From Cupriavidus pauculus (GTDB taxonomy: Bacteria > Pseudomonadota > Gammaproteobacteria > Burkholderiales > Burkholderiaceae), in assembly GCF_003854935.1 (NCBI RefSeq), contig NZ_CP033970.1:868001-932000 (forward strand): a stretch of DNA of 64,000 nucleotides, given 5' to 3'. Shown here in pieces: positions 1 through 64,000 of this stretch (position 1 is the stretch's first letter; each line of letters starts with the position of its first letter). The notes under the pieces were generated by a model, which saw only the letters and a program-made list of their open reading frames with translations, was not told the DNA's origin and made no database searches. Position numbers and translations under genes: made by a program.

Positions 1-2
1 TG

Positions 3-578
3 GTGTTCGACAACTGCCAGGTCATGGGCCGCCACCAGTACGTGTCCGGCCAGGGGCCCACGGCGCAGGGGCGGGCCGTCTATCGCAACTGCGATTTCGT
101 GAACTACACGCACCCGGACGAGGCGCTGATGTTCGCCGAATCGGGCAACCAGCTCGGCCGGCGCCGGGTGGTAACGCTGGAGGGCTGCCGCGGCAACAGC
201 GCGGCGGGCGTCTATGCCGATGCGGAAATCGGCTGGCATGTGGCGGCGTCGGCCACGGTGCGTACCAAGGTGGTCTCGCTGCGCAACGCGTTTGGCCGGC
301 TGCCGTCGCGTGCCGATGGCGCCCAGACCGTGATCCTGCCGCTCAACGCCATCGTCACCCGCGTCATGCTCGACGTGGGCGGCGGGGCGGGCAACTACGC
401 GATCGTGTCCGGCGACGCCGGCGCGGGGCCGCTGCTCAAGGCGGCGCGCCAGGCCGACGAGCGCATGCTGTTCCGCTGCAATACGCGCCAGCGCTGCACG
501 CTGAGCCTGGTGCCCGGCGCCGGCACCGAGCAGGCCGCCGGCGCCGATGCGGTGGCGCTGGTCGAATACATCGGCTGA
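3..578 (+). CDS. C-terminal part of a beta-helix-like protein (5' truncated by window edge)
   Basis: The reading frame is open from the first bases, so the true start lies upstream; position 3 is only the first in-frame GTG. About 191 residues are visible. The early part has short N/D/G-rich turns (FDNCQV, YRNCDFVNY, LEGCRG) spaced like the rungs of a right-handed parallel beta-helix, as in polysaccharide lyases. The C-terminal third looks like a compact beta domain. It lies tail-to-tail with the exopolysaccharide export genes, so a role in polysaccharide modification or degradation is possible. The family is not identified. Confidence 0.55.
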   Translation: MFDNCQVMGRHQYVSGQGPTAQGRAVYRNCDFVNYTHPDEALMFAESGNQLGRRRVVTLEGCRGNSAAGVYADAEIGWHVAASATVRTKVVSLRNAFGRLPSRADGAQTVILPLNAIVTRVMLDVGGGAGNYAIVSGDAGAGPLLKAARQADERMLFRCNTRQRCTLSLVPGAGTEQAAGADAVALVEYIG

Positions 579-607
579 TCCTCCGTATTCTCCTACCGCC
601 CTGTCGA

Positions 608-640
608 ACGCCCCGCGAAGCCGGGGGCGTTTCTCTTTCG
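608..640 (+). terminator. Rho-independent terminator of the first gene
   Basis: A 7-bp stem (ACGCCCC at 608-614 pairing with GGGGCGT at 624-630) is followed by TTCTCTTTC. It lies 30 bases after the stop codon of the rightward gene. Confidence 0.6.
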
Positions 641-671
641 CCCCGCCCACTCCCGACCGTACGGAACAAAC

Positions 672-699
672 AAAAAGGCCGCTTCCGGAGAAGCGGCCT
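672..699 (-). terminator. Rho-independent terminator of the wza-wzb-wzc operon
   Basis: A perfect 10-bp stem (AGGCCGCTTC at 676-685, GAAGCGGCCT at 690-699) has a 4-base loop. Read leftwards it is followed by TTTTTGTTTGTT. It sits 22 bases beyond the wzc stop codon, so it ends the leftward export operon. Confidence 0.85.
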
Positions 700-721
700 G
701 CGTGGTGGGCTGCGGCGCGGA

Positions 722-2971
722 TCAGGCGCGCTTGGCCTGCTCGCTGCCGTAGCGGTTCAGGTAGCGGTACTTGCCGAAGTGGTAGTGCGACCGGTACCAG
801 CGTCCCTCGACCTTCAGGCCGTTGAACAGCACGCCCTTGACCTCGCCCCCGGCCTGCTCGACCATGCGGCGCGCGGCGGTCAGTTCGGCGGCGGTGGTCT
901 TGTCGGCCCGGGCCACCATGAACACGGCGCCGGCCTTCGGGGCCAGGATGCCCGCGTCGGAGGCGGCCAGCACCGGCGGCGTGTCGATCAGCACCAGGTC
1001 GTAGCGAGTGCGCAGTTCGGCCAGCAGGTCGTCCATGTGCGGGCTCTGCAGCACATCGGCGGCCAGCGGGGGCTCCGCACCGGTGGCGATGAAGTCCAGC
1101 CCCGGCGCCACGTTCTTCTGGATGACGTCGTCCAGCCGCGCGCCGGTCAGCGCCTCGGTCAGGCCCGGCTTGCGCGTGACGTTGAAGCGCTCGTTCAGCG
1201 CGCCGCGGCGCAGGTCGGCATCGACCAGCACCACCTTGCGGCCGGCCGCGGCAGCCACCACCGCGAAGTTGGCGCTCAGGAACGACTTGCCGGCCTCGGG
1301 CGCGGGGCCCGTGAAGACCACCACGTGGTTGCGCGGCGCGCCCAGCAGCGCGAACTGCAGCGCCGTGCGGAAGCCGCGCAGGCTCTCGATGGCCGGGTCG
1401 TCTGGCTCGCCCAGCGCCAGCACGTCGCCGCCACCGCCCTTGGTGCGGGTCAGGCGGGCCTGCTGGGCGCTCATCGGGATCGTCGCGTAGACCGTCATGC
1501 CGCATTGCGATTCGATCTCGTCGGCATCGGTCACGCCGCCGTCGAACATGCGCCGGATCGCCACCACCAGCAGCGCCACCACGATGGCCATCACGCCGGA
1601 CGTGGCGCTGATCAGCATGCGGTTCGGGCGCACCGGCTTGAGCGGCACGTCGGCACCGTCGATCAGGCGCGCCGTGCCGACCTTGCTGGCCTTCACCAGG
1701 CGCAGTTGCTGGACGTCGTTGAGCAGCGACTGGTACAGCTCGGTGTTGACCTTCAGGTCGCGCATCAGGCGCAGCACGTTCTGCTCGACGTCTGGCAACT
1801 TCTGGATCTTGCCGGTCACGCCGTTGAGCTGGCCGGTCAGGCCGGCAATCTGGTTGTCCAGGATCTCGATGGTCGGGTGGTTGGTCGTGAACCGGGCGAT
1901 CAGTTCCTGGCGCTTCTGGCGCAGTTCCTGCAGCTTGGTCTGGATCTGCACCGACTGCGCCAGGATCAGCTTCGATTCCTCGCTCAGGTCGATGGTGCCG
2001 CGCTGGTTACGCATCGCGTTGTAGCGCGACTCGGCCGTCTCCATCTGCTGCTTGAGCTGCGGGAGCTGGCCTTCCAGGAAGTTGACCGACTTCTCGGCCT
2101 CGGCGGCCTTGCGGCGCAGGTTCTGCTCCACGTACTCGTTGCCGATCTCGTTCAGGATGGCCGCCGTGCGGGGCGCCGACGTGCCTTCCAGCGCCACGCC
2201 GATCACGCCGCTCTGCTTGCCGCGCTCGCCAATCATGAGCTGGTCCTGCAGGGTGGCGATGGCGGCGCCGCGCGGCACGCGGCGGACGTAGAACTGGGCA
2301 CCGGCGCGGCCGTCCAGCCGGCTCACGTCGATCGTCACCGCGCCGCTGGCCGTGGCCACGGTCAGCGGATGGCCCACCCGGCCCTCGGCCGTCTGGTCGC
2401 TGCTGGCAAACGCCAGGCGGTACTTGCCCTCGCCCAGCGCGGTGACCACCATGCGGCGGTCTTCCATCTGCGCGGGCACGTCCAGGCGATCCACCACGAT
2501 CGACTCGCTGCCCCAGGCAAAGCCGCCATAGCCGAACAGGCCCGGCGTGGACAGTTCCTTGTTGTAGCTGGCCAGCGACGCGCCCACCAGCGGGAAGTAG
2601 CGCGGCGTGGCCTCGATGTCCAGCCGCAGCGTGTCCACGGCCTTGCCGACCACCATGCGCGAGCGCAGCAACTCGATCTCGGCCGTGGCGGCCGGCTTGG
2701 CATCGAACACCGGCGAGATATTGGCCGCCATCTTGCTGGCCGTGTTGCCGGGGCTGGTGTCCTCCACCTGCACCAGGATGTCGGCGCGGTACACCGGGCG
2801 CGCCAGGAACGCATACAGCAGGCCGAGCCCGAGGATGGCCGCGGCGACGAACACGAATGTCCACCTGTACCGCACCAGCACATCGACGTAGGACGTCATG
2901 TCCATGGGCTTGTCGTTGTCTTCCCATGTATCGGGAGCGGGCTCCCGGAAATTCCTTACGTTGCTCATCAT
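722..2971 (-). CDS. wzc: Polysaccharide co-polymerase / bacterial tyrosine kinase (Wzc/EpsB-like)
   Basis: Inner-membrane chain-length regulator fused to a BY-kinase. It controls assembly of a Wzx/Wzy-type exopolysaccharide by cycles of tyrosine autophosphorylation. The 749 residues start with a Wzz domain and TM1 near 38-56, followed by a long periplasmic coiled-coil region and TM2 near 455-475. The cytoplasmic kinase has Walker A GPAPEAGKS (K562), Walker A' VVLVDADLRRG (580-590) and Walker B LVLIDTPP (659-666). The C-terminus carries a tyrosine cluster (RWYRSHYHFGKYRYLNRY), the usual autophosphorylation site. Its ATG overlaps the phosphatase stop as ATGA, so translation is probably coupled. 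Length and domain order match full-length family members. Confidence 0.93.
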   Translation of the reverse strand: MMSNVRNFREPAPDTWEDNDKPMDMTSYVDVLVRYRWTFVFVAAAILGLGLLYAFLARPVYRADILVQVEDTSPGNTASKMAANISPVFDAKPAATAEIELLRSRMVVGKAVDTLRLDIEATPRYFPLVGASLASYNKELSTPGLFGYGGFAWGSESIVVDRLDVPAQMEDRRMVVTALGEGKYRLAFASSDQTAEGRVGHPLTVATASGAVTIDVSRLDGRAGAQFYVRRVPRGAAIATLQDQLMIGERGKQSGVIGVALEGTSAPRTAAILNEIGNEYVEQNLRRKAAEAEKSVNFLEGQLPQLKQQMETAESRYNAMRNQRGTIDLSEESKLILAQSVQIQTKLQELRQKRQELIARFTTNHPTIEILDNQIAGLTGQLNGVTGKIQKLPDVEQNVLRLMRDLKVNTELYQSLLNDVQQLRLVKASKVGTARLIDGADVPLKPVRPNRMLISATSGVMAIVVALLVVAIRRMFDGGVTDADEIESQCGMTVYATIPMSAQQARLTRTKGGGGDVLALGEPDDPAIESLRGFRTALQFALLGAPRNHVVVFTGPAPEAGKSFLSANFAVVAAAAGRKVVLVDADLRRGALNERFNVTRKPGLTEALTGARLDDVIQKNVAPGLDFIATGAEPPLAADVLQSPHMDDLLAELRTRYDLVLIDTPPVLAASDAGILAPKAGAVFMVARADKTTAAELTAARRMVEQAGGEVKGVLFNGLKVEGRWYRSHYHFGKYRYLNRYGSEQAKRA

Positions 2972-3462
2972 GCCTCTCCGTGGCGGTGGGTCGGCTCGGC
3001 CGCGTGGATGCGTGCCGACCAGGATTCAACACCTTTCTTGATCAAACCTAGCGCGATGACGAACATGCTCTGCGAGCCGCCAAACGGATCGGGCACGTCG
3101 GCCTGCTGCTGCTCGCACAGGCGATGGGTCTTGCCGCGCGCATGCGGGTACAGCGCTTCCACCGCGTCGCGTTGTTCCTCGTCCATCACCAGCACCAGGT
3201 CGGCGCCGGCCACCAGCGTGGCGTCCAGCGCGCGGGCGCGATGCTGGCTCAGGTCGTCTCCCTCGATGGCCAGCAGCCGCACGGCGCGCGGGTCCGCCGT
3301 GGCGCCCACAGGCGGTGCCAGGCCGGCCGACAGCACGCGGCACCCGGGCAGTGCCCGGCTCAGCAGCGCCGCCGCCATGGGACTGCGGCAGCGGTTGCCG
3401 ATGCAGATCACCAGGATCGAGCGGACCATTTGCGCCCCGAACGTGCCCAGGACGGCGCTCAT
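2968..3462 (-). CDS. wzb: Low-molecular-weight protein-tyrosine phosphatase (Wzb/EpsP-like)
   Basis: Dephosphorylates the C-terminal tyrosines of the adjacent kinase, the standard partner arrangement in exopolysaccharide operons. The P-loop is CIGNRCRSP (C-x5-R-S) close to the N-terminus, and the general-acid DP pair lies in ADVPDPFGG near the C-terminus. I chose the start at 3462 because its ATG overlaps the wza stop as ATGA. An internal ATG at 3429 (MVRSILV) would give a protein closer to the usual 150 residues and is a real alternative. Neither start has a strong Shine-Dalgarno. The 3' end overlaps wzc by four bases. Confidence 0.88.
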   Translation of the reverse strand: MSAVLGTFGAQMVRSILVICIGNRCRSPMAAALLSRALPGCRVLSAGLAPPVGATADPRAVRLLAIEGDDLSQHRARALDATLVAGADLVLVMDEEQRDAVEALYPHARGKTHRLCEQQQADVPDPFGGSQSMFVIALGLIKKGVESWSARIHAAEPTHRHGEA

Positions 3463-4622
3463 GGCCGCGCGATGCTGGCCGTGCCGACCACCGGCTGGAT
3501 CAGCAGCGTCATCACGCGGCTCCAGCGCACGAGGTCGCGCGCGTCCACGTAGACCACGTCCTTGGGTTCCAGCTCGAAGCTTTCCGCGATGGCCAGCGCC
3601 ACGGGCGAGGTGCCGTCCAGGTGGTACACCTTGGGCTTGCCCTCGTTGGTCTTGCGGATCACGAAGATCTGCTCGGCGTTGGCCGACGCCGGATTCACGC
3701 CGCCGGCATCGCCAAGCGCCTCGTTGAGCGTCATGCGGCCGTTGCGCATCAGCAGTGACGACGGCTTGACCACTTCGCCCGTGACGAAGATCTTGCTGTC
3801 CTCGCGCTGTTCCACGCGCACGATGTCGCCCGAGCGCAGCAGGATGCGGGACGGGTCGGTGCCCTTGGCCAGCAGCGCCGGGATGTTCACGTACCAGCTG
3901 CGCTCGCCGCGCGTGACGCGCACGCGGCTGTTGTCGCCGGTCAGGTTCAGCACGCCGCCGGCGCGGTTCAGCGCCTCGACCAGCGTCATCGGCGCATCGT
4001 CGATGGCCAGCATGCCCGGGGTCTTGACCTCGCCGTCGACGTACACGCGCTGGCTGCGGAAGCCCAGCACGCGCACCGTCATCTGCGGGTCGCGCACCAC
4101 GCGCGACAGGATGCGCGCCATCTCGTCGCGCACCTCGTTGGCGGTCTTGCCGGCCACCTTCATCACGCCCGCGTACGGAAACTGGATGTCGCCGGCGGGG
4201 CTGACCACGTAGCCCGGCATGTTGGAGCCGCCGCTGGAGGTGGGAATCTCGAAGGCGGCGCCGATGCTGTACGTCTGCGTCGGGAACACGAGTTCGGGGT
4301 GGTCCCAGACCACCACGGAGATGATGTCGCCCGGGCCGATGCGGTACGGCGAGGGCGTGGCGAACAGTTCCTCCACGCCGGAATTGGCCGGCTTGGCCCG
4401 GGTCTGCTGCTCGCGCACCAGCTCCAGCGTGATCGGCGTGACATCGGGCATCGAGTCGGGGCTCACGGCGCTGACCGGGGCGTTGGCACTGAACTGCATG
4501 CCCGGCGCCGCGGCGCAGGCGCCCAGCAGCAGGGCGGCACCCGCGGACGCCAGCATGGCGCCCAGCGAGCGGAGGGATCGGGCGTCGCACCGGCGTGCGG
4601 TGCGGTTCTGGCTTGTATTCAC
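3459..4622 (-). CDS. wza: Outer-membrane polysaccharide export lipoprotein (Wza-like)
   Basis: Forms the outer-membrane channel through which the exopolysaccharide leaves the cell. From a GTG at 4622 preceded by GGAGAG, the protein has 387 residues. A lipoprotein signal ends in LLLGAC (Cys36), consistent with an acylated N-terminus. The polysaccharide-export domain follows (YRIGPGDIISVVVWDHPEL), then two SLBB-type segments (YVDGEVKTPGML and FVTGEVVKPSSL). An upstream in-frame ATG at 4700 would place about 26 polar residues before the signal and is less likely. It is the first gene of the leftward wza-wzb-wzc operon, divergent from the deacetylase gene at 4860. Confidence 0.9.
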   Translation of the reverse strand: MNTSQNRTARRCDARSLRSLGAMLASAGAALLLGACAAAPGMQFSANAPVSAVSPDSMPDVTPITLELVREQQTRAKPANSGVEELFATPSPYRIGPGDIISVVVWDHPELVFPTQTYSIGAAFEIPTSSGGSNMPGYVVSPAGDIQFPYAGVMKVAGKTANEVRDEMARILSRVVRDPQMTVRVLGFRSQRVYVDGEVKTPGMLAIDDAPMTLVEALNRAGGVLNLTGDNSRVRVTRGERSWYVNIPALLAKGTDPSRILLRSGDIVRVEQREDSKIFVTGEVVKPSSLLMRNGRMTLNEALGDAGGVNPASANAEQIFVIRKTNEGKPKVYHLDGTSPVALAIAESFELEPKDVVYVDARDLVRWSRVMTLLIQPVVGTASIARP

Positions 4623-4859
4623 GGCGTACTCTCCCCAGTCGGTGAAATGGGACACGGCATCGCTGTCTTCCGCGACTGAATGCATCGTAGGAGTCTGCAA
4701 AGTGCACTATCGGTGCGCTCTCGCACATTGATGCCGGGGGGCCCCCGGATAACGTTGCGTATCGCACCGAACGCGCGCTGCGGTGCCGCATATCGTCGGT
4801 CTTGCCGGCACGGTGCCGGCCCATGCCAGGGCGTTCCGGGCAAACCACGGGAGAACAAG

Positions 4860-5621
4860 ATGAGGGGCGTGATCATCAATGCCGACGACTTCGGCTACGA
4901 CGACGATACCTTTCGCGCGACGGTGGCCTGCTTCGATGCCGGCCTGCTGACCAGCGCCACGATCCTGGCCGGGCGGCCGGCCACCGCACAGGCGTGCCGC
5001 TACGCGCGCGACCACGCCAGACGCTTTTCCTTCGGGCTGCATTTCAACATCGTGGAAGGCTGGCGGCCGCAGGGGGCGTCGGCCACGCTGTGCCGCAAGG
5101 ACGGCTCGCTGTTCCCGCCGAAGATCCAGCGCGCGCGGGCCATGGCCGGGCTGATCGATGCCGCCGACATCCGGCGCGAGTTCCGGATGCAGCTGGAGGA
5201 AGTGCGCGACCAGGGCGTGGACGTGTCCCACGTGGACGGCCACGGCCACATGCACAAGTACCCGGCCATCATGCGCGTGCTGCGCGAGGAAATGCTGCGC
5301 GCCGGCATCACGCGCGTGCGCCGGCCCCAGAACTGCTATTTCATGAAGAACCACGTGCGCGGCGCGATGAACGTGCTGCTGCTGCGTCACTTCGGCGGGC
5401 TGCGCAGCCCGGACTTCTACGTCGGCGCCGACACGCGCCAGCGCGGCTGGGCGCTGCAGCTGCCGGCCATCCTGCCCGAGGGCGTGACCGAGATGTCGGT
5501 GCATCCGGGCTACACCGAGACCTGGCGCCAGGAGGAAGGCGCGCCGCTGATGGAGCCCGAGCCGCTGGGTACGGTGCTCAAGCAGGCCGGCATCGTGCTG
5601 ATGCGTTATCACGACATCTGA
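4860..5621 (+). CDS. ChbG/YdjC-family carbohydrate deacetylase
   Basis: Family members are metal-dependent deacetylases of acetylated oligosaccharides. The ATG at 4860 follows CGGGAGAACAAG and gives 253 residues. Family motifs are present: INADDFG at residues 6-12 (metal-binding Asp pair), the GLHFN segment, HVDGHGHMH (metal-binding His cluster) and SVHPGY near the C-terminus. It stands alone on the plus strand, divergent from wza and convergent with the first glycosyltransferase. Deacetylation of the exopolysaccharide or of a lipid-linked intermediate is the natural inference from its position; the substrate is unknown. Confidence 0.85.
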   Translation: MRGVIINADDFGYDDDTFRATVACFDAGLLTSATILAGRPATAQACRYARDHARRFSFGLHFNIVEGWRPQGASATLCRKDGSLFPPKIQRARAMAGLIDAADIRREFRMQLEEVRDQGVDVSHVDGHGHMHKYPAIMRVLREEMLRAGITRVRRPQNCYFMKNHVRGAMNVLLLRHFGGLRSPDFYVGADTRQRGWALQLPAILPEGVTEMSVHPGYTETWRQEEGAPLMEPEPLGTVLKQAGIVLMRYHDI

Positions 5622-5662
5622 GACGGGGCGGGCCGGCGGGGCCGGCGTGCGGAAGGCATCAG

Positions 5663-5683
5663 CCGGCGGCCCAGGGCCGCCGG
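5663..5683. other. GC-rich perfect hairpin between convergent genes
   Basis: CCGGCGGCCC and GGGCCGCCGG are separated by one base, making a near-perfect inverted repeat between the convergent deacetylase and glycosyltransferase stop codons. No T-tract follows on either strand. It may slow convergent transcription, but a terminator role is not proven. Confidence 0.4.
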
Positions 5684-5700
5684 TGTGCTTCATGCCGGCG

Positions 5701-6891
5701 TCAGCCGCCGGTGCCGGCGATGGCCGCCACGGTGCGGTCCAGCACCGCTTCCATGCGGCGGCGCTCGGCCCGGAAGTGATCCAGCAGTGCCGCCTTCTGG
5801 TCGTCGGCCAGCCCGTCGGGCGACGTCCGGTTGCGTAGCCAGGCAATCGCGTACTCGGCAAAGTCGGCGTCGCGCGGCACCAGCACGCCGTTGCGCGCGT
5901 CGATCATCGAGCCGATGCAGCCGCGGTCATGGGCGATGGTCGGCACGCCGTGGCTGTGGGCTTCCAGCAGGATCAGCGGCGCGGCCTCGTTGTGGTAGGT
6001 GGTGGGAAACAGCAGCACGTCGATGTCGCGGAAGAAATCCTCCTTCTGCTGGCCGTGCACGGGCCCCAGGTAGCGCACGCACGGCGTGCGCGCCAGTTCG
6101 GCGTCGAAGCGGGCGCGGATGTCGGCCGCCACCGGCCCGGCAATGCGCGCGCAGACCGGGATGCCGATCTCCTGCGCCAGCCGCACCGTCTCGAAGAACG
6201 TGAAGATGCCCTTGGCCGCCGTGATGTTCGACAGGAAGCCGACGTTGACCGATGCGCGGGGCGGGGTCTCGGCCGCCGGCGCCGTGCCCGGCAGGTCGAT
6301 CAGGCTCAGGTTCGACAGCACCTGCACGTTGGCCGGCGCCAGCCCGTAGATGCGCGACAGCTCGGCGCCCATCAGCTCGCACAGCACCAGGTGCCGGCCA
6401 CGCGGCGCGCAACGCATGATCAGCCGCGTGTACCACGTGGGCTGGTTGATGTAGGCGAAGCTGTGGTGATGGAAGTAGACCGCCATGCCGGCGCGGTGCG
6501 CCAGCGCCACGAACGGCGCATCGAGCAGTTGCCCGAAGCCGCCGGACAGGCCCAGGTACAGCGTGTGCGGCCGGTCCTTGGCCAGCAGCCGGCCCATGCG
6601 CCAGAGCTGGCGCGCGCGGTTGGCCAGCGCCTGCACCCCGGCCAGCCGGCCCGACGTGCGCCGGGCCACGTCCAGCACCACCACGGGCGCGCGTTCGCGG
6701 ATGCGGTCCAGCATGCGCTGGTTCGATGCCGAGAAACCGTTGTGCGGTGGGGGCAGCGGCCCCAGGAACACCACCGGCCGCACCAGCGCCGCCGGCGTGC
6801 CGGCGGTTTCGTGGCGGTGCAGCGGCGCGGCGGGCGTGCCGCTGTCGGCGGGCTGCTTGGCGATGGGGCCGAAAGCGCTGGGTACGGTCAT
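5701..6891 (-). CDS. Glycosyltransferase, GT-B fold (GT4-like)
   Basis: Probable cytoplasmic sugar transferase building the exopolysaccharide repeat unit. It has 396 residues. After a variable N-terminal tail, the first Rossmann half begins at VVFLGPLPPPHNGFS. The second half holds a conserved nucleotide-sugar segment (FLSNITAAKGIFTFFE) and the E-x7-E motif region (NEAAPLILLEAHSHGVP) typical of GT4. The start ATG overlaps the stop of the next upstream glycosyltransferase as ATGA, so the two are one transcriptional and translational unit. Donor and acceptor cannot be told from sequence. Confidence 0.85.
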   Translation of the reverse strand: MTVPSAFGPIAKQPADSGTPAAPLHRHETAGTPAALVRPVVFLGPLPPPHNGFSASNQRMLDRIRERAPVVVLDVARRTSGRLAGVQALANRARQLWRMGRLLAKDRPHTLYLGLSGGFGQLLDAPFVALAHRAGMAVYFHHHSFAYINQPTWYTRLIMRCAPRGRHLVLCELMGAELSRIYGLAPANVQVLSNLSLIDLPGTAPAAETPPRASVNVGFLSNITAAKGIFTFFETVRLAQEIGIPVCARIAGPVAADIRARFDAELARTPCVRYLGPVHGQQKEDFFRDIDVLLFPTTYHNEAAPLILLEAHSHGVPTIAHDRGCIGSMIDARNGVLVPRDADFAEYAIAWLRNRTSPDGLADDQKAALLDHFRAERRRMEAVLDRTVAAIAGTGG

Positions 6892-8033
6892 GCTCGTGCG
6901 TCCTCAAGAATCTTCAGGCAGCCTTCCATGATCGACCGGCCGGCACACGCGGGCGTGTACTGGGCGGCCACGTCAAGGCAATGCTGCATCGTGGCGCCGA
7001 CGTCGGCAAAGGTCTGTCTGGCCTGCAACAGCGCGCGGGTCAGGTCCGCCACGTCGCGCGTGGCGAACGTGTGGCCCGTGACGCCTTCCTGCACCAGTTC
7101 GGGAATGCAGCCACAGCAGTCGCTGGCCACGATGGGGCAGCCGTAGCTGAGGGCCTCGTTCACCACCAGCCCCCACGCCTCGGTGTGGCTCGGCAGCACC
7201 AGGCAGGTCGCCCTGGCGTACTGCTGCGCGAGCTGGTCGATATCCATCGCACCCAGAAACCGCACCGCGCCGCCCAGGCTCAGCGATTCGGCCAGTTGCG
7301 GCAGCTGCTCCGATTCCACCAGCGGCCCGGCCAGCACCAGCGTGGCCGACGGCTGCTGCCGGCGCACGTCGACGAAGGCGCGCAGCAAGTCCTCGATGCC
7401 CTTGGCGCGGCACACCAGCCCGACGAACAGGTAGCGCGGCGCGTCGGGCGGCGCGGCATTGGCCAGCCGCATGCTGGCGGCCGTCTGCGCGCTGTACGTG
7501 TGCGGCAGCGCCGCCGCCTGGCAGCGATAGACGATGCGCGCTGGGTCCGCGCCCATGGCGATCACGTACTCGGCCGAGCGCTGGCCGTAGACGAAGATGC
7601 CGTCGCACTGGCGGAAGAAGAAGCGCTTGAGCCGCCGCTTGAACGGGCGGTCGGCCTGGTCGCGCATGGTGGAATCGCAAAACACGCCGCGGCGCTTGCC
7701 GGTCAGCATGCATGCGGCCAGCATGGCCCAGAACTCCACGCGGTGGTAGCCCGGCATCACGATCAGCCGGCTGCGCGAGCGGAACACCTGCTGCATCAGC
7801 CGCAGCGACACCTTCCACGCGGGAATGGTCTCGTAGGGTGCGTCGAACAGGATCTGGTACGGATAGCGGTGGTAGCTGGTGTCCACGCCGCTGTACGCGG
7901 AGCGCCCGTAGCCGGTGGCGGAGATGTGGAAGAAGCGCACGTCCTGCCCGTGGCCGCGGGCGTGCGAGAACGCTTCGGTGAAGACGGCACCCTTGTACTT
8001 GGGCCATAGCATGTTGTGGTAGATGTCGATCAT
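6888..8033 (-). CDS. Glycosyltransferase family 4 protein
   Basis: Second GT-B transferase of the repeat-unit pathway. I placed the start at the ATG at 8033 (MIDIYHNMLW) because AGGGA lies 7 bases upstream and family homology begins there; an upstream extension to 8234 is low-complexity and overlaps the acetyltransferase. The 381-residue product has the GT4 core: YLFVGLVCRAKGIEDLLRAF (acceptor/donor hinge), LGAMDIDQLAQQYARA, and the E-x7-E region SHTEAWGLVVNEALSYGCP. It lies 37 bases downstream of the acetyltransferase gene and overlaps the following glycosyltransferase by ATGA. Confidence 0.87.
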   Translation of the reverse strand: MIDIYHNMLWPKYKGAVFTEAFSHARGHGQDVRFFHISATGYGRSAYSGVDTSYHRYPYQILFDAPYETIPAWKVSLRLMQQVFRSRSRLIVMPGYHRVEFWAMLAACMLTGKRRGVFCDSTMRDQADRPFKRRLKRFFFRQCDGIFVYGQRSAEYVIAMGADPARIVYRCQAAALPHTYSAQTAASMRLANAAPPDAPRYLFVGLVCRAKGIEDLLRAFVDVRRQQPSATLVLAGPLVESEQLPQLAESLSLGGAVRFLGAMDIDQLAQQYARATCLVLPSHTEAWGLVVNEALSYGCPIVASDCCGCIPELVQEGVTGHTFATRDVADLTRALLQARQTFADVGATMQHCLDVAAQYTPACAGRSIMEGCLKILEDARA

Positions 8034-8070
8034 CGTCAGTCCCTGGGCTGCGAAAGGGCCCGGCGGCCGT

Positions 8071-8691
8071 CTAGTTGGCGTGGAGGGCATCCACGTCGAG
8101 CGGTGCTCGGGCGGAAAGCGGCGACGGTGCGGCGTGCGGCGCGGCATCGTCGAGTCGGGGGCGCAGCGGGCGGCAGGGGCTGCCCATGCAGACCATGCCG
8201 GCAGGCATGTCGCGGAACACCGCGCTGCGGGCACCGATCACGGCGCCGGGGCCGATCGTGACGCCGGGCGCCACGAACGAGTGGCTGGCCACCCAGGCTT
8301 CATCGCCGATGCGGATGGGACGGCCGCGGATGGCAAAGTCGCTGCGGCGGTAATCATGGTCGCCCGCGCACAGGTAGGTGAACTGGGACACCACGGCATG
8401 GTTGCCGATCTCGATCTCGGCCAGGCTGTACAGCTCGGCGCCGTCGCCAATCCACGCGTAGTCGCCGATGCGTACCTTCCACGGGTACGTCACGCGCACG
8501 CTGGGGCGGATGACCACGTGGCGGCCCACCTGCGCGCCAAAGCAGCGCAGCAGCCAGCGCCGGAAGCCGTTGGCGAACTGCGGCGAGCGGTGGAAGAGCA
8601 GGCTCTGGACGCACCACCAGAGCTGCACGGCCACGGCAGACCGGCCGCGGAAGTTCGGCGGCATCCTGAAGCTCGACAGATCCTGGAACAT
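8071..8691 (-). CDS. wcaF: Hexapeptide acetyltransferase, WcaF-like
   Basis: Likely adds O-acetyl groups to the exopolysaccharide repeat unit. It has 206 residues, with AAGGAG 9 bases before the ATG. The WcaF-type N-terminus (RGRSAVAVQLWW) is followed by left-handed beta-helix hexapeptide repeats (VGRHVVIRPSVRV, IGDYAWIGDGAELY, IEIGNHAVVSQFTYLCAGDHDY, IGPGAVIGARSAVF). The catalytic His is expected in the CAGDHD loop. The last 30 residues are a poorly conserved Ala/Pro-rich tail. It sits between the WcaI-like gene and two glycosyltransferases, all leftward. Confidence 0.88.
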   Translation of the reverse strand: MFQDLSSFRMPPNFRGRSAVAVQLWWCVQSLLFHRSPQFANGFRRWLLRCFGAQVGRHVVIRPSVRVTYPWKVRIGDYAWIGDGAELYSLAEIEIGNHAVVSQFTYLCAGDHDYRRSDFAIRGRPIRIGDEAWVASHSFVAPGVTIGPGAVIGARSAVFRDMPAGMVCMGSPCRPLRPRLDDAAPHAAPSPLSARAPLDVDALHAN

Positions 8692-8794
8692 GTTGCGGCT
8701 CCTTCAACCGGCCAGGCCGGGGGGCGATACCCTGATCGTGACGCTGCATTGCCGCATCGACCGTACGGCAGCCCACAAACGTGCGGACGGCGCG

Positions 8795-10057
8795 CTAGTC
8801 GCCCGCGTAGTCGGCCGTGGCCGGCGCGCTGAGCGGCGTCTCCGCGTGCAGCCGGATCAGCGTGGCCTCGAAGGTGCCCAGCACGGCGTCGCGGTCCAGG
8901 TGGCCTTCGGCCCATGCCTTGCCGGCGGCGCCGAGCGCGTGGCCGCGCTGCGGATCGTCGGCCAGTTCCACGATGGCGTCGGCCAGCGCGGCGCTGTCGC
9001 CGGGTTCCACCACGATGCCGCACTGCATGACGAGCTTGCCCAGCTCCGTGGCTGGCGCCGCCGTGGCCACCACGGGCTTGCCGCTGGCCAGCATGGCCGC
9101 GAGCTTGGACGGCAGGACCAGGTCGGCCGCGTCGGCGCGCTGGGGCATCAGGTGGATGTCGGCACTGGCCAGCAGCGCCGAGAAATCCTCCCACGGCTGC
9201 AGCGGCAGGAAATGGATGCGCGACAGGCCCGCGCAGCGCGCGCGCAGGTCCGGCACGCCGGCGCCGGCGCCGCAGAACACGAAATGCAGGTCCGGGCGGT
9301 CGCGCAGCCGGTGCGCGGCCTCGGCCAGGATCTCGATGCCCTGCTTGGCGCCGATCGTGCCCGAGTACAGCGCCACGACCGCATCGGCCGGGATGCCAAG
9401 CTGCTGGCGGTAGTCGGCGTTGCTGCGCCGGGCCAGGCCCTGCAGGTCCACCCAGTTCGGCAGCATGGTCAGGTGGGCGTCGCTGGCACCCTTGCGGCGG
9501 GCCAGCGCCACCATCGCGTTGGAGATCGACGAGACATGGTCGAAGCGCGTCAGCACGAAGCGCTCCAGCGCATTGGCCATGCGGCGCAGCAAGCGGCCCT
9601 TGAGCAGGCCCAGCTCGAACGCGGCGTCGATCTCGTAGTCATGGATGTGCAGCCACGCCTTGGCACCGGTGGCGCGCGCGAACAGCAGCGCGGCCGGGCT
9701 GCAGAACAGCGGCGGCTCGACGATGAACACCACGTCCGGGCGCCATTTCACCTGCCGCGCCAGCCAGACCATGCTGGTCAGCGCGAATGACGCCAGGTGG
9801 ATGATGCGGCGCAGCCCGGTGGGGCGCTCCGGCACCCACAGCGGCGCGCGCATGACGTCCACGCCGTTGCGCATCTCGCGCCGGAAGCGCAGGCCGCGGT
9901 AGGCCGGGTCGACCTTCCAGGCCGGGTAGTACGGCGGCGCGGTAATCACGCGCACGTCATAGCCCTTGGCGGCCAGCCATTCCGCCTGCTCGCCGGTGTA
10001 CTTGCCGATGCCGGTGAGTTCGGGCGCATAGTTGAGGCAATAAAGCAGGATCTTCAT
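8795..10057 (-). CDS. wcaI: WcaI-family colanic-acid-type glycosyltransferase
   Basis: The start at 10057 (MKILLYCLNYAPELTGIGKYTGE) matches the highly conserved WcaI N-terminus. The 420-residue GT-B protein contains VLPSKLAAMLASGKPVVATA and the GTIGAKQGIEILAEAA donor region. In E. coli, WcaI is assigned to colanic-acid repeat-unit assembly. Together with WcaF, Gmd and Fcl homologues here, it suggests a fucose-containing, colanic-acid-related polymer; this is inference. It is first in the leftward cluster wcaI-wcaF-GT-GT, divergent from the flippase gene across 285 bases. Confidence 0.87.
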   Translation of the reverse strand: MKILLYCLNYAPELTGIGKYTGEQAEWLAAKGYDVRVITAPPYYPAWKVDPAYRGLRFRREMRNGVDVMRAPLWVPERPTGLRRIIHLASFALTSMVWLARQVKWRPDVVFIVEPPLFCSPAALLFARATGAKAWLHIHDYEIDAAFELGLLKGRLLRRMANALERFVLTRFDHVSSISNAMVALARRKGASDAHLTMLPNWVDLQGLARRSNADYRQQLGIPADAVVALYSGTIGAKQGIEILAEAAHRLRDRPDLHFVFCGAGAGVPDLRARCAGLSRIHFLPLQPWEDFSALLASADIHLMPQRADAADLVLPSKLAAMLASGKPVVATAAPATELGKLVMQCGIVVEPGDSAALADAIVELADDPQRGHALGAAGKAWAEGHLDRDAVLGTFEATLIRLHAETPLSAPATADYAGD

Positions 10058-10342
10058 CTTGTTGTTCCGTCCTGGCGCCGGTCTGGCGGATGTTCGGGGC
10101 ACGGCGTGGGCCGCCGCGCACGCGGTCAGCCTCAGACGGAGTCTACGAACGCCCGGGCCGGCGCTATGTTCGAGGCCGCACGCTTTGCCGCTGTGCACCA
10201 TCCTGTGGGGCACCGAACAGAGATCGGGGGGGTACGCGCCTACGCTCCACTACGGCGGGACGTCCCTTCGTTGCGGCGGCCGCCGGCCGTGTGCGCCATG
10301 GGGCGCGCGGCCCGGCTTGCAACGGTTTTTCTGGAGGCGTGC

Positions 10343-11746
10343 GTGACAACGACAAAAGGCGGGCTGCTCGGCAGCGATACCGAGGTGGCCGTGGCGCCGG
10401 CGGGGTTTGGGACGCAGGACCACAGCGCGGCGGAACGCGCCAGCCAGGCCACCCGCGCGCTGCGGCTGGCCGTGGCCAGCTCGATGGTGTCCAAGGCGTG
10501 CAGCATCGGCCTGCAGGTAGTCAGCATTCCGCTGTTCGCGCGCGTGCTGTCCACCGACGACTTCAGCGCGATGATGGTCTACTTCGGCATCTCGGCCTGG
10601 CTGTCGCTGGTGGCGATCGGGGTCTGGCCGACCATCACGTCGATCGCGGCCGACGACAAGAAGTCCGGGCTGCTGCCGGGCGTGCTGGCGGTGTCGCTGG
10701 GCGGGCTGTCGGCGATCTTCGTCTCGGTGATCGTGCTGGTGCTGGTGCTGCGTCCGGTGCTGGAATCGAGCGGCGTGAATCTGTTCTCGGCCAGCCACTA
10801 CGACCTGTTCCTGGCCGCGCTGGTCTGCTACGCGATGCTGACCGTGCTGTCCGTGGGCGAGGCCGTGAACCAGGGCCAGCACCGCCAGCACGTGAACAAC
10901 CTGATCACGGCCGGCGGCAGCGTGCTGAACGTGGTGTTCATCCTGCTGGTGACGTTTGCGCGGCCAGAGGGCCAGGCGCACGTGGACGTGACGCTGCTGT
11001 TCATCGCCAGCCAGCTCGGGTTCATCCTGCTGCGCGTGTTCAACATGGCCGGCGTGCTAATGCGCGTGGGCCGTCCGCATGCATTCCCGGGCATGGCGTT
11101 CGCGCGCGAACTGGCACGCAACACGCGCGCGCTGGTGCAGGCGCAGCTTGCCGTGGCGTTCCTGCAGCAGGGCACGGTGCTGCTGTGCTACGAGATGGGC
11201 ATGCCGCGCGACGCGGCGCTGCTGGCGCTGCTGTTCCGCGCCAACATGCTGCTGCACAGCCTGGTGTTCATGATCAACCAGCCGCTCTGGCCCATCATCC
11301 ACCGCAACATGCTGGCCGGCGACTGGCCGTGGGTGTCGCGGACGTACCGCAAGCTCGCCACGTGCTACGTGGCCTACGGGCTGATGGCGGTGGCCGTGGC
11401 CACCGTGGCGGGCGGCGCGGCGGTGGCGCTGTGGACAGCCGGCGAGTACCCGATCTCCAACGGCCTGGCCACGCTGTGCGCGGTCTACTTTGCCGTGCTG
11501 GTCACGTCGCAGGCCAGCGCGCCGGTGCTGATGGGCGGGCAGGCGTTCGGCAGCCTGGGGAATATCGGCACGATGGAGTTCCTGGCCGCCACGGTCGGCT
11601 GCGTGGTGCTCTACCTGGCCCACGCGGTGAACTTCCCGAACATCGTCGTGGCGCTGATCGCGGCCAATGCAGTCACCGCGCTCTGGATGATGCCGACGCG
11701 CGCGCTGGGCCTGATCCGGCGCGGCGCGCTGGCGGGCAGCCACTAG
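10343..11746 (+). CDS. wzx: Wzx-type polysaccharide flippase
   Basis: Polytopic inner-membrane protein of the MATE/MVF type that should flip lipid-linked repeat units to the periplasm. I chose GTG 10343 because GGAGG ends five bases upstream. Upstream in-frame codons add a low-complexity stretch with no membrane character. The 467 residues show about 12 hydrophobic segments, beginning with LRLAVASSMVSKACSIGLQVVSIPLFARVLS, typical of the first Wzx helices. It is the only plus-strand gene amid leftward polysaccharide genes and is convergent with the polymerase gene, separated by a strong bidirectional terminator. Confidence 0.85.
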   Translation: MTTTKGGLLGSDTEVAVAPAGFGTQDHSAAERASQATRALRLAVASSMVSKACSIGLQVVSIPLFARVLSTDDFSAMMVYFGISAWLSLVAIGVWPTITSIAADDKKSGLLPGVLAVSLGGLSAIFVSVIVLVLVLRPVLESSGVNLFSASHYDLFLAALVCYAMLTVLSVGEAVNQGQHRQHVNNLITAGGSVLNVVFILLVTFARPEGQAHVDVTLLFIASQLGFILLRVFNMAGVLMRVGRPHAFPGMAFARELARNTRALVQAQLAVAFLQQGTVLLCYEMGMPRDAALLALLFRANMLLHSLVFMINQPLWPIIHRNMLAGDWPWVSRTYRKLATCYVAYGLMAVAVATVAGGAAVALWTAGEYPISNGLATLCAVYFAVLVTSQASAPVLMGGQAFGSLGNIGTMEFLAATVGCVVLYLAHAVNFPNIVVALIAANAVTALWMMPTRALGLIRRGALAGSH

Positions 11747-11883
11747 CGGGCCTGCACGGCGCCCCGGCGCCCCGCAACGAAGGGGCCGGGGCAACGGCCC
11801 GGCCTTCCCCCGATCCACGTCCGCAGCGCCAGCCTTGCCGTCCGGCATCCCATCCGATTCCCCTTTTCCGGCCCCCAAAGCAG

Positions 11884-11917
11884 AACGCCCCGCTTGCCGT
11901 GCGGCAAGCGGGGCGTT
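11884..11917. terminator. Bidirectional terminator between wzx and the polymerase gene
   Basis: A perfect 15-bp stem (AACGCCCCGCTTGCC at 11884-11898, GGCAAGCGGGGCGTT at 11903-11917) has a GTGC loop. It lies between convergent genes: rightward transcripts read TTGTC after it, leftward ones TTCTGCTTT. Confidence 0.8.
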
Positions 11918-11945
11918 GTCGTGGCGGGGATATTCGCGCGGCGGT

Positions 11946-13385
11946 CTAGTGCGCGGGCCGGGCCGGGGCGGGACGCAGCGGCGGTGCCGCCGGCGCGCGG
12001 CGGGCGTGGCGGCTGCGCTTGCCGCGCACGAACCACGCGACGGTCAGGAAGGCCATGGCCGCGCCGCTGCCGTAGGCCATGGCGATCATCAGCGCGCCCC
12101 GCAGGGCAAAGATCAGGAACAGCGAGAAGTAGATGCTGGCGGGCCGGGCCACCGGGTTGTCGCCGTGGAACAGGCGGTCCAGCAGGCGTACCACCCAGGC
12201 CAGCGCCACCGCATAGGCGATCACGCCGGGCACGAGGAAGTCGATATAGGCTTCCGCGATCAGCGGCGCCGACAGGTTGTCGAAATCGAGCTTGTAGTAG
12301 GCCATCAGGAACTGGCCGATGTCGATGCCCGTGGCGTGCGGCTTGTTCTCCCACAGCGTGTGCGGCACGAAGAACAGCAGGCTGCCCATCAGCTGCTGGC
12401 CGTAGTGCGCGCCGTCGCGGCTGACCATCTCCAGCACCGTGCAGATGTTGGCCCACGCGTCGTAGTGCAGGTCCAGGAAGTGCTCGAAGTAGAGCCAGGG
12501 GTCAAGCACGTCGGTGGGGTGCCAGGCGGTCAGGTCCACGTGCGTGAAGACCGACAGCAGCGGAAAGAACACGCCCGTCATCAGCAGCAGCGTGGCGGCC
12601 TGGCGGCGCGACGTGCGCGAGAACCAGCGCACCATCAGCAGCACCAGCGTCAGGTAGACCGGGCCGATGGCGTTGCGCTTCTCGATCAGCGGGTTCTGCG
12701 CAAACAGTACGCAGACCAGCAGGAACAGCGCCACCATCAGCCAGAACGGCTGGCGCAGCAGCTTCATGCCCTTGACGTTGACCAGCATCAGCAGCATCGG
12801 CACCGGCAGGAAGCACAGGTACTTCTGCTGCAGCAGGTACTGCGGCGTGACCTCGATGATCTCGGCCTGCGCGCGCAGGTCGATCGACTGCCACGACAGC
12901 GCGGCGGCCAGCCCCGCGATGCCCACCATGACGAATGCCCGCGGCACGGTCAGCCGTGGCGCGGGGCGGGGCGGGGCGGCGTGGGGGCGTCGGTTCGGTG
13001 GCCGGTGGCGGTCATGCCGGCCAATGTAGCCGCGCATGCCCACGTAGACCATGATGAACAGCGTGCACAGCAGGTTGGTGGCCACGGCGGGCGCCTCTTC
13101 CAGCGTGGCGGTGTTCACCATCACGCCGTCGAAGTAGGCGCGCTGCACCACCGGCGCCACCACCAGGAACAGGATCTCGAACAGCAGCACCCCGGCATCC
13201 GCCAGCGACGGATGCCGTTCGCGCCCGTGCACGAACCAGTGCATGACGACCGTCGCGGTCAGCAGCACGGTGGATAGCAGCAGCATCGGCGAATCGATAT
13301 GCGAGACGACGTGGCAGTACCCGACGATCGCAAACAGTGATGCCGCCAGCAGCATGTCCCAGAGGGACCCGGCCGACAGTCGCAT
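11946..13385 (-). CDS. Oligosaccharide repeat-unit polymerase (Wzy-like)
   Basis: Integral membrane protein of 479 residues with about 10-12 predicted helices and a larger central periplasmic loop (HVDLTAWHPTDVLDPWLYFEHFLD). This is the general plan of Wzy polymerases, which join flipped repeat units in the periplasm. Primary sequence is poorly conserved in this family, so the call rests on topology and on the position between wzx and the GDP-fucose genes. AGGAG lies 8 bases before the ATG. The C-terminus is a basic, Pro/Ala-rich cytoplasmic tail. It lies just 10 bases after fcl in the same leftward operon. Confidence 0.75.
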   Translation of the reverse strand: MRLSAGSLWDMLLAASLFAIVGYCHVVSHIDSPMLLLSTVLLTATVVMHWFVHGRERHPSLADAGVLLFEILFLVVAPVVQRAYFDGVMVNTATLEEAPAVATNLLCTLFIMVYVGMRGYIGRHDRHRPPNRRPHAAPPRPAPRLTVPRAFVMVGIAGLAAALSWQSIDLRAQAEIIEVTPQYLLQQKYLCFLPVPMLLMLVNVKGMKLLRQPFWLMVALFLLVCVLFAQNPLIEKRNAIGPVYLTLVLLMVRWFSRTSRRQAATLLLMTGVFFPLLSVFTHVDLTAWHPTDVLDPWLYFEHFLDLHYDAWANICTVLEMVSRDGAHYGQQLMGSLLFFVPHTLWENKPHATGIDIGQFLMAYYKLDFDNLSAPLIAEAYIDFLVPGVIAYAVALAWVVRLLDRLFHGDNPVARPASIYFSLFLIFALRGALMIAMAYGSGAAMAFLTVAWFVRGKRSRHARRAPAAPPLRPAPARPAH

Positions 13386-13395
13386 GGTAGGTCTC

Positions 13396-14394
13396 CTACG
13401 CGTGGGTTTCCACGGCGTGCGGCTTGATGTCCCGGCTCAGCCGCCCGCTGGACATGGCGTCCTGGTAGGCGATCTGCAGGCCCGATTCCAGCGCCACCAG
13501 CGGACGCCAGCCCGTGCCGTTGATCACGCTGCTGTCCAGCCGCTTGCGCGGCGTGCCGTCCGGGCGCGACGTATCGAAGCGGATGCTGCCTTCGAAGCCC
13601 ACCACCTTGGCCACCAGCAGCGCCAGGTCGCGGATCGACACTTCCTCGTCGGTGCCCACGTTGAGAAAGCCGGCCGCGCCGACATGCTGCCGGTAGGTCT
13701 GCGACGGCAGGTTCATCACGTGGACGCAGGCGCGCGCCAGGTCGTCGGCGTACAGGAATTCGCGCATCGGCGTGCCCGAGCCCCAGATCGTCACGTCGGG
13801 CGCGTTGGTCAGCTTGGCCTCGTGGAAGCGGCGGATCAGCGCCGGGATCACGTGGCTGTTCTCGGGGTGGTAGTTGTCGCCCGGCCCGTAGAGGTTGGTC
13901 GGCATCACGCAGCGGTAGTCGGCCCCGTACTGGCGGTTGTAGCTCTCGCAGAGCATCATGCCGGCGATCTTGGCGATGGCGTAGGGCGCGTTGGTGGGCT
14001 CCAGCGCGCCGCTCAGCAGGGCGGATTCGCGGATCGGCTGCGGCGCCAGCTTCGGGTAGATGCAGCTCGACCCAAGGAACAGCAGGCGCTGCACGCCGCC
14101 GTTCCAGGCTTCGTGGATCACGTTGGCCGCGATCATCAGGTTCTGCTGGATGAACTCGGCCGGGTAGGTGTCGTTGGCGTGGATGCCGCCCACGCGCGCG
14201 GCGGCCAGGTAGACCTGCGAGATGCGCTCCGTCGCAAAAAAGTAGCGCACTTCGTGCTGGTCCGTCAGGTCCAGGTCGGCGTGGGTGCGGCAGACCAGTT
14301 CCACGTCGTCGCGCGTGGAGAGTGCCCGTGCAATGGCGGAGCCAACCATGCCCCGATGACCCGCGACGAAGATGCGTTGTAGTTGTCTATTCAT
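13396..14394 (-). CDS. fcl: GDP-L-fucose synthase
   Basis: Converts GDP-4-keto-6-deoxy-mannose to GDP-L-fucose by epimerisation and NADPH reduction in the cytoplasm. The 332-residue extended-SDR protein has GHRGMVG at 12-18 (NADP binding), SS at 109-110, and the YxxxK pair Y138/K142 (YAIAK). [26 protein letters not shown] is interrupted by nothing unusual. Its ATG overlaps the gmd stop by eight bases, consistent with the sequential use of the two enzymes and with translational coupling. Confidence 0.95.
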
Positions 14395-15595
14395 GGTAGT
14401 CGTATGTCCGGAAGCCTGCCATCTTGACCAGCGCGTCGCGGCGGGCCGACAGGAAGTCCGCCTCGATCATCTCGTTGACCAGTTCCGTGAAGCTGATGCG
14501 CGGCGTCCAGCCCAGCTTCTCGCGCGCCCGGGTGGCATCGCCGAGCAGCGTTTCCACCTCGGTCGGGCGGAAGTAGCGCGGGTCCACCCGCACGATCACG
14601 TCGCCCACCTTGCAGCGCGACGACAGCTGGCGGCCATCGGCACGGATCTCGGAGATGATGCCCACCTCGTCCACGCCGCTGCCCTCGAACGTCACGGTGA
14701 TGCCCAGCCGCTGCGCGGCGGCGGCCACGAATTCCCGCACGCTGTGCTGCTCGCCGGTGGCGATGACAAAGTCCTCGGCCACGTTCTGCTGCAGCATGAG
14801 CCACTGCATTTCCACGTAGTCGCGGGCATGGCCCCAGTCGCGCAGCGCGGACAGGTTGCCCAGGTACAGCGTCTCCTGCAGGCCCAGCGCGATGCGGGCA
14901 ATGGCGCGCGTGATCTTGCGCGTGACAAAGGTCTCGCCGCGCACCGGGCTCTCGTGGTTGAACAGGATGCCGTTGCATGCGTACATGCCATAGGCCTCGC
15001 GGTAGTTCACCGTGATCCAGTAGGCGTAGAGCTTGGCCGCGGCGTACGGGCTGCGCGGATAGAACGGCGTGGTTTCCTTCTGCGGGATTTCCTGCACCAG
15101 GCCGTACAGCTCGGACGTCGACGCCTGGTAGAAGCGCGTGTCCTTTTCCAGCCCCAGGATGCGCATCGCCTCCAGCAGGCGCAGCGTGCCCACCGCGTCG
15201 GTGTTGGCGGTGTACTCGGGCTCCTCGAACGACACCTGCACGTGGCTCTGCGCGGCCAGGTTGTAGATCTCGTCCGGCTGGGACTGCTGCACCACGCGCA
15301 CCAGGCTCGCCGTGTCGGTCATGTCGCCATGGTGCAGGATCAGCCGGCGGTCGTCGGCCTGCGGGTCCTGGTACAGGTGGTCGATCCGCTCGGTGTTGAA
15401 CAGCGAGCTGCGTCGCTTGATGCCATGGACCTCGTAGCCCTTTGCCAGCAGGAACTCCGTCAGGTACGACCCGTCCTGCCCGGTGATGCCCGTGATCAAG
15501 GCGCGCCTTGTCCCGTTGCGTCCGCGCGGCGACGGTGCCCGGTCGGGCGTCTGTTCCTTGTCGGTTGCGAGTTTGTCCAGATCGATTGCGCCCAT
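14387..15595 (-). CDS. gmd: GDP-mannose 4,6-dehydratase
   Basis: Makes GDP-4-keto-6-deoxy-mannose from GDP-mannose, the first step to GDP-fucose. The NADP-binding motif GITGQDG is at residues 36-42 when the ATG at 15595 is used. STSELYG and YAAAK supply the catalytic Thr/Ser, Glu, Tyr and Lys. This start leaves an N-terminal extension of about 28 residues before the conserved TRRALITG; no good ribosome site marks a later start, and an ATG at 15670 would lengthen it further. Otherwise the protein is of normal length (402 residues) and well conserved throughout. Confidence 0.94.
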
Positions 15596-15716
15596 GGCCG
15601 TCACATGTTGGTTGCCGATGGGGATGACTGTATTGAGCGTGCCGGGGGGCCACTGTCTGCTATCCCACACAGTGGGGCGTGCCCGTCATCCGGATGGGAT
15701 GAGGCCCGAAAAGCAA

Positions 15717-15749
15717 ATCGGGCGCCGGCCCGGAAAGGCGGCGCCCGAT
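15717..15749 (-). terminator. Rho-independent terminator of the LuxR-type regulator gene
   Basis: A 10-bp stem (ATCGGGCGCC at 15717-15726, GGCGCCCGAT at 15740-15749) is followed leftwards by TTGCTTTTC. It lies 28 bases beyond the regulator stop codon and before the gmd start. Confidence 0.7.
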
Positions 15750-15776
15750 GGCGTCCTGCAAGGCCGCTGGCGCGGC

Positions 15777-16721
15777 TCAGACGACCGGCATGCCGGCGTC
15801 GTAGGTGGGGTCGTCGCGGCGGGCAAACGCGCGGCGGGCGGCGCCGTCGCGGGCGGCGTGCTCGTCGCCGTTGACCCATTCCAGCGTGGCGCCGCGCTGC
15901 AGCGCCGCGTACACCGCCTCGCCCTTGTTGCGGACCTTGAGGCGCTGGTAGAGCGTGCAGGCATGGCTCTTCACGGTGGCCACCGAGATATTGAGCATGC
16001 GGCTGACGGTCTTGATCGGATAGCCCCGGGCCAGCAGCACCAGCACTTCATACTGGCGCGGCGTGATCTTGAGCATTTCCGCCTCGTCGTAGCTGGGCTC
16101 CTCCTCGGCCATCGGGATGGCCGTCACCGGCAGGGCGGATGTCGACGCGATGGGCTGGCCGGGCCGCAGGCTGGTCAGGTCGCGCACCGCCACGGCGGCA
16201 CGCATGGCGCTGGCGCAGGCCGATGGTGACGCCGGGTCCTGCGGCATGGCCGCCGACAGCGGCAACGGGGCCGCCGAAGCCAGCGACGTGGCCGCCGGCA
16301 TGGCCGAGCGCGACGCCACCGGCGTGGCCACGGCCTCGCCCGCGAACATCAGCCCTTGCACGCTGGAGATGGCCAGCCGGATGGCGGCCTCGATCACCGC
16401 CAGCGAAGCCGATTTCGGCAGGCAGCCGCAGATGCCGCGCGCGGCGTCGGCGGATGGCACATGCAGGGGCAGGGTATCGGCCAGCAGCAGGATGCGTTGC
16501 GGCGCCAGCCGCTCGCGTGCCTGTTCCAGCTGTTCCCAGCCGGTGGCCTCGTCGGCCGGCATGCCGAAGACCAGCAGGTCGGCGTTTCGGTGTGGTGCGT
16601 CCAGGCGATTGATGTCGGCCGGCGCCAGCGCCAGCACGTGTCCGGATTCCTGGATGGTTTCGAGCATCTGCAGCAGCCCGAGCCGGAGCAACGGATGCTC
16701 CTCGATCAGCAAGGCGTTCAT
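15777..16721 (-). CDS. LuxR/NarL-type regulator with a degenerate receiver domain
   Basis: The 314-residue DNA-binding regulator starts at ATG 16721, with GGGGAG 8 bases upstream. Residues 1-115 look like a response-regulator receiver: an acidic pair (E7/E8) and the conserved Lys (LPK, K103) are present. The phospho-acceptor Asp expected near residue 53 is missing (DLLVFGMP has Phe-Gly there). An Ala/Ser/Pro-rich linker of about 100 residues leads to a C-terminal LuxR helix-turn-helix (ITPRQYEVLVLLARG, VSRMLNISVATVKSHACTLY). No histidine kinase lies beside it. Its location next to gmd/fcl suggests control of exopolysaccharide synthesis, probably without phosphorylation. Confidence 0.85.
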   Translation of the reverse strand: MNALLIEEHPLLRLGLLQMLETIQESGHVLALAPADINRLDAPHRNADLLVFGMPADEATGWEQLEQARERLAPQRILLLADTLPLHVPSADAARGICGCLPKSASLAVIEAAIRLAISSVQGLMFAGEAVATPVASRSAMPAATSLASAAPLPLSAAMPQDPASPSACASAMRAAVAVRDLTSLRPGQPIASTSALPVTAIPMAEEEPSYDEAEMLKITPRQYEVLVLLARGYPIKTVSRMLNISVATVKSHACTLYQRLKVRNKGEAVYAALQRGATLEWVNGDEHAARDGAARRAFARRDDPTYDAGMPVV

Positions 16722-17528
16722 TCTTCTTGACTCCCCGTTTATGGGTGAGATGCGGGACGCTTTGCGTGAGGGAAGTCCACCGCTGGCCGTTGCGGCCACC
16801 AATTGATGCGCCGCCTGCTTCAGCTGCAACCCCGTGCTTCCGTGTCAGTCGATGCCCGCTTGTAAGATGGGCTTGTCCGCGCGACCGGAAGGATGACCCG
16901 TACCCTAACCCGAAAGAAAATCTCGCTCCTAAATCGAAACTTAAATTCATCTTATGGGCTGGTCGGAACGAATGCAAGCAGGCTGATCGGGGTGGAAGCC
17001 ACGGTGTAATGCGTTCCCCCACTTAATCCATTGACCGGGTCGTGCATTTGGCTGGAGAAGTAATTGCAACGCCATGTCGTTGGTACCGGCAGGGGGGTTA
17101 CACGGTTGATACAGCAAGGCTGGCGGTTGTTTCACGCATGCAACCGAATCGAATGAAAATAGCCGGACGAATATCAAAAACTAACCCGCATGGGGGGTGT
17201 GGCATTAACGAAAATCGTGTGCGGTGGCCCATTACTGAAACCGATTCAAAATATTCCGCGTGTCAGTATTTACGGGTGCGACCTTGGTGGGGGTTCTGGC
17301 GGACTAGTGCAAAAGGATGACGTCCGGGTCGTGCGTCGGCAGGAAAGAAAAATGGGTTGTACCGTCGTCGTCGCCCGGCCTGCTACCGACCGCCGAAGGA
17401 GGCCGGCGGGGCCCGCAAAAGGCAGCGGGCCGGTCCCCATGCCGGTGGGTCCGGCCCGCCTTTGCCTGTTGCGATGCGCGCGGCGCGTGCCCCCGGCCGG
17501 GAGCATGCGCTGACCTGCCGTCGGCGCC
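16722..17528. other. Long non-coding stretch of lower GC
   Basis: About 800 bases without a convincing gene on either strand. Much of it (about 16,880-17,330) is clearly lower in GC than its neighbours, with A/T-rich patches such as CTAAATCGAAACTTAAATTC. Short open frames here lack third-position GC bias and ribosome sites. It probably carries the promoter of the LuxR-type gene and perhaps regulator sites or a small RNA; no specific element could be assigned. Confidence 0.5.
17416..17459 (-). terminator. Terminator-like hairpin of the YXWGXW-protein gene
   Basis: GCGGGCCGG (17425-17433) pairs with CCGGCCCGC (17451-17459). Read leftwards the stem is followed by CTGCCTTTTGC. It lies 70 bases beyond the stop codon of the leftward gene. 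Confidence 0.5.
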
Positions 17529-17834
17529 TTATCGCCAGTAGCCGGGGCGCTGGTACCAGCCGTGCGGGCCGCGGACCCAGCGATCCGGGACGTAGCGATG
17601 GCCCGGACGTTCCGCCTGCCAGTAGCCGCCACGCCACGCGTAGTTGCCGCGCGCACGGTCGTAGTGGCCCGGTACCCATACCTTTCCGGGGCGCGGCGCC
17701 GGCCGGACCTCGTGGCGGGGCGGCGGGGGCGCGTTCCGGTAGTAGCCGTCATGCGCCTGCGCGGCGGGCGACAGCAGGCCAAAGATGCCGCCCGTGGCAA
17801 GGACGGTTGCAGCAAGCAGGATCTGGCGTTTCAT
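17529..17834 (-). CDS. YXWGXW-repeat-type small secreted protein
   Basis: A 101-residue exported protein. MKRQILLAATVLATGGIFGLLSPAAQAHD is a clear signal peptide, with AAGGAG 6 bases before the ATG at 17834. The mature part repeats aromatic motifs (VWVPGHYDRARGNYAWRGGYW, RYVPDRWVRGPHGWYQRPGYW) typical of the YXWGXW family, common in Burkholderiaceae. The function of the family is unknown; periplasmic or surface location is inferred from the signal. It is followed after 56 bases by nothing else on its strand, and preceded by a tiny lipoprotein gene, so the two may be co-transcribed. Confidence 0.8.
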   Translation of the reverse strand: MKRQILLAATVLATGGIFGLLSPAAQAHDGYYRNAPPPPRHEVRPAPRPGKVWVPGHYDRARGNYAWRGGYWQAERPGHRYVPDRWVRGPHGWYQRPGYWR

Positions 17835-17890
17835 GGGTTTCTCCTTGATTCGGCGGCAGCCGGAATGTCGATGTTCGGTCCGTGGCCGGC

Positions 17891-18016
17891 TCAGTAGCGG
17901 CCGCCGCGGTAGTAGTCGTGGTGGTAGTGGCCACCGCGCGGGGGCACCACGATGCAGGCCGACAGCAGGGCACTGGTGGTGGCCAGCAGAAGGGCCAGGG
18001 CGATTGCGCGTTTCAT
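17891..18016 (-). CDS. Tiny lipoprotein (41 residues)
   Basis: A short gene with GGAG 7 bases before its ATG at 18016. MKRAIALALLLATTSALLSAC is a lipoprotein signal with lipobox LSAC (Cys21). Only 20 residues follow, rich in His, Tyr, Gly and Arg (PPRGGHYHHDYYRGGRY). Histidine/tyrosine enrichment hints at metal or surface binding, but no function is known. It lies 56 bases upstream of the YXWGXW-type gene on the same strand. Confidence 0.65.
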   Translation of the reverse strand: MKRAIALALLLATTSALLSACIVVPPRGGHYHHDYYRGGRY

Positions 18017-18457
18017 GTGGACTCCATATCCGGTTCGCGTTGAACACGGCTTCACTCTAGCGGCGCACACCGCGCCAACACGGTTGCACTTGTAAGGCTG
18101 TCTCACATGGACGCGCGCGCCGACCCGCCCGCCGCCGCGCTGGACGGCCACCCGCCAGCCCATATGCCACAAGGCGCGCCGGGAATGTGACGCAGGCGCG
18201 CCGGCGATCTCTGACCTGTCAGCGGCAAGTAATGTGGCGTTACATCGGAAATGTCTGGCGTAAAGATTCGGCCATGCGTCCGGCGGCGCCCGCCTGCCGG
18301 CAATCCTTGTCATCGCCGCCGCCCCGTGCCACGTTGTGCGCAGAAACGGGTACGCTTGAAGACGTGGCACGCGGGCGCAGCCGCCCCGTCGCGGTGCGTT
18401 GCCGATGGCACGAAGCTTGCGCAATGCTTGTCGCCGTATTCCCTGAGGGAGGACGTC
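18017..18457. other. Gene-free stretch upstream of the small lipoprotein
   Basis: About 440 bases with no supported gene. The first 60 bases should hold the promoter of the leftward lipoprotein gene. No hairpin with a T-tract or strong operator was recognised. Confidence 0.4.
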
Positions 18458-18598
18458 ATGCCGGTCATGTTCATCGTGCTGGTACTGCAGGCGCTGGAAG
18501 GCTTGAGCCCTTTCGCCGTGCCCCAGTTCGCGCGTGCGCACCTCGACGGCGGTCCCGTCGATGCCGTGGCGGTCATCGAGCGGACACAGTCACCCTAG
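18458..18598 (+). CDS. Possible small hydrophobic protein (46 residues)
   Basis: The ATG at 18458 is preceded by GAGGGAGGACGTC, a strong ribosome site, and the frame runs 46 codons. The N-terminus (MPVMFIVLVLQALEGLSPFA) is hydrophobic, like a short membrane anchor. The gene ends 63 bases before the cyanase start and could share its transcript. No family is recognised and codon bias over such a short frame is weak evidence. Confidence 0.35.
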   Translation: MPVMFIVLVLQALEGLSPFAVPQFARAHLDGGPVDAVAVIERTQSP

Positions 18599-18661
18599 CC
18601 AGCCTGCCGGCCACGTCGGCCCCCCGGGGATTCCATTGAAGACCGACCGGAGAGACTGACC

Positions 18662-19105
18662 ATGAATCGCGACGACGTGACGGACCTGATCATCGAAGCC
18701 AAGGTAAGGCGCGGCATCTCGTGGGCCGACGTGGCCCGCAAGGTGGGCAAGAGCAAGGAATGGACGACCGCGGCCTGCCTGGGCCAGATGACGTTCGACG
18801 AGGCCGGCGCGCGCGCCGTGATGGAAATCTTCGACCTGCCGGCCGAAGCCGAGCCGTGGCTGCGCACGGTGCCGTACAAGGGGTCGCTGCCGACGCAAGT
18901 GCCCACTGACCCGCTGATCTACCGCTTCTACGAGCTGGTCAGCGTCTATGGCACCACGTTCAAGGCGCTGATCCACGAGGAATTCGGCGACGGCATCATG
19001 AGCGCCATCGACTTCCGCATGGACCTGCAGCGCGAGGCCGATCCGAACGGCGACCGGGTGCGCATCGAGATGTCGGGCAAGTTCCTGCCCTACAAGACGT
19101 ACTGA
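18662..19105 (+). CDS. cynS: Cyanate hydratase (cyanase)
   Basis: Catalyses bicarbonate-dependent decomposition of cyanate to ammonia and CO2; a homodecamer in E. coli. The 147 residues include an N-terminal helical DNA-binding-like fold (1-80) and the conserved catalytic domain. Catalytic Arg88, Glu91 and Ser114 fit E. coli Arg96, Glu99 and Ser122 with a constant offset of eight. The segment DPLIYRFYELVSVYGTTFKA is nearly invariant in the family. No cynT (carbonic anhydrase) or cynX lies beside it, so it is a stand-alone detoxification or nitrogen-scavenging gene here. Confidence 0.96.
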   Translation: MNRDDVTDLIIEAKVRRGISWADVARKVGKSKEWTTAACLGQMTFDEAGARAVMEIFDLPAEAEPWLRTVPYKGSLPTQVPTDPLIYRFYELVSVYGTTFKALIHEEFGDGIMSAIDFRMDLQREADPNGDRVRIEMSGKFLPYKTY

Positions 19106-19166
19106 GGGTTGTGCTGAAACGACTGGAACGAAGCGGGGCAGCCGGCTGGCCGCCCCGGCCGGCGGG

Positions 19167-19331
19167 TCAGCCGAAGTATTCCTGGTAGAACCGCGTGCAG
19201 GTGCCCGCCTGGCGGAAGGTGTAGGGCAGTTCGGCCATGGCGGCGGCTTCGAGCGAGCCGAACGGGATGTCGAGATCGGCCTCGGTCTGGGTGGCCATGT
19301 CGTCGGTGCGGGAGGTGTGCTGCGGGTTCAC
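19167..19331 (-). CDS. Small conserved-looking protein of unknown function (54 residues)
   Basis: A short leftward frame from GTG 19331 to TGA 19167. Almost every codon ends in G or C, the coding signature of this genome, and there is a coherent polar/acidic start (DDMATQTEADLDIPFGSLEA) followed by an aromatic C-terminus (CTRFYQEYFG). An internal ATG at 19296 could be the start instead. The ribosome site is weak. No family is recognised. It is convergent with cyanase. Confidence 0.5.
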   Translation of the reverse strand: MNPQHTSRTDDMATQTEADLDIPFGSLEAAAMAELPYTFRQAGTCTRFYQEYFG

Positions 19332-19662
19332 GATAACTCTCACTCGGTCGGGGGCGGCCTGCCGGGCCGCCGCGTTGCTGGGGGTCGATGGCGCGACGGG
19401 TTTGTCGCCACGCAGTCATCGTACGAAACCCGGCGCCTTCGATCATCGGGTTTACGCTGAAAAGACTGTTTCAGTTTGGGGATCAATGACGGTACGCTAT
19501 CGCACCGATAGCGGCGCGGGCGCAACAAAAGCGGGCTGTCGCACCCGGCCACCCGGGGCCCGAAGAAATCCCGCCAGGCCATGCGGCGCGGGACTATAGT
19601 CACTGTGGAACCGCCCCCAGAAGCGGTTCTTCACTTCCCTGCCACCCCCGCAGGAGTCCGCC
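19332..19662. other. Gene-free stretch before the phosphoribosyltransferase gene
   Basis: About 330 bases between divergent genes. The plus-strand promoter of the phosphoribosyltransferase gene and the promoter of the small leftward gene should lie here. No distinctive operator, hairpin or RNA was seen. Confidence 0.35.
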
Positions 19663-20418
19663 ATGAGTCTGCCGCCTTGCTTTGCCGACCGCCGGGAGGC
19701 AGGCCAGTACCTGGGCCGCCGCCTGGCCGAACTCGGCTACGCGCGCCCCGCCAGTGGCGACGCGCCGCTGGTGCTTGCCCTGCCGCGCGGCGGCGTGCCC
19801 GTGGCGCACGAGGTGGCGCTGGCCCTGCATGGCACGCTCGATATCCTGCTGGTCCGCAAGATCGGCGCGCCCGGCTATCCGGAACTGGCGCTCGGCGCGG
19901 TCGTGGAGGGCGATGCCAGCGGCCACGGGCCGCACACCGTGATCAATGAAGACCCGTGGGCGCGGCGCGCGGTGGAATCGGGCGCGTTCGACGCCGAGCG
20001 CGGCCGGCAACTGGGCGAGATCTGCCGCCGCCAGCAGCGCTACCGCCAGGGCCGCCCGGTGGTGGCCATGGCAGGCCGCTGCGTGATCGTGGTGGACGAT
20101 GGCGTGGCCACCGGCGCCACCATGCGTGCCGCGCTGGACGCCGCGCGCGCGGCTGGCGCGGCCAGGATCGTGGCGGCCGTGCCCGTGGGATCGTCCGAGG
20201 GGCTCGACAAGCTGCGCGAGGTGGCCGACGAGGTCGTCTGCCTCAACACCCCCGCCAGCTTTGGCGCGGTGGGCGCGTTCTATCTGGATTTCTCGCAGAC
20301 CAGCGACGACGAGGCCATGGCGCTGCTGCGCGCGGCCGCGTGCGCGTCGGTGCTGCCGCCCGTGGCCACCCGTCCGCGCGGCGAGCCTGCCTTCAGGGCT
20401 GGCCCGCTGGCCCCCTGA
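19663..20418 (+). CDS. Phosphoribosyltransferase-domain protein
   Basis: A 251-residue protein of type I PRTase fold. The PRPP-binding motif CVIVVDDGVATGATM is clear, and LALPRGGVPVAHEVA and LVRKIGAPGYPELALGAV match the large family of stand-alone PRTase proteins often found in stress or dormancy operons in proteobacteria. AGGAG lies 6 bases before the ATG. Substrate is unknown; many relatives are not nucleotide-salvage enzymes. The 3' end overlaps the convergent small dehydratase subunit gene by 26 bases. Confidence 0.82.
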   Translation: MSLPPCFADRREAGQYLGRRLAELGYARPASGDAPLVLALPRGGVPVAHEVALALHGTLDILLVRKIGAPGYPELALGAVVEGDASGHGPHTVINEDPWARRAVESGAFDAERGRQLGEICRRQQRYRQGRPVVAMAGRCVIVVDDGVATGATMRAALDAARAAGAARIVAAVPVGSSEGLDKLREVADEVVCLNTPASFGAVGAFYLDFSQTSDDEAMALLRAAACASVLPPVATRPRGEPAFRAGPLAP

Positions 20419-20917
20419 AGCGCGCTTTCAGGTGCGGAATCAGCCCGCCGGCGTGCAGCAGCGCGCGCAGGAAGTCCGGCACCGGATCGCACGGCACGCG
20501 CCTGCCATCGTCCAGGTGTAGCTGCGCGCCATCGAGATCGAAGGTCGCCCGCGCGCCGTCGGGCAGTGTGGCCGCCTGCGGACAGACCAGCACCGGCAGG
20601 CCGATATTGATCGCGTTGCGGTAGAACAGGCCCGCGAACGACCCGGCCAGCACCGCCGACACGCCCAGGTGCTTGAGCGCCTGCGGCGCCTGCTCGCGCG
20701 ACGAACCCATGCCGAAGTTGGTGCCCGCTACCACGATATCGCCCGGCCGGACGGTCGTCGGGAACTCCGGTCGCAGGTTTTCCAGGCAATGGCGGGCCAG
20801 CGTGTCGATGCCGCCCTTCATATAGGGCGCGGGCGCCATCGCGTCGGTGTCGATGTCGTCGCCAAAGCGCCAGATGCGGCCGGCGGGGGGGTGTTCGAAG
20901 TCGGGGACGGGGGTCAT
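20393..20917 (-). CDS. 3-isopropylmalate dehydratase-type small subunit (LeuD-like)
   Basis: Swivel-domain subunit of an aconitase-superfamily hydro-lyase; it pairs with the large subunit encoded immediately upstream. The 174-residue product has IWRFGDDIDTDAMAPAPYMKG at its start and the conserved substrate-binding loop GTNFGMGSSREQAPQAL, as in LeuD. The ATG overlaps the large-subunit stop as ATGA. The operon context (solute receptor, GntR regulator) argues for a catabolic substrate such as a substituted malate or maleate rather than leucine synthesis. Confidence 0.87.
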   Translation of the reverse strand: MTPVPDFEHPPAGRIWRFGDDIDTDAMAPAPYMKGGIDTLARHCLENLRPEFPTTVRPGDIVVAGTNFGMGSSREQAPQALKHLGVSAVLAGSFAGLFYRNAINIGLPVLVCPQAATLPDGARATFDLDGAQLHLDDGRRVPCDPVPDFLRALLHAGGLIPHLKARFRGPAGQP

Positions 20918-22233
20918 GCCAGCATCGCGCGCGGGTCGGTGATCCGGCCGGTGACGGCGGTGGCCGCCACGGTATAGGGCGACGCCAGCCAGACCGCGCT
21001 GCCGGCATCGCCCATGCGGCCGGCGAAATTGCGCGCCGTGGACGCAATCGCGCGGCTGCCGGCCGGAAAGCGCGACGCGCCATAGCCGGCGCAGGCATTG
21101 CACGCGTTCGGCAGCAGTTCGGCGCCGGCATCGATCAGCACGCCGAGCGTGCCGTCCTGCGCGGCAACCTGCTGGTCGCGCACGGATGCCGGCGCCACGC
21201 GCAGCGACACGCCCGCGGCCACCTTGCGCCCGCGCAGCACGCGCGCCGCCATCCGCAGGTCTTCCAGCTTGGCGCCGGTACAGGCGCCGATGTAGGCGAT
21301 GTCGATGGCCTGCCCCGCCGCCTGCGCCACGGGCGCGCTGTTGGCCGGCGAATGCGGCGCGGCCACGTGCGGGGCCAGCGCCGAGGCGTCGAAGCGGTGG
21401 GTGGCCAGCACCGGCGCATCGGCGTCGCTGCGCCACGGACGCGGGTCGATGGCCGCCAGCGTGGCCGCGTCCACCCCGGCCTGCGCCAGCCATGCCATGG
21501 TCGTCGCGTCGGGGGCGATCAGCCCGGTCTGCGCGCCCAGCTCGGTGCACATGTTCGTCAGCGTCATGCGTTCCTGCATCGGCAGCGCGACCACGGCCGG
21601 GCCGGTGAACTCGATGGCCTCGTACCGGCCGCCGCCCAGCCCCAGCGTGGCGCACAGGCACAGCATGATGTCCTTGGCGCAGACGCCGTCGGCCAGCGCG
21701 CCCTGCCAGTCGATGCGGATGGTCTGCGGCACGCGCAGCCAGATCTCGCCGGTGGCCAGCACGCCAGCCATCTCGGTGGCGCCCACGCCGAACATGTAGG
21801 CGCCGAACGCGCCGCCCGTGGGGCTGTGGCTGTCGCCGCCGACGATGAAGCGGCCCGGCAGCACAAAGCCGCGCTCGGGCAGCACGACGTGGCAGATGCC
21901 CTGCCCGTCGATGAAGTTCGGGATGCCGGCGTCGCGCACCCAGTCGCGCGTGAAGCGCAGGATCGCTTCCGCGTCGGGGTCGGCGGCCGGCAGGTAGTGG
22001 TCGGTCACCACCACGAAGCGCGCCGGGTCCCACACGCGGGCGCCCAGTTCGCGCAGCAGCGGCGCCACGCGGCGCGGCCCGCTGGAGTCGTGCGACATCG
22101 CCAGGTCGACCTTGCACATCACGATGCTGCCCGGCGTGACATGGTCCACGCCGGCCGCGCGCGCCACCAGTTTCTGGGCGAGCGTGGCGGGCAGCCGGAC
22201 GGGATCGACGGCGTTGCCGCTGGACAGCGTCAT
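20914..22233 (-). CDS. 3-isopropylmalate dehydratase-type large subunit (LeuC-like)
   Basis: Fe-S hydro-lyase subunit of 439 residues. The three expected cluster ligands are present: Cys318 in YIGACTG, and Cys378 and Cys381 in ACNACAGYG. Active-site segments such as GGDSHSPTGGAFGAYMFGVGATE are conserved. The protein is slightly shorter than typical biosynthetic LeuC. The gene overlaps the Bug-receptor gene upstream and the small subunit downstream, each by ATGA. Stereospecific hydration/dehydration of a dicarboxylate is expected; the exact substrate is not determinable. Confidence 0.87.
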   Translation of the reverse strand: MTLSSGNAVDPVRLPATLAQKLVARAAGVDHVTPGSIVMCKVDLAMSHDSSGPRRVAPLLRELGARVWDPARFVVVTDHYLPAADPDAEAILRFTRDWVRDAGIPNFIDGQGICHVVLPERGFVLPGRFIVGGDSHSPTGGAFGAYMFGVGATEMAGVLATGEIWLRVPQTIRIDWQGALADGVCAKDIMLCLCATLGLGGGRYEAIEFTGPAVVALPMQERMTLTNMCTELGAQTGLIAPDATTMAWLAQAGVDAATLAAIDPRPWRSDADAPVLATHRFDASALAPHVAAPHSPANSAPVAQAAGQAIDIAYIGACTGAKLEDLRMAARVLRGRKVAAGVSLRVAPASVRDQQVAAQDGTLGVLIDAGAELLPNACNACAGYGASRFPAGSRAIASTARNFAGRMGDAGSAVWLASPYTVAATAVTGRITDPRAMLA

Positions 22234-23246
22234 TCCGGCTGGGCTCCGGAATACCGGACGACGGTGGCCCAGCGCTTGACGTCCTGTTTCACGAAGTTGG
22301 CGAACGCGTCGGGTGCCATGCCGCTGGGCTGCGCGCCGTCGGTCTCCAGCCGCTTGCGCACGGCCGGCTGCTCCAGCCCCTGGCGCGCGGCCTGGTAGAG
22401 CGTCTGGGTGATCTCGGGCGGCAGGTTGGCCGGGCCGAACAGGCCGAACCACGCGCTCGACTCGAAGCCTTTCACCGTCGCGCCAATCGGCTGCGCACCG
22501 GGGAACTGCGGCAGCGGCGCCGGGCTGGTCACGCCCAGCACCTTGAGCTTGCCGGCCTTCACGTGCTGCGCCACGTTGAGCGTGCTGGCGAACATCAGGT
22601 CCACCTGGCCGGCCAGCAGGTCGGTAATGGCCGGCGTGGTGCCCTTGTACGGGATGTTGACGATGTAGGTGCCCGTCATCATCTTGAACATGTCGCCGGC
22701 CAGATGCACCGACGACCCTACCGAGCCGATGCCGAAGTTCAGCTTGCCGGGCTGGGCCTTCGCCAGCCGGATCAGTTCGGGGATGTTGTTGGCCGGCAGC
22801 CTGGGCGTGGCCACCAGCACGCTCGGCACGTTGGCCACCAGCGTGATCGGCGTGAAATCGGCGATCGGATCGAACGGCAGCTTCTTGTACAGCGTGGCGT
22901 TGATCGTGTGGCTGGTGAAGCTCATCAGCAGCGTGGTGCCGTCGGCCGGGCTCTTGGCCACCATGTCGGCGGCGATGTTGCCGCCCGCGCCGGGCCGGTT
23001 CTCGACCACCACGGGCTGGTCAAGCGTCTGCGACATTTCCTGGGCGATGGTGCGCGCCAGCGTGTCGGTGGTGCCGCCGGCCGGGGCGCCTACCAGGATG
23101 CGGATCGGCTTGCCGCCGGCGATGGCCGCGTGCGCGGCCGGCATCGCCAGCATTGGCGCCAGGGCCAGCAGCGCCAGCACGCGGCGGCGGCGGGAATGGG
23201 CGGAGGGACGGGCAGGCTGGAACACGCCCGGGCGAACGACTGGCAT
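22230..23246 (-). CDS. Bug-family periplasmic solute receptor (TctC-like)
   Basis: High-affinity periplasmic receptor, usually for carboxylates. It has 338 residues with a basic N-region (HSRRRRVLALLALAPMLAMPAAHA) and signal cleavage near AHA. The mature Bug fold shows IRILVGAPAGGTTDTLAR, RPGAGGNIAADMVAKSPADG and VPYKGTTPAITDLLAGQVDLMF, all hallmark segments. GAGGAG precedes the ATG. No TctA/TctB permease is encoded nearby, so it would work with a permease elsewhere or as a sensor. First structural gene of the dehydratase operon. Confidence 0.92.
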   Translation of the reverse strand: MPVVRPGVFQPARPSAHSRRRRVLALLALAPMLAMPAAHAAIAGGKPIRILVGAPAGGTTDTLARTIAQEMSQTLDQPVVVENRPGAGGNIAADMVAKSPADGTTLLMSFTSHTINATLYKKLPFDPIADFTPITLVANVPSVLVATPRLPANNIPELIRLAKAQPGKLNFGIGSVGSSVHLAGDMFKMMTGTYIVNIPYKGTTPAITDLLAGQVDLMFASTLNVAQHVKAGKLKVLGVTSPAPLPQFPGAQPIGATVKGFESSAWFGLFGPANLPPEITQTLYQAARQGLEQPAVRKRLETDGAQPSGMAPDAFANFVKQDVKRWATVVRYSGAQPE

Positions 23247-23350
23247 GACGATGGCTCCTCGACGATGTGATCAGGAGTGCGCAGTATGGCGTGAAACGCG
23301 TCGCCCGGAAATGCCGCCTGCGTGGCAGGAAAACGTCGTGGCCGCGCGGG

Positions 23351-24133
23351 TCAGTCGCGCAGGCCGGTGCGGGTTTCGTTCTCGACCCAGACGTTGGCGC
23401 TGTCGCCGCCGCCCATCGGGGACAGCTCCATGCGGTATTCGTAGCGGTCGGGCCGGTACTGGCCCATCAGCAGCTGCACCGGGCGGCCGGCCTTGTCCAG
23501 CACCACGCGGCGCACCGCCAGCAGCGCGCCGCCCACGGGCACGTCGAGCAGCGGGGCCACCACCACGTCGGCCAGGCGGGCGGTCAGCACCTGCGAGGCG
23601 CGGCCCAGTTCCACGCCGGCTGCTTCCAGCAGGCGCAGCATCGGCTTGGTTTCCAGGTCGTGGCGGGCCAGCGGGCGGCCCAGGTCGGCGGGCAGGTAGG
23701 TGGTGATGTGCGACAGCGGCCGGCTGCGGTAGTGGCGCACGCGCACGATCTTGATGACGGGATCGCCTGTCTGGATCTTCAGCGCCTCGGCCACGTCGGG
23801 GGTGGCGTGCACCTCGTCGATCGAAATCACCTTGACCGACGTCTTCTCGCCCATGTCGATGATGGTGCCGAGCAGGCTCGTGGCGCGTTCCTCGCTGGCG
23901 GCGGGCTTCACCGGGTGCGGATTGACGAAGGTGCCCAGGCCGCGATGCCGGCGCACCAGGCCCTCCTGCACCAGGCGGTCGAACACGCGCCGCATGGTCA
24001 CGCGCGACGCGTGGAACTGCTTGGCAAGGTCGATCTCGCCAGGCAGCGGGCCCTGACCGAAACGGCCTTCCACGATCTGCTGGCGGAGCACCACGTAAAT
24101 CTGGTGATACAGGGGAACGACGGCTTCACTCAT
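23351..24133 (-). CDS. GntR/HutC-family transcriptional regulator
   Basis: Probable local repressor of the receptor-dehydratase operon, on the same strand and 104 bases upstream. The 260-residue protein has a winged helix at 5-75 (VPLYHQIYVVLRQQIVEGRF, SRVTMRRVFDRLVQEGLVRRHRGLGTFV) and a UTRA effector-binding domain from about 95 to the end. I used the ATG at 24133; an upstream in-frame ATG at 24205 would add 24 residues without homology. The ribosome site is weak for both. Confidence 0.88.
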   Translation of the reverse strand: MSEAVVPLYHQIYVVLRQQIVEGRFGQGPLPGEIDLAKQFHASRVTMRRVFDRLVQEGLVRRHRGLGTFVNPHPVKPAASEERATSLLGTIIDMGEKTSVKVISIDEVHATPDVAEALKIQTGDPVIKIVRVRHYRSRPLSHITTYLPADLGRPLARHDLETKPMLRLLEAAGVELGRASQVLTARLADVVVAPLLDVPVGGALLAVRRVVLDKAGRPVQLLMGQYRPDRYEYRMELSPMGGGDSANVWVENETRTGLRD

Positions 24134-24821
24134 GGTTTTGCCTGGCGCATGCGCTAACAAGTCCTTGATGGGACTAATGTACGTTAAATCAGACATAGAG
24201 CCTAGCATGAAACACCCTAGTGGCGCCGACGCCGCGGTATTACGCGGCATTACCCGTTGCGCGCCGGGGCGGTGCACCGGTTCCGCAAGAAAGGCGGCCG
24301 CCGCGGATGGATTCACGCCGCGCGCCGGCGTGTCCGGCTCACCCGTACGGGTCGGTGCCCGGGCGGTCCGGCAGCGACCCGGCATGGTGCGCGCGGCCGG
24401 CACCGCCTGCGCGGCATACCGTCCACCCGGCCAGCGTTGTTTCATGGCCGTTACGGCGCGCCCGCGCGCGGGTTTGCGCGGGGGTACGTGCTAACTCCTT
24501 GAATGGAAGCCGATTTTCCGCAGGGGGTCGGCCGATGGCCGGCTACCGGTCCCAACCTATGTCACAACGGTGTGACATGTCTACTGCCAAGCACAGGCCC
24601 CGCGCCCTGCGGCAGGGCAAATGCACCAGGAAAGTTCTCCTCCGAAACGGCGCGGGCCCTTGTATTTCCAGAGCTTTTCGCCGAAAGGGGGCACGCTGGC
24701 ACCGAATATGCGCAATGGGCGGCTGGTCTGGCAACCGTGCCGGACCTGAACCTCCAGCCGCTGTTCCCGAGAGCGCCGGCCGGAGGCTGAGCCGCTGCAA
24801 CAAACTTCCTGGGAGCTTCGT
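24134..24821. other. Long intergenic region upstream of the amyloid-like operon
   Basis: Nearly 690 bases between the divergent GntR gene and the Gly-rich protein gene. Open frames on the plus strand (24220-24825) are Arg/Pro/Ala-rich and have no ribosome site, so I treat them as chance. The right half holds one clear palindrome (24559-24578), a plausible regulator site for the operon. The 5' untranslated region may be long. Confidence 0.45.
24559..24578. promoter_or_regulatory. Perfect 8-bp palindrome, candidate operator of the amyloid-like operon
   Basis: ATGTCACA and TGTGACAT are separated by ACGG, an exact inverted repeat 244 bases before the start of the Gly-rich protein gene. It stands out in an otherwise unstructured GC-rich intergenic region. 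The binding protein is unknown. Confidence 0.45.
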
Positions 24822-26351
24822 ATGAAAAAGACTTTACTCGCGTCGGCAATCGCGCTGGCCTTCGCTAGCACTGCCTGGGCGAATCCGACCAACAACAACC
24901 ATGGTGAGGGTGACAACACCAATACCGCTACGGCGACTTCGACGCAAAGCGGGGCCGGCGCATCCGCCAACGAATACTCGAAGACGTACCAGGACAACAG
25001 CACCGATACCCGGACCGCCACGCTCAGCTCCACCCGCACTTCCACGCGGACCACCACCCAGACCAACACCCAGTCCCGCAACCGCACCACGCAGGAGCTG
25101 GGCGGCATGGGCAACGCGGCGGCGGCCAATGGCGGCACGGCCACGGCCAACTTCAGCAACGCGTTCAACTCCAGCCGCGCGCTGGCGGTGAGCCGGCTGA
25201 ACGGCGCCGTGTCGGGCAACACCATCTCCAACATCGGCAACTACGCCACCAACAGCGGTAGCGCGGCAGGCGCCACCGGCGGCGCGGGCGGCGCGGGCAC
25301 CGGCGGTACCGGGCAGGGCGGCAGCGGCGGCAACGGCGGCAACGGCGGCGCCAGCGGCAACGGCGGCTCGGGCGGCAATGGCGGCTCGGCCACCAACGGC
25401 AGCGCAACGTCGGGATCGGCCTACAACGACGGCGCATGGGCCGGCACCGGCGGACGCGGCGGCAATGCCAGCGGCGCCAGCGGTGATGGCGGCAATGGCC
25501 GCGGCGCGGGCGGCAGCGCCCTGACCGCGAGCCTGGGCGCCGGCGGACGCGGCGGCTCGGCCCTGGGTGCGGGCGGCAGTGCGGGCGCAGGCTCGCGCGG
25601 CGGCGCCGGTGGCGATGGCGGCTATGCGCGCGGCAGCGGCGGCTCCGGCCTGGGCGGCGGGCTGGGCGCTGGCCTGGGTGCCGGCGGCAGCAGCGGCTCG
25701 ACCAACACGTCGAACGAGCGCGGCGCGGGTGCTGGCGGTACCGGCACTGCAACGGCAGGCGCAGGTGGCGCGGGCTCCGGCACCGGCACCGGTACCGGCA
25801 TGGGTACCGGCGCGGCAGGCACCGGCACCGGCGGTGCGGGCGCGGCGGGTGGCACGGCTACGGCCACGGCATCTGGCGGCGCAGGCTCGGGCACGGGCGG
25901 CGCCGGCGGTGCGGCCACGTCGACGGCGGGTGCGGCCACGGCCGGCACCGGCACGGGCACCGGCGGTGCGGGCGGCGCGCAGAACAGCGTCGCGGGCGCT
26001 GGCGGCGGCGGCGGCTCGGCCACCAATGGCAGCTCGACCACCACGGCCTCGAATGGCAGCGCCACGGGCGCAGCCGGTGCGGTGGGCGCGGCATCGGGCC
26101 CCGGCGGTGCGGGTGGTGCCGGCGGCGTCGGCAATGGCGGCACGGGCGGTGCGGGCAATGGTGCGGTGGGTGGCGCTGGCGGTGCCGGCGGTACCAACTA
26201 CGTCGATGCCGGCACGTTCAACATGTCCAACGCCATGACCAGCGTCGGTCAGTCGGCGGCGGGCATCATGATCGCCAACCAGAACAGCGGCATGGCATCG
26301 CTGGTGCAGCAAAGCGTCAATGTGCAGGCCAACATGAACGTTGGCAGGTAA
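24822..26351 (+). CDS. Secreted Gly/Ala/Ser-rich protein, candidate amyloid or matrix subunit
   Basis: A 509-residue exported protein. MKKTLLASAIALAFASTAWA is a clear signal peptide cut before NPT. Residues 21-150 are Ser/Thr/Asn-rich. About 150-457 is an extended Gly-Gly-X low-complexity region (GGAGGAGTGGTGQGGSGGNG and similar) resembling PE-PGRS or glycine-rich matrix proteins. The last 52 residues change to a Gln/Asn-rich, regularly patterned tail (SVGQSAAGIMIANQNSGMA, LVQQSVNVQANMN) that recalls Fap amyloid repeats (AAG..NQQ). CTGGGAG precedes the ATG. It is the first gene of a co-directional set with a C39 peptidase and a FapF-like pore, so it is the likely main export substrate. Confidence 0.8.
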   Translation: MKKTLLASAIALAFASTAWANPTNNNHGEGDNTNTATATSTQSGAGASANEYSKTYQDNSTDTRTATLSSTRTSTRTTTQTNTQSRNRTTQELGGMGNAAAANGGTATANFSNAFNSSRALAVSRLNGAVSGNTISNIGNYATNSGSAAGATGGAGGAGTGGTGQGGSGGNGGNGGASGNGGSGGNGGSATNGSATSGSAYNDGAWAGTGGRGGNASGASGDGGNGRGAGGSALTASLGAGGRGGSALGAGGSAGAGSRGGAGGDGGYARGSGGSGLGGGLGAGLGAGGSSGSTNTSNERGAGAGGTGTATAGAGGAGSGTGTGTGMGTGAAGTGTGGAGAAGGTATATASGGAGSGTGGAGGAATSTAGAATAGTGTGTGGAGGAQNSVAGAGGGGGSATNGSSTTTASNGSATGAAGAVGAASGPGGAGGAGGVGNGGTGGAGNGAVGGAGGAGGTNYVDAGTFNMSNAMTSVGQSAAGIMIANQNSGMASLVQQSVNVQANMNVGR

Positions 26352-26532
26352 GCGGCTGGCGCGCTCTGTTCCGTTCCGCACGGAGCGGGACCGGGCCGCC
26401 AGGGTTCAATCCGGCAGGGCGGGGCCGCGCGGCGCAGGTTTGCCGCGCGGGCCCGCATCGGCCGGCAGGCCTGCAGGTTCGCGGCGGTGGCGGCCCACGC
26501 CACTGCCCGGGGCGCACAAGGGGAGACGCACC

Positions 26533-26994
26533 ATGCGATCGCTACGCCGAGCTGTCGTCACGCTGTCGACAGCCTTACTGGTCTGGCCATTTGCCCAGGC
26601 CAATGCAGGGCCGCCCGGCGCCGAGGCATCCGCCACGGCCAGCGTGGTCGCGGGCAGTGATTCCGGCGCAGCCACCGCGGTGGCGGGCGCAGCGGCCAGT
26701 GTCGCGGCGATGACGCCGGACCAGGGCCAGAAACCGAACATCTTCGGCACGGCGGCCAGGGCCGTGGCGACCCAGAAGCTGGATGACGTGCGCGGCGGCG
26801 CCGAGGTGGTGGTCAACGACATGCGCCTGCACGGCACGGTTGGCGACAACGCCGCCGTCAACACGTTCTCCGGCAGCAACATCGTGGCCGACGGCTCGTT
26901 CTCGAACGCCGCGGGGTTGCCGACGGTAATCCAGAACTCCGGCAACAACGTACTGATCCAGAACGCGACCATCCTCAACGTCCAGTTCAAATGA
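26533..26994 (+). CDS. Small secreted protein with a TVIQN-type C-terminus
   Basis: A 153-residue exported protein: signal peptide RRAVVTLSTALLVWPFAQANA, GGGGAG 8 bases before the ATG. A short Ala-rich segment follows, then a beta-rich C-terminal half ending in GLPTVIQNSGNNVLIQN and ATILNVQF. The same GLxTVIQN motif recurs in the product of 27703-28854. The regular N/Q and hydrophobic alternation fits stacked beta-strands. Its stop overlaps the C39 peptidase start as ATGA, tying the two together. It could be a minor or nucleating fibre component, or an accessory factor like FapE; this is inference. Confidence 0.75.
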   Translation: MRSLRRAVVTLSTALLVWPFAQANAGPPGAEASATASVVAGSDSGAATAVAGAAASVAAMTPDQGQKPNIFGTAARAVATQKLDDVRGGAEVVVNDMRLHGTVGDNAAVNTFSGSNIVADGSFSNAAGLPTVIQNSGNNVLIQNATILNVQFK

Positions 26995-27689
26995 TCATGC
27001 GCAGCCTGCTGGGAAGGGCCGTCCTGCTGGCGGCGGCGCTGGGCGGCATCGCCAGCGCCCACGCCGACACGATCCGCGTGCCCGGCGACCAGGGCAACTC
27101 GTACTACGTGCCGGTCACGAGCCTGCGCGAGGCGCGGTTCCGCACGACCATCCGGCAGCAATACGACTTCAGTTGCGGCTCGGCGGCCGTGGCCACGCTG
27201 CTGACGTACCAGTACAACTTTCCGACGACCGAGCAGACGGTGTTCGCGAACATGTACGTGAACGGCGACCAGGCCAAGATCCGGGCCGAGGGCTTCTCGC
27301 TGCTCGACATGAAGCGGTTCCTGGAGTCGCGCGGCTTCCAGGCCGACGGCTACGAGCTGCCGCTATCGAAGCTGGAGGAAGCGCAGATCCCGGCGATCGT
27401 GCTGATCGTGGAGAACGGCTACCACCATTTCGTCGTGGTGAAGGGCGTCAAGGGCAACCGTGTCCTGATTGGCGACCCGGCCCGCGGCACCCGCGCGCTG
27501 GAGCGCGACTACTTCGAACGGATCTGGGACAGCAGCCTGCTGTTCGTGATCCACAACCGGACCGACCAGGCCCGTTTCAACCAGGCGTCGGACTGGCGGG
27601 TAGCGCCGACCGGGCCATATTCCACAGGCGTGCCGCGAGACAGTCTGTTCTTCACCGTCATGCCCAAGCATGGCATCTCTGATTTTTGA
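26991..27689 (+). CDS. Periplasmic C39-family cysteine peptidase (FapD-like)
   Basis: A 232-residue papain-like peptidase of the bacteriocin-processing C39 family, but with its own signal peptide (LLGRAVLLAAALGGIASAHA) and no ABC-transporter domains. The catalytic residues are Cys62 (QYDFSCGSAAVATLL), His146 (YHHFVVVKG) and Asp162 (IGDPARG). This matches FapD, the periplasmic C39 protein of Pseudomonas fap amyloid operons, needed for fibre export. It is translationally coupled to the gene before it and followed after 13 bases by the next. Processing of the neighbouring secreted proteins is the expected role. Confidence 0.88.
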   Translation: MIMRSLLGRAVLLAAALGGIASAHADTIRVPGDQGNSYYVPVTSLREARFRTTIRQQYDFSCGSAAVATLLTYQYNFPTTEQTVFANMYVNGDQAKIRAEGFSLLDMKRFLESRGFQADGYELPLSKLEEAQIPAIVLIVENGYHHFVVVKGVKGNRVLIGDPARGTRALERDYFERIWDSSLLFVIHNRTDQARFNQASDWRVAPTGPYSTGVPRDSLFFTVMPKHGISDF

Positions 27690-27702
27690 GCTGAGGAACA
27701 TC

Positions 27703-28854
27703 ATGGCCCGAACCACCGATTCACCCCCGCCAAGACGCAGCGCCGGCCATGCCACGGCCGCCGTGCTGTTTGGCGCGGGGCTGGCCTGCGCGGGACACGC
27801 CCAGGCCAATACCGAGAGCCTGGCCAGCGATCCACCGGAGCCGGCCAGCCATGCCGACGTGGCGGTGGCGATGGCCGTCGACATGACGGCGCTGCCGGCC
27901 GCCGTGGAACTGCCCGCGGAGCGGCCGGCCGAGGTGGCCACCCAGGCAGAGGCCGCCGTATCGACCGTGCGGGGCGTCATGACGGCGCCCGCGCATGCGG
28001 TGCTGGGCGCGCTGCCCAAGGCCCAGCCGGCGCCGGCGCGCGTGTTGCCGGTGGACAAGGCCAGCGTGGCGAAGCACCACCCGGCGCAGGATCCGCTGGC
28101 GGCTGCCATGACGCTGGCCACGCGCGAGCCCGTCAAGCCGGTGTCCGATGCCCGCAAGCAGATGGCCGGCTGGAAGCCGGTGGCGGAGGCGCGGCTGGAG
28201 GAATCGCGCGGCGGCTTTGACGCCGGCGGCCTGCAGGTGGGCTTCGGCATCGACCGCGCCGTGTTCGTGAACGGCGCGCTGGCGGTATCCACCAGCATCA
28301 CGATTCCCGATATCAGCGCGATCACGGCCGCGCAGGCGACGCAGCTGGCGCAGGCGCTGGGCCATGTCACGGTGGCGGTGAATGCCGCCAACAGTGCGGC
28401 CAACGCCGCGGTGGCGTCGGCGCAGGCCGCCGCGGCGGCGGCCCAAGGCGCGGCGGGACAGGCCGGGCAGGCCGCCACCACGGCCGCCAATGGCGCTTCG
28501 GCGGCGGCACAGGGCGCGGCGGGCACGGCCAGCAGCACGGCCAGCGCTGCGGCGGCCGGGGCGTCGGCGATTGCCGCCGGTGCATCGGGCGCGGCGCAGC
28601 AGGCCGTGGCCAGCGCCGGCACCATCGTCACCAACGGCCTGCTGACCGTGATCCAGAACGGCGCGGGCAACTCGGCAAACATGGGTGCGGTATCGAACAT
28701 GCCGGGCACCGTGATCCAGAATAACCTCAACAACCAGAACATCCAGAGCCTGATGACCCTCAACGCAAGCGTGAACACCCTGGCGGCGTTCCGCTCACAG
28801 ATGGCAAACACCGCGTTGAACAGCGTCATGCAAAGGTCCGCGGCACTGAGGTAA
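27703..28854 (+). CDS. Secreted Ala-rich protein with two TVIQN motifs
   Basis: A 383-residue exported protein; the ATG at 27703 has TGAGGAAC upstream and a signal peptide ending near GHAQA. Residues 36-190 are Pro/Ala-rich. At about 190-225 a short ordered stretch reads FGIDRAVFVNGALAVSTSI. An Ala-rich helical or low-complexity block runs from about 228 to 306. The last 77 residues are N/Q-rich with TVIQN at 315-319 and 336-340, then QNIQSLMTLNASVNTLAAFR. The tail matches the C-terminal motif of the small protein at 26533, suggesting the two are partners or are recognised by the same exporter. Confidence 0.78.
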   Translation: MARTTDSPPPRRSAGHATAAVLFGAGLACAGHAQANTESLASDPPEPASHADVAVAMAVDMTALPAAVELPAERPAEVATQAEAAVSTVRGVMTAPAHAVLGALPKAQPAPARVLPVDKASVAKHHPAQDPLAAAMTLATREPVKPVSDARKQMAGWKPVAEARLEESRGGFDAGGLQVGFGIDRAVFVNGALAVSTSITIPDISAITAAQATQLAQALGHVTVAVNAANSAANAAVASAQAAAAAAQGAAGQAGQAATTAANGASAAAQGAAGTASSTASAAAAGASAIAAGASGAAQQAVASAGTIVTNGLLTVIQNGAGNSANMGAVSNMPGTVIQNNLNNQNIQSLMTLNASVNTLAAFRSQMANTALNSVMQRSAALR

Positions 28855-28925
28855 ATCGCGAAAGTCGTGAACGAACAGGTGCGGGCCCTGCGGTTTGCCC
28901 GCCGTCCCCGGGGGAGGAAGACGTC

Positions 28926-30362
28926 ATGAAGAAGCGTTCGCTGCAGGGCATCGGCTATGCCGGATGCTCGATGCTGCTGTTGGGCGGCATGGCACAGGCG
29001 CAGACATCGCCGTATGCAGGCCCGCCAGCGGCCTCGCGGCTGGAAGCGCTGCAGAAGGAACTGGCCGTCCAGGCCCGCCAGCTAGAGGAAATGCGGCGCG
29101 CGCTGGCCGAACAGCAGGCCACCATCCGCGAACTGCGCAACACGGTGAACAGCGACACGCTGTCGCACAAGCGCGGCGGGCAGGGCGCGGGCGTGACCGG
29201 CGGCAACATGGCCACCAATGCCGCCGCCGCGGGCGCGGCCGCCAGCGCCACCCAGATCAACAACACCGCGCAGCAGGGCGTGCAGGCCCAGCAGGCACCC
29301 GTGGCCGCGCCGCCGGACGCCCCGCCGCAGGCGCAGGCCGCCCAGCCGGGCGAGTCCGCCGCGGGCGTGGAGGAACCGGTGGGCCGGCCGCCCGAGCGCG
29401 AGACCCGGCCGCCCGAGATCGCGCCGATCTTCGACCAGCCCGGCGTGCTGACGCCGGCCAACAAGCTCGTGGTGGAGCCCAGCTTCCAGTACGGCTACTC
29501 GTCCAGCGACCGCGTGGCGCTGGTGGGCTACACGGTCATTCCGGCCATCCTGATCGGGCTGGTGGACGTGCGGCAGGTCAAGACGTCCACCTACATCGGC
29601 GCGATGGCGTTCCGCTACGGCATCACCAAGCGGCTGGAGATCGAAGCCAAGATCCCGTACGTGCATTCCAGCAGCGATACGGTGAGCCGCGAGGTCTTCA
29701 CCGGTACCGCGTTCGACAACGTGTTCAGCTCCAGCGGCAGCGGGCTGGGCGACGTGGAGGCGACGCTGCGCTACCAACTCAACTACGGCAACGAGAAGAT
29801 GCCGTTCTTCATCGGCTGGCTGCGCTACAAGTCGAACACGGGGCGCGATCCGTTCGAGGTGGTGACCGACTGCGTCACCCGCTGCGTGAGCAACACCACG
29901 GGCACCGGCCTGCCGCTGGGCATGCCCACGGGCACGGGCTTCCAGGCCATCCAGCCGGGCGTGACGTGGCTGCTGCCGACCGATCCGGCCGTGTTCTTCG
30001 GCACGTTCAGCTACCTGCACAACTTTGCGCGCGACAACATCAGCCGCACCGTGCTGAACGGCGAGAAGGAATTCCTGGGCAAGATCTCGCCCGGCGACAT
30101 CTTCCAGTTCAACTTCGGCATGGGCCTGTCGCTGAACGAGCATGCGTCGTTCAGTATCGGCTACGACCAGAGCATCATCTGGCCGACCAAGCAGAACGGG
30201 CAGACCATCCCGGGGTCGGTGCGGATCACGCAGGGCACGCTGCTGGTGGGCTACTCGTACCGCTTCAACAACCGCTACACGCTGAACCTGTCGGTGGGCG
30301 CCGGGCTCACGCGCGACACGCCCGACCTGACCGTCACCGTGCGCCTGCCGATCACATTCTGA
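28926..30362 (+). CDS. Outer-membrane beta-barrel exporter with coiled-coil plug region (FapF-like)
   Basis: A 478-residue outer-membrane protein. After the signal peptide (ends AQAQ), residues about 36-74 form a heptad-patterned coiled coil (LEALQKELAVQARQLEEMRR). An Ala/Pro/Gln-rich linker follows to about 165. The rest is a beta-barrel with alternating strands and a terminal Phe (VTVRLPITF), the outer-membrane assembly signature. This architecture is that of FapF, the trimeric pore that exports Pseudomonas amyloid subunits. A pair of cysteines (TDCVTRCVSN) may form a disulfide in a loop. AGGAAGACGTC precedes the ATG. Last gene of the set. Confidence 0.85.
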   Translation: MKKRSLQGIGYAGCSMLLLGGMAQAQTSPYAGPPAASRLEALQKELAVQARQLEEMRRALAEQQATIRELRNTVNSDTLSHKRGGQGAGVTGGNMATNAAAAGAAASATQINNTAQQGVQAQQAPVAAPPDAPPQAQAAQPGESAAGVEEPVGRPPERETRPPEIAPIFDQPGVLTPANKLVVEPSFQYGYSSSDRVALVGYTVIPAILIGLVDVRQVKTSTYIGAMAFRYGITKRLEIEAKIPYVHSSSDTVSREVFTGTAFDNVFSSSGSGLGDVEATLRYQLNYGNEKMPFFIGWLRYKSNTGRDPFEVVTDCVTRCVSNTTGTGLPLGMPTGTGFQAIQPGVTWLLPTDPAVFFGTFSYLHNFARDNISRTVLNGEKEFLGKISPGDIFQFNFGMGLSLNEHASFSIGYDQSIIWPTKQNGQTIPGSVRITQGTLLVGYSYRFNNRYTLNLSVGAGLTRDTPDLTVTVRLPITF

Positions 30363-30527
30363 GCCGATGATGCGGCGCAACGTGACGTTGGAAATCCATG
30401 CGGTGCGGCGCGCCGCGCAGTCGGCCGTTCGGTGCCTTGCGCTGGGCCGGCGGAGAGAGTAGAACGAACGAAACCGTCCCTGACGGATGACCCATGTTCC
30501 GGGGCGGCCTGACAGAGGAGGCAAGTC

Positions 30528-31040
30528 ATGCGCAAACGGATCTTCTGGTTGTTGCCGGACCTGGCGAGCGCCCGCCGCACCATGGACGACCTGCTGCTGG
30601 CCCGCATCGAGAACCGCCACATCCACTTCGTGGGACGCGACGGCGCCGACATGACGGGCCTGCACGAAGCCAACCTGTTCCAGACCTCGGACATCGTCCA
30701 CGCGGCCGAAATGGGCCTGATGGTGGGCGGTGGCGTGGGCATCGTGGCAGGCGTGGTGGTGGCGATGTTCCCGATCGTCAGCGATACCCCGCAGTGGGGC
30801 CTGGTCGGCGTGCTGGCGGTGCTGGGCGCGGTGTTCGGCGCGTGGGCATCGAGCATGATCGGCAGCTCGGCCCCGAACAGCCGGTTGCGCGTGTTCGAGA
30901 AGGATATCGAGTCGGGCAAGCTGCTGCTGATGGTGGACGTGCCGCGCGGCCGCGTGGAGGAAATCGAGACGCTGCTGCAGAACGCCCATCCGGAAGCCCG
31001 CTTTGCCGGCCTGGACCCCGCCGTCCCGGCCTTTCCCTGA
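30528..31040 (+). CDS. DUF1269-family membrane protein
   Basis: A 170-residue inner-membrane protein with a cytoplasmic N-terminal alpha/beta domain (IFWLLPDLASARRTMDDLLL), two adjacent membrane segments near 62-110 rich in Gly/Val (GLMVGGGVGIVAGVVVAMF), and a C-terminal domain (LLLMVDVPRGRVEEIETLLQ). This is the layout of DUF1269 proteins, often linked to stress responses; the biochemical role is unknown. AGAGGAGGCAAGTC gives a strong ribosome site. It lies 165 bases after the amyloid-like operon and may or may not be co-transcribed. Confidence 0.83.
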   Translation: MRKRIFWLLPDLASARRTMDDLLLARIENRHIHFVGRDGADMTGLHEANLFQTSDIVHAAEMGLMVGGGVGIVAGVVVAMFPIVSDTPQWGLVGVLAVLGAVFGAWASSMIGSSAPNSRLRVFEKDIESGKLLLMVDVPRGRVEEIETLLQNAHPEARFAGLDPAVPAFP

Positions 31041-31349
31041 GTTGCCTGTGCCGTGGGCTCCGGCGGCCCGCGTCCCGGCCTGATCCACGCGCCCTGACCG
31101 GCGCGCCTCGGCGCATGTCCCGTCATGCGCCACGCTGCGGCCACACCCGAAACGTCAACCGGACCAGTCCGTTCGCGGTGTGCTGCCGCAGCAACAGTTC
31201 CCCCCCGTCGATTGTTCCCCGATTTGAACAATTACCCCCGTTAAGGTACTTTTCGTGAGCCGCCGCGCGGCGCATCGGCCGATGCGCCAGCGCCTGCGCG
31301 CGGGCAGCTCAAGAACACTATTAAAGCCAGCGCTACTGGAGGGGTCACA
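31041..31349. other. Intergenic region before the LivK-like receptor gene
   Basis: About 310 bases without a gene. It carries one distinct inverted repeat (31211-31232) about 120 bases before the receptor start, and AT-rich DNA between 31210 and 31260 that is likely to include the promoter. Confidence 0.45.
31211..31232. promoter_or_regulatory. Inverted repeat, candidate operator of the LivK-like gene
   Basis: ATTGTTC (31211-31217) and GAACAAT (31226-31232) form a perfect 7-bp inverted repeat around an 8-base spacer, 118 bases before the receptor start codon. The spacing suits a dimeric regulator. No regulator gene is adjacent. Confidence 0.45.
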
Positions 31350-32492
31350 ATGAGGAACGCACGATACGTCGCGTGCGGCATGCTTGCCGCCGCGCTCGGG
31401 TTTGTCACGCCCATGGCGGCACACGCCGAACCGGGCATCACCAAGTCCACCATCCGGATCGGCCAGTCGGCCGGTGTCAGCGGCCCGGTCGCGGGCTCCG
31501 TCAAGGAGCAGATCGCCGGGGCGCAGGTCTACCTGAACCACATCAACGCCAACGGCGGCGTGGCGGGGCGGCGCATCGAGTTGCTGACCTACGACGACGG
31601 CTTCGACGCCAAGCGCACGCCCGACAACGTCCGCAAGCTGATTGGCGAGGACAAGGTGTTCGCGCTGTTCATGGTGCGCGGCACGCCGCAGAACGAAAGC
31701 ATCCTGCCGATCATCGGCGCCGAGAAGGTACCGCTGATCGCCCCGCTGACCGGCGCCATCACGCTGCACCGGCCCGTCAACCGCTACGTGTTCAACGTGC
31801 GCGCCAAGTACCAGGACGAGGTGGCCCGCGCGATCAACCACCTGGCCACGTCGGGCATGAGCCGCATCGCCATCTTCTACGCCAACGACGGCTTCGGCCA
31901 GGACGTGTTCGAAGGCTTCAACACCGCGCTCCAGGCGCGCGGCGTGCAGCCGGCCGGCGCGGCGTCGTTCAACCGGCCGATGGGCGACATCGCACAGGGC
32001 GTGGCCACGCTGAACAAGGCCAACCCGCAGGCGGTGATGGTGATCGGGTCGGGGTCGGAGGCGGCGCGGATCATCCGCGAGATGAAAAAGGGCGGCAGCC
32101 AGGCGCAGTTCGTCACGCTGTCGAACAACGCGGCCGATTCGTTCATCAAGGACCTGGGCGAGGACGGCAAGGGGCTGATCATCACGCAGGTGGTGCCGGG
32201 GATGAATTCGAGCCAGATGAGCATCGCCAGCGAGTACCGCGGGCTGGCCAAGGCCCAGAACCAGGAGCCCAGCAACGCGGGCATGGAAGGCTTCATGTCG
32301 GCCAAGGTGCTGGTGGAAGGGCTGCGCCGCGCCGGGCCCGAGCCCACGCGCGAGAAGCTGGTGACCGCGCTGGAAGGGCTGCGCGACTACGACCTGGGCG
32401 GCATCCTGATCAGCTACAGCCCGGCCCGCCATACCGGGTCGTCGTTCGTCGAGATGTCGATCGTCTCGTCGACCGGCAAGCTGATCCGCTGA
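31350..32492 (+). CDS. LivK-like ABC-transporter substrate-binding protein
   Basis: Periplasmic binding protein of the branched-chain amino acid/urea type (type I fold). It has 380 residues with signal peptide MLAAALGFVTPMAAHA. Family segments include IRIGQSAGVSGPVAGSVKE, LNHINANGGVAGRRIELLTYDDG, and GFGQDVFEGFNTAL. No permease or ATPase genes are adjacent, so it is an orphan receptor here; the ligand may be an amino acid, amide or aromatic acid. GGAGGGGTCACA precedes the ATG. The SDR gene follows after 40 bases. Confidence 0.92.
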   Translation: MRNARYVACGMLAAALGFVTPMAAHAEPGITKSTIRIGQSAGVSGPVAGSVKEQIAGAQVYLNHINANGGVAGRRIELLTYDDGFDAKRTPDNVRKLIGEDKVFALFMVRGTPQNESILPIIGAEKVPLIAPLTGAITLHRPVNRYVFNVRAKYQDEVARAINHLATSGMSRIAIFYANDGFGQDVFEGFNTALQARGVQPAGAASFNRPMGDIAQGVATLNKANPQAVMVIGSGSEAARIIREMKKGGSQAQFVTLSNNAADSFIKDLGEDGKGLIITQVVPGMNSSQMSIASEYRGLAKAQNQEPSNAGMEGFMSAKVLVEGLRRAGPEPTREKLVTALEGLRDYDLGGILISYSPARHTGSSFVEMSIVSSTGKLIR

Positions 32493-32532
32493 GGCCCCGC
32501 CGCGCCCGGCGGGCTGCGGTATAGTGGCCGCC

Positions 32533-33312
32533 ATGGCGACGACCCCCGCAGTCCATCCTTTCTCTCTGGCCCGCCGCGTGGCCCTGGTCACCGGCGGCGC
32601 GCAGGGCCTTGGCCTGGCGATGGCCGAGGCGCTGGCCGATGCCGGCGCCCACGTGATTGTCTGCGCGCGCAGCCCCGCACGGCTGGACCACGCCATCGAC
32701 CACCTGCTGGCGCGCGGCGCCAGCGCGGAAGCCCTGGCGCTCGACATCACCGACGAAGCTGCCGTTGCGCAGGCGTTTGCCGATCTCGACGCGCGGCACG
32801 GCAGGCTCGACATCCTGGTCAACAACGCCGGCGCCCGCCAGCGCAGCGGCATGGCCGACCTGGACGCCCAGGACCTGCGCGCGATGCTGGAGACCAATCT
32901 GGTGGCCCCGTACGCGCTGTGCCGCCATGCGGCGCGGCGGATGCAGCAGGGCGGCTACGGACGCATCGTCAACGTGACGTCGATCGCGGGACAGGTGGCG
33001 CGCGCCAACGACGTGCTGTATCCCGCCACCAAGGGCGGCCTGGACGCGCTGACGCGGGCCATGGCCGCCGACCTGGGCCGGCACGGCATCACGGTCAACG
33101 CCGTGGCGCCGGGCTACTTTGCCACCGAGCCGAACCAGGCCATGGTCGACGATGAAACCGTGGCCGAATGGCTGCGCAACCGCACGTCGCTGGGCCGCTG
33201 GGGCCAGCCGGCCGAAGTGGCGGGCGCCGTGGTGTTCCTGGCGTCGCCGGCGGCGTCGTACGTGACCGGGCAGGTGCTGGCCGTCGACGGCGGCTATCTG
33301 GGCCACTTCTGA
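32533..33312 (+). CDS. Short-chain dehydrogenase/reductase (gluconate 5-dehydrogenase-like)
   Basis: Classical SDR oxidoreductase, NAD(P)-dependent, cytoplasmic. The 259-residue protein has the cofactor motif TGGAQGLG, the NNAG motif, and the catalytic Ser (NVTSIAG) and YPATK (Tyr-x3-Lys). C-terminal GQVLAVDGGYLGHF matches the gluconate 5-dehydrogenase/3-oxoacyl reductase subgroup. A GTG at 32524 is an alternative start three codons earlier. Substrate unknown. Convergent with the LysR gene, 9 bases away. Confidence 0.9.
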   Translation: MATTPAVHPFSLARRVALVTGGAQGLGLAMAEALADAGAHVIVCARSPARLDHAIDHLLARGASAEALALDITDEAAVAQAFADLDARHGRLDILVNNAGARQRSGMADLDAQDLRAMLETNLVAPYALCRHAARRMQQGGYGRIVNVTSIAGQVARANDVLYPATKGGLDALTRAMAADLGRHGITVNAVAPGYFATEPNQAMVDDETVAEWLRNRTSLGRWGQPAEVAGAVVFLASPAASYVTGQVLAVDGGYLGHF

Positions 33313-33321
33313 GCGCTACGC

Positions 33322-34224
33322 TCACCGGCGCGCGCCGCGCCCGTAGTGCGCGCGCAGGCAATCGATCATCGCGGCGGACGCCGCCGAATCGCCGCGGTCC
33401 TTGAGCCGCACCAGGCAGATCTCGCGCACCAGCGCCGGCATCTGCATCGGCCGCACGGCCAGCCCCTCGCGGAGGAACTGGAACAGCGCCAGCGCCGGCA
33501 CCACCGACACGCCCAGCCCGGCCTCCACCAGCGCGGCCACCGTCGCCAGGTGTTCCACCTCCATCACCCCATTGAGCTTCAGCGGATGCATGGCCGCATC
33601 CAGGTGCTGGCGCACGCTGCTGGTACGCGATAGCTGGATGAACGGCAGGCCGGCCAGCGCCTGCGGGGCGATGCGCCGCCTGGCGGCCAGCGGGTGATCG
33701 GCCGGGCAGACCAGGTGGAAGGTGTCGTGGACCAGCGATTCCACGCGCAGGTCGGCGTCCTGGGCCGGGGCCGGCGCCAGCGCAAAGTCGGCCTGGCCGC
33801 GCCGGACCATGTCGATGCAGCCATCGGCCAGTTGGTCGTACAGTGCCAGCGAGATGCCGGGGTAGCGGCGATGGAAATCGGCCATCAGCGGCGGCAGGTC
33901 GCCACCGGCCAGCGACGGCAGCGCCGCGATGGCCACGCGGCCCTTGCGGCGCTCGGCGTGGTCGCGCAGGTCCTCGAACGCGGTTTCGAAGTCGGCCAGC
34001 AGGCGGGTGGCGACTTCCTCGAAGCGGCGGCCGTCGGCGCTCAGGTCCACGTGGCGCGTGGTGCGCTCGAACAGCCGGCTGCCGGCCTGGTCCTCCAGCG
34101 TCTGGATCAGCGTGCTGAAGGCCGACTGCGACAGGTGGCACGCCTGCGCCGCCCGGGTGAAGTTGCGATGCGTGGCCAGCGCCACGAAGGCGCGCAGGTG
34201 CTTGACCGAGAGGTTCGACAGCAT
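33322..34224 (-). CDS. LysR-family transcriptional regulator
   Basis: A 300-residue LTTR with a winged helix-turn-helix at 1-62 (LRAFVALATHRNFTRAAQACHLSQSAFSTLIQTLE) and a periplasmic-binding-like effector domain (VAIAALPSLAGGDLPPLMADF to the end). It is transcribed divergently from the AtuA-like gene across 126 bases, the classical arrangement for a regulator controlling the neighbouring catabolic operon and itself. The inducer is likely a substrate or CoA-ester of that pathway. Confidence 0.93.
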   Translation of the reverse strand: MLSNLSVKHLRAFVALATHRNFTRAAQACHLSQSAFSTLIQTLEDQAGSRLFERTTRHVDLSADGRRFEEVATRLLADFETAFEDLRDHAERRKGRVAIAALPSLAGGDLPPLMADFHRRYPGISLALYDQLADGCIDMVRRGQADFALAPAPAQDADLRVESLVHDTFHLVCPADHPLAARRRIAPQALAGLPFIQLSRTSSVRQHLDAAMHPLKLNGVMEVEHLATVAALVEAGLGVSVVPALALFQFLREGLAVRPMQMPALVREICLVRLKDRGDSAASAAMIDCLRAHYGRGARR

Positions 34225-34350
34225 GGCGGGGTGGGGGCGGAGGATTGATCTGGGAAGTCGATAGATTAATCCAAATAATCCGTTTTGGCGGGGCAGAAGC
34301 CGGCCCTAGAATGGGATCGCCGTTCACTCCTGCCAGACGCTGCCACGCCC
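34225..34350. promoter_or_regulatory. Divergent promoter region between the LysR and AtuA-like genes
   Basis: A short AT-rich core around 34258-34282 (ATAGATTAATCCAAATAATC) stands out in GC-rich DNA. It is the expected place for the LTTR binding site and the rightward promoter. Exact boxes were not resolved. Confidence 0.4.
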
Positions 34351-35715
34351 ATGACTGCTCCCCTGCTGATCGGGTCCGGCGCCGGATTCTCCGGCGACCG
34401 CACCGATGCCGCCTTGCCCGTGGTGCGCACGCTGATTGCCGCCGGCGGCCCGGCCGCGCTGATCTTCGAGACGCTGGCCGAACGCACGCTGGCGCTGGCG
34501 CAACTGGCGCGCCGCAACAACCCCGAACATGGCTACGAGCCGCTGCTGGACCACCTGATGACGCCGGTGCTGGGCCTGTGCCTGGGCCACGGCATCCCGA
34601 TCATCGGCAATTTCGGCGCCGCCAATCCGCGGGCGGCCGCGCGGCGCATCGTCGCGCTGGCTGCCGAACTGGGGCTGCCACGGCCGCGCGTGGCGGTGGT
34701 GGAGGGCGACGACCTGTCGCACGACGCCGGGCGCGAGTTGCTGCGCGGCATCGTCGGCGACGCGTTTCCGGACGCGCGCTTTGTCTGCGCCAACGCGTAC
34801 ATCGGCGCGCAGGGGATTGCCGATGCGCTGCGCGACGGCGCCCAGGTGGTGGTCTGCGGCCGCGTGGCCGACCCGGCGCTGGCCGTGGGGCCGGCGATGG
34901 CGCACTTCGGCTGGGCCTGGGACGACTGGAACCGGCTGGCCGCCGCCACCATGGCCGGGCACCTGCTGGAATGCGGCGCGCAGGTCAGCGGCGGCTACTT
35001 TGCCGATCCCGGCATGAAGGACGTGCCCGACGTGCACGCGGTGGGCTTCCCGATCGCCCGGCTAGACGCCGACGGTGGCATCGAGATCTTCAAGGCGGCC
35101 GATACCGGCGGCTGCGTCGACCTGCGCACCGTCAAGGAACAACTGCTCTACGAAGTGCACGACCCCTGCGCCTACCTGACGCCCGACGTGGTGGCCGATA
35201 TCGGCGCGGTCAGCGTCGAGCAGGTGGGCCCCGACCGCGTGGCCGTGCGCAACATCCGCGGCCATGCCCGCCCGGCGCAACTGAAGGCCAACCTGTTCCA
35301 CCACGGCGGCTGGTTTGCCGAGGGCGAGATTTCCTATGCCGGCCCCAACGCCGCCGCGCGCGCCCGGCTGGCCGCCGATATCGTGCGCCGGCGCATGCAG
35401 ATGCTGGGCTTCGACGTGGCGATCCGCTTCGACCTGATCGGCGTGCTGAGCGTGTTTGGCGACGATGCCGGGACGATGCTGGCGCAGCCGCAGGCCGGCG
35501 AGGCCGCCGCGCGCGACGTGCGCCTGCGGGCCGCGCTGGCCCACGAGGACCAGGCCGTCGCCCAGGCGCTGCTGCGCGAGGTCAACGCGCTCTATACCTG
35601 CGGCCCGGCCGGCGGCGGGGGCGTGCGCACGGCCATGCGCGCGCGGCTGAACGCCACGTCCTGCCTGGTGCCGCGCGATGCGGTGACCGTCCGCCATGCC
35701 TTTGTCGACGCCTGA
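34351..35715 (+). CDS. AtuA-like protein (DUF1446), main domain
   Basis: Homologue of the large N-terminal domain of AtuA from acyclic-terpene (citronellol/geraniol) utilisation and related acyl-CoA pathways. The 454-residue product starts at ATG 34351 (MTAPLLIGSGAGFSGDR), where conserved sequence begins; an earlier start at 34285 lacks homology. Typical motifs include IIGNFGAANPRAAAR, VVVCGRVADPALAVGPAMAHFGW and GECGAQVSGGYFAD-like sequence. Here the usual C-terminal ferredoxin-like domain is a separate gene 13 bases downstream. The catalytic role of the family is not established. Confidence 0.85.
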   Translation: MTAPLLIGSGAGFSGDRTDAALPVVRTLIAAGGPAALIFETLAERTLALAQLARRNNPEHGYEPLLDHLMTPVLGLCLGHGIPIIGNFGAANPRAAARRIVALAAELGLPRPRVAVVEGDDLSHDAGRELLRGIVGDAFPDARFVCANAYIGAQGIADALRDGAQVVVCGRVADPALAVGPAMAHFGWAWDDWNRLAAATMAGHLLECGAQVSGGYFADPGMKDVPDVHAVGFPIARLDADGGIEIFKAADTGGCVDLRTVKEQLLYEVHDPCAYLTPDVVADIGAVSVEQVGPDRVAVRNIRGHARPAQLKANLFHHGGWFAEGEISYAGPNAAARARLAADIVRRRMQMLGFDVAIRFDLIGVLSVFGDDAGTMLAQPQAGEAAARDVRLRAALAHEDQAVAQALLREVNALYTCGPAGGGGVRTAMRARLNATSCLVPRDAVTVRHAFVDA

Positions 35716-35728
35716 CCCCGGAGCCGCC

Positions 35729-36079
35729 ATGAACACGACCCACACCGTGCCGCTCTACCAGCTTGCCCACGGCCGCACCGGCGACAAGGGCGACCGCTCG
35801 AACATCAGCGTGATTGCCTACGATGCGCGCGACTTCGACCACCTCGTGGCCCACGTTACCGAAGACGCCGTGCGCGCGCTGTTTGCCGCGCGCCGGCCCA
35901 CGGCTGTCAGGCGGTACGTGGTGCCGTCCATCCAGGCCATGAACTTCGTGATCGACGGCGTGCTGGACGGCGGCGTCAACGACGCGCTGAACCTGGACAC
36001 CCACGGCAAGGCACTCGCGTTCCTGCTGCTGGGCCTGCCGATCCCCCTGCCGCCGCGGCTCGCCGGCGGCACTGCATGA
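35729..36079 (+). CDS. AtuA C-terminal ferredoxin-like domain, separate small protein
   Basis: A 116-residue protein containing the signature AHGRTGDKGDRSNISVIAYD, found at the C-terminus of full-length AtuA. It begins at ATG 35729 with CCGGAGCCGCC upstream and lies 13 bases after the DUF1446 gene, so the two probably form one complex that corresponds to a split AtuA. It has no cysteine cluster despite the ferredoxin-like fold name. The downstream Bug-receptor gene follows after 43 bases. Confidence 0.82.
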   Translation: MNTTHTVPLYQLAHGRTGDKGDRSNISVIAYDARDFDHLVAHVTEDAVRALFAARRPTAVRRYVVPSIQAMNFVIDGVLDGGVNDALNLDTHGKALAFLLLGLPIPLPPRLAGGTA

Positions 36080-36122
36080 TTGCCGAGCCGTCCCAATGTC
36101 AAAACGATTCGAGGAGACACAG

Positions 36123-37100
36123 ATGTACGGAATTCGCAGGCCGCTGGCCGTTGCCGCCCTTGCCACGTTCGCGTGCCTGGCCCTGCCCGCGGGCAGCGCC
36201 TGGGCCGAGTTCCCGGACAAGCCGATCCGCTTTGTCGTGCCGTTCGCGGCCGGCAGCGCCACGGACCAGCTTGCCCGGGCCATCGGGCAGGCCGTCACGG
36301 TCGACAGCAAGGCCACTGTCGTGGTCGACAACAAGCCCGGCGCCAATGGCTTCATCGCCGCCACCGACGTCGCCAAGGCCGCGCCGGACGGCTACACGGT
36401 GCTGATCACCACCAACACCACGCACGCCGCCAACGAGCACCTGTTCAAGAAGCTGCCGTACGACCCGGTGAAGGACTACGCGCCGCTGTCCGCGCTGGGC
36501 CGGGGTGGGCAGATCATGGTGGTCAATCCGCAGGTGCCGGCCAAGACCGTCGGGGAATTCATCGCGCTGGCGAAGAAGGAACCGGGCAAGCTCAGCTTCG
36601 GCAGCGGCAGTTCGTCGTCGCGCATCGCCGGCGAGCTGTTCCAGCAGATGGCCCACGTGCAGCTTCTGCACGTGCCGTACAAGAGCAATCCGCTGGCAAT
36701 CACCGACCTGCTGGGCAACCAGATCCAGATGATGATCACCGACACGGCCACCGGCCTGCCGCAGGTGAAAACCGGCAAGCTGCGCGCGCTGGGCGTGTCC
36801 GGCAAGGCGCGCTCGCCGCTGGCGCCCGACGTGCCGACCATCGACGAGGCCGGCGTCAAGGGCTACGAGATGAGCTACTGGTTCGCGGCCTACGCCCCGG
36901 CCGGCACGCCGCCCGCCGTGGTGACCAAGCTGAACCAGATGCTGGTGAAGGCGGCCAGGAGCGAGACGGCGTCGAACTTCTACAAGACCACGGGTACCGA
37001 CATCTTCACCAGCACGCCGGCCGAGCTGGCCAAGTTCCAGTCGCAGGAATCGGACAAGTGGGGCCGCATCATCAAGGCGGCCAATATCCAGCCCGAATAA
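36123..37100 (+). CDS. Bug-family periplasmic solute receptor
   Basis: TctC-like receptor, probably for the substrate of the AtuA-like pathway. I used the ATG at 36123 since GAGGAG lies 7 bases before it and the signal peptide (RRPLAVAALATFACLALPAGSAWA) starts here; an upstream frame adds a polar stretch. The 325-residue product has IRFVVPFAAGSATDQLAR, NKPGANGFIAATDVAKAAPDG and HVPYKSNPLAITDLLGNQIQ. No TctAB genes are adjacent. It is third in the LysR-controlled plus-strand operon, ending in a hairpin. Confidence 0.92.
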   Translation: MYGIRRPLAVAALATFACLALPAGSAWAEFPDKPIRFVVPFAAGSATDQLARAIGQAVTVDSKATVVVDNKPGANGFIAATDVAKAAPDGYTVLITTNTTHAANEHLFKKLPYDPVKDYAPLSALGRGGQIMVVNPQVPAKTVGEFIALAKKEPGKLSFGSGSSSSRIAGELFQQMAHVQLLHVPYKSNPLAITDLLGNQIQMMITDTATGLPQVKTGKLRALGVSGKARSPLAPDVPTIDEAGVKGYEMSYWFAAYAPAGTPPAVVTKLNQMLVKAARSETASNFYKTTGTDIFTSTPAELAKFQSQESDKWGRIIKAANIQPE

Positions 37101-37117
37101 GGCCCGCAGAAACGGGT

Positions 37118-37141
37118 ACGCCCCGGCAGGTGCCGGGGCGT
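37118..37141 (+). terminator. Terminator-like hairpin after the AtuA/Bug operon
   Basis: ACGCCCCGGCA (37118-37128) pairs with TGCCGGGGCGT (37131-37141), an 11-bp stem, followed by TGCTGTTAT. It lies 17 bases after the receptor stop codon. Confidence 0.65.
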
Positions 37142-37298
37142 TGCTGTTATGGCGGGGCGAGCCGGGCGTGAGGCGTCTGCGTCACATGGCCGCGCGCCGG
37201 TCCGGGGCGCCGGACGTGACATTCCCGTGACAGGCCAGCGGCTCGCTGGCGCGTGTTTTCGCCTAGAGTGATCGGAGGAAGCAAGCGGGAGACAGGCC

Positions 37299-38039
37299 AT
37301 GGCACACGGATTTCGCGGGATGTCGCACGGGCGGCGCAGGGTGCTGATCGCGGGCGGCTGGAGCGTGCTGCTGACGGTGCCGGCCGGCCATGCCATGGCC
37401 CAGGGCACGCGCGAGCCGGCGCGGTTGAAGATCGGCGTGGTCGGATCGGGCCGGCTGGGCGGCGCCGTGGGCAGCCTGTTCGTCAAGGCCGGCCATCCGG
37501 TAATGTTCGCGTCGCGCCATCCCGAGGAACTGAAGTCGCTGGCCGATCCGCTGGGCCCGCTGGCCCGCACCGGCACGGTGGCCCAGGCGCTGGCCTTTGC
37601 CGACGTGATCCTGCTGGCCGTGCCCTACAGCGCGGTGCCCGAGGTGGGGCAGCAGCACCGCTGGCAGGGCAAGATCGTGCTCGACGCCACCAACGCCATC
37701 GCGGCGCGCGACGGCGCCATCGTCGACGAGGTCAAGGCCAACGGCATCGGCGCGACGACGGCCAAGTACCTGAAGGGTGCGCGCATTGTCCGCGCGTTCA
37801 ATTTCACGGGCGCGGCGGAATTTACGCGGGAAAGCCACCGCAGCGGGCCGCCGATGGCGGTGCCGCTGGCGGCCGACGATGCCGAGGCGCTGGCCGTGGC
37901 ATCGGCACTGGTGCGGGAGGTGGGATTCGAACCGGTGGTGGTGGGCGGGTTGTCGTCGGCAGACCGGTTCGCGCCGGGCGGCAAGCTGTTCCGCCAGATG
38001 GGTACGGCCGAGGAATTCCGGCGCGCGATGGCGCAGTAG
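37299..38039 (+). CDS. Exported-looking NAD(P)-binding protein (F420-dependent NADP reductase family)
   Basis: The 246-residue protein has a Rossmann fold with GVVGSGRLGGAVG just after an N-terminal export signal, a GNxAE-like family fold (VIVLAVPYSAVPEV-type segment ILLAVPYSAVPEVG) and an Asp-Ala-Thr-Asn motif (VLDATNAI), as in NADP oxidoreductase/F420 family proteins. Unusually the start carries SHGRRRVLIAGGWSVLLTVPAGHAMA, a twin-arginine-like signal with a hydrophobic core and AMA cleavage site. Export folded with its cofactor through Tat would be consistent. No partner genes are obvious. Confidence 0.78.
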   Translation: MAHGFRGMSHGRRRVLIAGGWSVLLTVPAGHAMAQGTREPARLKIGVVGSGRLGGAVGSLFVKAGHPVMFASRHPEELKSLADPLGPLARTGTVAQALAFADVILLAVPYSAVPEVGQQHRWQGKIVLDATNAIAARDGAIVDEVKANGIGATTAKYLKGARIVRAFNFTGAAEFTRESHRSGPPMAVPLAADDAEALAVASALVREVGFEPVVVGGLSSADRFAPGGKLFRQMGTAEEFRRAMAQ

Positions 38040-38044
38040 GCGGC

Positions 38045-38434
38045 CTAGCGGCGGCGCCACTCCATCGCCACCATCGAGGGCGTAAAGCCAAGCTGGCCGA
38101 AGAAGGCCGCCTCCGAGGACCGCGCCGCGCGCAGGACCCACGTGATGTCGGGATCGTTGCCCATCACGTGGCGCAGCAGCGCGCGGCCGATGCCGCGCCG
38201 CCGGTGCTGGGGCGCGACCGCGACCATCGAGATATAGCCGTTGGAGATGTCGTCGCACAGGGCGCGTGCGAAGCCGATGACTTCGCCGTGCTCCACGGCC
38301 ACCGCCACGCGCTGCGAGTTGGCGATGAGCTGGGCAAAGCGCTCGGGATTGCCGACCCGTTGTTCCCAGCCGTTGGCAGCCAGCAGCAGCCGGGCTGCCT
38401 CGATCTCGGCGGGCAACGGATTACGGATTTCCAT
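38045..38434 (-). CDS. GNAT-family N-acetyltransferase
   Basis: A 129-residue Gcn5-related acetyltransferase. The acetyl-CoA binding motif A is VAVAPQHRRRGIGRALLRHVM. The ATG at 38434 has AGGAGGAATTGTCG upstream, a very good ribosome site. Substrate unknown. It is convergent with the exported Rossmann protein gene (5 bases between stops) and divergent from amn across 271 bases. Confidence 0.88.
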   Translation of the reverse strand: MEIRNPLPAEIEAARLLLAANGWEQRVGNPERFAQLIANSQRVAVAVEHGEVIGFARALCDDISNGYISMVAVAPQHRRRGIGRALLRHVMGNDPDITWVLRAARSSEAAFFGQLGFTPSMVAMEWRRR

Positions 38435-38705
38435 CGACAATTCCTCCTGCGTGATTCCGGAGCGCATGCGAGCAGCCCCTCCGGAAGTGGGGGACGCAGA
38501 GCGGCTGCGCCGCGATTCGCGCGATGTATCGCGCTGATTTGTCGCGTATTTCGGCGCAGAGTGTAGCGAAGCGGATGCGGCGGCGTCAAACAACTTTGGC
38601 CGCGGAGTGCGAGCGTCCGCACGCAGCAACGCCCCCGCCAGCGCGCGCCGGCGGCGGGGCCCGATGGCCTGTCGCGGCGCCAAGGCTGGCGGTATGATGG
38701 CTGCC

Positions 38706-40184
38706 ATGGACGCCCCGATCTTCTCTTCCGCACACCCGGCCGACCAGTTGGCCGAATTCAGCGATGCCGATGACGCGCTGGCGCGCATCCGCGAGATCTA
38801 CGACAGCTCCGTGGCGGCGGTGCGCGCGCGCTTCGACGCGTTCGCCCAGGGCAAGCCCCTGCCGTCGGCCGCGCACGCGTGCTATCCGTACCTCGGCATC
38901 TCCGTCAACCTGGAGACGATGGTCACCGACAGCCGCCCGTCGTGGGGCACGGTGGCCTACCCCGGCGTCTACGGCACCACGGTGACCCGGCCGGACCTGT
39001 TGTGCGACTACTACCGCGACCAGATCGAGCGCCTGATGCGCTATCACCGCGTGCCGGTGGTCGTGGGCCTGTCGCGCCGGCCGATCCCGCTGCCGTTCGT
39101 GATCGAGGCGTCGACCACCGACATCAGCTACACGCAGGCCCGCGAGCTGGAAGCGTCGTTCGTGCTGCCCGAACTGAGCCGGATCGACGACTCCATCGCC
39201 AACGGTACCTTCGAGCCCACGCCGGGCGAGGCGTGGCCGCTGTCGCTGTTCTCCGCCGAACGGGTGGACCTGGCGCTGCAGCGGCTGTACCACTACACGG
39301 GCACGGCGCCGCAGCATTTCCAGCGCTTCGTGCTGTTCACGAACTACCAGCGTTACGTCGACGAATTCGTGGCGCTGGGCCGCAGCCTGATGTCGACCGA
39401 TGGCGGCGACGGCTACGTGCGGTTCGTCGAACCGGGCGACGTGGTGCAGGACCTTGGCGGCGTGGAGCCCGAGGACGCCACGCGGCCGCGCGCGCTGCCG
39501 CAGATGCCGGCCTACCACCTGGTGCGCGAGGACGGGCTGGGCGTGACGCTCGTGAACATCGGCGTGGGCCCGTCGAACGCCAAGACCATGACCGACCACC
39601 TGGCCGTGCTGCGGCCGCATTGCTGGCTGATGGTGGGCCACTGCGGCGGCCTGCGCCGGTCCCAGCAACTCGGTGACTACGTGCTGGCGCACGCCTACGT
39701 GCGCGACGACCACGTGCTGGACCACGATCTGCCGCCGTGGGTGCCGGTGCCGCCGATCGCCGAGATCCAGGTGGCGCTGCAGGAGGCCGTGGCGCGCGTC
39801 ACGGGGCTGTCCGGCACCGAGATGAAGACCCGCATGCGCACCGGCACGGTGGTGTCCACCGACGACCGCAACTGGGAACTGAAATCGAAGTCGCTCTACG
39901 CGCGCTTCAACCAGTCGCGCGCCATCGCCATCGACATGGAAAGCGCGGCCGTGGCCGCCAACGGCTTCCGGCTGCGGGTGCCGTACGGCACGCTGCTGTG
40001 CGTGTCCGACAAGCCGCTGCACGGCGAACTGAAGCTGCGCGGCATGGCCAACGCGTTCTATCGCCAGCGCGTCAGCCAGCACATGACGATCGGGCTCGAA
40101 GCAATCCGCATCCTGCGCGAGAACGGCGTCGAGCAGCTTCATTCCCGCAAGCTGCGCAGCTTCGACGAGCCGGCCTTCCGCTGA
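38706..40184 (+). CDS. amn: AMP nucleosidase
   Basis: Hydrolyses AMP to adenine and ribose-5-phosphate, setting adenylate pool levels. The 492 residues carry an N-terminal regulatory domain and a C-terminal nucleoside-phosphorylase-like catalytic domain: VTLVNIGVGPSNAKTMTDHL, MVGHCGGLRRSQQLGDYVLA and AIDMESAAVAANGF (catalytic Glu/Asp region). The start ATG at 38706 has weak ribosome sequence; a GTG/ATG a few codons upstream (38697) is possible. Stand-alone gene. Confidence 0.95.
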   Translation: MDAPIFSSAHPADQLAEFSDADDALARIREIYDSSVAAVRARFDAFAQGKPLPSAAHACYPYLGISVNLETMVTDSRPSWGTVAYPGVYGTTVTRPDLLCDYYRDQIERLMRYHRVPVVVGLSRRPIPLPFVIEASTTDISYTQARELEASFVLPELSRIDDSIANGTFEPTPGEAWPLSLFSAERVDLALQRLYHYTGTAPQHFQRFVLFTNYQRYVDEFVALGRSLMSTDGGDGYVRFVEPGDVVQDLGGVEPEDATRPRALPQMPAYHLVREDGLGVTLVNIGVGPSNAKTMTDHLAVLRPHCWLMVGHCGGLRRSQQLGDYVLAHAYVRDDHVLDHDLPPWVPVPPIAEIQVALQEAVARVTGLSGTEMKTRMRTGTVVSTDDRNWELKSKSLYARFNQSRAIAIDMESAAVAANGFRLRVPYGTLLCVSDKPLHGELKLRGMANAFYRQRVSQHMTIGLEAIRILRENGVEQLHSRKLRSFDEPAFR

Positions 40185-40251
40185 CCCACTGGCGCCACGG
40201 TCCTCGTGGCGTCCCCCCGTCCCCCTATCCCGTCCCCGCCCGCGCGCCCAT

Positions 40252-40278
40252 AAAAAAGCGCGCGGGATTGCCGCGCGC
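40252..40278 (-). terminator. Rho-independent terminator of ompW
   Basis: GCGCGCGG (40258-40265) and CCGCGCGC (40271-40278) form an 8-bp stem. Leftwards it is followed by six T residues. It lies about 80 bases beyond the ompW stop codon, between ompW and the convergent amn. Confidence 0.75.
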
Positions 40279-40360
40279 AGTGAGACGGAAAGGTCGCCGG
40301 TTGGGCGGCCCTTCCTCGAGGAGACAAGTGGAAAGTGCCTGGGCGCTGCCGCGCCAGATC

Positions 40361-41017
40361 TCAGAAGCGGTAGCCGACGCCCGCGCTGAACAGCCACGGA
40401 TCGAGGTTGACCGTGGAGACCTTCACGCCATTCGAGTACACGTTGCTGGAGATCCAGACCTTCTTGGCGTCGACGTTCAGGAACCAGTTCTTGTTGATCT
40501 TGTAGTCCATGCCGATCTGCACCGCTGGGCCCACGCTCCAGCGGTCCAGGCCCAGCGTGCCGCCGGCCAGGTCCACGCCGTAGACGCGCGTGGCGTTCAC
40601 GCCCAGGCCCACGTACGGGCGGAAGGTGCCGTTCGGCAGGAAGTGGTACTGCAGCAGCAGGCTGGGCGGCAGGTGCTTGAAGGAGCCGATCCGGCTGCCG
40701 TCCAGGCTGACGTCCTGCTTCTGCGGGTAGGTCAGCACCAGCTCGGCGGCGATGTGCGGCACGATGAAGTACGTGATGTCGACTTCGGGAATCCATTTGT
40801 TGTTGACGTGGATCCGGTCCGACGCGCCGACACCGCCCACGGGGTCGGACTTGTTGGCCATGTCCAGGTACGTCCCGCGCAGGCGGACCATCCAGTTGCC
40901 CTGGGCGTCGTCGGCGGCGATGGCCGGCGCGGCAAGGGTGCCGATCGTGGCGGCGGCAAGCGCCATGCAGAGCGAGGAAACGAGGGATTTGCGGCGGGGA
41001 GTGTTGGCAGTTGTCAT
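40361..41017 (-). CDS. ompW: OmpW-family outer-membrane protein
   Basis: An eight-stranded outer-membrane barrel for small hydrophobic compounds. The 218-residue product from ATG 41017 has signal peptide SLCMALAAATIGTLAAPAIAA, the OmpW start GNWMVRLRGTYLDM, HLPPSLLLQYHF, FRPYVGLGVN and the terminal aromatic signature (AGVGYRF). Upstream in-frame codons to 41095 give a cysteine-containing stretch without export features and are unlikely. Single-gene unit. Confidence 0.92.
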   Translation of the reverse strand: MTTANTPRRKSLVSSLCMALAAATIGTLAAPAIAADDAQGNWMVRLRGTYLDMANKSDPVGGVGASDRIHVNNKWIPEVDITYFIVPHIAAELVLTYPQKQDVSLDGSRIGSFKHLPPSLLLQYHFLPNGTFRPYVGLGVNATRVYGVDLAGGTLGLDRWSVGPAVQIGMDYKINKNWFLNVDAKKVWISSNVYSNGVKVSTVNLDPWLFSAGVGYRF

Positions 41018-41355
41018 GGTGGTCAAGCACGGGACATCGAAAAAAGTGCGACCAGTGTGTCGTGCGAAAAGGCGCTCAACCTTGACGCAAAACAAGTGAA
41101 CAACAGCCGACAGGAACTCCCTGCCCGCGCGTCGCGTATGCGCGACAGATCATTGTCGGTGCTTGCCAGCGGCCGCCGAAGCTTCTATGGACATGCGGAT
41201 TTATTCGTGGCGCGCGTGGCGCGGCGCCCGTACGCTGTGCGCTCGTGGTCGTGCACCGCGCATGTCGTGGGCGTCCGCCAGGACGTCTTTTAGGGTGTGC
41301 CCTGTGGGGGCAGGGCACACCAGCTTTTCACGCTGGCAGCGCCAGCGTTGCCCGC
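41018..41355. other. Intergenic region between ompW and leuA
   Basis: About 340 bases. The left part should contain the ompW promoter; the right end carries a strong hairpin (41295-41322) just past the leuA stop. No gene is supported on either strand. Confidence 0.4.
41295..41322. terminator. Strong hairpin downstream of leuA
   Basis: GGTGTGCCCTG (41295-41305) pairs perfectly with CAGGGCACACC (41312-41322) around TGGGGG. It lies 34 bases beyond the leuA stop. The T-tract is on the plus-strand side (AGCTTTTC), so orientation as a leuA terminator is not certain. Confidence 0.55.
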
Positions 41356-43050
41356 TCAGGCGGCCCGGGCCTGCTCGCCGCCGCGGGCCTGCAGATGGCG
41401 GTTCACGCCCGACACCATGGCTTTCAGCGATGCGGTGACGATGCTGGCGTCCACGCCGGCACCAAAGCCCGTGGGCGAATCCCCGACCCGCACCTCGACG
41501 TAGCAGGCCGCATTGGCATCGGCGCCCGTGGTCATGGCGTGCTCGTGGTAGTCCATCACGCGCACGGCAATGCCCAGGCCGCGCGAGAACGCGTCGACTG
41601 CCGCGTCGATCGGCCCGTTGCCCTTGCCGCGTACCCGTGCCGGCTGGCCGTCGCGTACCAGTTCCATCTCGATCTCGACGGCGTTGTCGGCCGTGGACAC
41701 CATGCGGTGCGAGACAAATCGCACCGGCGCGTCGACGTCCAGATACTCGCGGCGGAACAGCGCGTAGAGGTCTTCCGCGCTGGCTTCCAGGCCGGTCTCG
41801 TCGGTCATCGCCTGCACGGCGCGGCTGAACTCGATCTGCAGCCGGCGCGGCATGTAGATGCCGTGCACCTGCTCCAGCAGGTACGCCATGCCGCCCTTGC
41901 CGGACTGGCTGTTCACGCGGATCACGGCGTCGTAGCTGCGGCCCACGTCGGCCGGGTCGATCGGCAGGTAGGGCACTTCCCAGATCGCGTCAGGCTTCTG
42001 CTGCGCAAAGCCCTTGCGGATGGCGTCCTGGTGCGAGCCGGAGAACGCCGTGAACACCAGGTCGCCGACGTACGGATGGCGCGGATGCACGGGCAACTGG
42101 TTGCAGTGCTCCACGCACTGGCGCACCGCGTCGATATCAGAGAAATCGAGCTCCGGGTCCACGCCCTGCGTGTAGAGGTTCAGCGCCAGCGTGACCAGGT
42201 CGACGTTGCCGGTGCGCTCGCCGTTGCCGAACAGGCAGCCTTCCACGCGGTCGGCGCCGGCCATCACGGCCAGTTCGGCCGCCGCCACGGCGGTGCCGCG
42301 GTCGTTATGCGGATGCACGGACAGCACGATGTGCTCGCGCCGCGCCAGGCGCCGGTGCATCCATTCGATCTGGTCCGCGAAGACGTTCGGCGTGCTGCAT
42401 TCCACCGTGGTGGGCAGGTTCAGGATCATCGGCCGGGCGGCGTCGGGCTGCCAGACGGCCGACACGGCGTCGGACACTTCCAGGGAGAAATCGAGCTCGG
42501 CCAGGCTGAAGGTCTCGGGCGAATACTCGTACGACCACGCGGTTTCCGGCATGGTGTCGGTCAGCGCGCGAATCAGGCGCGTGCCCGACACGGCCACTTC
42601 CTTGATCTCCTCGCGCGAGGCATTGAAGACGATGCGCCGCCACGCCGGCGCGATGGGGTTGTACAGGTGGACCGTGGCGCGCCGGGCGCCGCGCACCGAT
42701 TCCACGGTCCGGCGGATCAGGTCTTCGCGGGCCTGGGTCAGCACGACGATCGTCACGTCGTCCGGAATGCGGTTTTGCTCGATCAGCATGCGGACGAAAT
42801 CGAAATCGGTCTGCGACGCCGACGGAAAGGCGACCTCGATCTCCTTGAGGCCCACCGCCACCAGTTGCTCGAAGAAGCGCAGCTTGCGGGCGCTGTTCAT
42901 CGGCTCGATCAGGGCCTGGTTACCGTCGCGCAGGTCGGTGCTCATCCAGCGCGGCGCGCGCGTGATCTGGCGCGACGGCCAGGTGCGGTCGGGGATGTCG
43001 ACAACGGTGGCGGGACGGTACTTGGCGGACGGGTTGGGCAACATGGGCAT
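41356..43050 (-). CDS. leuA: 2-isopropylmalate synthase
   Basis: First committed enzyme of leucine biosynthesis: acetyl-CoA plus 2-ketoisovalerate gives 2-isopropylmalate. The 564-residue long form starts at ATG 43050 with AAGGAG upstream. The TIM-barrel domain has [17 protein letters not shown] (metal/substrate) and [20 protein letters not shown] (HxH metal site); [12 protein letters not shown] follows. Residues from about 440 form the regulatory LeuA dimer domain for leucine feedback. It is the only leucine gene here; the other leu genes must lie elsewhere. A leader peptide with Leu codons precedes it. Confidence 0.96.
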
Positions 43051-43145
43051 GGAAATCTCCTTCCTCGCGGGAAAGTGGCAACGCAAGGCGCCGCGCGCAC
43101 GCGCACGCTTCACGTCGACAAAAAATAGGGAAAAGAGTGGCGAAA

Positions 43146-43183
43146 GGCTGCCGAACTGCCACGCGGCACTAGGCCCGGCAACC
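43146..43183 (-). promoter_or_regulatory. Candidate leuA attenuator hairpin
   Basis: In the leuA leader, GGTTGCCG (complement of 43176-43183) can pair with CGGCAGCC (complement of 43146-43153) with one G-U pair, followed by TTTCGCC. The left arm lies inside the end of the candidate leader peptide frame, downstream of its Leu codons, as an attenuator needs. The U-tract right after it is short; a T6 run follows about 20 bases later. Confidence 0.4.
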
Positions 43184-43318
43184 GATCGGTAGGCTTAGCA
43201 GTAGCGAGGAAGCGCGCAGGGCGCGGCACGACAGCAGGCCCGCGACGCGCACGCGCACGGCGGCACCGATGCGCGGGGCATCAGCGGCGTGGCGGAGGTC
43301 GAGGGAAGTGGCTTGCAT
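43169..43318 (-). CDS. Candidate leucine leader peptide upstream of leuA
   Basis: A 49-codon frame in the leader of leuA, ending 118 bases before its start codon. Codons 39-43 read CTA CTG CTA AGC CTA, giving SSLLLSLP with four Leu codons, three of them CTA, a codon that should be rare in this GC-rich genome. This is the hallmark of a ribosome-stalling attenuation peptide. The start is uncertain: ATG 43318 has no clear Shine-Dalgarno and an internal GTG could be used. The function is inferred from position and codons. Confidence 0.5.
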
Positions 43319-43555
43319 CGTACCGGGTAGAAGGGTCGGCCCGGCCTGGGGGCAGGACGGACGACAAAGCGTAGTGCAAAACGCGCGGACCCGTCAACCG
43401 CCGGCGTATTCCGGGGCGCCCAGCCCTAGCCCGATCGGGGGACCTCCACCCGATATGTGCGCCGCCGCTCAATCATCTGGCCGGTACAGGACCTTGCCTA
43501 TCGCGCCTAGGCTGATAGCACTCGGGACGGGACCGACAATAACGGGGGACAAATC

Positions 43556-44938
43556 ATGCGCACACGCAAGTGGAGCGGCTGGGTCGCGTGCATCGCGACG
43601 GCGATGCTGATGGCGGCATGCGGGGGCGGCGGGGGCGGCGGCTCCGGCGCGGGCACGACGGCGCCGGCCGATACAGGCGGGGGCGCCAGCAATCCGGGCG
43701 GCGGCACGGCCACGCCGGTTGCCAAGTCGTACACGCTGGTCATCAACCGCACGTCGGGCCAGGTGGGCGTGGGCAGCACGATCTCGCTGACGGCGTCGGT
43801 CGTGGACGACCTTGGCAACGATGTCACGGGCGCGACGACCTTCACATGGTCGTCCAGCCATCCCTCGATCGCCGCCGTGGCGGGCGCCACCGTTCCCGGC
43901 AGCGCCGTGGTCACGGGCGTGGGCGTCGGCACGGCCACGGTCTCCGTGGGCGCGACGGTGGCCGGCAGCGCCGGCGCCACCACCGTGCTGCCGCAGGTGG
44001 CCGCGACGATTACCGTGGTGGCGCCGGGCACGCGCACCTACAGCCTGGCGCTGCCGTATCCGGTGCTATCGATGACCAACGGGCAGGTGCTGCCGGTGAC
44101 CGCATCGCTGATCGACAGCGACGGCGCGGATCGCTCTTCGGCCGGCACGGGCTGGACGTGGCGCAGCAGCACGTCCGCGGTCCAGGTGAGCGGCGCGACG
44201 AACGTGGGTACGCTGGTCGGCGCGAACACCAGCGACACGCCCGCGCTGTCCGTCGTCAGCGTCCAGGTGACCGCGCCCGACGGCAACACGCTGACCGGCG
44301 TATTCCCCGTGTCGGTGTTCAAGACGAGCGTGCAGACGTACCGGCTGGTGCTGTCGCAGTACGGCCAGCAGATCAACGCGCTGAACGTGCTCAACGGCTA
44401 TCCGCAGCAGTACAACTCGCAGGTGGTGCGCAACGACAATATCGATGCAACGGCCGATTTCACTGGGCTGTGGGCCATCACCACCACCTCGCCCTCGCTG
44501 GCGGCGCTCATCAACGGCACCACGCACGTCACCACGGTGACGACGAGCCGGCCGAATGGGTCGCTGCCGCTGCAGAGCATGTTGTCCGAGATGGCTGGCA
44601 GCCTGACGCTGTCCGCCAAGCCGCGCGCCACGCTGCTGGTCACCGAGACGCCGAAGTGGGCGCTGGTCTACGATGGCCCGAACCCGCTGGTGGTGCCGGG
44701 CGGCGGCATCCCGGTGGCGGCACACATCATGGAGCGCGGCAACGACAACGGCATCATGAACTGCAACGGCACGTGGGCCTGGAGCGTGGTGAGCGGGCCG
44801 GTCACGCTGACTCCGGCGCTGACCGACAACTCGCGCAATATCGTGCCAACTGGCTCGGGACCGTTCATGCTCAAGGCCACCTGCACGGCCGGCACGGACA
44901 CGCCGGTCTCGCTGATGATTCCGGGCACGGCGCAGTAA
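43556..44938 (+). CDS. Lipoprotein with Ig-like (Big_2-type) domains
   Basis: A 460-residue surface or periplasmic lipoprotein. Signal peptide ends in LMAAC (Cys22), followed by a seven-glycine run and a Gly/Thr/Pro linker to about residue 55. The rest is beta-rich with bacterial Ig-like features (LTASVVDDLGNDVTGATTFTWSSSHPSIAAV, GVGVGTATVSVGATV). Two Cys near the C-terminus (MNCNGTW, KATCTAG) may form a disulfide. Function unknown; anchoring to a membrane with an exposed beta domain is inferred. Monocistronic, ended by a strong terminator. Confidence 0.82.
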   Translation: MRTRKWSGWVACIATAMLMAACGGGGGGGSGAGTTAPADTGGGASNPGGGTATPVAKSYTLVINRTSGQVGVGSTISLTASVVDDLGNDVTGATTFTWSSSHPSIAAVAGATVPGSAVVTGVGVGTATVSVGATVAGSAGATTVLPQVAATITVVAPGTRTYSLALPYPVLSMTNGQVLPVTASLIDSDGADRSSAGTGWTWRSSTSAVQVSGATNVGTLVGANTSDTPALSVVSVQVTAPDGNTLTGVFPVSVFKTSVQTYRLVLSQYGQQINALNVLNGYPQQYNSQVVRNDNIDATADFTGLWAITTTSPSLAALINGTTHVTTVTTSRPNGSLPLQSMLSEMAGSLTLSAKPRATLLVTETPKWALVYDGPNPLVVPGGGIPVAAHIMERGNDNGIMNCNGTWAWSVVSGPVTLTPALTDNSRNIVPTGSGPFMLKATCTAGTDTPVSLMIPGTAQ

Positions 44939-44961
44939 GGCTTCAGGATCTCCGGACGGAC

Positions 44962-44991
44962 GAAGGCCCGCCGCGATGGCGGGCCTTCTTT
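44962..44991 (+). terminator. Rho-independent terminator of the Ig-like lipoprotein gene
   Basis: GAAGGCCCGCC (44962-44972) pairs with GGCGGGCCTTC (44978-44988) and is followed by TTTAT, 24 bases after the stop codon. It may also insulate the convergent effector operon. Confidence 0.8.
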
Positions 44992-45035
44992 ATGGCTAAA
45001 CGGGAGAAGCGTCCCCCTTTCTACGTACTATTGAG

Positions 45036-47264
45036 TTAGTGGGGAAACTGAATCGACCACCGAGTGGATTCCCTCATGTCGGGCGTCGCGTCGATGCGCT
45101 TTGCCCGGGTCTCATCCTGTTCTCTCTGCTTTGCCTCCTCCACTTCGTCGGTCAGGCCGAAGGTATCGGTAGCGCGCGTCTGGAAGTACAACGTTGGCGA
45201 CAGGACGTGATCGTGCCAACTGGTCAGCATCGTGTCATGAACCAGCATGTCGAACAGCATCATGACTTTCTCGGGCAGTGGCTTCATGCCCGTGGCGCCC
45301 TCCTTCCACGCAGTGGCAAGCGCCAGTGCCTCGGGGCTCATTAGCATCGACTCCAATGTATCGGCCGCGTTCTTCATGTCGTAATTGTCGTGAGGCTGTG
45401 TCTTGGCGAGGTCTGCCGCCCTTTTTATACCGGCCTGCGTTGACAGCCATCGCGTTTGCGATGCCGCCTCCTCATCGATGCGGTCCCACACCTTCATGGA
45501 GGGACGTTGCAACGCTCCCAACGCATTTCGAAGCGATTCGCGCTCGACATCGTGTGCCTCGGACATACGGATCCAGGCCGCAGCCATCGCCTCGCGATCA
45601 AAGGACGTACGTTGTCTTTCGGCCCGGTACGCGTCTTCGGCCTCTCGGGCTGCCTGCGCCGTTTCCCGATGCTGCCGTTTCAGATCCTCGGCGGGTTCGT
45701 TCAGCAATGTGCGAAACGCCGGCGACTGGTAACGCACCGCCAGCCAGCGGAGAAACACTTCCATATGGGCGGTGAAATCGAGCCCTTCCTTGCGCGGCAC
45801 GAGTTCACGATATGCAGAAATCAGATCCGGGATCTTGTAACTGGCGTTGCCTTGGGTGATGCTTGGCGCCAGCGAGAATTTTTCGTAAGTCTCCGGCTTA
45901 TAGTTCCCCAGTTCTAGCACCGTGTCGAGCCTTGCCCCGGCCATGAGCGCCTCATGCAACATGTCTCTCAGTACGATGCGTTGCAGTTCTCCACGGAATC
46001 CCAACGACCCGGGTGGGGCACCACCCGTGATGTCCTCGCTGGTCCCCGGGTAGAGATATTGCTCACCCCGCGTCTTCTCCAGGCTATCGAGCCGCTGATA
46101 GAAACGCAGTTCGTGCGCCGCCGCAAAATGGACGCATCTCTGGACGATGGCAGGGACGGCAAGCTCGCGGTCGCCGTGGTGCTGTTTAACCATCCCGATG
46201 ACCGGCACCATACTGAGCAACTCATTCGCGGCCATGACCGAGGACACGGAATCGAGCAAGCCGAGAAACCGGATTTCGATGGGATGGCCTTCCTTGCCCC
46301 ACTCGCCGCCGATACGCAGATCCAGATCCGTGCGCTGCTTGTACTTGCGAACCAGTTCATTCACGAACGCGCGTGCGATCACGCCGCCCCGATCCGCCCC
46401 AAACACCGAGACTTCAATGTATTGGACCTTGTCCATCTGCGACGTCACATCGCGATAGGCCGCTTCGAATTGCTTCAAGGCACACTGCAGACGGTCGTGG
46501 ACGCCGGTTCCAAACACCATCGCGGCCGCATGGCTGTCGCGCAGGAAGGGAATGGAATCGATTCCCATATCAACGGCGATGGATTTCACGGCAACCGCCG
46601 CGGCCTTGAGCGGATTTTTCTTGATGTCATACAGCGCTGCCCGGACCGATGCCTTGCCGCGCGCGACCCACCGGCTTTCGCTCGCAAAGGCCAGTACGCG
46701 TCCAGCCTTGGCCGGGATGGCGTTTGCTTCCTTGAGAATATCGTCATGGATCCTTGCAACCGGGCGCCACGACATCTCATCGAAGGCTTCGGATAACGCC
46801 TTCTCTGCCACCTTGCCGGGAATCTTTGGGATATCCAGGATCTTGGACACGCCGGTTGCTTTCGTGGCCGTGTTCGTGGCCGTCTTTGTGGCGAGATTCA
46901 CCGCTGATTTTCCTGCCTTGGTTGCCCCCGAGATAATCTCGCTGTTCTCGGCGTCCTTGTTCAGCGGTGTGCCGAGGCCGGAGTAGTAGAACGGGTACCA
47001 GAACTGGTTCGGGAAATCCTTGCGCCGGGAGTCGTCGTTATCCCGATGTGCTTCCCAGAGTCGGCAGATATTCGAGTAGCGGGATGTCTTCGGATCGTCC
47101 TGGTCCCTGTGACGTCCGAAGCCATCGAAGAAGAACCCCATCTTGACAATCGCGCCACACGGGATGCACTCGTCACGTTTGAGTGCCTTGTGAGAAACGA
47201 GCATGCCGTCGTACACCTCGTGGGGTGTGGCGTCTGCAGGATCGATTTTCCAAGAGTCAGTCAT
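45036..47264 (-). CDS. Tle1-like (DUF2235) lipase-fold protein with Asp at the nucleophile position
   Basis: A 742-residue protein of the T6SS phospholipase effector Tle1 type. The family start motif FFFDGFGRHRD is at 44-54. The nucleophile-elbow region reads VSVFGADRGGVIARAF: the usual GxSxG serine is replaced by Asp291. Other triad candidates remain: Asp338 in LGLLDSVSS and His384 in HFAAAHELRFY. The C-terminal half is helical and unrecognised. It overlaps the last DUF3304-like immunity gene by 8 bases, with AGGAGGGAACC as ribosome site. It has no signal peptide, VgrG, PAAR or Hcp part. A toxin delivered to the periplasm or membrane is inferred. Confidence 0.78.
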   Translation of the reverse strand: MTDSWKIDPADATPHEVYDGMLVSHKALKRDECIPCGAIVKMGFFFDGFGRHRDQDDPKTSRYSNICRLWEAHRDNDDSRRKDFPNQFWYPFYYSGLGTPLNKDAENSEIISGATKAGKSAVNLATKTATNTATKATGVSKILDIPKIPGKVAEKALSEAFDEMSWRPVARIHDDILKEANAIPAKAGRVLAFASESRWVARGKASVRAALYDIKKNPLKAAAVAVKSIAVDMGIDSIPFLRDSHAAAMVFGTGVHDRLQCALKQFEAAYRDVTSQMDKVQYIEVSVFGADRGGVIARAFVNELVRKYKQRTDLDLRIGGEWGKEGHPIEIRFLGLLDSVSSVMAANELLSMVPVIGMVKQHHGDRELAVPAIVQRCVHFAAAHELRFYQRLDSLEKTRGEQYLYPGTSEDITGGAPPGSLGFRGELQRIVLRDMLHEALMAGARLDTVLELGNYKPETYEKFSLAPSITQGNASYKIPDLISAYRELVPRKEGLDFTAHMEVFLRWLAVRYQSPAFRTLLNEPAEDLKRQHRETAQAAREAEDAYRAERQRTSFDREAMAAAWIRMSEAHDVERESLRNALGALQRPSMKVWDRIDEEAASQTRWLSTQAGIKRAADLAKTQPHDNYDMKNAADTLESMLMSPEALALATAWKEGATGMKPLPEKVMMLFDMLVHDTMLTSWHDHVLSPTLYFQTRATDTFGLTDEVEEAKQREQDETRAKRIDATPDMRESTRWSIQFPH

Positions 47265-48054
47265 GGTTCCCTCCTGTGGCAGCTTGCTTGAACGTGTTCT
47301 GCTTCAATTCCTTGACGATTGGTGCAGCCAGGTTCTCCATGGCTGCACCGAAGGCACCTGGCTTGTCCTTGGTCTCGGCCATGATTTGCTGGATGGCGGG
47401 ATGCTGATCAAATCGCGGATTCAGCAGCGTGAAATAGACGTATTGCTGGAGGTCTTTCGTATCGGTGAGGTGGTACTTGAGCCAGCCGCCTGCGGCAAGG
47501 CGTGCGGCTCGACGAAACTCAACGCTGCTATGGTCTTCGTTTGGATTGATGAGATTTTTATGGGTCTTTCGCAGCCAGTCCCATATATCCGCGTATTGAA
47601 TCCGCGTACCGCGCAGATCCGTTCGGAACTCGAATTCCACGTGATCATCAGGATAGAAGTGCAGTCCCAGCACGCGCATGCCAGCATCTCCCTTGATCTT
47701 GGTGGGGGGCAAATGGACGTGCGTCGTTTTGCTAATCTTCTGAATTCGCTCGCCAGCATCGAGGGAACGGATCGCTTCGTCCGCATCGTAGACCTGCCAC
47801 TTCACCGTGAATTCGGTCCCTTTCAGGTTGTAGCAGCAACTAAGTCTTCCGGCACCGGACCCCGGTGGCAGGTCACCGCCACCACTCGCGCTGTTCCCAT
47901 ACTCATCCGTAATCACAAACCGGCTCAGGTTGTACGGCGTGTAGTTGAATCCCGCGATGCTCAATCCGCCATAAGCGGGTTCTGACGACACTACGTCGCA
48001 CCCTGCCATCCATGTCATGACGAAAAGCAGTATCCCTATCAGCCTTCTATTCAT
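47257..48054 (-). CDS. DUF3304-like lipoprotein, immunity copy 1 (next to effector)
   Basis: A 265-residue lipoprotein: MNRRLIGILLFVMTWMAGC with lipobox MAGC. The start at 48054 has AAGGG 6 bases upstream; an ATG 27 bases earlier (MKNVLKGSN) is too close to its own site. The mature part reads YGGLSIAGFNYTPYNLSRFVITDEYGN, CCYNLKG and ends before a Gln/Asn-rich tail differing from the other copies. Membrane-anchored periplasmic immunity to the adjacent Tle1-like protein is inferred, as for Tli proteins. It overlaps the effector start. Confidence 0.8.
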   Translation of the reverse strand: MNRRLIGILLFVMTWMAGCDVVSSEPAYGGLSIAGFNYTPYNLSRFVITDEYGNSASGGGDLPPGSGAGRLSCCYNLKGTEFTVKWQVYDADEAIRSLDAGERIQKISKTTHVHLPPTKIKGDAGMRVLGLHFYPDDHVEFEFRTDLRGTRIQYADIWDWLRKTHKNLINPNEDHSSVEFRRAARLAAGGWLKYHLTDTKDLQQYVYFTLLNPRFDQHPAIQQIMAETKDKPGAFGAAMENLAAPIVKELKQNTFKQAATGGNHD

Positions 48055-48090
48055 GTTCGACCCTTTCAGCACGTTCTTCATTCCCTGTTG

Positions 48091-48906
48091 TTAATCACCG
48101 GGCGTCGGTTCAGCATTGGTGACTTCCGTCGCGGCCTTCTTGAACTTATCCCGTTTCAGTTCTTTAACGAGTGGCGCGCTCAGGCTCTCCATGGCCGTGC
48201 CAAACGCGCCCGGCTTGTCCTTGGTCTCGGCAATGATTTGCTGGATGGCGGGATGCTGATCAAATCGCGGATTCAGCAGCGTGAAATAGACGTATTGCTG
48301 GAGGTCTTTTGTATCGGTGAGGCGGTACTTGAGCCAGCCGCCTGCGGCAAGGCGTGCGGCTCGACGAAACTCGACGCTGCTATGGTCTTCGTTAGGATTG
48401 ATGAGATTTTTATGGGTCTTTCGCAGCCAGTCCCATATGTCCGCGTATTGAATCCGCGTACCGCGCAGATCTGTTCGGAACTCGAATTCCACGTGATCAT
48501 CAGGATAGAAGTGCAGGCCCAGGACCCGCATGCCCGCTTCTCCCTTGATCTTGGTAGGGGGCAAATGGACTTGCGTTGTCTTGCTGATTGTCTGAATTCG
48601 CTCGCCAGCATCGAGGGAGCGGATCGCTTCGTCCGCATCGTAGACCACCCATTTCACAGTGAAATCGGTCCCTTTCAGGTTGTAGCAGCAACTCAGGGAG
48701 CCCTCACCGGATCCGGGCATCAGATCCCCCCCACCACTCGCGCTGTTCCCAAACTCATCCGTAATCACAAACCGGCTCAGGTTGTAGGGCGTGTAGTTGA
48801 ATCCCGCGATGCTCAATCCGCCATAAGTGGGTACTGACGACACTGCGTCGCACCCTGTCATCCATGTCATGGCGAATAGCAGTATCCCTATCAGCTTTCT
48901 ATTCAT
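48091..48906 (-). CDS. DUF3304-like lipoprotein, immunity copy 2
   Basis: A 271-residue paralogue of the neighbouring copies, with lipobox MTGC. Start chosen at 48906 by the conserved AAGGGTCGAAC site. The first 100 residues and the segment FRTDLRGTRIQYADIWDWLR are nearly identical to copy 1, while the C-terminus (ELKRDKFKKAATEVTNAEPTPGD) matches copies 3 and 4 instead. It lies 36 bases before copy 1 in the same operon. Confidence 0.8.
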   Translation of the reverse strand: MNRKLIGILLFAMTWMTGCDAVSSVPTYGGLSIAGFNYTPYNLSRFVITDEFGNSASGGGDLMPGSGEGSLSCCYNLKGTDFTVKWVVYDADEAIRSLDAGERIQTISKTTQVHLPPTKIKGEAGMRVLGLHFYPDDHVEFEFRTDLRGTRIQYADIWDWLRKTHKNLINPNEDHSSVEFRRAARLAAGGWLKYRLTDTKDLQQYVYFTLLNPRFDQHPAIQQIIAETKDKPGAFGTAMESLSAPLVKELKRDKFKKAATEVTNAEPTPGD

Positions 48907-48942
48907 GTTCGACCCTTTCAGCACGTTCTTCATTCCCTGTTG

Positions 48943-49758
48943 TCAATCACCGGGCGTCGGTTCAGCATTGGTGACTTCCGTCGCGGCCTTCTTGAACTTG
49001 TCCCGTTTCAGTTCTTCAACGAGTTGCGCGCTCAGGCTCTCCATGGCCGTGCCAAACGCGCCCGGCTTGTCCTTGGTGTCGGCAATGATTTGCTGGATGG
49101 CGGGATGCGCGTCGAAGTTCGGATTGACCAAGAGGGTGTAGTAAACGTACTGCTGCAGATCCTGTGTATCGGTTAGTCGGTATTTGATCCAACCTTGTCC
49201 GGCGATCCTTGCCGTTCTGCGGAAGGCAACCCAATCTTCCATGGTGCTATTAAAGGTTTTCCCCTGCTTCTTGAACAGCCACGAATCAATGTCTGAATAG
49301 AAGATCCGTGTGCCGCGCAGATCGGTTCGGAATTCGAAGTCCAAACTGTCGTCTGGATAGAAGTGCAAGCCGAGTACCCGCATGCCGGGCTCGCCCTTGA
49401 TCTCGGTTGCGGGCAGATGGAATTTTGCTGTCTTCGTGATCGTCTGGATTCGCTCACCCGCATCGAGGGAACGGATCGCTTCGTCCGCATCGTAGACCAC
49501 CCATTTCACAGTGAAATCGGTCCCTTTCAGGTTGTAGCAGCAACTAAGTCTTCCGGCACCAGACCCAGGTGGCAGGTCACCGCCACCACTCGCGCTGTTC
49601 CCAAACTCATCCGTAATCACAAACCGGCTCAGGTTGTACGGCGTATAGTTGAATCCTGCGATGCTCAATCCGCCATAAGCGGGTTCTGACGACACTGCGT
49701 CGCACCCTGTCATCCATGTCATGGCGAAAAGCAGTATCCCTATCAGCTTTCTATTCAT
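48943..49758 (-). CDS. DUF3304-like lipoprotein, immunity copy 3 (divergent centre)
   Basis: A 271-residue paralogue. The N-terminus (signal through CCYNLKG) and the C-terminus are almost identical to copy 2. The middle differs: RIFYSDIDSWLFKKQGKTFN, WVAFRRTARIAGQGWIKYRL and YTLLVNPNFDAHPAIQQII replace the sequence shared by copies 1, 2 and 4. The mosaic pattern points to recombination; the variable centre may set which effector is bound. Confidence 0.8.
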   Translation of the reverse strand: MNRKLIGILLFAMTWMTGCDAVSSEPAYGGLSIAGFNYTPYNLSRFVITDEFGNSASGGGDLPPGSGAGRLSCCYNLKGTDFTVKWVVYDADEAIRSLDAGERIQTITKTAKFHLPATEIKGEPGMRVLGLHFYPDDSLDFEFRTDLRGTRIFYSDIDSWLFKKQGKTFNSTMEDWVAFRRTARIAGQGWIKYRLTDTQDLQQYVYYTLLVNPNFDAHPAIQQIIADTKDKPGAFGTAMESLSAQLVEELKRDKFKKAATEVTNAEPTPGD

Positions 49759-49794
49759 GTTCGACCCTTTCAGCACGTTCTTCATTCCCTGTTG

Positions 49795-50613
49795 TTAATC
49801 ACCGGGCGTCGGTTCAGCATTGGTGACTCCCGTCGCGGCCTTCTTGAACTTGTCCCGTTTCAGTTCTTCAACGAGTGGCGCGCTCAGGCTCTCCATGGCC
49901 GTGCCAAACGCGCCCGGCTTGTCCTTGGTGTCGGCAATGATTTGCTGGATGGCGGGATGCTGATCAAATCGCGGATTCAGCAGCGTGAAATAGACGTATT
50001 GCTGGAGGTCTTTTGTATCGGTGAGGCGGTACTTGAGCCAGCCGCCTGCGGCAAGGCGAGCAGTTCGACGAAACACAACGCTGGTCTCGTCTTCGTTATC
50101 TGGATTGATGAGTTTCCGGTGAGTCTTGCGTAGCCAGCTCCATATCTCCACATAGTGAATTCGAGAGCCGCGCAGATCCGTTCTGAATTCGAATTCGACG
50201 TGATCATCAGGATAGAAGTGCAAGCCCAGCACCCGCATGCCCGCTTCTCCCTTCATCTCGGTGGGGGGCAAATGGACGTGCGTCGTTTTGCTGATCTTCT
50301 GAATTCGCTCGCCAGCATCGAGGGAACGGATCGCTTCGTCCGCATCGTAGACCTGCCACTTCACCGTGAATTCGGTCCCTTTCAGGTTGTAGCAGCAACT
50401 CAGGGAGCCCTCACCAGATCCGGGCATCAGATCTCCCCCACCACTCGCGCTGTTCCCATACTCATCCGTAATCACAAACCGGCTCAGGTTGTACGGCGTG
50501 TAGTTGAATCCCGCGATGCTCAATCCGCCATACGTGGGTTGCGATGACACTGCGTCGCACCCCGCCATGCATGTCATGGCTAACAGCAGTGCTCCCAACC
50601 ACCTTCTTTTCAT
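49795..50613 (-). CDS. DUF3304-like lipoprotein, immunity copy 4 (first gene of operon)
   Basis: A 272-residue paralogue and the promoter-proximal gene. The start at 50613 (MKRRWLGALLLAMTCMAGC) has GAGGG 8 bases upstream; the longer frame to 50763 lacks export features. Its signal peptide differs from those of copies 1-3, while the mature protein is close to copies 1 and 2 with local changes (GSRIHYVEIWSWLRKTHRKL). It lacks the MKNVLKGSN upstream sequence shared by the others, so it may be the founder copy. Confidence 0.8.
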   Translation of the reverse strand: MKRRWLGALLLAMTCMAGCDAVSSQPTYGGLSIAGFNYTPYNLSRFVITDEYGNSASGGGDLMPGSGEGSLSCCYNLKGTEFTVKWQVYDADEAIRSLDAGERIQKISKTTHVHLPPTEMKGEAGMRVLGLHFYPDDHVEFEFRTDLRGSRIHYVEIWSWLRKTHRKLINPDNEDETSVVFRRTARLAAGGWLKYRLTDTKDLQQYVYFTLLNPRFDQHPAIQQIIADTKDKPGAFGTAMESLSAPLVEELKRDKFKKAATGVTNAEPTPGD

Positions 50614-50825
50614 GTTGTGACCCTCTTTGCAGGCGTAAATGCTTGATCGGGAGGGGGGCTGTATATGGCTGCACGATGACGAGACCCATCCCGGCGCGAG
50701 GACGTTACGCCGCTTCGATTCGACTGAGAACGGCCAATCTCGACTTGAGCCAATGACGATCAAAAGCAGGCGACAAATCGGACTATTGCTATTTGCGGTA
50801 GACGCTTATCGGCGCCCAAAGCAAA

Positions 50826-50849
50826 AACGGCGACCCTGGGGTCGCCGTT
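50826..50849 (-). terminator. Rho-independent terminator of the feoA-feoB operon
   Basis: AACGGCGACCC pairs with GGGTCGCCGTT (11 bp, tight loop). Leftwards it runs into TTTTGCTTTGG. It lies 29 bases after the stop codon of the third gene in the feo operon. Confidence 0.75.
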
Positions 50850-50877
50850 CATGTTTGTCGCTTGCTTTCGTGGATAG

Positions 50878-51201
50878 TCAGGTTTTGCGGACGAAGCGAA
50901 TGATCTGTTCGTCACTGGTCTTGCTGTCCGGGGAACCTGCCCCGCTGGAGGTATTCGAGCCGCAGGTGCCGCATCCGCTGTTGGTTTCGCATCCCGAGGC
51001 GCAGCCCGCCGCCTGGGTGGGCGAGAGCCGGCGGGCCAGCCAGCCGCGCCAGCCGGGTGCCGAGGCGCCGCCTAGCGTGGCCGCCAGACTGGCCTTGATG
51101 CGCTCGCGCGTGCGGGGCATGTATCGGCCCGCCACGTGGATCGCGCAGGCCAGCACGATCAGCGGAACGATCAGGGTTTCAAAGGCGTGATAGAGCGTCA
51201 T
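50878..51201 (-). CDS. Small Cys-rich FeoB-associated membrane protein (DUF6587-like)
   Basis: A 107-residue protein from ATG 51201. One N-terminal membrane helix (LYHAFETLIVPLIVLACAIHVAG) precedes a basic segment and a cysteine-rich tail (GCASGCETNSGCGTCG). Small proteins of this plan follow feoB in many beta-proteobacteria; they are thought to help ferrous iron transport, in the place of FeoC. It lies 39 bases after feoB on the same strand. Confidence 0.75.
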   Translation of the reverse strand: MTLYHAFETLIVPLIVLACAIHVAGRYMPRTRERIKASLAATLGGASAPGWRGWLARRLSPTQAAGCASGCETNSGCGTCGSNTSSGAGSPDSKTSDEQIIRFVRKT

Positions 51202-51240
51202 GGCCGTTTGACTGGCGTGCGGCACGCCAGTTTCCTCCGT

Positions 51241-53100
51241 TCAGGTCAGCAGCAGCGCCACGCGATAGGTGATGAACGACGCCAGGTAGGCCAGCCCGGT
51301 CAGGTAGGCGGCCGATGCGGCCATCACCTTCCAGGAATTGGTCTCGCGACGGATCACCGCCAGCGTGGAAATGCACTGCGGCGCAAACACGTACCACGCC
51401 AGCAGCGACAGCGCCGTGGCCAGCGACCACTGCGCGGCGATCATCGGCGCAAGCTGCACGGCCACCGCCTCGTCGCTGCCCGACAGCGCATAGACCGTGG
51501 CCAGCGCACCCACCGCCACCTCGCGCGCGGCCAGGCCCGGCACCAGCGCGATACAGATCTGCCAGTTGAAGCCGATTGGCGCGAACACGTGCTCCAGCGC
51601 GCGGCCGATCATGCCCGCGAAGCTGTAGTCGATGGGCGGCAGCGTGGCGCCTTCGGGCGGCGACGGGAACGTGGCCAGGAACCACAGCAGCACCGTCAGC
51701 GTCAGGATTACCTTGCCCACGCGGGCCAGGAAGATGCGCGCGCGTTCCCACAGCCCGATGGCGATGTCGCGCGGATTCGGCACCCGGTACGACGGCAGCT
51801 CCATCAGCAGCGGATGGTCGGTGCGGTCGCGGCGGAACCACTTCAGCACGTAGGCCACCACCAGCGCGCTGACGATGCCGGCCACGTAGAGCACGAACAG
51901 CACCAGCCCCTGCAGGTTGAACAGCCCGGCCACGGTCCGTTCCGGGATGAACGCGCCGATCAGCAGCGCATAGACCGGCAGCCGCGCCGAACACGTCATC
52001 AGCGGCGCCACCAGGATCGTGGTCAGCCGGTCGCGCGGGTCCTGGATCGTGCGGGTGGCCATGATCCCCGGGATCGCGCAGGCAAAGCTCGACAGCAGCG
52101 GGATGAACGACCGGCCCGACAGCCCCGCGCCCATCATCAGCCGGTCCAGCAGGAACGCGGCGCGCGGCAGGTAGCCCGATTCCTCAAGCGTCAGGATGAA
52201 CAGGAACAGGATCAGGATCTGCGGCAGGAACACCACCACGCTGCCCAGCCCGGCGATCAGGCCGTCGACCAGCAGGCTCTTGAGCATGCCGTCGGGCATC
52301 AGGGCGCCCAGCCATGCGCCGAACACGTGGATGCCGCCCTCGATGGCGTCCATCATCGGCTCGGCCCACGAGAACACGGCCTGGAACATGAAGAACAGCA
52401 GCACGGCCAGGATCACCAGGCCGAACACCGGATGCAGCACCACGCGGTCCACCGCGTCGTCGAAGCGGGCGGTGCGGGCGGGCATCTTCACGGCGGCGTC
52501 CAGCAGGCGCTTGACCTCGGCGTGGGTGTCCAGCTCGCTCACGCTGTCCAGCGGCTGCGCGGCCGGGGCGGGCGGCAGCGTCTCGTCGAACAGCTTCACC
52601 AGCGCCGCGGCGCCATCGCGCTTGACGGCCACGGTCTGCACCACGGGCACGCCCAGCGCGCGCGACAGCGCCTCGCGGTCGATCAGGATGCCGCGCCGCG
52701 CGGCGGCGTCGCTCATGTTGAGCACCACCACCATCGGCAGGCCCAGCCGGCGCAGTTCCAGCACGAAGCGCAGGTGCAGACGCAGGTTGGTGGCGTCCAC
52801 CACCGACACCAGCAGGTCTGGCCGCGCCTCGCCGGGGCGCTGGCCCATGCAGACCTCGCGCGTGATGGCCTCGTCCAGGCTGGCCGAATGCAGGCTGTAA
52901 GCGCCGGGCAGGTCGAGGATGCGAACCGTGCGGCCGGCCGGCGACGTGAACTGGCCTTCCTTGCGCTCGACGGTCACGCCGGCGTAGTTGGCCACCTTCT
53001 GGCGGCTGCCGGTCAGGCGGTTGAACAGGGCGGTCTTGCCGCAATTGGGGTTGCCGACCAGCGCGATGCGCAAGGCGGAGGCGTTCTGGGCAACTGACAT
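51241..53100 (-). CDS. feoB: Ferrous iron transporter FeoB
   Basis: GTPase-coupled inner-membrane Fe(II) importer, 619 residues. G1 GNPNCGKT (16-23), G2/G3 (NYAGVTVERKEG, DLPGAYSLHS) and G4 (VVVLNMSD) define the cytoplasmic G domain. The membrane domain holds two Gate repeats and the conserved PLMTCSARLPVYALLIGAF. The protein is shorter than E. coli FeoB, as is common in beta-proteobacteria. No Shine-Dalgarno precedes ATG 53100 (CTCCCCCCATC), so it probably relies on coupling to feoA, 31 bases upstream. Confidence 0.95.
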   Translation of the reverse strand: MSVAQNASALRIALVGNPNCGKTALFNRLTGSRQKVANYAGVTVERKEGQFTSPAGRTVRILDLPGAYSLHSASLDEAITREVCMGQRPGEARPDLLVSVVDATNLRLHLRFVLELRRLGLPMVVVLNMSDAAARRGILIDREALSRALGVPVVQTVAVKRDGAAALVKLFDETLPPAPAAQPLDSVSELDTHAEVKRLLDAAVKMPARTARFDDAVDRVVLHPVFGLVILAVLLFFMFQAVFSWAEPMMDAIEGGIHVFGAWLGALMPDGMLKSLLVDGLIAGLGSVVVFLPQILILFLFILTLEESGYLPRAAFLLDRLMMGAGLSGRSFIPLLSSFACAIPGIMATRTIQDPRDRLTTILVAPLMTCSARLPVYALLIGAFIPERTVAGLFNLQGLVLFVLYVAGIVSALVVAYVLKWFRRDRTDHPLLMELPSYRVPNPRDIAIGLWERARIFLARVGKVILTLTVLLWFLATFPSPPEGATLPPIDYSFAGMIGRALEHVFAPIGFNWQICIALVPGLAAREVAVGALATVYALSGSDEAVAVQLAPMIAAQWSLATALSLLAWYVFAPQCISTLAVIRRETNSWKVMAASAAYLTGLAYLASFITYRVALLLT

Positions 53101-53131
53101 GATGGGGGGAGAAAGGTCGGCGGGCAGGCCG

Positions 53132-53446
53132 TCAGGCGATGCGCTGGGCGGCGTCGGACGCGGCGGACTGGCCGGCCTGCTCGGCCGGGGCGATGCTGGA
53201 GACGGTGGCCGAAGCCACTTCCACGGCGATGCGCTCGGCTTCCGAGCGGCGCAGGGCAAATCGCGTGAAGCCTACCTGGGCCACCAGCGGGTCCTTGCCG
53301 AACGGGCCGAACGTGACAATCTGCACGGTTTCGCCGGGCACGAAGCCAAGATCGCGCAGGCGTCGCGCGACGGGGTCGTTCGGGGTGGCATCATCCACCG
53401 ACTTGACGATGGCGACCGTGCGCCGGGGCAGTTCAGGCAACCGCAT
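53132..53446 (-). CDS. feoA: Ferrous iron transport protein A
   Basis: Small cytoplasmic SH3-like protein needed for FeoB function. The start at 53446 (MRLPELPRRTVAIVKSV) gives 104 residues with RRLRDLGFVPGETVQIV and VAQVGFTRFALRRSEAERIAV, as in FeoA. A Ser/Ala-rich tail follows the domain. It is first in the feoA-feoB operon, and the region upstream contains a Fur-like box. Confidence 0.92.
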   Translation of the reverse strand: MRLPELPRRTVAIVKSVDDATPNDPVARRLRDLGFVPGETVQIVTFGPFGKDPLVAQVGFTRFALRRSEAERIAVEVASATVSSIAPAEQAGQSAASDAAQRIA

Positions 53447-53508
53447 ATGCTTCCAGTCCAGAGGCGGGATCGCCGCCGCGCAACAGGGAAAATCCTGTCG
53501 GATACGTA

Positions 53509-53530
53509 AATAAAAATCGTTCTCGATTGT
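53509..53530 (-). promoter_or_regulatory. Fur-box-like site upstream of feoA
   Basis: Read leftwards, AATCGAGAACGATTTTTATT resembles the Fur consensus of ATAAT/ATTATC hexamers, in the AT-rich patch 60-85 bases before feoA. Iron repression of feo through Fur is usual. Confidence 0.5.
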
Positions 53531-53592
53531 ATAGCATTCGCGCCACTTGCGTGCTGTAGCCGGGGTCTTGTTAGCCGTTTGTAATGTTTGCG

Positions 53593-53619
53593 GGAATAGC
53601 CGCCGGCCCCATTCGTATA
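53593..53619 (+). promoter_or_regulatory. ECF-type promoter of the sigma factor gene
   Basis: GGAATA (53593-53598) and CGTATA (53614-53619) are spaced by 15 bases, matching the -35 GGAA / -10 CGT pattern of many ECF sigma factors. It lies 28 bases before the sigma gene start, suggesting autoregulation. Confidence 0.5.
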
Positions 53620-53647
53620 CGGAAGACCGACCCCCATTCCTCATCCC

Positions 53648-54166
53648 ATGGATCCCGATTTCACCGACGACGCGCTGCGCGAAGTGATTCCCCGGCTGCG
53701 CCGCTTTGCCGTCTCGCTGACGCGCAACGCGTCGAGCGCCGACGATCTGGTCCAGGCCTGCCTGGAGCGCGCGCTGTCGCGCCGGGCGTCCCGCCAGGCA
53801 GGCACGGACCTGCGCGCGTGGCTGTTCTCGATCCTCTACCGGCTGTTCCTGGACGGCCAGCGCCGCGCCCAGCGCTATGCCGGCCTGCTGACGCTGTTCG
53901 GCGTGGGCAGCGACGAGGACAGCGCGCCGTCCGCCGAGGACGTGGTGATGACCCGCTCCGCGCTGGACGGCTTCAACCAGCTCCCCCCTGAACAGCGCGC
54001 GCTGCTGCTGCTGGTCACCGTGGAAGGGCTGAGCTACCAGGAAGCCGCCCAGGCGCTCGACGTGCCCATCGGCACCGTGATGTCCCGCCTCTCGCGCGCC
54101 CGCAAGGCGCTGCGCGCGCTGACCGACGGCAAGGTCGTCCGTCCTCCCCTGCAGGTGCTCAAATGA
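53648..54166 (+). CDS. ECF RNA polymerase sigma factor
   Basis: A 172-residue alternative sigma factor. Region 2 spans about 10-80 (RRFAVSLTRNASSADDLVQACLERAL, DLRAWLFSILYRLFLD) and region 4 about 110-160 (LPPEQRALLLLVTVEGLSYQEAAQALDVPIGTVMSRL). The anti-sigma gene overlaps its stop by four bases (ATGA). Activity is presumably released by a stress signal sensed through the membrane anti-sigma factor. Regulon unknown; envelope or oxidative stress is common for such pairs. Confidence 0.92.
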   Translation: MDPDFTDDALREVIPRLRRFAVSLTRNASSADDLVQACLERALSRRASRQAGTDLRAWLFSILYRLFLDGQRRAQRYAGLLTLFGVGSDEDSAPSAEDVVMTRSALDGFNQLPPEQRALLLLVTVEGLSYQEAAQALDVPIGTVMSRLSRARKALRALTDGKVVRPPLQVLK

Positions 54167-54918
54167 ATACGCTGATGCCCACCGAACCGGAACTCCACGC
54201 CTATGTCGATGGCGAGCTGGACGCCGCGCGGCGTGCGCAGATCGACGCCCTGGTCGCCAGCCATCCCGAACTGGCCCGGGAGGTGGACGCCATCCGGCAC
54301 GACATGCAGCGCCTGCGCGCCAGTCTGGAGCCGCCGCCAGCCGATACCCCGGCCCGGCTCGACCCGTTCCGCATCCGCCGCGGCCTGCGCGACCGCGCCC
54401 GGCACCGCGTGGCCGTCGCCGCCTCGCTGGTCATGGCGCTGGCCCTGGGCGGCGTGGGCGGCTGGCAGGGGCGCGACATGGCGCTGCGCCAGACCTACCT
54501 GCCGATGGCCGATGCGATGTCGGCCTACCGCCTCTTTGCCGCCGGCGATGCCGCGCAGATGGTCGACGTCCGGGCCAGCGACGCCCGCGACCTCCAGGTC
54601 TGGCTGGACCGCCATTTCGTGCAGCCAGCGCCGCTGCCCGATTTCTCGGCCCATGGCTTCCGGCCCGTCGGCGGCCGGCTGATGTCCACCGAACAGGGCC
54701 CGGCGGCGATGATCCTGTACCGCAACCCGCAGGCGCAGGCCATCGTCTATTACGTACGGCCTTCCGGCGCGCTGCACCTGCGCAACGGCGCCCGGACCGA
54801 GGGCAACCTGATGGCCCAGTACTGGCGCAACGGGCGCTATCTCTACGCCGTGGTCACGCCCACCGACATCCCGTCGGCGCGGCCGGTCCAGCAGGCGGTT
54901 GATCCAGGGCGCACATGA
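54163..54918 (+). CDS. Transmembrane anti-sigma factor
   Basis: A 251-residue membrane protein with a cytoplasmic anti-sigma domain (ELHAYVDGELDAARRAQIDALV), one membrane helix near 82-101 (VAVAASLVMALALGGVGGW) and a periplasmic domain. The zinc-binding HxxxCxxC motif seen in many anti-sigma domains is absent. Overlap with the sigma gene implies coupled synthesis in fixed ratio. Confidence 0.88.
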   Translation: MNTLMPTEPELHAYVDGELDAARRAQIDALVASHPELAREVDAIRHDMQRLRASLEPPPADTPARLDPFRIRRGLRDRARHRVAVAASLVMALALGGVGGWQGRDMALRQTYLPMADAMSAYRLFAAGDAAQMVDVRASDARDLQVWLDRHFVQPAPLPDFSAHGFRPVGGRLMSTEQGPAAMILYRNPQAQAIVYYVRPSGALHLRNGARTEGNLMAQYWRNGRYLYAVVTPTDIPSARPVQQAVDPGRT

Positions 54919-54987
54919 CACCGGGGCCGGACCTTGGGGATTACCATCGTCCGGCGCAGGAATTGGGCCGTCCGGGCGACTTTTCCA

Positions 54988-55019
54988 ATCAAATAACGCA
55001 TTTGCGGTATTGGTACCGC
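54988..55019. promoter_or_regulatory. LysR-type regulatory motif and palindrome in a gene-free gap
   Basis: ATCAAATAACGCAT (54988-55001) repeats, with one mismatch, the sequence ATCAAATAATGCAT at 56059-56072 upstream of the acyl-CoA dehydrogenase gene. Next to it lies a palindrome (GCGGTA TTGG TACCGC, 55004-55019). No gene starts just downstream, so it may serve a small RNA or be a relic. Confidence 0.4.
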
Positions 55020-55077
55020 CCGGCCCCCGGGCATAAGCTGCACGCACGCTGAACACCCCGTTCCACGCGTACTTCAG

Positions 55078-55108
55078 GCCACTGGTTCTCTGGACCAGTG
55101 GCTTTTTT
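55078..55108 (+). terminator. Strong Rho-independent terminator after the sigma/anti-sigma operon
   Basis: GCCACTGGT (55078-55086) pairs with ACCAGTGGC (55094-55102), followed by six T residues. It is 160 bases past the anti-sigma stop, so it ends either that operon or a short separate transcript beginning near 55044. Confidence 0.8.
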
Positions 55109-55111
55109 CTT

Positions 55112-55999
55112 TCAGGCCCCCGGTGCGGCCTGCCGGACCGTTTCGACGAAATGGTCGCGCGCCGGATGGTCGGGCGCCTGCTTCCAGACGCAGTACACCT
55201 CGGACGGCACCGTGGCATCGGCCAGCGGCCGGAACGCCGCGCCGGCCATGCCCGAGCGCGCCATGGCCGCCGGCACCACCGCCACGCCCATGCCCTGCGA
55301 CACCAGCGATACCACCGACAGCCAGTGCCGCACCTCGTGGCGGATGCGCGGGTAGAAGCCCTGCGCGGCGCACATGTCGAAGATCCGGCTGTAGTAGTCG
55401 GGCGACGCCTTGCGCGAGAACAGCACGAACGGCTCGCCGCGCAGGTCGGCCAGCGCCACCGCCGGGCGGGTGGCCAGCGGGTGATCGGCCGGCATGCAGC
55501 AGACAAAGGGCTCCGAATGGGCCAGCGTGGCCGCCAGTTCGTCGGGCACCCGGCTGGTGTGGACAAAGCCGGCATCCAGTTCGCCATGCAGCAGCGCGTC
55601 GATCTGCTCCTGCGAGTTGAGTTCGGTCAACGCCACATGGATGCCCGGATAGCGCGCCTGAAATTCCTGGAGCCGCTGGGGCAGCCCCCGGTACAGCATC
55701 GACCCGACAAAGCCCACGCGCAGCCGGCCCACCGCGCCGGCCTCGATCTCGCGCGCCAGCAGCCGGGCCGACTCCGCCTGGGCCAGCAGCGCGATGGCCG
55801 ATTCCCGGAACGCCCGGCCGGCCGCCGTCAGCCGCACGCCCCGGCTGTCGCGCTCGAACAGCCGGGCGCCCACCGACGCCTCCAGCTGCTGGATGTTGAG
55901 CGACAGCGGCGGCTGCGAGATCGACAGGCGCCGGGCGGCGCGCCCGAAGTGCAGCTCCTCGGCCAGCACCAGAAAGTAACGGAGGTGACGGAATTCCAT
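55112..55999 (-). CDS. LysR-family transcriptional regulator
   Basis: A 295-residue LTTR: helix-turn-helix at 1-62 (MEFRHLRYFLVLAEELHFGRAARRL-type start, SISQPPLSLNIQQLEASVGARLF) and an effector domain close to the BenM/CatM subgroup (VGFVGSMLYRGLPQRLQEFQ). Divergent from the acyl-CoA dehydrogenase gene across 124 bases containing a perfect palindrome, so it most likely controls that operon. Confidence 0.93.
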   Translation of the reverse strand: MEFRHLRYFLVLAEELHFGRAARRLSISQPPLSLNIQQLEASVGARLFERDSRGVRLTAAGRAFRESAIALLAQAESARLLAREIEAGAVGRLRVGFVGSMLYRGLPQRLQEFQARYPGIHVALTELNSQEQIDALLHGELDAGFVHTSRVPDELAATLAHSEPFVCCMPADHPLATRPAVALADLRGEPFVLFSRKASPDYYSRIFDMCAAQGFYPRIRHEVRHWLSVVSLVSQGMGVAVVPAAMARSGMAGAAFRPLADATVPSEVYCVWKQAPDHPARDHFVETVRQAAPGA

Positions 56000-56026
56000 G
56001 GCGATACAGAATTTGTATGGATCGAG

Positions 56027-56072
56027 CCAATTTTAGAATTGGACGCAAATCGTTGGCGATCAAATAATGCAT
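56027..56072. promoter_or_regulatory. LysR binding region between the divergent LysR and acyl-CoA dehydrogenase genes
   Basis: CCAATT TTAG AATTGG (56027-56042) is a perfect inverted repeat. ATCAAATAATGCAT at 56059-56072 recurs at 54988. Both lie in the 124-base divergent region where an LTTR site is expected. Confidence 0.5.
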
Positions 56073-56123
56073 CCCAAACCATCCCGCCCCGTTCCGCAGG
56101 GCAGGGAGACTCCGGAGACCTGC

Positions 56124-57911
56124 ATGCCCGCCCGCGCCGCCCCCAACCCACCCGCGCCCACCCAGCCCGACGCCCATCCGGTGCCGGACCGCCACGGCGC
56201 CAGCCTGTTCGCGGCCGATCCGGACCTGCGCGCGCTGCTGCCGCTCTACCTGCCGGCCGACCTGTTCAACCACCTGCTGCCGCACCTGGAGCGCATGGGC
56301 GCGCTGGCCGGCGGCGTGCTCGACGAACTCGCCAACGTGGCCGACCATGCGCCGCCCACGCTGTCGCACCGCACGCGCACCGGGCTCGACGCCCAGCGCA
56401 TCCACAAGCATCCGGCCTACGTGGAACTGGAGCGCGTGGCCTTTGCGGAATTCGGCCTCGCGGCGGCGTCGCACCGGGGTGGCGTGCTGGGCTGGGACAA
56501 GCCGATGCCGCCCGCCGCCAAGTACGCGCTGACCTACCTGTTCGTGCAGGCCGAGTTCGGCCTGTGCTGCCCGCTATCGATGACCGATTCGCTGACGCGC
56601 ACGCTGCGCAAGTTCGGCGATCCGGCGCTGGTGCAGCGCTTCCTGCCCAACCTGACCACGCAGGTGTTCGACGACCTGTACCAGGGCGCCATGTTCATGA
56701 CCGAGCAGGGCGCGGGCTCCGACGTGGCCGCCACGGCCACGCGCGCCATCCGCGATGCCGGCGCCGAGGGCGGCTGGCGGCTGGTGGGCGACAAATGGTT
56801 CTGCTCCAACCCCGACGCCGCGCTGGCGATGGTGCTGGCCCGCGTGGAAGAGGCCGACGGCACGGCGGTCGACGGCATCAAGGGCGTGTCGCTGTTCCTG
56901 CTGCCACGCACGCTGGCTGACGGCAGCGCCAACCACTACCGCATCATCCGCCTCAAGGACAAGCTCGGCACCCGCTCGATGGCCAGCGGCGAGATCCGGC
57001 TGGAGGGCGCCCACGCCTACCTGGTGGGCGAACCGGGGCGCGGCTTCGTGCAGATGGCCGACATGATCAACAACTCGCGGCTGTCCAACGGCGTGCGCGC
57101 CGCCGGGCTGATGCGCCGCGCGCTGACCGAGGGGCAGTTCATCGCCGCCGAGCGCCGCGCGTTCGGCAAGCGGCTGGCGGACATGCCGCTGATGCGCCGC
57201 CAGCTGCTCAAGCTCGCGCTGCCCACCGAGCAGGCGCGCACGATGGTGTTCCAGACCGCCGAGGCGCTGCGCCGGGCCGATGCCGGCGAGCCCGACGCCT
57301 ATCCGCTGATGCGCATCCTGACGCCGCTCATCAAGTTCCGCGCCTGCCGCGACGCCCGCAAGGTCACCGGCGACGCCATGGAAATGCGCGGCGGCTGCGG
57401 CTACATTGAGGAATGGACCGACCCGCGCCTGGTGCGCGACGCGCACCTGGGGTCGATCTGGGAAGGCACGAGCAACATCGTCGCGCTCGACGTGCTGCGC
57501 GCCATCCGCCGCGAAGGCTCGCTGCCGGTGCTGCGCGCCTACCTGCAAGGGCTGCTTGCCGATACCCCGCTGCACGACCGCGCGCGCACCGTGTTCGCGT
57601 TGGCCATCGACCGCGCCACGGCCCAGGCAGCGCAGGCGGCTGACGCCGGCGCCGATGGCGACGTGCTGGCCCGCCAGGCGGCCTCGGGGCTGTACCACGT
57701 GACCAGCGCCGTGGCGATGGCCTGGGAAGCCGGCCGCATCGGATCGGTCCGGCGCATGCGCCTGGCGCAGCTGGTACTCGTGCATCGCGTGCTGCCGCAG
57801 GACCCGCTGGGCGGCGGCACCGAGCCCGAGTGGCTGGCCGACACCGTGGCCCCGCCCGCCGACGCCCCCGTGCGCGCGGCCGGTGCGGTCGACGCCATCA
57901 ACCTGTTCTGA
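56124..57911 (+). CDS. Acyl-CoA dehydrogenase, AidB-like subfamily
   Basis: FAD enzyme of the acyl-CoA dehydrogenase superfamily, 595 residues, longer than classical members because of an N-terminal domain, as in AidB and FadE-like relatives. The FAD/substrate motif is MTEQGAGSDVAAT; EGTSNIVALDVLRAI is the family C-terminal signature. CGGAGACCTGC precedes ATG 56124. It begins the operon with a Bug receptor and a CoA-transferase, suggesting uptake, CoA activation and alpha/beta-oxidation of one carboxylic acid. Confidence 0.9.
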   Translation: MPARAAPNPPAPTQPDAHPVPDRHGASLFAADPDLRALLPLYLPADLFNHLLPHLERMGALAGGVLDELANVADHAPPTLSHRTRTGLDAQRIHKHPAYVELERVAFAEFGLAAASHRGGVLGWDKPMPPAAKYALTYLFVQAEFGLCCPLSMTDSLTRTLRKFGDPALVQRFLPNLTTQVFDDLYQGAMFMTEQGAGSDVAATATRAIRDAGAEGGWRLVGDKWFCSNPDAALAMVLARVEEADGTAVDGIKGVSLFLLPRTLADGSANHYRIIRLKDKLGTRSMASGEIRLEGAHAYLVGEPGRGFVQMADMINNSRLSNGVRAAGLMRRALTEGQFIAAERRAFGKRLADMPLMRRQLLKLALPTEQARTMVFQTAEALRRADAGEPDAYPLMRILTPLIKFRACRDARKVTGDAMEMRGGCGYIEEWTDPRLVRDAHLGSIWEGTSNIVALDVLRAIRREGSLPVLRAYLQGLLADTPLHDRARTVFALAIDRATAQAAQAADAGADGDVLARQAASGLYHVTSAVAMAWEAGRIGSVRRMRLAQLVLVHRVLPQDPLGGGTEPEWLADTVAPPADAPVRAAGAVDAINLF

Positions 57912-57987
57912 CGTTCCAGCCGTATCGATACAGGCGCGGCCAGGACCGCGCCGATCCAAGACCCGCCTTACCCGGAGACAACGCATC

Positions 57988-58980
57988 ATGCCCCACTGGC
58001 ACCGCCGCGCGGCCCTGTCCGCCATCGCCTCGTTCGCCGCCTGCACGCTGCTGGCCACGCCCGCGCTGGCGCAGAAGGATTTCCCGAGCAAGCCCATCAT
58101 GCTGGTGGTGACGTACCCGCCGGGCGGCCCCACCGATGCCATGGCCCGCACGCTGGCCGCCGCGCTCAAGAACAGCCTGGGCCAGCCCGTGGTGGTGGAA
58201 AACCGCGCCGGCGCGGGCGGCAATATCGGCGCCGAGGTGGTGGCGCGCGCCGAGCCGGACGGCTACACGCTGATGTTCGGCACGTCGGCGCCGCTGGCGA
58301 TCAACGTGAGCCTGTATCGCAAGATCAACTACGACCCGGTCAAGAGCTTCGCGCCGGTGATCCAGATCGGCCACCTGCCCAACGTGCTGGTGGTCAACCC
58401 GGCCGTGCCGGCGAAGAACGTGCAGGAGCTGATTGCCTACGGGCGCGCGCATCCGGGCAAGCTGACCTATGCGTCGTCCGGCAACGGGGCGTCGTCGCAC
58501 CTGGCCGGCGTGCTGTTCAACAACCTGGCCGGCACCGACTTCCAGCACGTGCCGTACAAGGGCACCGGCCCGGCGCTGAACGACCTGCTGGGCGGGCAGG
58601 TCAGCATGACGTTTACCGACGTGCTGACCGCGCTGCCGTTCATCAAGAGCGGCAAGGTGCGGGCGCTGGGCGTGACCACAAAGGGCCGCTCGCAGGCGCT
58701 GCCCGACGTGCCGACCGTGGCCGAGCAGGGTGTCCCGGGCTTCGATGTTTCGGTATTCTTCGGCGTGGTGGCACCGGCCGGCACGCCGGCCCCCGTCATT
58801 GGCAAGCTGAACCGCGCGTTCGCAGACGCGCTGCAGCAGCCCGACGTCCGCAAGACGCTGCTGGCGCAGGGGCTGGAACTGGCGCCGTCCACGTCGCCGG
58901 AACAGCTCGGGACGTTTGTGAAGGCCGAGGTCGGCAAGTGGCGTGCCGTGGTGCAGAAGTCCGGCGCGCAGCTGGACTGA
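57988..58980 (+). CDS. Bug-family periplasmic solute receptor
   Basis: Third TctC-like receptor in the window, 330 residues, signal peptide SAIASFAACTLLATPALAQ. Bug motifs: IMLVVTYPPGGPTDAMAR, NRAGAGGNIGAEVVARAEPDG, HVPYKGTGPALNDLLGGQVS. GGAG lies upstream of ATG 57988. Between the dehydrogenase and CoA-transferase genes, it likely binds the acid that the pathway consumes. Confidence 0.93.
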   Translation: MPHWHRRAALSAIASFAACTLLATPALAQKDFPSKPIMLVVTYPPGGPTDAMARTLAAALKNSLGQPVVVENRAGAGGNIGAEVVARAEPDGYTLMFGTSAPLAINVSLYRKINYDPVKSFAPVIQIGHLPNVLVVNPAVPAKNVQELIAYGRAHPGKLTYASSGNGASSHLAGVLFNNLAGTDFQHVPYKGTGPALNDLLGGQVSMTFTDVLTALPFIKSGKVRALGVTTKGRSQALPDVPTVAEQGVPGFDVSVFFGVVAPAGTPAPVIGKLNRAFADALQQPDVRKTLLAQGLELAPSTSPEQLGTFVKAEVGKWRAVVQKSGAQLD

Positions 58981-59011
58981 GCCCCAACAGAAGAACACAC
59001 AGGAAGAGACA

Positions 59012-60151
59012 ATGACGCCAACCAAGACCGGCGCGCTGGCAGGTATCCGCGTGGTGGACCTGTCGCGCATCCTCGGCGGCCCGTTCTGCGGCCAGATCCT
59101 CGGCGACCACGGCGCCGACGTGCTCAAGATCGAACCGCCCCAGGGCGACGACACCCGCACCTGGGGCCCGCCGTTCCGCGACGGCGTGGCGTCCTACTAC
59201 TTCGGCCTGAACCGCAACAAGCGCGTGATGAAGCTGGACCTGACGGCCGACGCCGACCGGCAGGTGCTGCTGGCGCTGCTGGCCGACGCCGACGTGCTGG
59301 TCGAGAACTTCAAGACCGGCACGATGGAGAAATGGGGGCTGGGCTTCGACGCGCTGTCGCAGCAGTTCCCGCGGCTGGTGCACTGCCGCGTGTCGGGCTT
59401 TGGCGCCGACGGCCCGCTGGGCGGCCTGCCCGGCTACGACGCGGCAATCCAGGCCATGGCCGGCATCATGAGCATCAACGGCGAGCCCGACGGCGACGCG
59501 CTGCGCGTAGGGCTGCCCGTGGTCGACATGGTCACGGGCCTGAACGCGGCGCTGGGCGTGCTGCTGGCGCTGCAGGAGCGCGAACGCAGCGGGCGCGGCC
59601 AGTTCGTCGAGGCGGCGCTCTACGATTCGGGCCTGTCGCTGCTGCATCCGCACGCGGCCAACTGGTTCATGAGCGGCAAGACGCCGGGCCGCACCGGCAA
59701 CGCCCATCCGAACATCTACCCGTACGACACGGTGGCCACGGCCACCGACCCCATCTTCCTGGCCGTCGGCAACGACCGCCAGTTCCGCATCTTCTGCGCG
59801 CACATCGGCGTGGCCGAACTGGCCGACGACGAACGCTTTGCCACGGCCGGCGCGCGCTCGGTCAACCGCGCGCAGTTGAAAGGCACGCTGGAATCGAAGC
59901 TGGCCACCTGGGACGGCAAGGTGCTGGCCGACGAACTGTCCGCCGCCGGCGTGCCGTGCGCGCCGGTGCTGTCGGTGCCCGACGCCCTGACGCACCCGCA
60001 CACCGCGCACCGCGAGATGGTCGTGGAGATGCCCGGCGGCTACAAGGGCCTGGGCGCCCCGGTCAAGCTGAGCCGCACCCCGGCCACGTACCGGTACGCG
60101 CCGCTGACGGAGGGCCATGCGTTCCTGCCACGGGAGGCGGCGAACGATTGA
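59012..60151 (+). CDS. Family III CoA-transferase (CaiB/BaiF)
   Basis: Transfers CoA between an acyl-CoA and a free carboxylic acid. The 379-residue product has GIRVVDLSRILGGPFCGQIL at the start and the conserved catalytic Asp172 in LPVVDMVTGLNAA (equivalent to Asp169 of formyl-CoA transferase). AGGAAGAGACA precedes the ATG. Last gene of the LysR-controlled operon; it is expected to activate the substrate imported via the Bug receptor, before the dehydrogenase acts. Confidence 0.93.
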   Translation: MTPTKTGALAGIRVVDLSRILGGPFCGQILGDHGADVLKIEPPQGDDTRTWGPPFRDGVASYYFGLNRNKRVMKLDLTADADRQVLLALLADADVLVENFKTGTMEKWGLGFDALSQQFPRLVHCRVSGFGADGPLGGLPGYDAAIQAMAGIMSINGEPDGDALRVGLPVVDMVTGLNAALGVLLALQERERSGRGQFVEAALYDSGLSLLHPHAANWFMSGKTPGRTGNAHPNIYPYDTVATATDPIFLAVGNDRQFRIFCAHIGVAELADDERFATAGARSVNRAQLKGTLESKLATWDGKVLADELSAAGVPCAPVLSVPDALTHPHTAHREMVVEMPGGYKGLGAPVKLSRTPATYRYAPLTEGHAFLPREAAND

Positions 60152-60190
60152 GGGGGGGGCCAGCCACGCGCCACAAGCCGTCGCCATGTG

Positions 60191-60320
60191 GGCTCCCCTC
60201 TCCCATGAAGTGGGAGAGGGGTTGGGGGAGAGGGCAATGCCGCGCAATATGCCACCGTTGCATCTTGAGGCGCCCGGCCCTCTCCCCCGGCCCCTCTCCC
60301 GCCTTGCGGGAGAGGGGAGC
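60191..60320. repeat. Inverted pair of REP-like palindromic repeats
   Basis: Two copies of a GC-rich element lie head to head: CTCCCCTCTCCC...GGGAGAGGGG with a TTGGGGGAGAGGGC flank (60191-60235), and its inverted form starting GCCCTCTCCC (60277-60320). Each copy is itself palindromic. They fill the gap between the convergent CoA-transferase and lutB genes and may also act as a transcription barrier. Confidence 0.7.
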
Positions 60321-60375
60321 AACCCCCAGCGTTGAACGACCACCCCGGAGCCATCTCCCCCCCACCCCCCCGCCC

Positions 60376-61821
60376 CTACTCCGGCTGATCGCGTGCCGCC
60401 AGCAGGTCGGACAGGCTGCGCGGCGCCGGTGTCAGCGGCTGGCGGTGCTGCGTCCAGCCCATCTGCACCGACGGCGTGAACATGCGCAGCCGCGTGGCGG
60501 CCCATCGGAACAGCCGGTAGGCCGCCGGATGCGCGAACGCGCCGCTCCAGAAGCGCCAGACCAGGTGTTCGCGGCGGCTGTAGCGCGCGCCCTGGCCCTT
60601 GAGCGGATGGGGCACCGACTCGTCCGGGTTGCGGTTGGCCTCGGTGCGCAGGCGCACCAGCAGCTGCGGGATCGGGATGCGCACCGGGCAGACCTCGCCG
60701 CAGGCGCCGCACAGGCTCGACGCCGTGGGCAGGTCGGCCGTGGCGTCCAGGCCCAGCAGGTGGGGCGAGATGATCTTGCCGATCGGGCCCGGATAAGTCG
60801 TGCCATAGGCATGGCCGCCGATGCGCGTGTAGACCGGGCAGTGGTTCATGCAGGCGCCGCAGCGGATGCATTGCAGCGTCGCGCGCAACTGGGCGTCGGC
60901 GTAGGCCTGGCTGCGGCCGTTGTCCAGCAGCACCAGGTGCACCTCGCGCGGGCCGTCCCGCTCGCCCGCGCGGCGCGGGCCCGAGATCAGGTTGAAGTAC
61001 GTGGTGATGGCCTGCCCGGTGGCCGAGCGCGTGAGCAGGCTCGACAGCGGCACGATATGCGACAGCCGGGCCACCACCTTTTCCATGCCCATGATGGCCA
61101 CGTGCACGTCCGGCACGGTTGTCGACAGCCGGCCGTTGCCCTCGTTTTCCACCAGCCACAGCGTGCCGGTGTCGGCCGCCGCGAAGTTCACGCCGGACAG
61201 GCCGATGTCGGCCTCCACAAACGCCTGGCGCAGCGCGCGCCGGCCGGTCTGGATCAACGCGTCGACGTCCTCGGTGTAGGGCGTGTCGGGAATGTGCTGC
61301 GTGAACAGCGTGGCGATGTCGGCCTTGGTCTTGTGGATGGCCGGCATGACGATGTGCGACGGCTTCTCGTCGGCCAGCTGCACGATGTACTCGCCCATGT
61401 CGGATTCGATGCAGTCGATGCCGCGCGCGGCCAGGTAATGGTTCAGCTCCATTTCCTCGCTGGCCATCGACTTGCCCTTGATCACGCGCCGTGCGGCGTG
61501 CCGCTGCGCGATGCCGTGGATGATCGCGTTGGCCTCGTCGGCGGTCTCGGCCCAGTGCACCTGCACGCCGGCGCGCGTCAGGTTGGCTTCCAGTTCCGTC
61601 AGCAGGTCCGGCAGGTTGGCCAGCGCGTGCTGGCGCACGGCCTCGCCCAGGTCGCGCAGGCGCTCCAGCTCGTCGCCATCGGGAAACTGCACGGCGCGTT
61701 TCTGCTGCAGGAAGTCCATCGCGCCGCGAAAGCTCTTGCGCAGCTTGGGGTCGTCCAGCGCCTCGCGGGCACGGGCGCGGAAGTCCTGGCTGGGGACGAA
61801 ATGCAGGGTTTGCTCGCTCAT
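60376..61821 (-). CDS. lutB: L-lactate utilisation iron-sulfur protein LutB
   Basis: Cytoplasmic subunit of the LutABC lactate oxidation complex. The 481 residues contain an LUD domain (RVIKGKSMASEEMELNHYL) and two 4Fe-4S motifs, CIRCGACMNHCPVY and CGACGEVCPV. The start at 61821 overlaps the lutC stop by ATGA. The C-terminal tail is Pro/Leu-rich. Last gene of the lutACB transcript. Confidence 0.94.
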   Translation of the reverse strand: MSEQTLHFVPSQDFRARAREALDDPKLRKSFRGAMDFLQQKRAVQFPDGDELERLRDLGEAVRQHALANLPDLLTELEANLTRAGVQVHWAETADEANAIIHGIAQRHAARRVIKGKSMASEEMELNHYLAARGIDCIESDMGEYIVQLADEKPSHIVMPAIHKTKADIATLFTQHIPDTPYTEDVDALIQTGRRALRQAFVEADIGLSGVNFAAADTGTLWLVENEGNGRLSTTVPDVHVAIMGMEKVVARLSHIVPLSSLLTRSATGQAITTYFNLISGPRRAGERDGPREVHLVLLDNGRSQAYADAQLRATLQCIRCGACMNHCPVYTRIGGHAYGTTYPGPIGKIISPHLLGLDATADLPTASSLCGACGEVCPVRIPIPQLLVRLRTEANRNPDESVPHPLKGQGARYSRREHLVWRFWSGAFAHPAAYRLFRWAATRLRMFTPSVQMGWTQHRQPLTPAPRSLSDLLAARDQPE

Positions 61822-62528
61822 GGCGCGGCGTCTCCGTCGGTGACGATCACGACCCAGAGCTGGCGCGGGCCGTGCGCGCCGTAGGCCAGCGTCTGCTGGA
61901 TGTCCGAGGTCTTGGACGGGCCGGACACCATGACCAGGTTGGTCGGCATGCCGTCGACCCAGCGTTCGGCGCGCACCGCGCTGTGCAGGTCGGGGTGCAG
62001 CGTCGACGCGTACACCAGCGCGATGTGGATCGGCGGCACCAGCGACATCGTGCGCGGCGAGCCCGCGTCGGGCGCCAGCACCAGCGTGCCGGTGGCAGCC
62101 AGCCCAGAGCGCGCAACCGTGAAGCCGGCGTCGATGGTGTCGAACAGCTCGGCCTTCCAGGCTTCGAGCGGGCGGTCGAACGCAACGGTGGCGATGCCGG
62201 CGGGCAGCGCCCGGGCCAGCGCAGTGCCTTCGGGGCGGGCCGTGTCGAGCAGCAGCCGGCGCACGCCTGCGGCGGCCAGCCGGCTGGCGACCCAGGCCGG
62301 CCAGCCGGCCGCATCGGTACAGACGACCTCGGCGTGCGAGGCGGTCAGCGCGGCCTGCATCGACGCGACCATCGCGGCCACGGCCGGGCGCTCGCCACGG
62401 CGGCTGTCGAAATGCTGGTCGATGCGGCGGTCCAGCGCGGCGGGGTCGTGCGCCAGCGTGGTCCCGGCATCGGGCGCGGCGGCGCGCAGGCGGCCCAGCA
62501 TCCGCTCGCGGGGGCTCATGGCGGTCAT
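61818..62528 (-). CDS. lutC: Lactate utilisation protein LutC
   Basis: LUD-domain subunit of the lactate oxidation complex, 236 residues. Conserved segments: GFTVARSGLAATGTLVLA, MSLVPPIHIALV and GPSKTSDIQQTL. ATG overlaps the lutA stop as ATGA, and its stop overlaps lutB, so all three are translationally coupled. Confidence 0.92.
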   Translation of the reverse strand: MTAMSPRERMLGRLRAAAPDAGTTLAHDPAALDRRIDQHFDSRRGERPAVAAMVASMQAALTASHAEVVCTDAAGWPAWVASRLAAAGVRRLLLDTARPEGTALARALPAGIATVAFDRPLEAWKAELFDTIDAGFTVARSGLAATGTLVLAPDAGSPRTMSLVPPIHIALVYASTLHPDLHSAVRAERWVDGMPTNLVMVSGPSKTSDIQQTLAYGAHGPRQLWVVIVTDGDAAP

Positions 62529-63310
62529 GCGGCACCTCCGGTGCGGCGCCACAGGAACGACGCCAGGTGTTCCACGGGCAGCGGCGCGCCGGCGTGGGCC
62601 GCCGCGTGGCCGATGTTGAGCAGGCAGCCGCAGTCGGCCGATACCAGGCGGTCGCAGCCGGTGGCGCAGGCCGAGGCGACCTTGTCGCGCACCATCGCGC
62701 CCGAGATGTCGGCGTGCTTCAGCGAGAACGTGCCGCCAAAGCCGCAGCATTCGGATTCGCGCTCGTGCTCCACACGCGTGACGCCCGGCAAGGCATCGAC
62801 CAGTGCCACGCCATGGCTGCGGGTGCCCATCTCGCGGCGCGCGGCGCACGACGTGTGCAGCACCACGCGCTCGGGGTGGCCCGCTGGCGCGGTATCGAAG
62901 CGGACGTGCAGCACGTTGAGCAGGAACTCGGCCAGTTCGTAGACGCGGCCGGCGATGTCGCTGGCCAGCATGGCGGCCTCGCTGCCGGTGGCGCCAGCGT
63001 CGGCAAACAGCTTCGGCCAGTGGTGCCGCATCATCCCGCCGCACGAGCCCGACGGCACGATGATCGGCCATGGCTCGCGGAACAGGTCCAGCTGGGCGCG
63101 GGCCACCTTGCGGGCTTGCTCGGGATTGCCGCTGCTGTAGGCCGGCTGGCCGCAGCAGCTCTGGCCGCGCGGAAAGTGGACGGTCAGCCCTTCGCGCTCC
63201 AGCAGGCGCACGGCGTCCAGGCCGGCTTGCGGGACGAACAGGTCGACCAGGCAGGTGCCGAACAGATACACCTGCTTGGGAATGGTGGTGGGGTACTGCC
63301 TGGATTGCAT
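62525..63310 (-). CDS. lutA: Lactate utilisation protein LutA
   Basis: CCG-domain subunit of the lactate oxidation complex (related to heterodisulfide reductase/GlpC), 261 residues. Two cysteine motifs are present, SCCGQPAYSSG and ECCGFGGTFSLKH. GGAGGCAGAC before ATG 63310 is a strong ribosome site. First gene of lutACB, divergent from a GntR/LldR-type regulator with a clear operator between. Confidence 0.93.
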   Translation of the reverse strand: MQSRQYPTTIPKQVYLFGTCLVDLFVPQAGLDAVRLLEREGLTVHFPRGQSCCGQPAYSSGNPEQARKVARAQLDLFREPWPIIVPSGSCGGMMRHHWPKLFADAGATGSEAAMLASDIAGRVYELAEFLLNVLHVRFDTAPAGHPERVVLHTSCAARREMGTRSHGVALVDALPGVTRVEHERESECCGFGGTFSLKHADISGAMVRDKVASACATGCDRLVSADCGCLLNIGHAAAHAGAPLPVEHLASFLWRRTGGAA

Positions 63311-63393
63311 GTCTGCCTCCGGTGGCGCGGCCACGGGCGACACGCGCCGCGGCATTTTTGGGCGCATAATTCCCGCTCTCGCGCCGGAGCGCA

Positions 63394-63410
63394 AATTGGT
63401 TGGACCAATC
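63394..63410. promoter_or_regulatory. PdhR/LldR-type operator upstream of lutA
   Basis: AATTGGTTGGACCAATC closely matches the FadR-subfamily consensus AATTGGTnnnACCAATT, with one mismatched end base. It lies 84 bases before lutA and 29 before the divergent regulator gene, so the regulator probably binds here and responds to lactate. Confidence 0.7.
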
Positions 63411-63438
63411 CGGCGCACCGCGCAAGGAAAGGGAATCG

Positions 63439-64000
63439 ATGGGGGGCAGCGCACGCAACCGCGTGGAAGACGTCATGCGCAGGATGGAGACCGCGCTGCT
63501 GGACGGCACGTGGCCCGTTGGCGCCCGGCTGCCTGCCGAGCGCGTGCTGGCCGAGCAGTACGCGGTGGCGCGCAACACGATCCGCGAGGCCATCCAGCGG
63601 CTGGCCGCGCGCGGCCTGCTGCAAAGCCGGCGGGGCGCGGGCGTCTACGTGACCGACCAGTTGCGCACCGGCATCGCCTCGCCCTGGGGCCAGCTCGTGG
63701 CCGACCACCCGGCGCTGCGCGACGACATCCTGGAGTTCCGTCGCGTGCTGGAAGGCGCCACCGCCTACTTCGCGGCGCTACGTGCCGACGCGGCCGACCT
63801 GAAGCGTATACGGGCGCTGCTGAAGGATCTGGAACGCGCGCGGCGCGCCGACGACAAGGCCGGCGAGGCCGATGCCGATGCCCGGCTGCACGACGCCATC
63901 GCGCAGGCATCGCACAACACGATGTTCCTGCACCTGCACACCAGCGTGATCGGCATGCTGCGCGAGCACATCACGGTCAACGGCACGGGGCTGCGGGAGT
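63439..64000 (+). CDS. FadR-type GntR regulator, LldR-like (3' truncated by window edge)
   Basis: The first 187 residues of a GntR-family regulator; the rest lies outside the window. The N-terminal winged helix (LPAERVLAEQYAVARNTIREAIQRLAARGLLQSRR) is followed by the start of an FCD effector domain with metal-site residues (EFRRVLEGATAYFAALR, ADARLHDAIAQASHNTMF). Divergent position relative to lutACB and the operator between them suggest lactate-responsive control. Confidence 0.9.
   Translation, partial: MGGSARNRVEDVMRRMETALLDGTWPVGARLPAERVLAEQYAVARNTIREAIQRLAARGLLQSRRGAGVYVTDQLRTGIASPWGQLVADHPALRDDILEFRRVLEGATAYFAALRADAADLKRIRALLKDLERARRADDKAGEADADARLHDAIAQASHNTMFLHLHTSVIGMLREHITVNGTGLRE

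Follow-up and report, generated by a model that had tools for sequence, protein, structure and literature searches.

A probable sister branch of the Pseudomonas Fap fibre-secretion system, with a glycine-rich substrate, in Cupriavidus

Comparative sequence analysis indicates that a five-gene locus of Cupriavidus pauculus probably encodes a fibre secretion system, sister to the Fap functional-amyloid system of Pseudomonas. The locus occupies positions 24822..30362, forward strand, of the window, the 64,000-nucleotide stretch of DNA that was analysed, and the open reading frame list contains all five co-directional genes that the first-pass annotation had placed there. In order, these would encode a Gly-rich main secreted protein of 509 aa, proposed as the fibre subunit replacing FapB/FapC (24822..26351); a small secreted protein of 153 aa, with a signal peptide, a variable spacer, a double-glycine leader and a single unit resembling a Fap repeat (26533..26994); a periplasmic, FapD-like C39 peptidase of 232 aa (26991..27689); an Ala-rich secreted protein of 383 aa, apparently a distant FapE homologue (27703..28854); and a FapF-like barrel of 478 aa, the predicted outer-membrane export pore (28926..30362). 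The five frames were also chosen by a codon-usage gene caller, which had been seeded with nine genes of the window, those of the C39 peptidase and the barrel among them, and which placed the starts of the small (26644) and Ala-rich (27763) genes later than the signal-peptide starts used here; orthologues additionally back the Gly-rich gene. An earlier caller, trained on the longest open reading frames, chose antisense frames and was dropped. Signal peptides were assigned by eye. Directly downstream in 20/20 genus loci lies a gene for a small membrane protein of 170 aa (30528..31040, forward strand), which is doubtful as a component and probably lies outside the export machine.

By sequence comparison the peptidase is a FapD homologue with the catalytic Cys, His and Asp and, by eye, a Sec signal. 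It matches Pfam PF03412 with 85.6 bits and is about 40% identical to Pseudomonas FapD over some 165 aa, and the profile search against FapD that had been proposed earlier gave 148 bits with NF058616 (E 2e-43), where the equivalog cut-off is 330. C62, H146 and D162 are where the first-pass annotation had read them, with Q56 beside them; H146 and D162 are kept in 51/51 C39 rows, Q56 and C62 in 50/51, the single gap belonging to a broken copy (L105). In a tree that left out L105 and L171, the locus proteins form a clade of their own (93/91) beside that of FapD (97/98). The best PDB relatives of the C39 profile are double-glycine or bacteriocin-transporter peptidases.

The barrel matches FapF, yet, like the C39 protein against FapD, far under the curated NCBIfam cut-off. 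The AlphaFold2 monomer model places a periplasmic coiled coil at the N-terminus (residues 35–82, 29028..29171, forward strand, pLDDT ~90), as had been surmised from the sequence at first reading, with a beta-barrel beyond a disordered linker, an architecture that, as modelled, agrees with that of the trimeric, 12-strand FapF. The PTG motif described for FapF (PMC5557850) can be read at 29925..29933, forward strand. The suggested comparison with FapF thus came out FapF-like, while curli, autotransporter and FadL links found no family matches in Pfam or NCBIfam and the corresponding folds rank below FapF. L-x-x-K-R-G-G, where the coiled coil ends (29160..29180, forward strand), may constitute a third C39 site confined to Cupriavidus: L...RGG is present in 19/21 genus copies, the exceptions being L065 (RGM) and L062 (cut short), and is not kept in most of 28 non-genus barrels.

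The Ala-rich protein is encoded between the C39 and barrel genes, as fapE is between fapD and fapF, and on profile grounds appears to be FapE-like. The NCBIfam scan gave no FapE match for the window protein. With a mixed sequence set, hhalign returned 94.8% against FapE, with a score of 56.3 versus at most 20.7 in 60 shuffles (0/60 as high); smaller sets gave 63% (genus only) and 87% (non-genus against Pseudomonas FapE), the profile percentages varying with the set chosen. The R-G-G of this protein (RLEES-RGG-F, 28207..28215, forward strand) and M1 are the sole invariant columns in 25 divergent FapE-like homologues (25/25). RGG was also found in 48/49 copies in a motif count that omits L171, apparently a decayed copy, and L105, with its broken C39 (the FapE-like protein of L105 also carries RGG), and in 78/79 named loci drawn from the best 80 among the matches listed.

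Leaders cut by C39 peptidases carry a hydrophobic residue at -12, Leu at -7, a hydrophobic residue at -4 and Gly-Gly at -2/-1. Both the small and the FapE-like proteins match this pattern, with R-G-G at its end: among copies chosen for RG[GR] and sufficient upstream sequence, the FapE-like leader has G-1 in 47/47 and L-7 in 44/47, and the small-protein leader G-1 in 35/40 and L-7 in 37/40. In the small protein the motif lies at 26791..26799 of the forward strand (KLDDV-RGG-AE), the cut being predicted after the second Gly. [LM]-x3-RGG is found in 21/21 genus copies and 14/28 non-Cupriavidus copies, although in the window this test was made post hoc, the motif having already been seen; RGG is absent from 13/28 non-Cupriavidus small proteins, 10 of which have G followed by R/K. 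In both proteins RGG is the likely cut site, as judged from these patterns. All canonical FapE sequences compared (8/8) also show a leader-like pattern, but with K/R for the last Gly (R-G-K or R-G-R; T-G-K in one), in which they differ from the locus, and FapA shows a looser version.

The Gly-rich protein (31% Gly) is conserved among orthologues at its ends and variable in its middle. A first conserved block in the genus alignment (NAFNSS..L.G.VSGN.I..IGN, 25104..25259) yields a profile that matches 7/29 non-genus substrate-position proteins; it is followed by a species-variable, low-complexity stretch of 311 aa with 138 Gly (25260..26192) and by a second block, the tail (26193..26348), all on the forward strand. 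This tail, whose Q/N patterning had been remarked upon at first reading, is strongly conserved across the genus, and hhalign points to its homology with the C-terminus of the small protein (94.6%, score 39.8, the highest of 60 column shuffles reaching 12.7; 44.8% with genus-only profiles). The C-terminal unit of the small protein in turn resembles one Fap repeat by profile comparison: its last 62 residues gave 75% with an enlarged profile, with 0/60 shuffles as high, as against 4% (genus) and 15% (mixed set) before the profile was enlarged and trimmed. Direct comparison of the Gly-rich tail with Fap repeats was weak throughout (1.5–4.9%; score 15.1 versus at most 11.5 shuffled), and we therefore claim only a transitive link, which passes by way of the small protein and of the alphaproteobacterial L107, a repeat protein whose seven matched repeat copies resemble both the small-protein unit and the Fap repeats; L107 was kept out of the hhalign profiles except as its own repeat set.

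It is possible, although we hold it rather unlikely, that the same export machine delivers a non-amyloid product, the Gly-rich protein serving as a flexible adhesin on the surface or as a matrix protein, in polyglycine-II-like bundles for instance, and the QN-rich tails acting solely as export or anchoring signals. The weak direct likeness of the tail, the single repeat-like unit and the fact that 311 of the 509 residues belong to a highly variable Gly-rich stretch would all suit such a product, as would the lack of a predicted fold for the unit (the structure model of the small protein, at pLDDT 58, shows no confident fold and is unusable). The resemblance of the small-protein unit to Fap repeats, and the repeat copies of L107 that resemble both, argue against this reading.

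The survey of gene order suggested by the first-pass annotation found the identical five-gene order in 20/20 Cupriavidus loci examined, and the arrangement is for this reason not due to chance. Among these loci, L081 starts within the Gly-rich gene and the Gly-rich start of L078 is miscalled; these two and L062, whose gene calls are cut, were omitted from some genus alignments. C. metallidurans CH34 carries the locus. Most of the relatives examined also keep the order; they belong chiefly to Burkholderiales and Xanthomonadales, and the range extends to Alphaproteobacteria. Among the best 80 named loci of the matches listed, a selection that the following counts describe and in which some gene calls are incomplete, the small protein lies 5' of the C39 gene in 80/80, the FapE-like protein 3' of it in 79/79 having a downstream gene, and a protein with the conserved tail further upstream in 77/77 with a second same-strand gene called; 74/77 of these upstream proteins have at least 20% Gly.

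The locus shares with Pseudomonas fapABCDEF a FapD-like C39, a FapE-like protein, a FapF-like pore, the D-E-F order and a predicted sigma-54 promoter, and a BrfA-type regulator adjoins the module in several relatives. The earlier proposal of a Fap-related export system with a Gly-rich main substrate is supported. The locus differs in that FapB/FapC give way to two proteins, one small with a single repeat-like unit, the other large and Gly-rich with one conserved tail. Neither FapA nor canonical FapB/FapC repeats had been apparent at first reading, and this agrees with our comparisons: no FapA was found by profile among the locus proteins, the small protein being ruled out as FapA at 0.2% with hhalign, and one repeat-like unit and one related tail stand where FapB and FapC would have three imperfect repeats each. 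According to PMC3792158, accepted fap operons frequently lack fapA. As the working appears Fap-like but the three repeats are missing, we class the locus as a sister variant. The Dueholm 2013 paper or the 2018 review may have counted some such loci as Fap.

Alternatively, the locus might be a canonical fapBCDEF operon that has simply diverged in Cupriavidus and is covered by the known Fap family. We think this improbable. Homology of the C39, Ala-rich and barrel proteins to FapD, FapE and FapF in the same order is what it would predict, but a second, FapD-like C39 match (38–39% identity) occurs in 6/60 Cupriavidus genomes, and the three such loci that were read (L082–L084) each contain a full fapABCDEF operon in which FapB and FapC carry repeats. 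The separation of the two clades in the C39 tree points the same way, as do the bimodal C39 scores (at least 235 versus at most 190 bits), which are bimodal partly by construction because the model was built from the locus clade.

A sigma-54 (-24/-12) box, TGGCAC-N5-ATGCG, lies 125 bp before the first gene (24697..24712, forward strand). It is found at -120 to -133 in 19/19 Cupriavidus sequences with upstream sequence read, the window included and L078 and L081 omitted as their start pattern does not match. Similar boxes precede the substrate gene in L094, L096, L097 and L099, and fapA in canonical fap loci. An inverted-repeat-like element (24658..24672, no strand), seen in the 19-sequence alignment, forms a conserved island some 25–35 bp 5' of the box and is a possible activator site; its commonest genus form is CTTGTATTTCAAG and its form in the window CTTGTATTTCCAG. 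Elsewhere in the C. pauculus genome there is a relic of a canonical fap operon with an intact BrfA-like regulator beside it, about 63 kb from the five-gene locus and thus not adjacent. A sigma-54 activator was detected near the locus in 9/20 relatives by motif and, by reading, near the module in L094, L096, L097, L099 and L106. Counting against a link between regulator and locus, the BrfA-like regulator is retained in 3/5 genomes without the operon; a Fisher value of 0.006 for regulator versus operon was set aside, some of the genomes behind it being incomplete. In P. fluorescens PF07, fapA-E has an RpoN promoter and requires BrfA, according to parts of PMC9207406. Promoter and regulator retention, the two grounds available, suggest that a BrfA-like activator probably drives the locus.

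Other systems resemble the locus in part. Fil (filABCDEF) also has an adjacent C39 and barrel, but the window proteins score far below the cut-offs (FilB 124/475 bits, FilC 34/630 bits), and the one FilB-like C39 sampled (L100) falls outside the locus clade and is directly followed by the barrel gene. Of curli, neither a CsgG-type pore nor CsgA/B repeats were found when the five proteins were scanned with Pfam and NCBIfam. The nap island of Neisseria also brings together, at a single locus, a C39, double-glycine peptides and a relative of FapF (PMC11798529). Export of bacteriocin-like or signal peptides in the manner of this island, with the C39 releasing small active peptides that leave by the FapF-like pore and with the Gly-rich protein as a side product, is very improbable, since, although the predicted freed part of the small protein is only ~64 aa, that unit is homologous to the large-protein tail and resembles a Fap repeat, and the C39 comes with both a FapE-like protein and a tailed large protein wherever these could be read in the best 80 named loci among the matches listed. 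The double-glycine products of the nap island are cationic peptides of less than 10 kDa with an autolysis-promoting effect, and the sections of PMC11798529 cited here report no FapE-like protein or Gly-rich substrate. Pairing of fapD and fapF homologues was already noted in five further phyla in PMC6173800, the relevant part of which does not describe the substrates, FapE-like partner, leaders or promoter of the present branch. In open-licence full texts (the matches listed; preprints and most subscription papers lie outside), no description of the Cupriavidus locus or of Gly-rich Fap-like substrates was found.

If the locus is indeed a fibre secretion system, all five proteins would cross the inner membrane via Sec, and the periplasmic C39 would cut the small and FapE-like proteins behind their R-G-G leaders, freeing ~64 and ~212 residues, respectively, terminating in QN-rich units. 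Once cut, both proteins may prime the trimeric coiled-coil pore and be exported together with the Gly-rich protein; outside the cell, the QN-rich tails would stack as fibre core or anchor, the long Gly-rich stretch forming a spacer or coat. Transcription would depend on sigma-54, probably with the distant BrfA-like activator. As presented in portions of PMC5557850, the catalytic Cys of FapD is required for FapC secretion, and mass spectrometry of canonical Fap gave peptides across the whole of FapA-D, a finding that speaks against FapA being cut.

The target of FapD is described as unclear in the parts of PMC5557850 and PMC6173800 concerned; those of PMC5557850 and PMC12822426 suspect FapE and the linker of FapF, and recognise no C39 motif. 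The FapE-like protein offers an invariant candidate site, and the small protein an additional candidate target. There is, in our estimate, an even chance that the branch represents a second widespread class of Fap-type system (in Burkholderiales, Xanthomonadales and some other Gamma- and Alphaproteobacteria), making fibres from one-QN-unit proteins with a long Gly-rich arm and gated by double-glycine leaders, in which the C39 cuts the nucleator-like small protein and the FapE-like protein, and canonical FapD likewise cuts FapE. A December 2025 survey presents Fap, in the sections concerned, as a nearly invariant, evolutionarily fixed three-repeat amyloid (PMC12822426); it searched by FapB/C repeat homologues and may have missed this branch, which bears on that view. 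The Gly-rich substrates would add a new class to the known secreted biomaterials, and some of the strains that encode them, C. metallidurans CH34 for example, are easy to grow.

Five co-directional genes, as proposed by the first-pass annotation, were found at 24822-30362 on the + strand, encoding a Gly-rich protein, a small secreted protein, a FapD-like C39 peptidase, an Ala-rich protein and a FapF-like barrel. A codon-usage gene caller, whose seeds included the C39 and barrel genes, selects all five, with later starts for the small and Ala-rich genes than the signal-peptide starts adopted here. The survey of gene order that the annotation had suggested recovered this arrangement in 20/20 Cupriavidus loci (the sequence of one, L081, starts within the Gly-rich gene); a gene for a 170-aa membrane protein follows the barrel in 20/20 and a divergent GntR gene precedes the locus in 18/20. 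Among the matches listed, the nearest named relatives of the window C39 protein are from Cupriavidus, that of C. metallidurans CH34 (NC_007974.2:69226-69921) being 86% identical. The C39 gene is present at ≥70% identity in 55 of 60 Cupriavidus genomes, split in two pieces in G053, and was not found at that threshold in G012 (a 54% complete genome), G024, G037, G049 (78% complete) and G051.

The Ala-rich protein had no match in Pfam or NCBIfam scans. In profile-profile comparison, its profile (31 members) matched eight canonical FapE proteins with 94.8% probability and a score of 56.3, the top score after shuffling the FapE columns 60 times being 20.7; with smaller sets the probability was 63% for genus-only proteins and 87% for non-genus proteins against Pseudomonas FapE. 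The C39 and barrel genes flank the Ala-rich gene, just as fapD and fapF flank fapE in Pseudomonas fap operons. Judged from profile and position, the Ala-rich protein is the FapE equivalent, so that D, E and F are present in order.

The FapE-like and small proteins share a candidate C39 site. Besides M1, R-G-G are the sole invariant columns in 25 FapE-like proteins (mean column identity 16%). Over 49 copies (21 from Cupriavidus; two loci left out), [LM]-x3-RGG occurs in 48 FapE-like and 35 small proteins; in 10 of 13 small proteins without RGG, G is followed by R or K. Among the 80 best named matches listed, RGG is found in 78/79 FapE-like and 58/80 small proteins. Two FapE-like proteins lack [LM]-x3-RGG; in both loci (L219 and L257) the called gene starts too late. 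The double-glycine leader consensus is LSxxELxxIxGG, which the position preferences fit (hydrophobic at -12, L at -7, hydrophobic at -4, G at -2 and -1); one FapE-like protein of locus L099 reads LSDPELSEYRGGF at the leader. In the window, 3/5 locus genes, the third being the barrel, carry [LM]-x3-RGG, versus 1/52 elsewhere (Fisher 0.001, post hoc). Canonical FapE has the same pattern but with G-K or G-R (8/8 operons), and canonical FapA a looser version. Rouse 2017 (PMC5557850) describes canonical C39 sequences as absent from Fap proteins and the FapD target as unclear, with FapE processed N-terminally, the FapF linker perhaps too, and FapA-D unprocessed; that FapA-D are unprocessed counts against FapA being cut by FapD. 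In four canonical loci (L088-L091), FapA bears a motif resembling the leader, about L-S-D-x-D-F-x-x-V-x-[SG]-G, yet no processing of FapA was detected in published mass spectrometry. According to a 2025 review (PMC12822426), FapE and FapF are thought to be processed by FapD. FapE as a FapD target has thus already been proposed; what is added here is the RGG motif.

Within Cupriavidus, the Gly-rich protein is conserved at its ends (signal, N/T-rich region, block 1 and C-terminal tail) and variable in its middle, which in the window comprises 311 residues, 138 of them Gly. Homology links its tail to the C-terminal part of the small protein (94.6%, score 39.8 versus ≤12.7 shuffled), a part that in turn resembles the canonical Fap repeats (75%, 25.0 versus 12.5 shuffled; earlier profiles, longer or genus-only, gave 15% and 4%). 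In the alphaproteobacterium Indioceanicola (L107), the substrate-position protein contains seven matched copies of one repeat, similar to the Fap repeats (87%), the small protein (91%) and the Gly-rich tail (84%). Compared directly, tail and Fap repeats match weakly (4.9%); the link between them is transitive. We read these profiles as pointing to one repeat family, present as a single unit in window-type proteins, as three units in Fap and in a larger number of copies in L107.

Across the phylum, a profile of window-type C39 proteins matched 38/398 genomes at E 1e-30 or better, 16 at ≥235 bits and the others at ≤190 bits; within the order it matched 31/250, 17 of them in the ≥235-bit group. 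The small, C39 and FapE-like genes are adjacent in 19 of 20 high-scoring places read, the exception (L171) being apparently decayed; in some places the barrel gene comes next in the same orientation, in others it is inverted. The 80 best named matches include Cupriavidus, Paraburkholderia, Burkholderia, Variovorax, Duganella, Massilia, Polaromonas, Dyella, Luteibacter, Lysobacter and Pseudoxanthomonas; in these, the small protein lies upstream of C39 in 80/80, the FapE-like protein downstream in 79/79, a tailed substrate occurs in 77/77 readable cases (≥20% Gly in 74), and the barrel was located in 73/80. Outside this best-matching core the substrate is often N/S/T/D-rich rather than Gly-rich. 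Polymorphobacter and Croceicoccus (Alphaproteobacteria) have the full gene order on plasmid records. A Vibrio plasmid copy (L105:6684-7640) has a broken C39 gene, and L099:1988-7367 holds the substrate-small-C39-FapE-like module in tandem duplicate, with somewhat diverged substrate copies and the other three identical.

Upstream of the first locus gene, at a distance of 125 bp, there is a sigma-54 -24/-12 box. Because single box matches are common in such a scan, the argument rests on conservation: the box is kept in 19/19 Cupriavidus sequences with readable upstream regions, while the rest of the intergenic region has diverged. Boxes of this kind are likewise present upstream of the substrate gene in L094, L096, L097 and L099, and upstream of fapA at canonical loci. 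Sigma-54 activators adjoin the module in these four loci, in L106 and, by motif, in 9/20 further loci. In P. fluorescens PF07, one report (PMC9207406) places an RpoN promoter before fapA-E and describes BrfA, encoded beside fapF, as required. In the genome that contains the window, the homologue nearest to the L094 activator (G000:C3:828204-829706) is an intact BrfA-like sigma-54 regulator beside a canonical-fap relic, the two together spanning G000:C3:827296-829706 (L190:6797-9207). The relic retains a sigma-54 box at C3:827296, the last 12 residues of FapB and the first 39 of FapC; FapD, FapE and FapF were not found in the 17.5 kb searched. The regulator is kept in 58/60 Cupriavidus genomes and a canonical FapD-like match in six. 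We infer that this regulator may now serve the window operon.

Other features were observed alongside. Some Cupriavidus genomes have a complete canonical fapABCDEF operon (L082, L083, L084) besides the window-type locus, and L085 and L086 represent another C39-barrel type in the genus, in which a putative barrel of 301 aa and small proteins come after a 170-aa C39-like protein. Elsewhere in the window, four tandem paralogous genes (47257-50550, - strand; proteins of ~250-280 aa with lipoprotein-like starts) adjoin a 742-aa gene at 45036-47264. An exopolysaccharide-synthesis-like cluster, judged by eye from first residues only, occupies 722-16721, ~8 kb upstream of the locus; the two might be connected through the matrix.

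Earlier papers note fapD and fapF homologue pairs in five further phyla (2018; PMC6173800) and a Neisseria island combining C39, a FapF relative and GG peptides (2025; PMC11798529). The December 2025 review (PMC12822426) reports canonical synteny of >90% among 1602 clusters, nearly always with three repeats, and counted clusters only with FapB/C repeat homologues. No account of the window-type branch was found in the open-licence full-text literature searched. The window-type locus encodes homologues of three Fap components and would work like Fap, but lacks the three repeats of that system.
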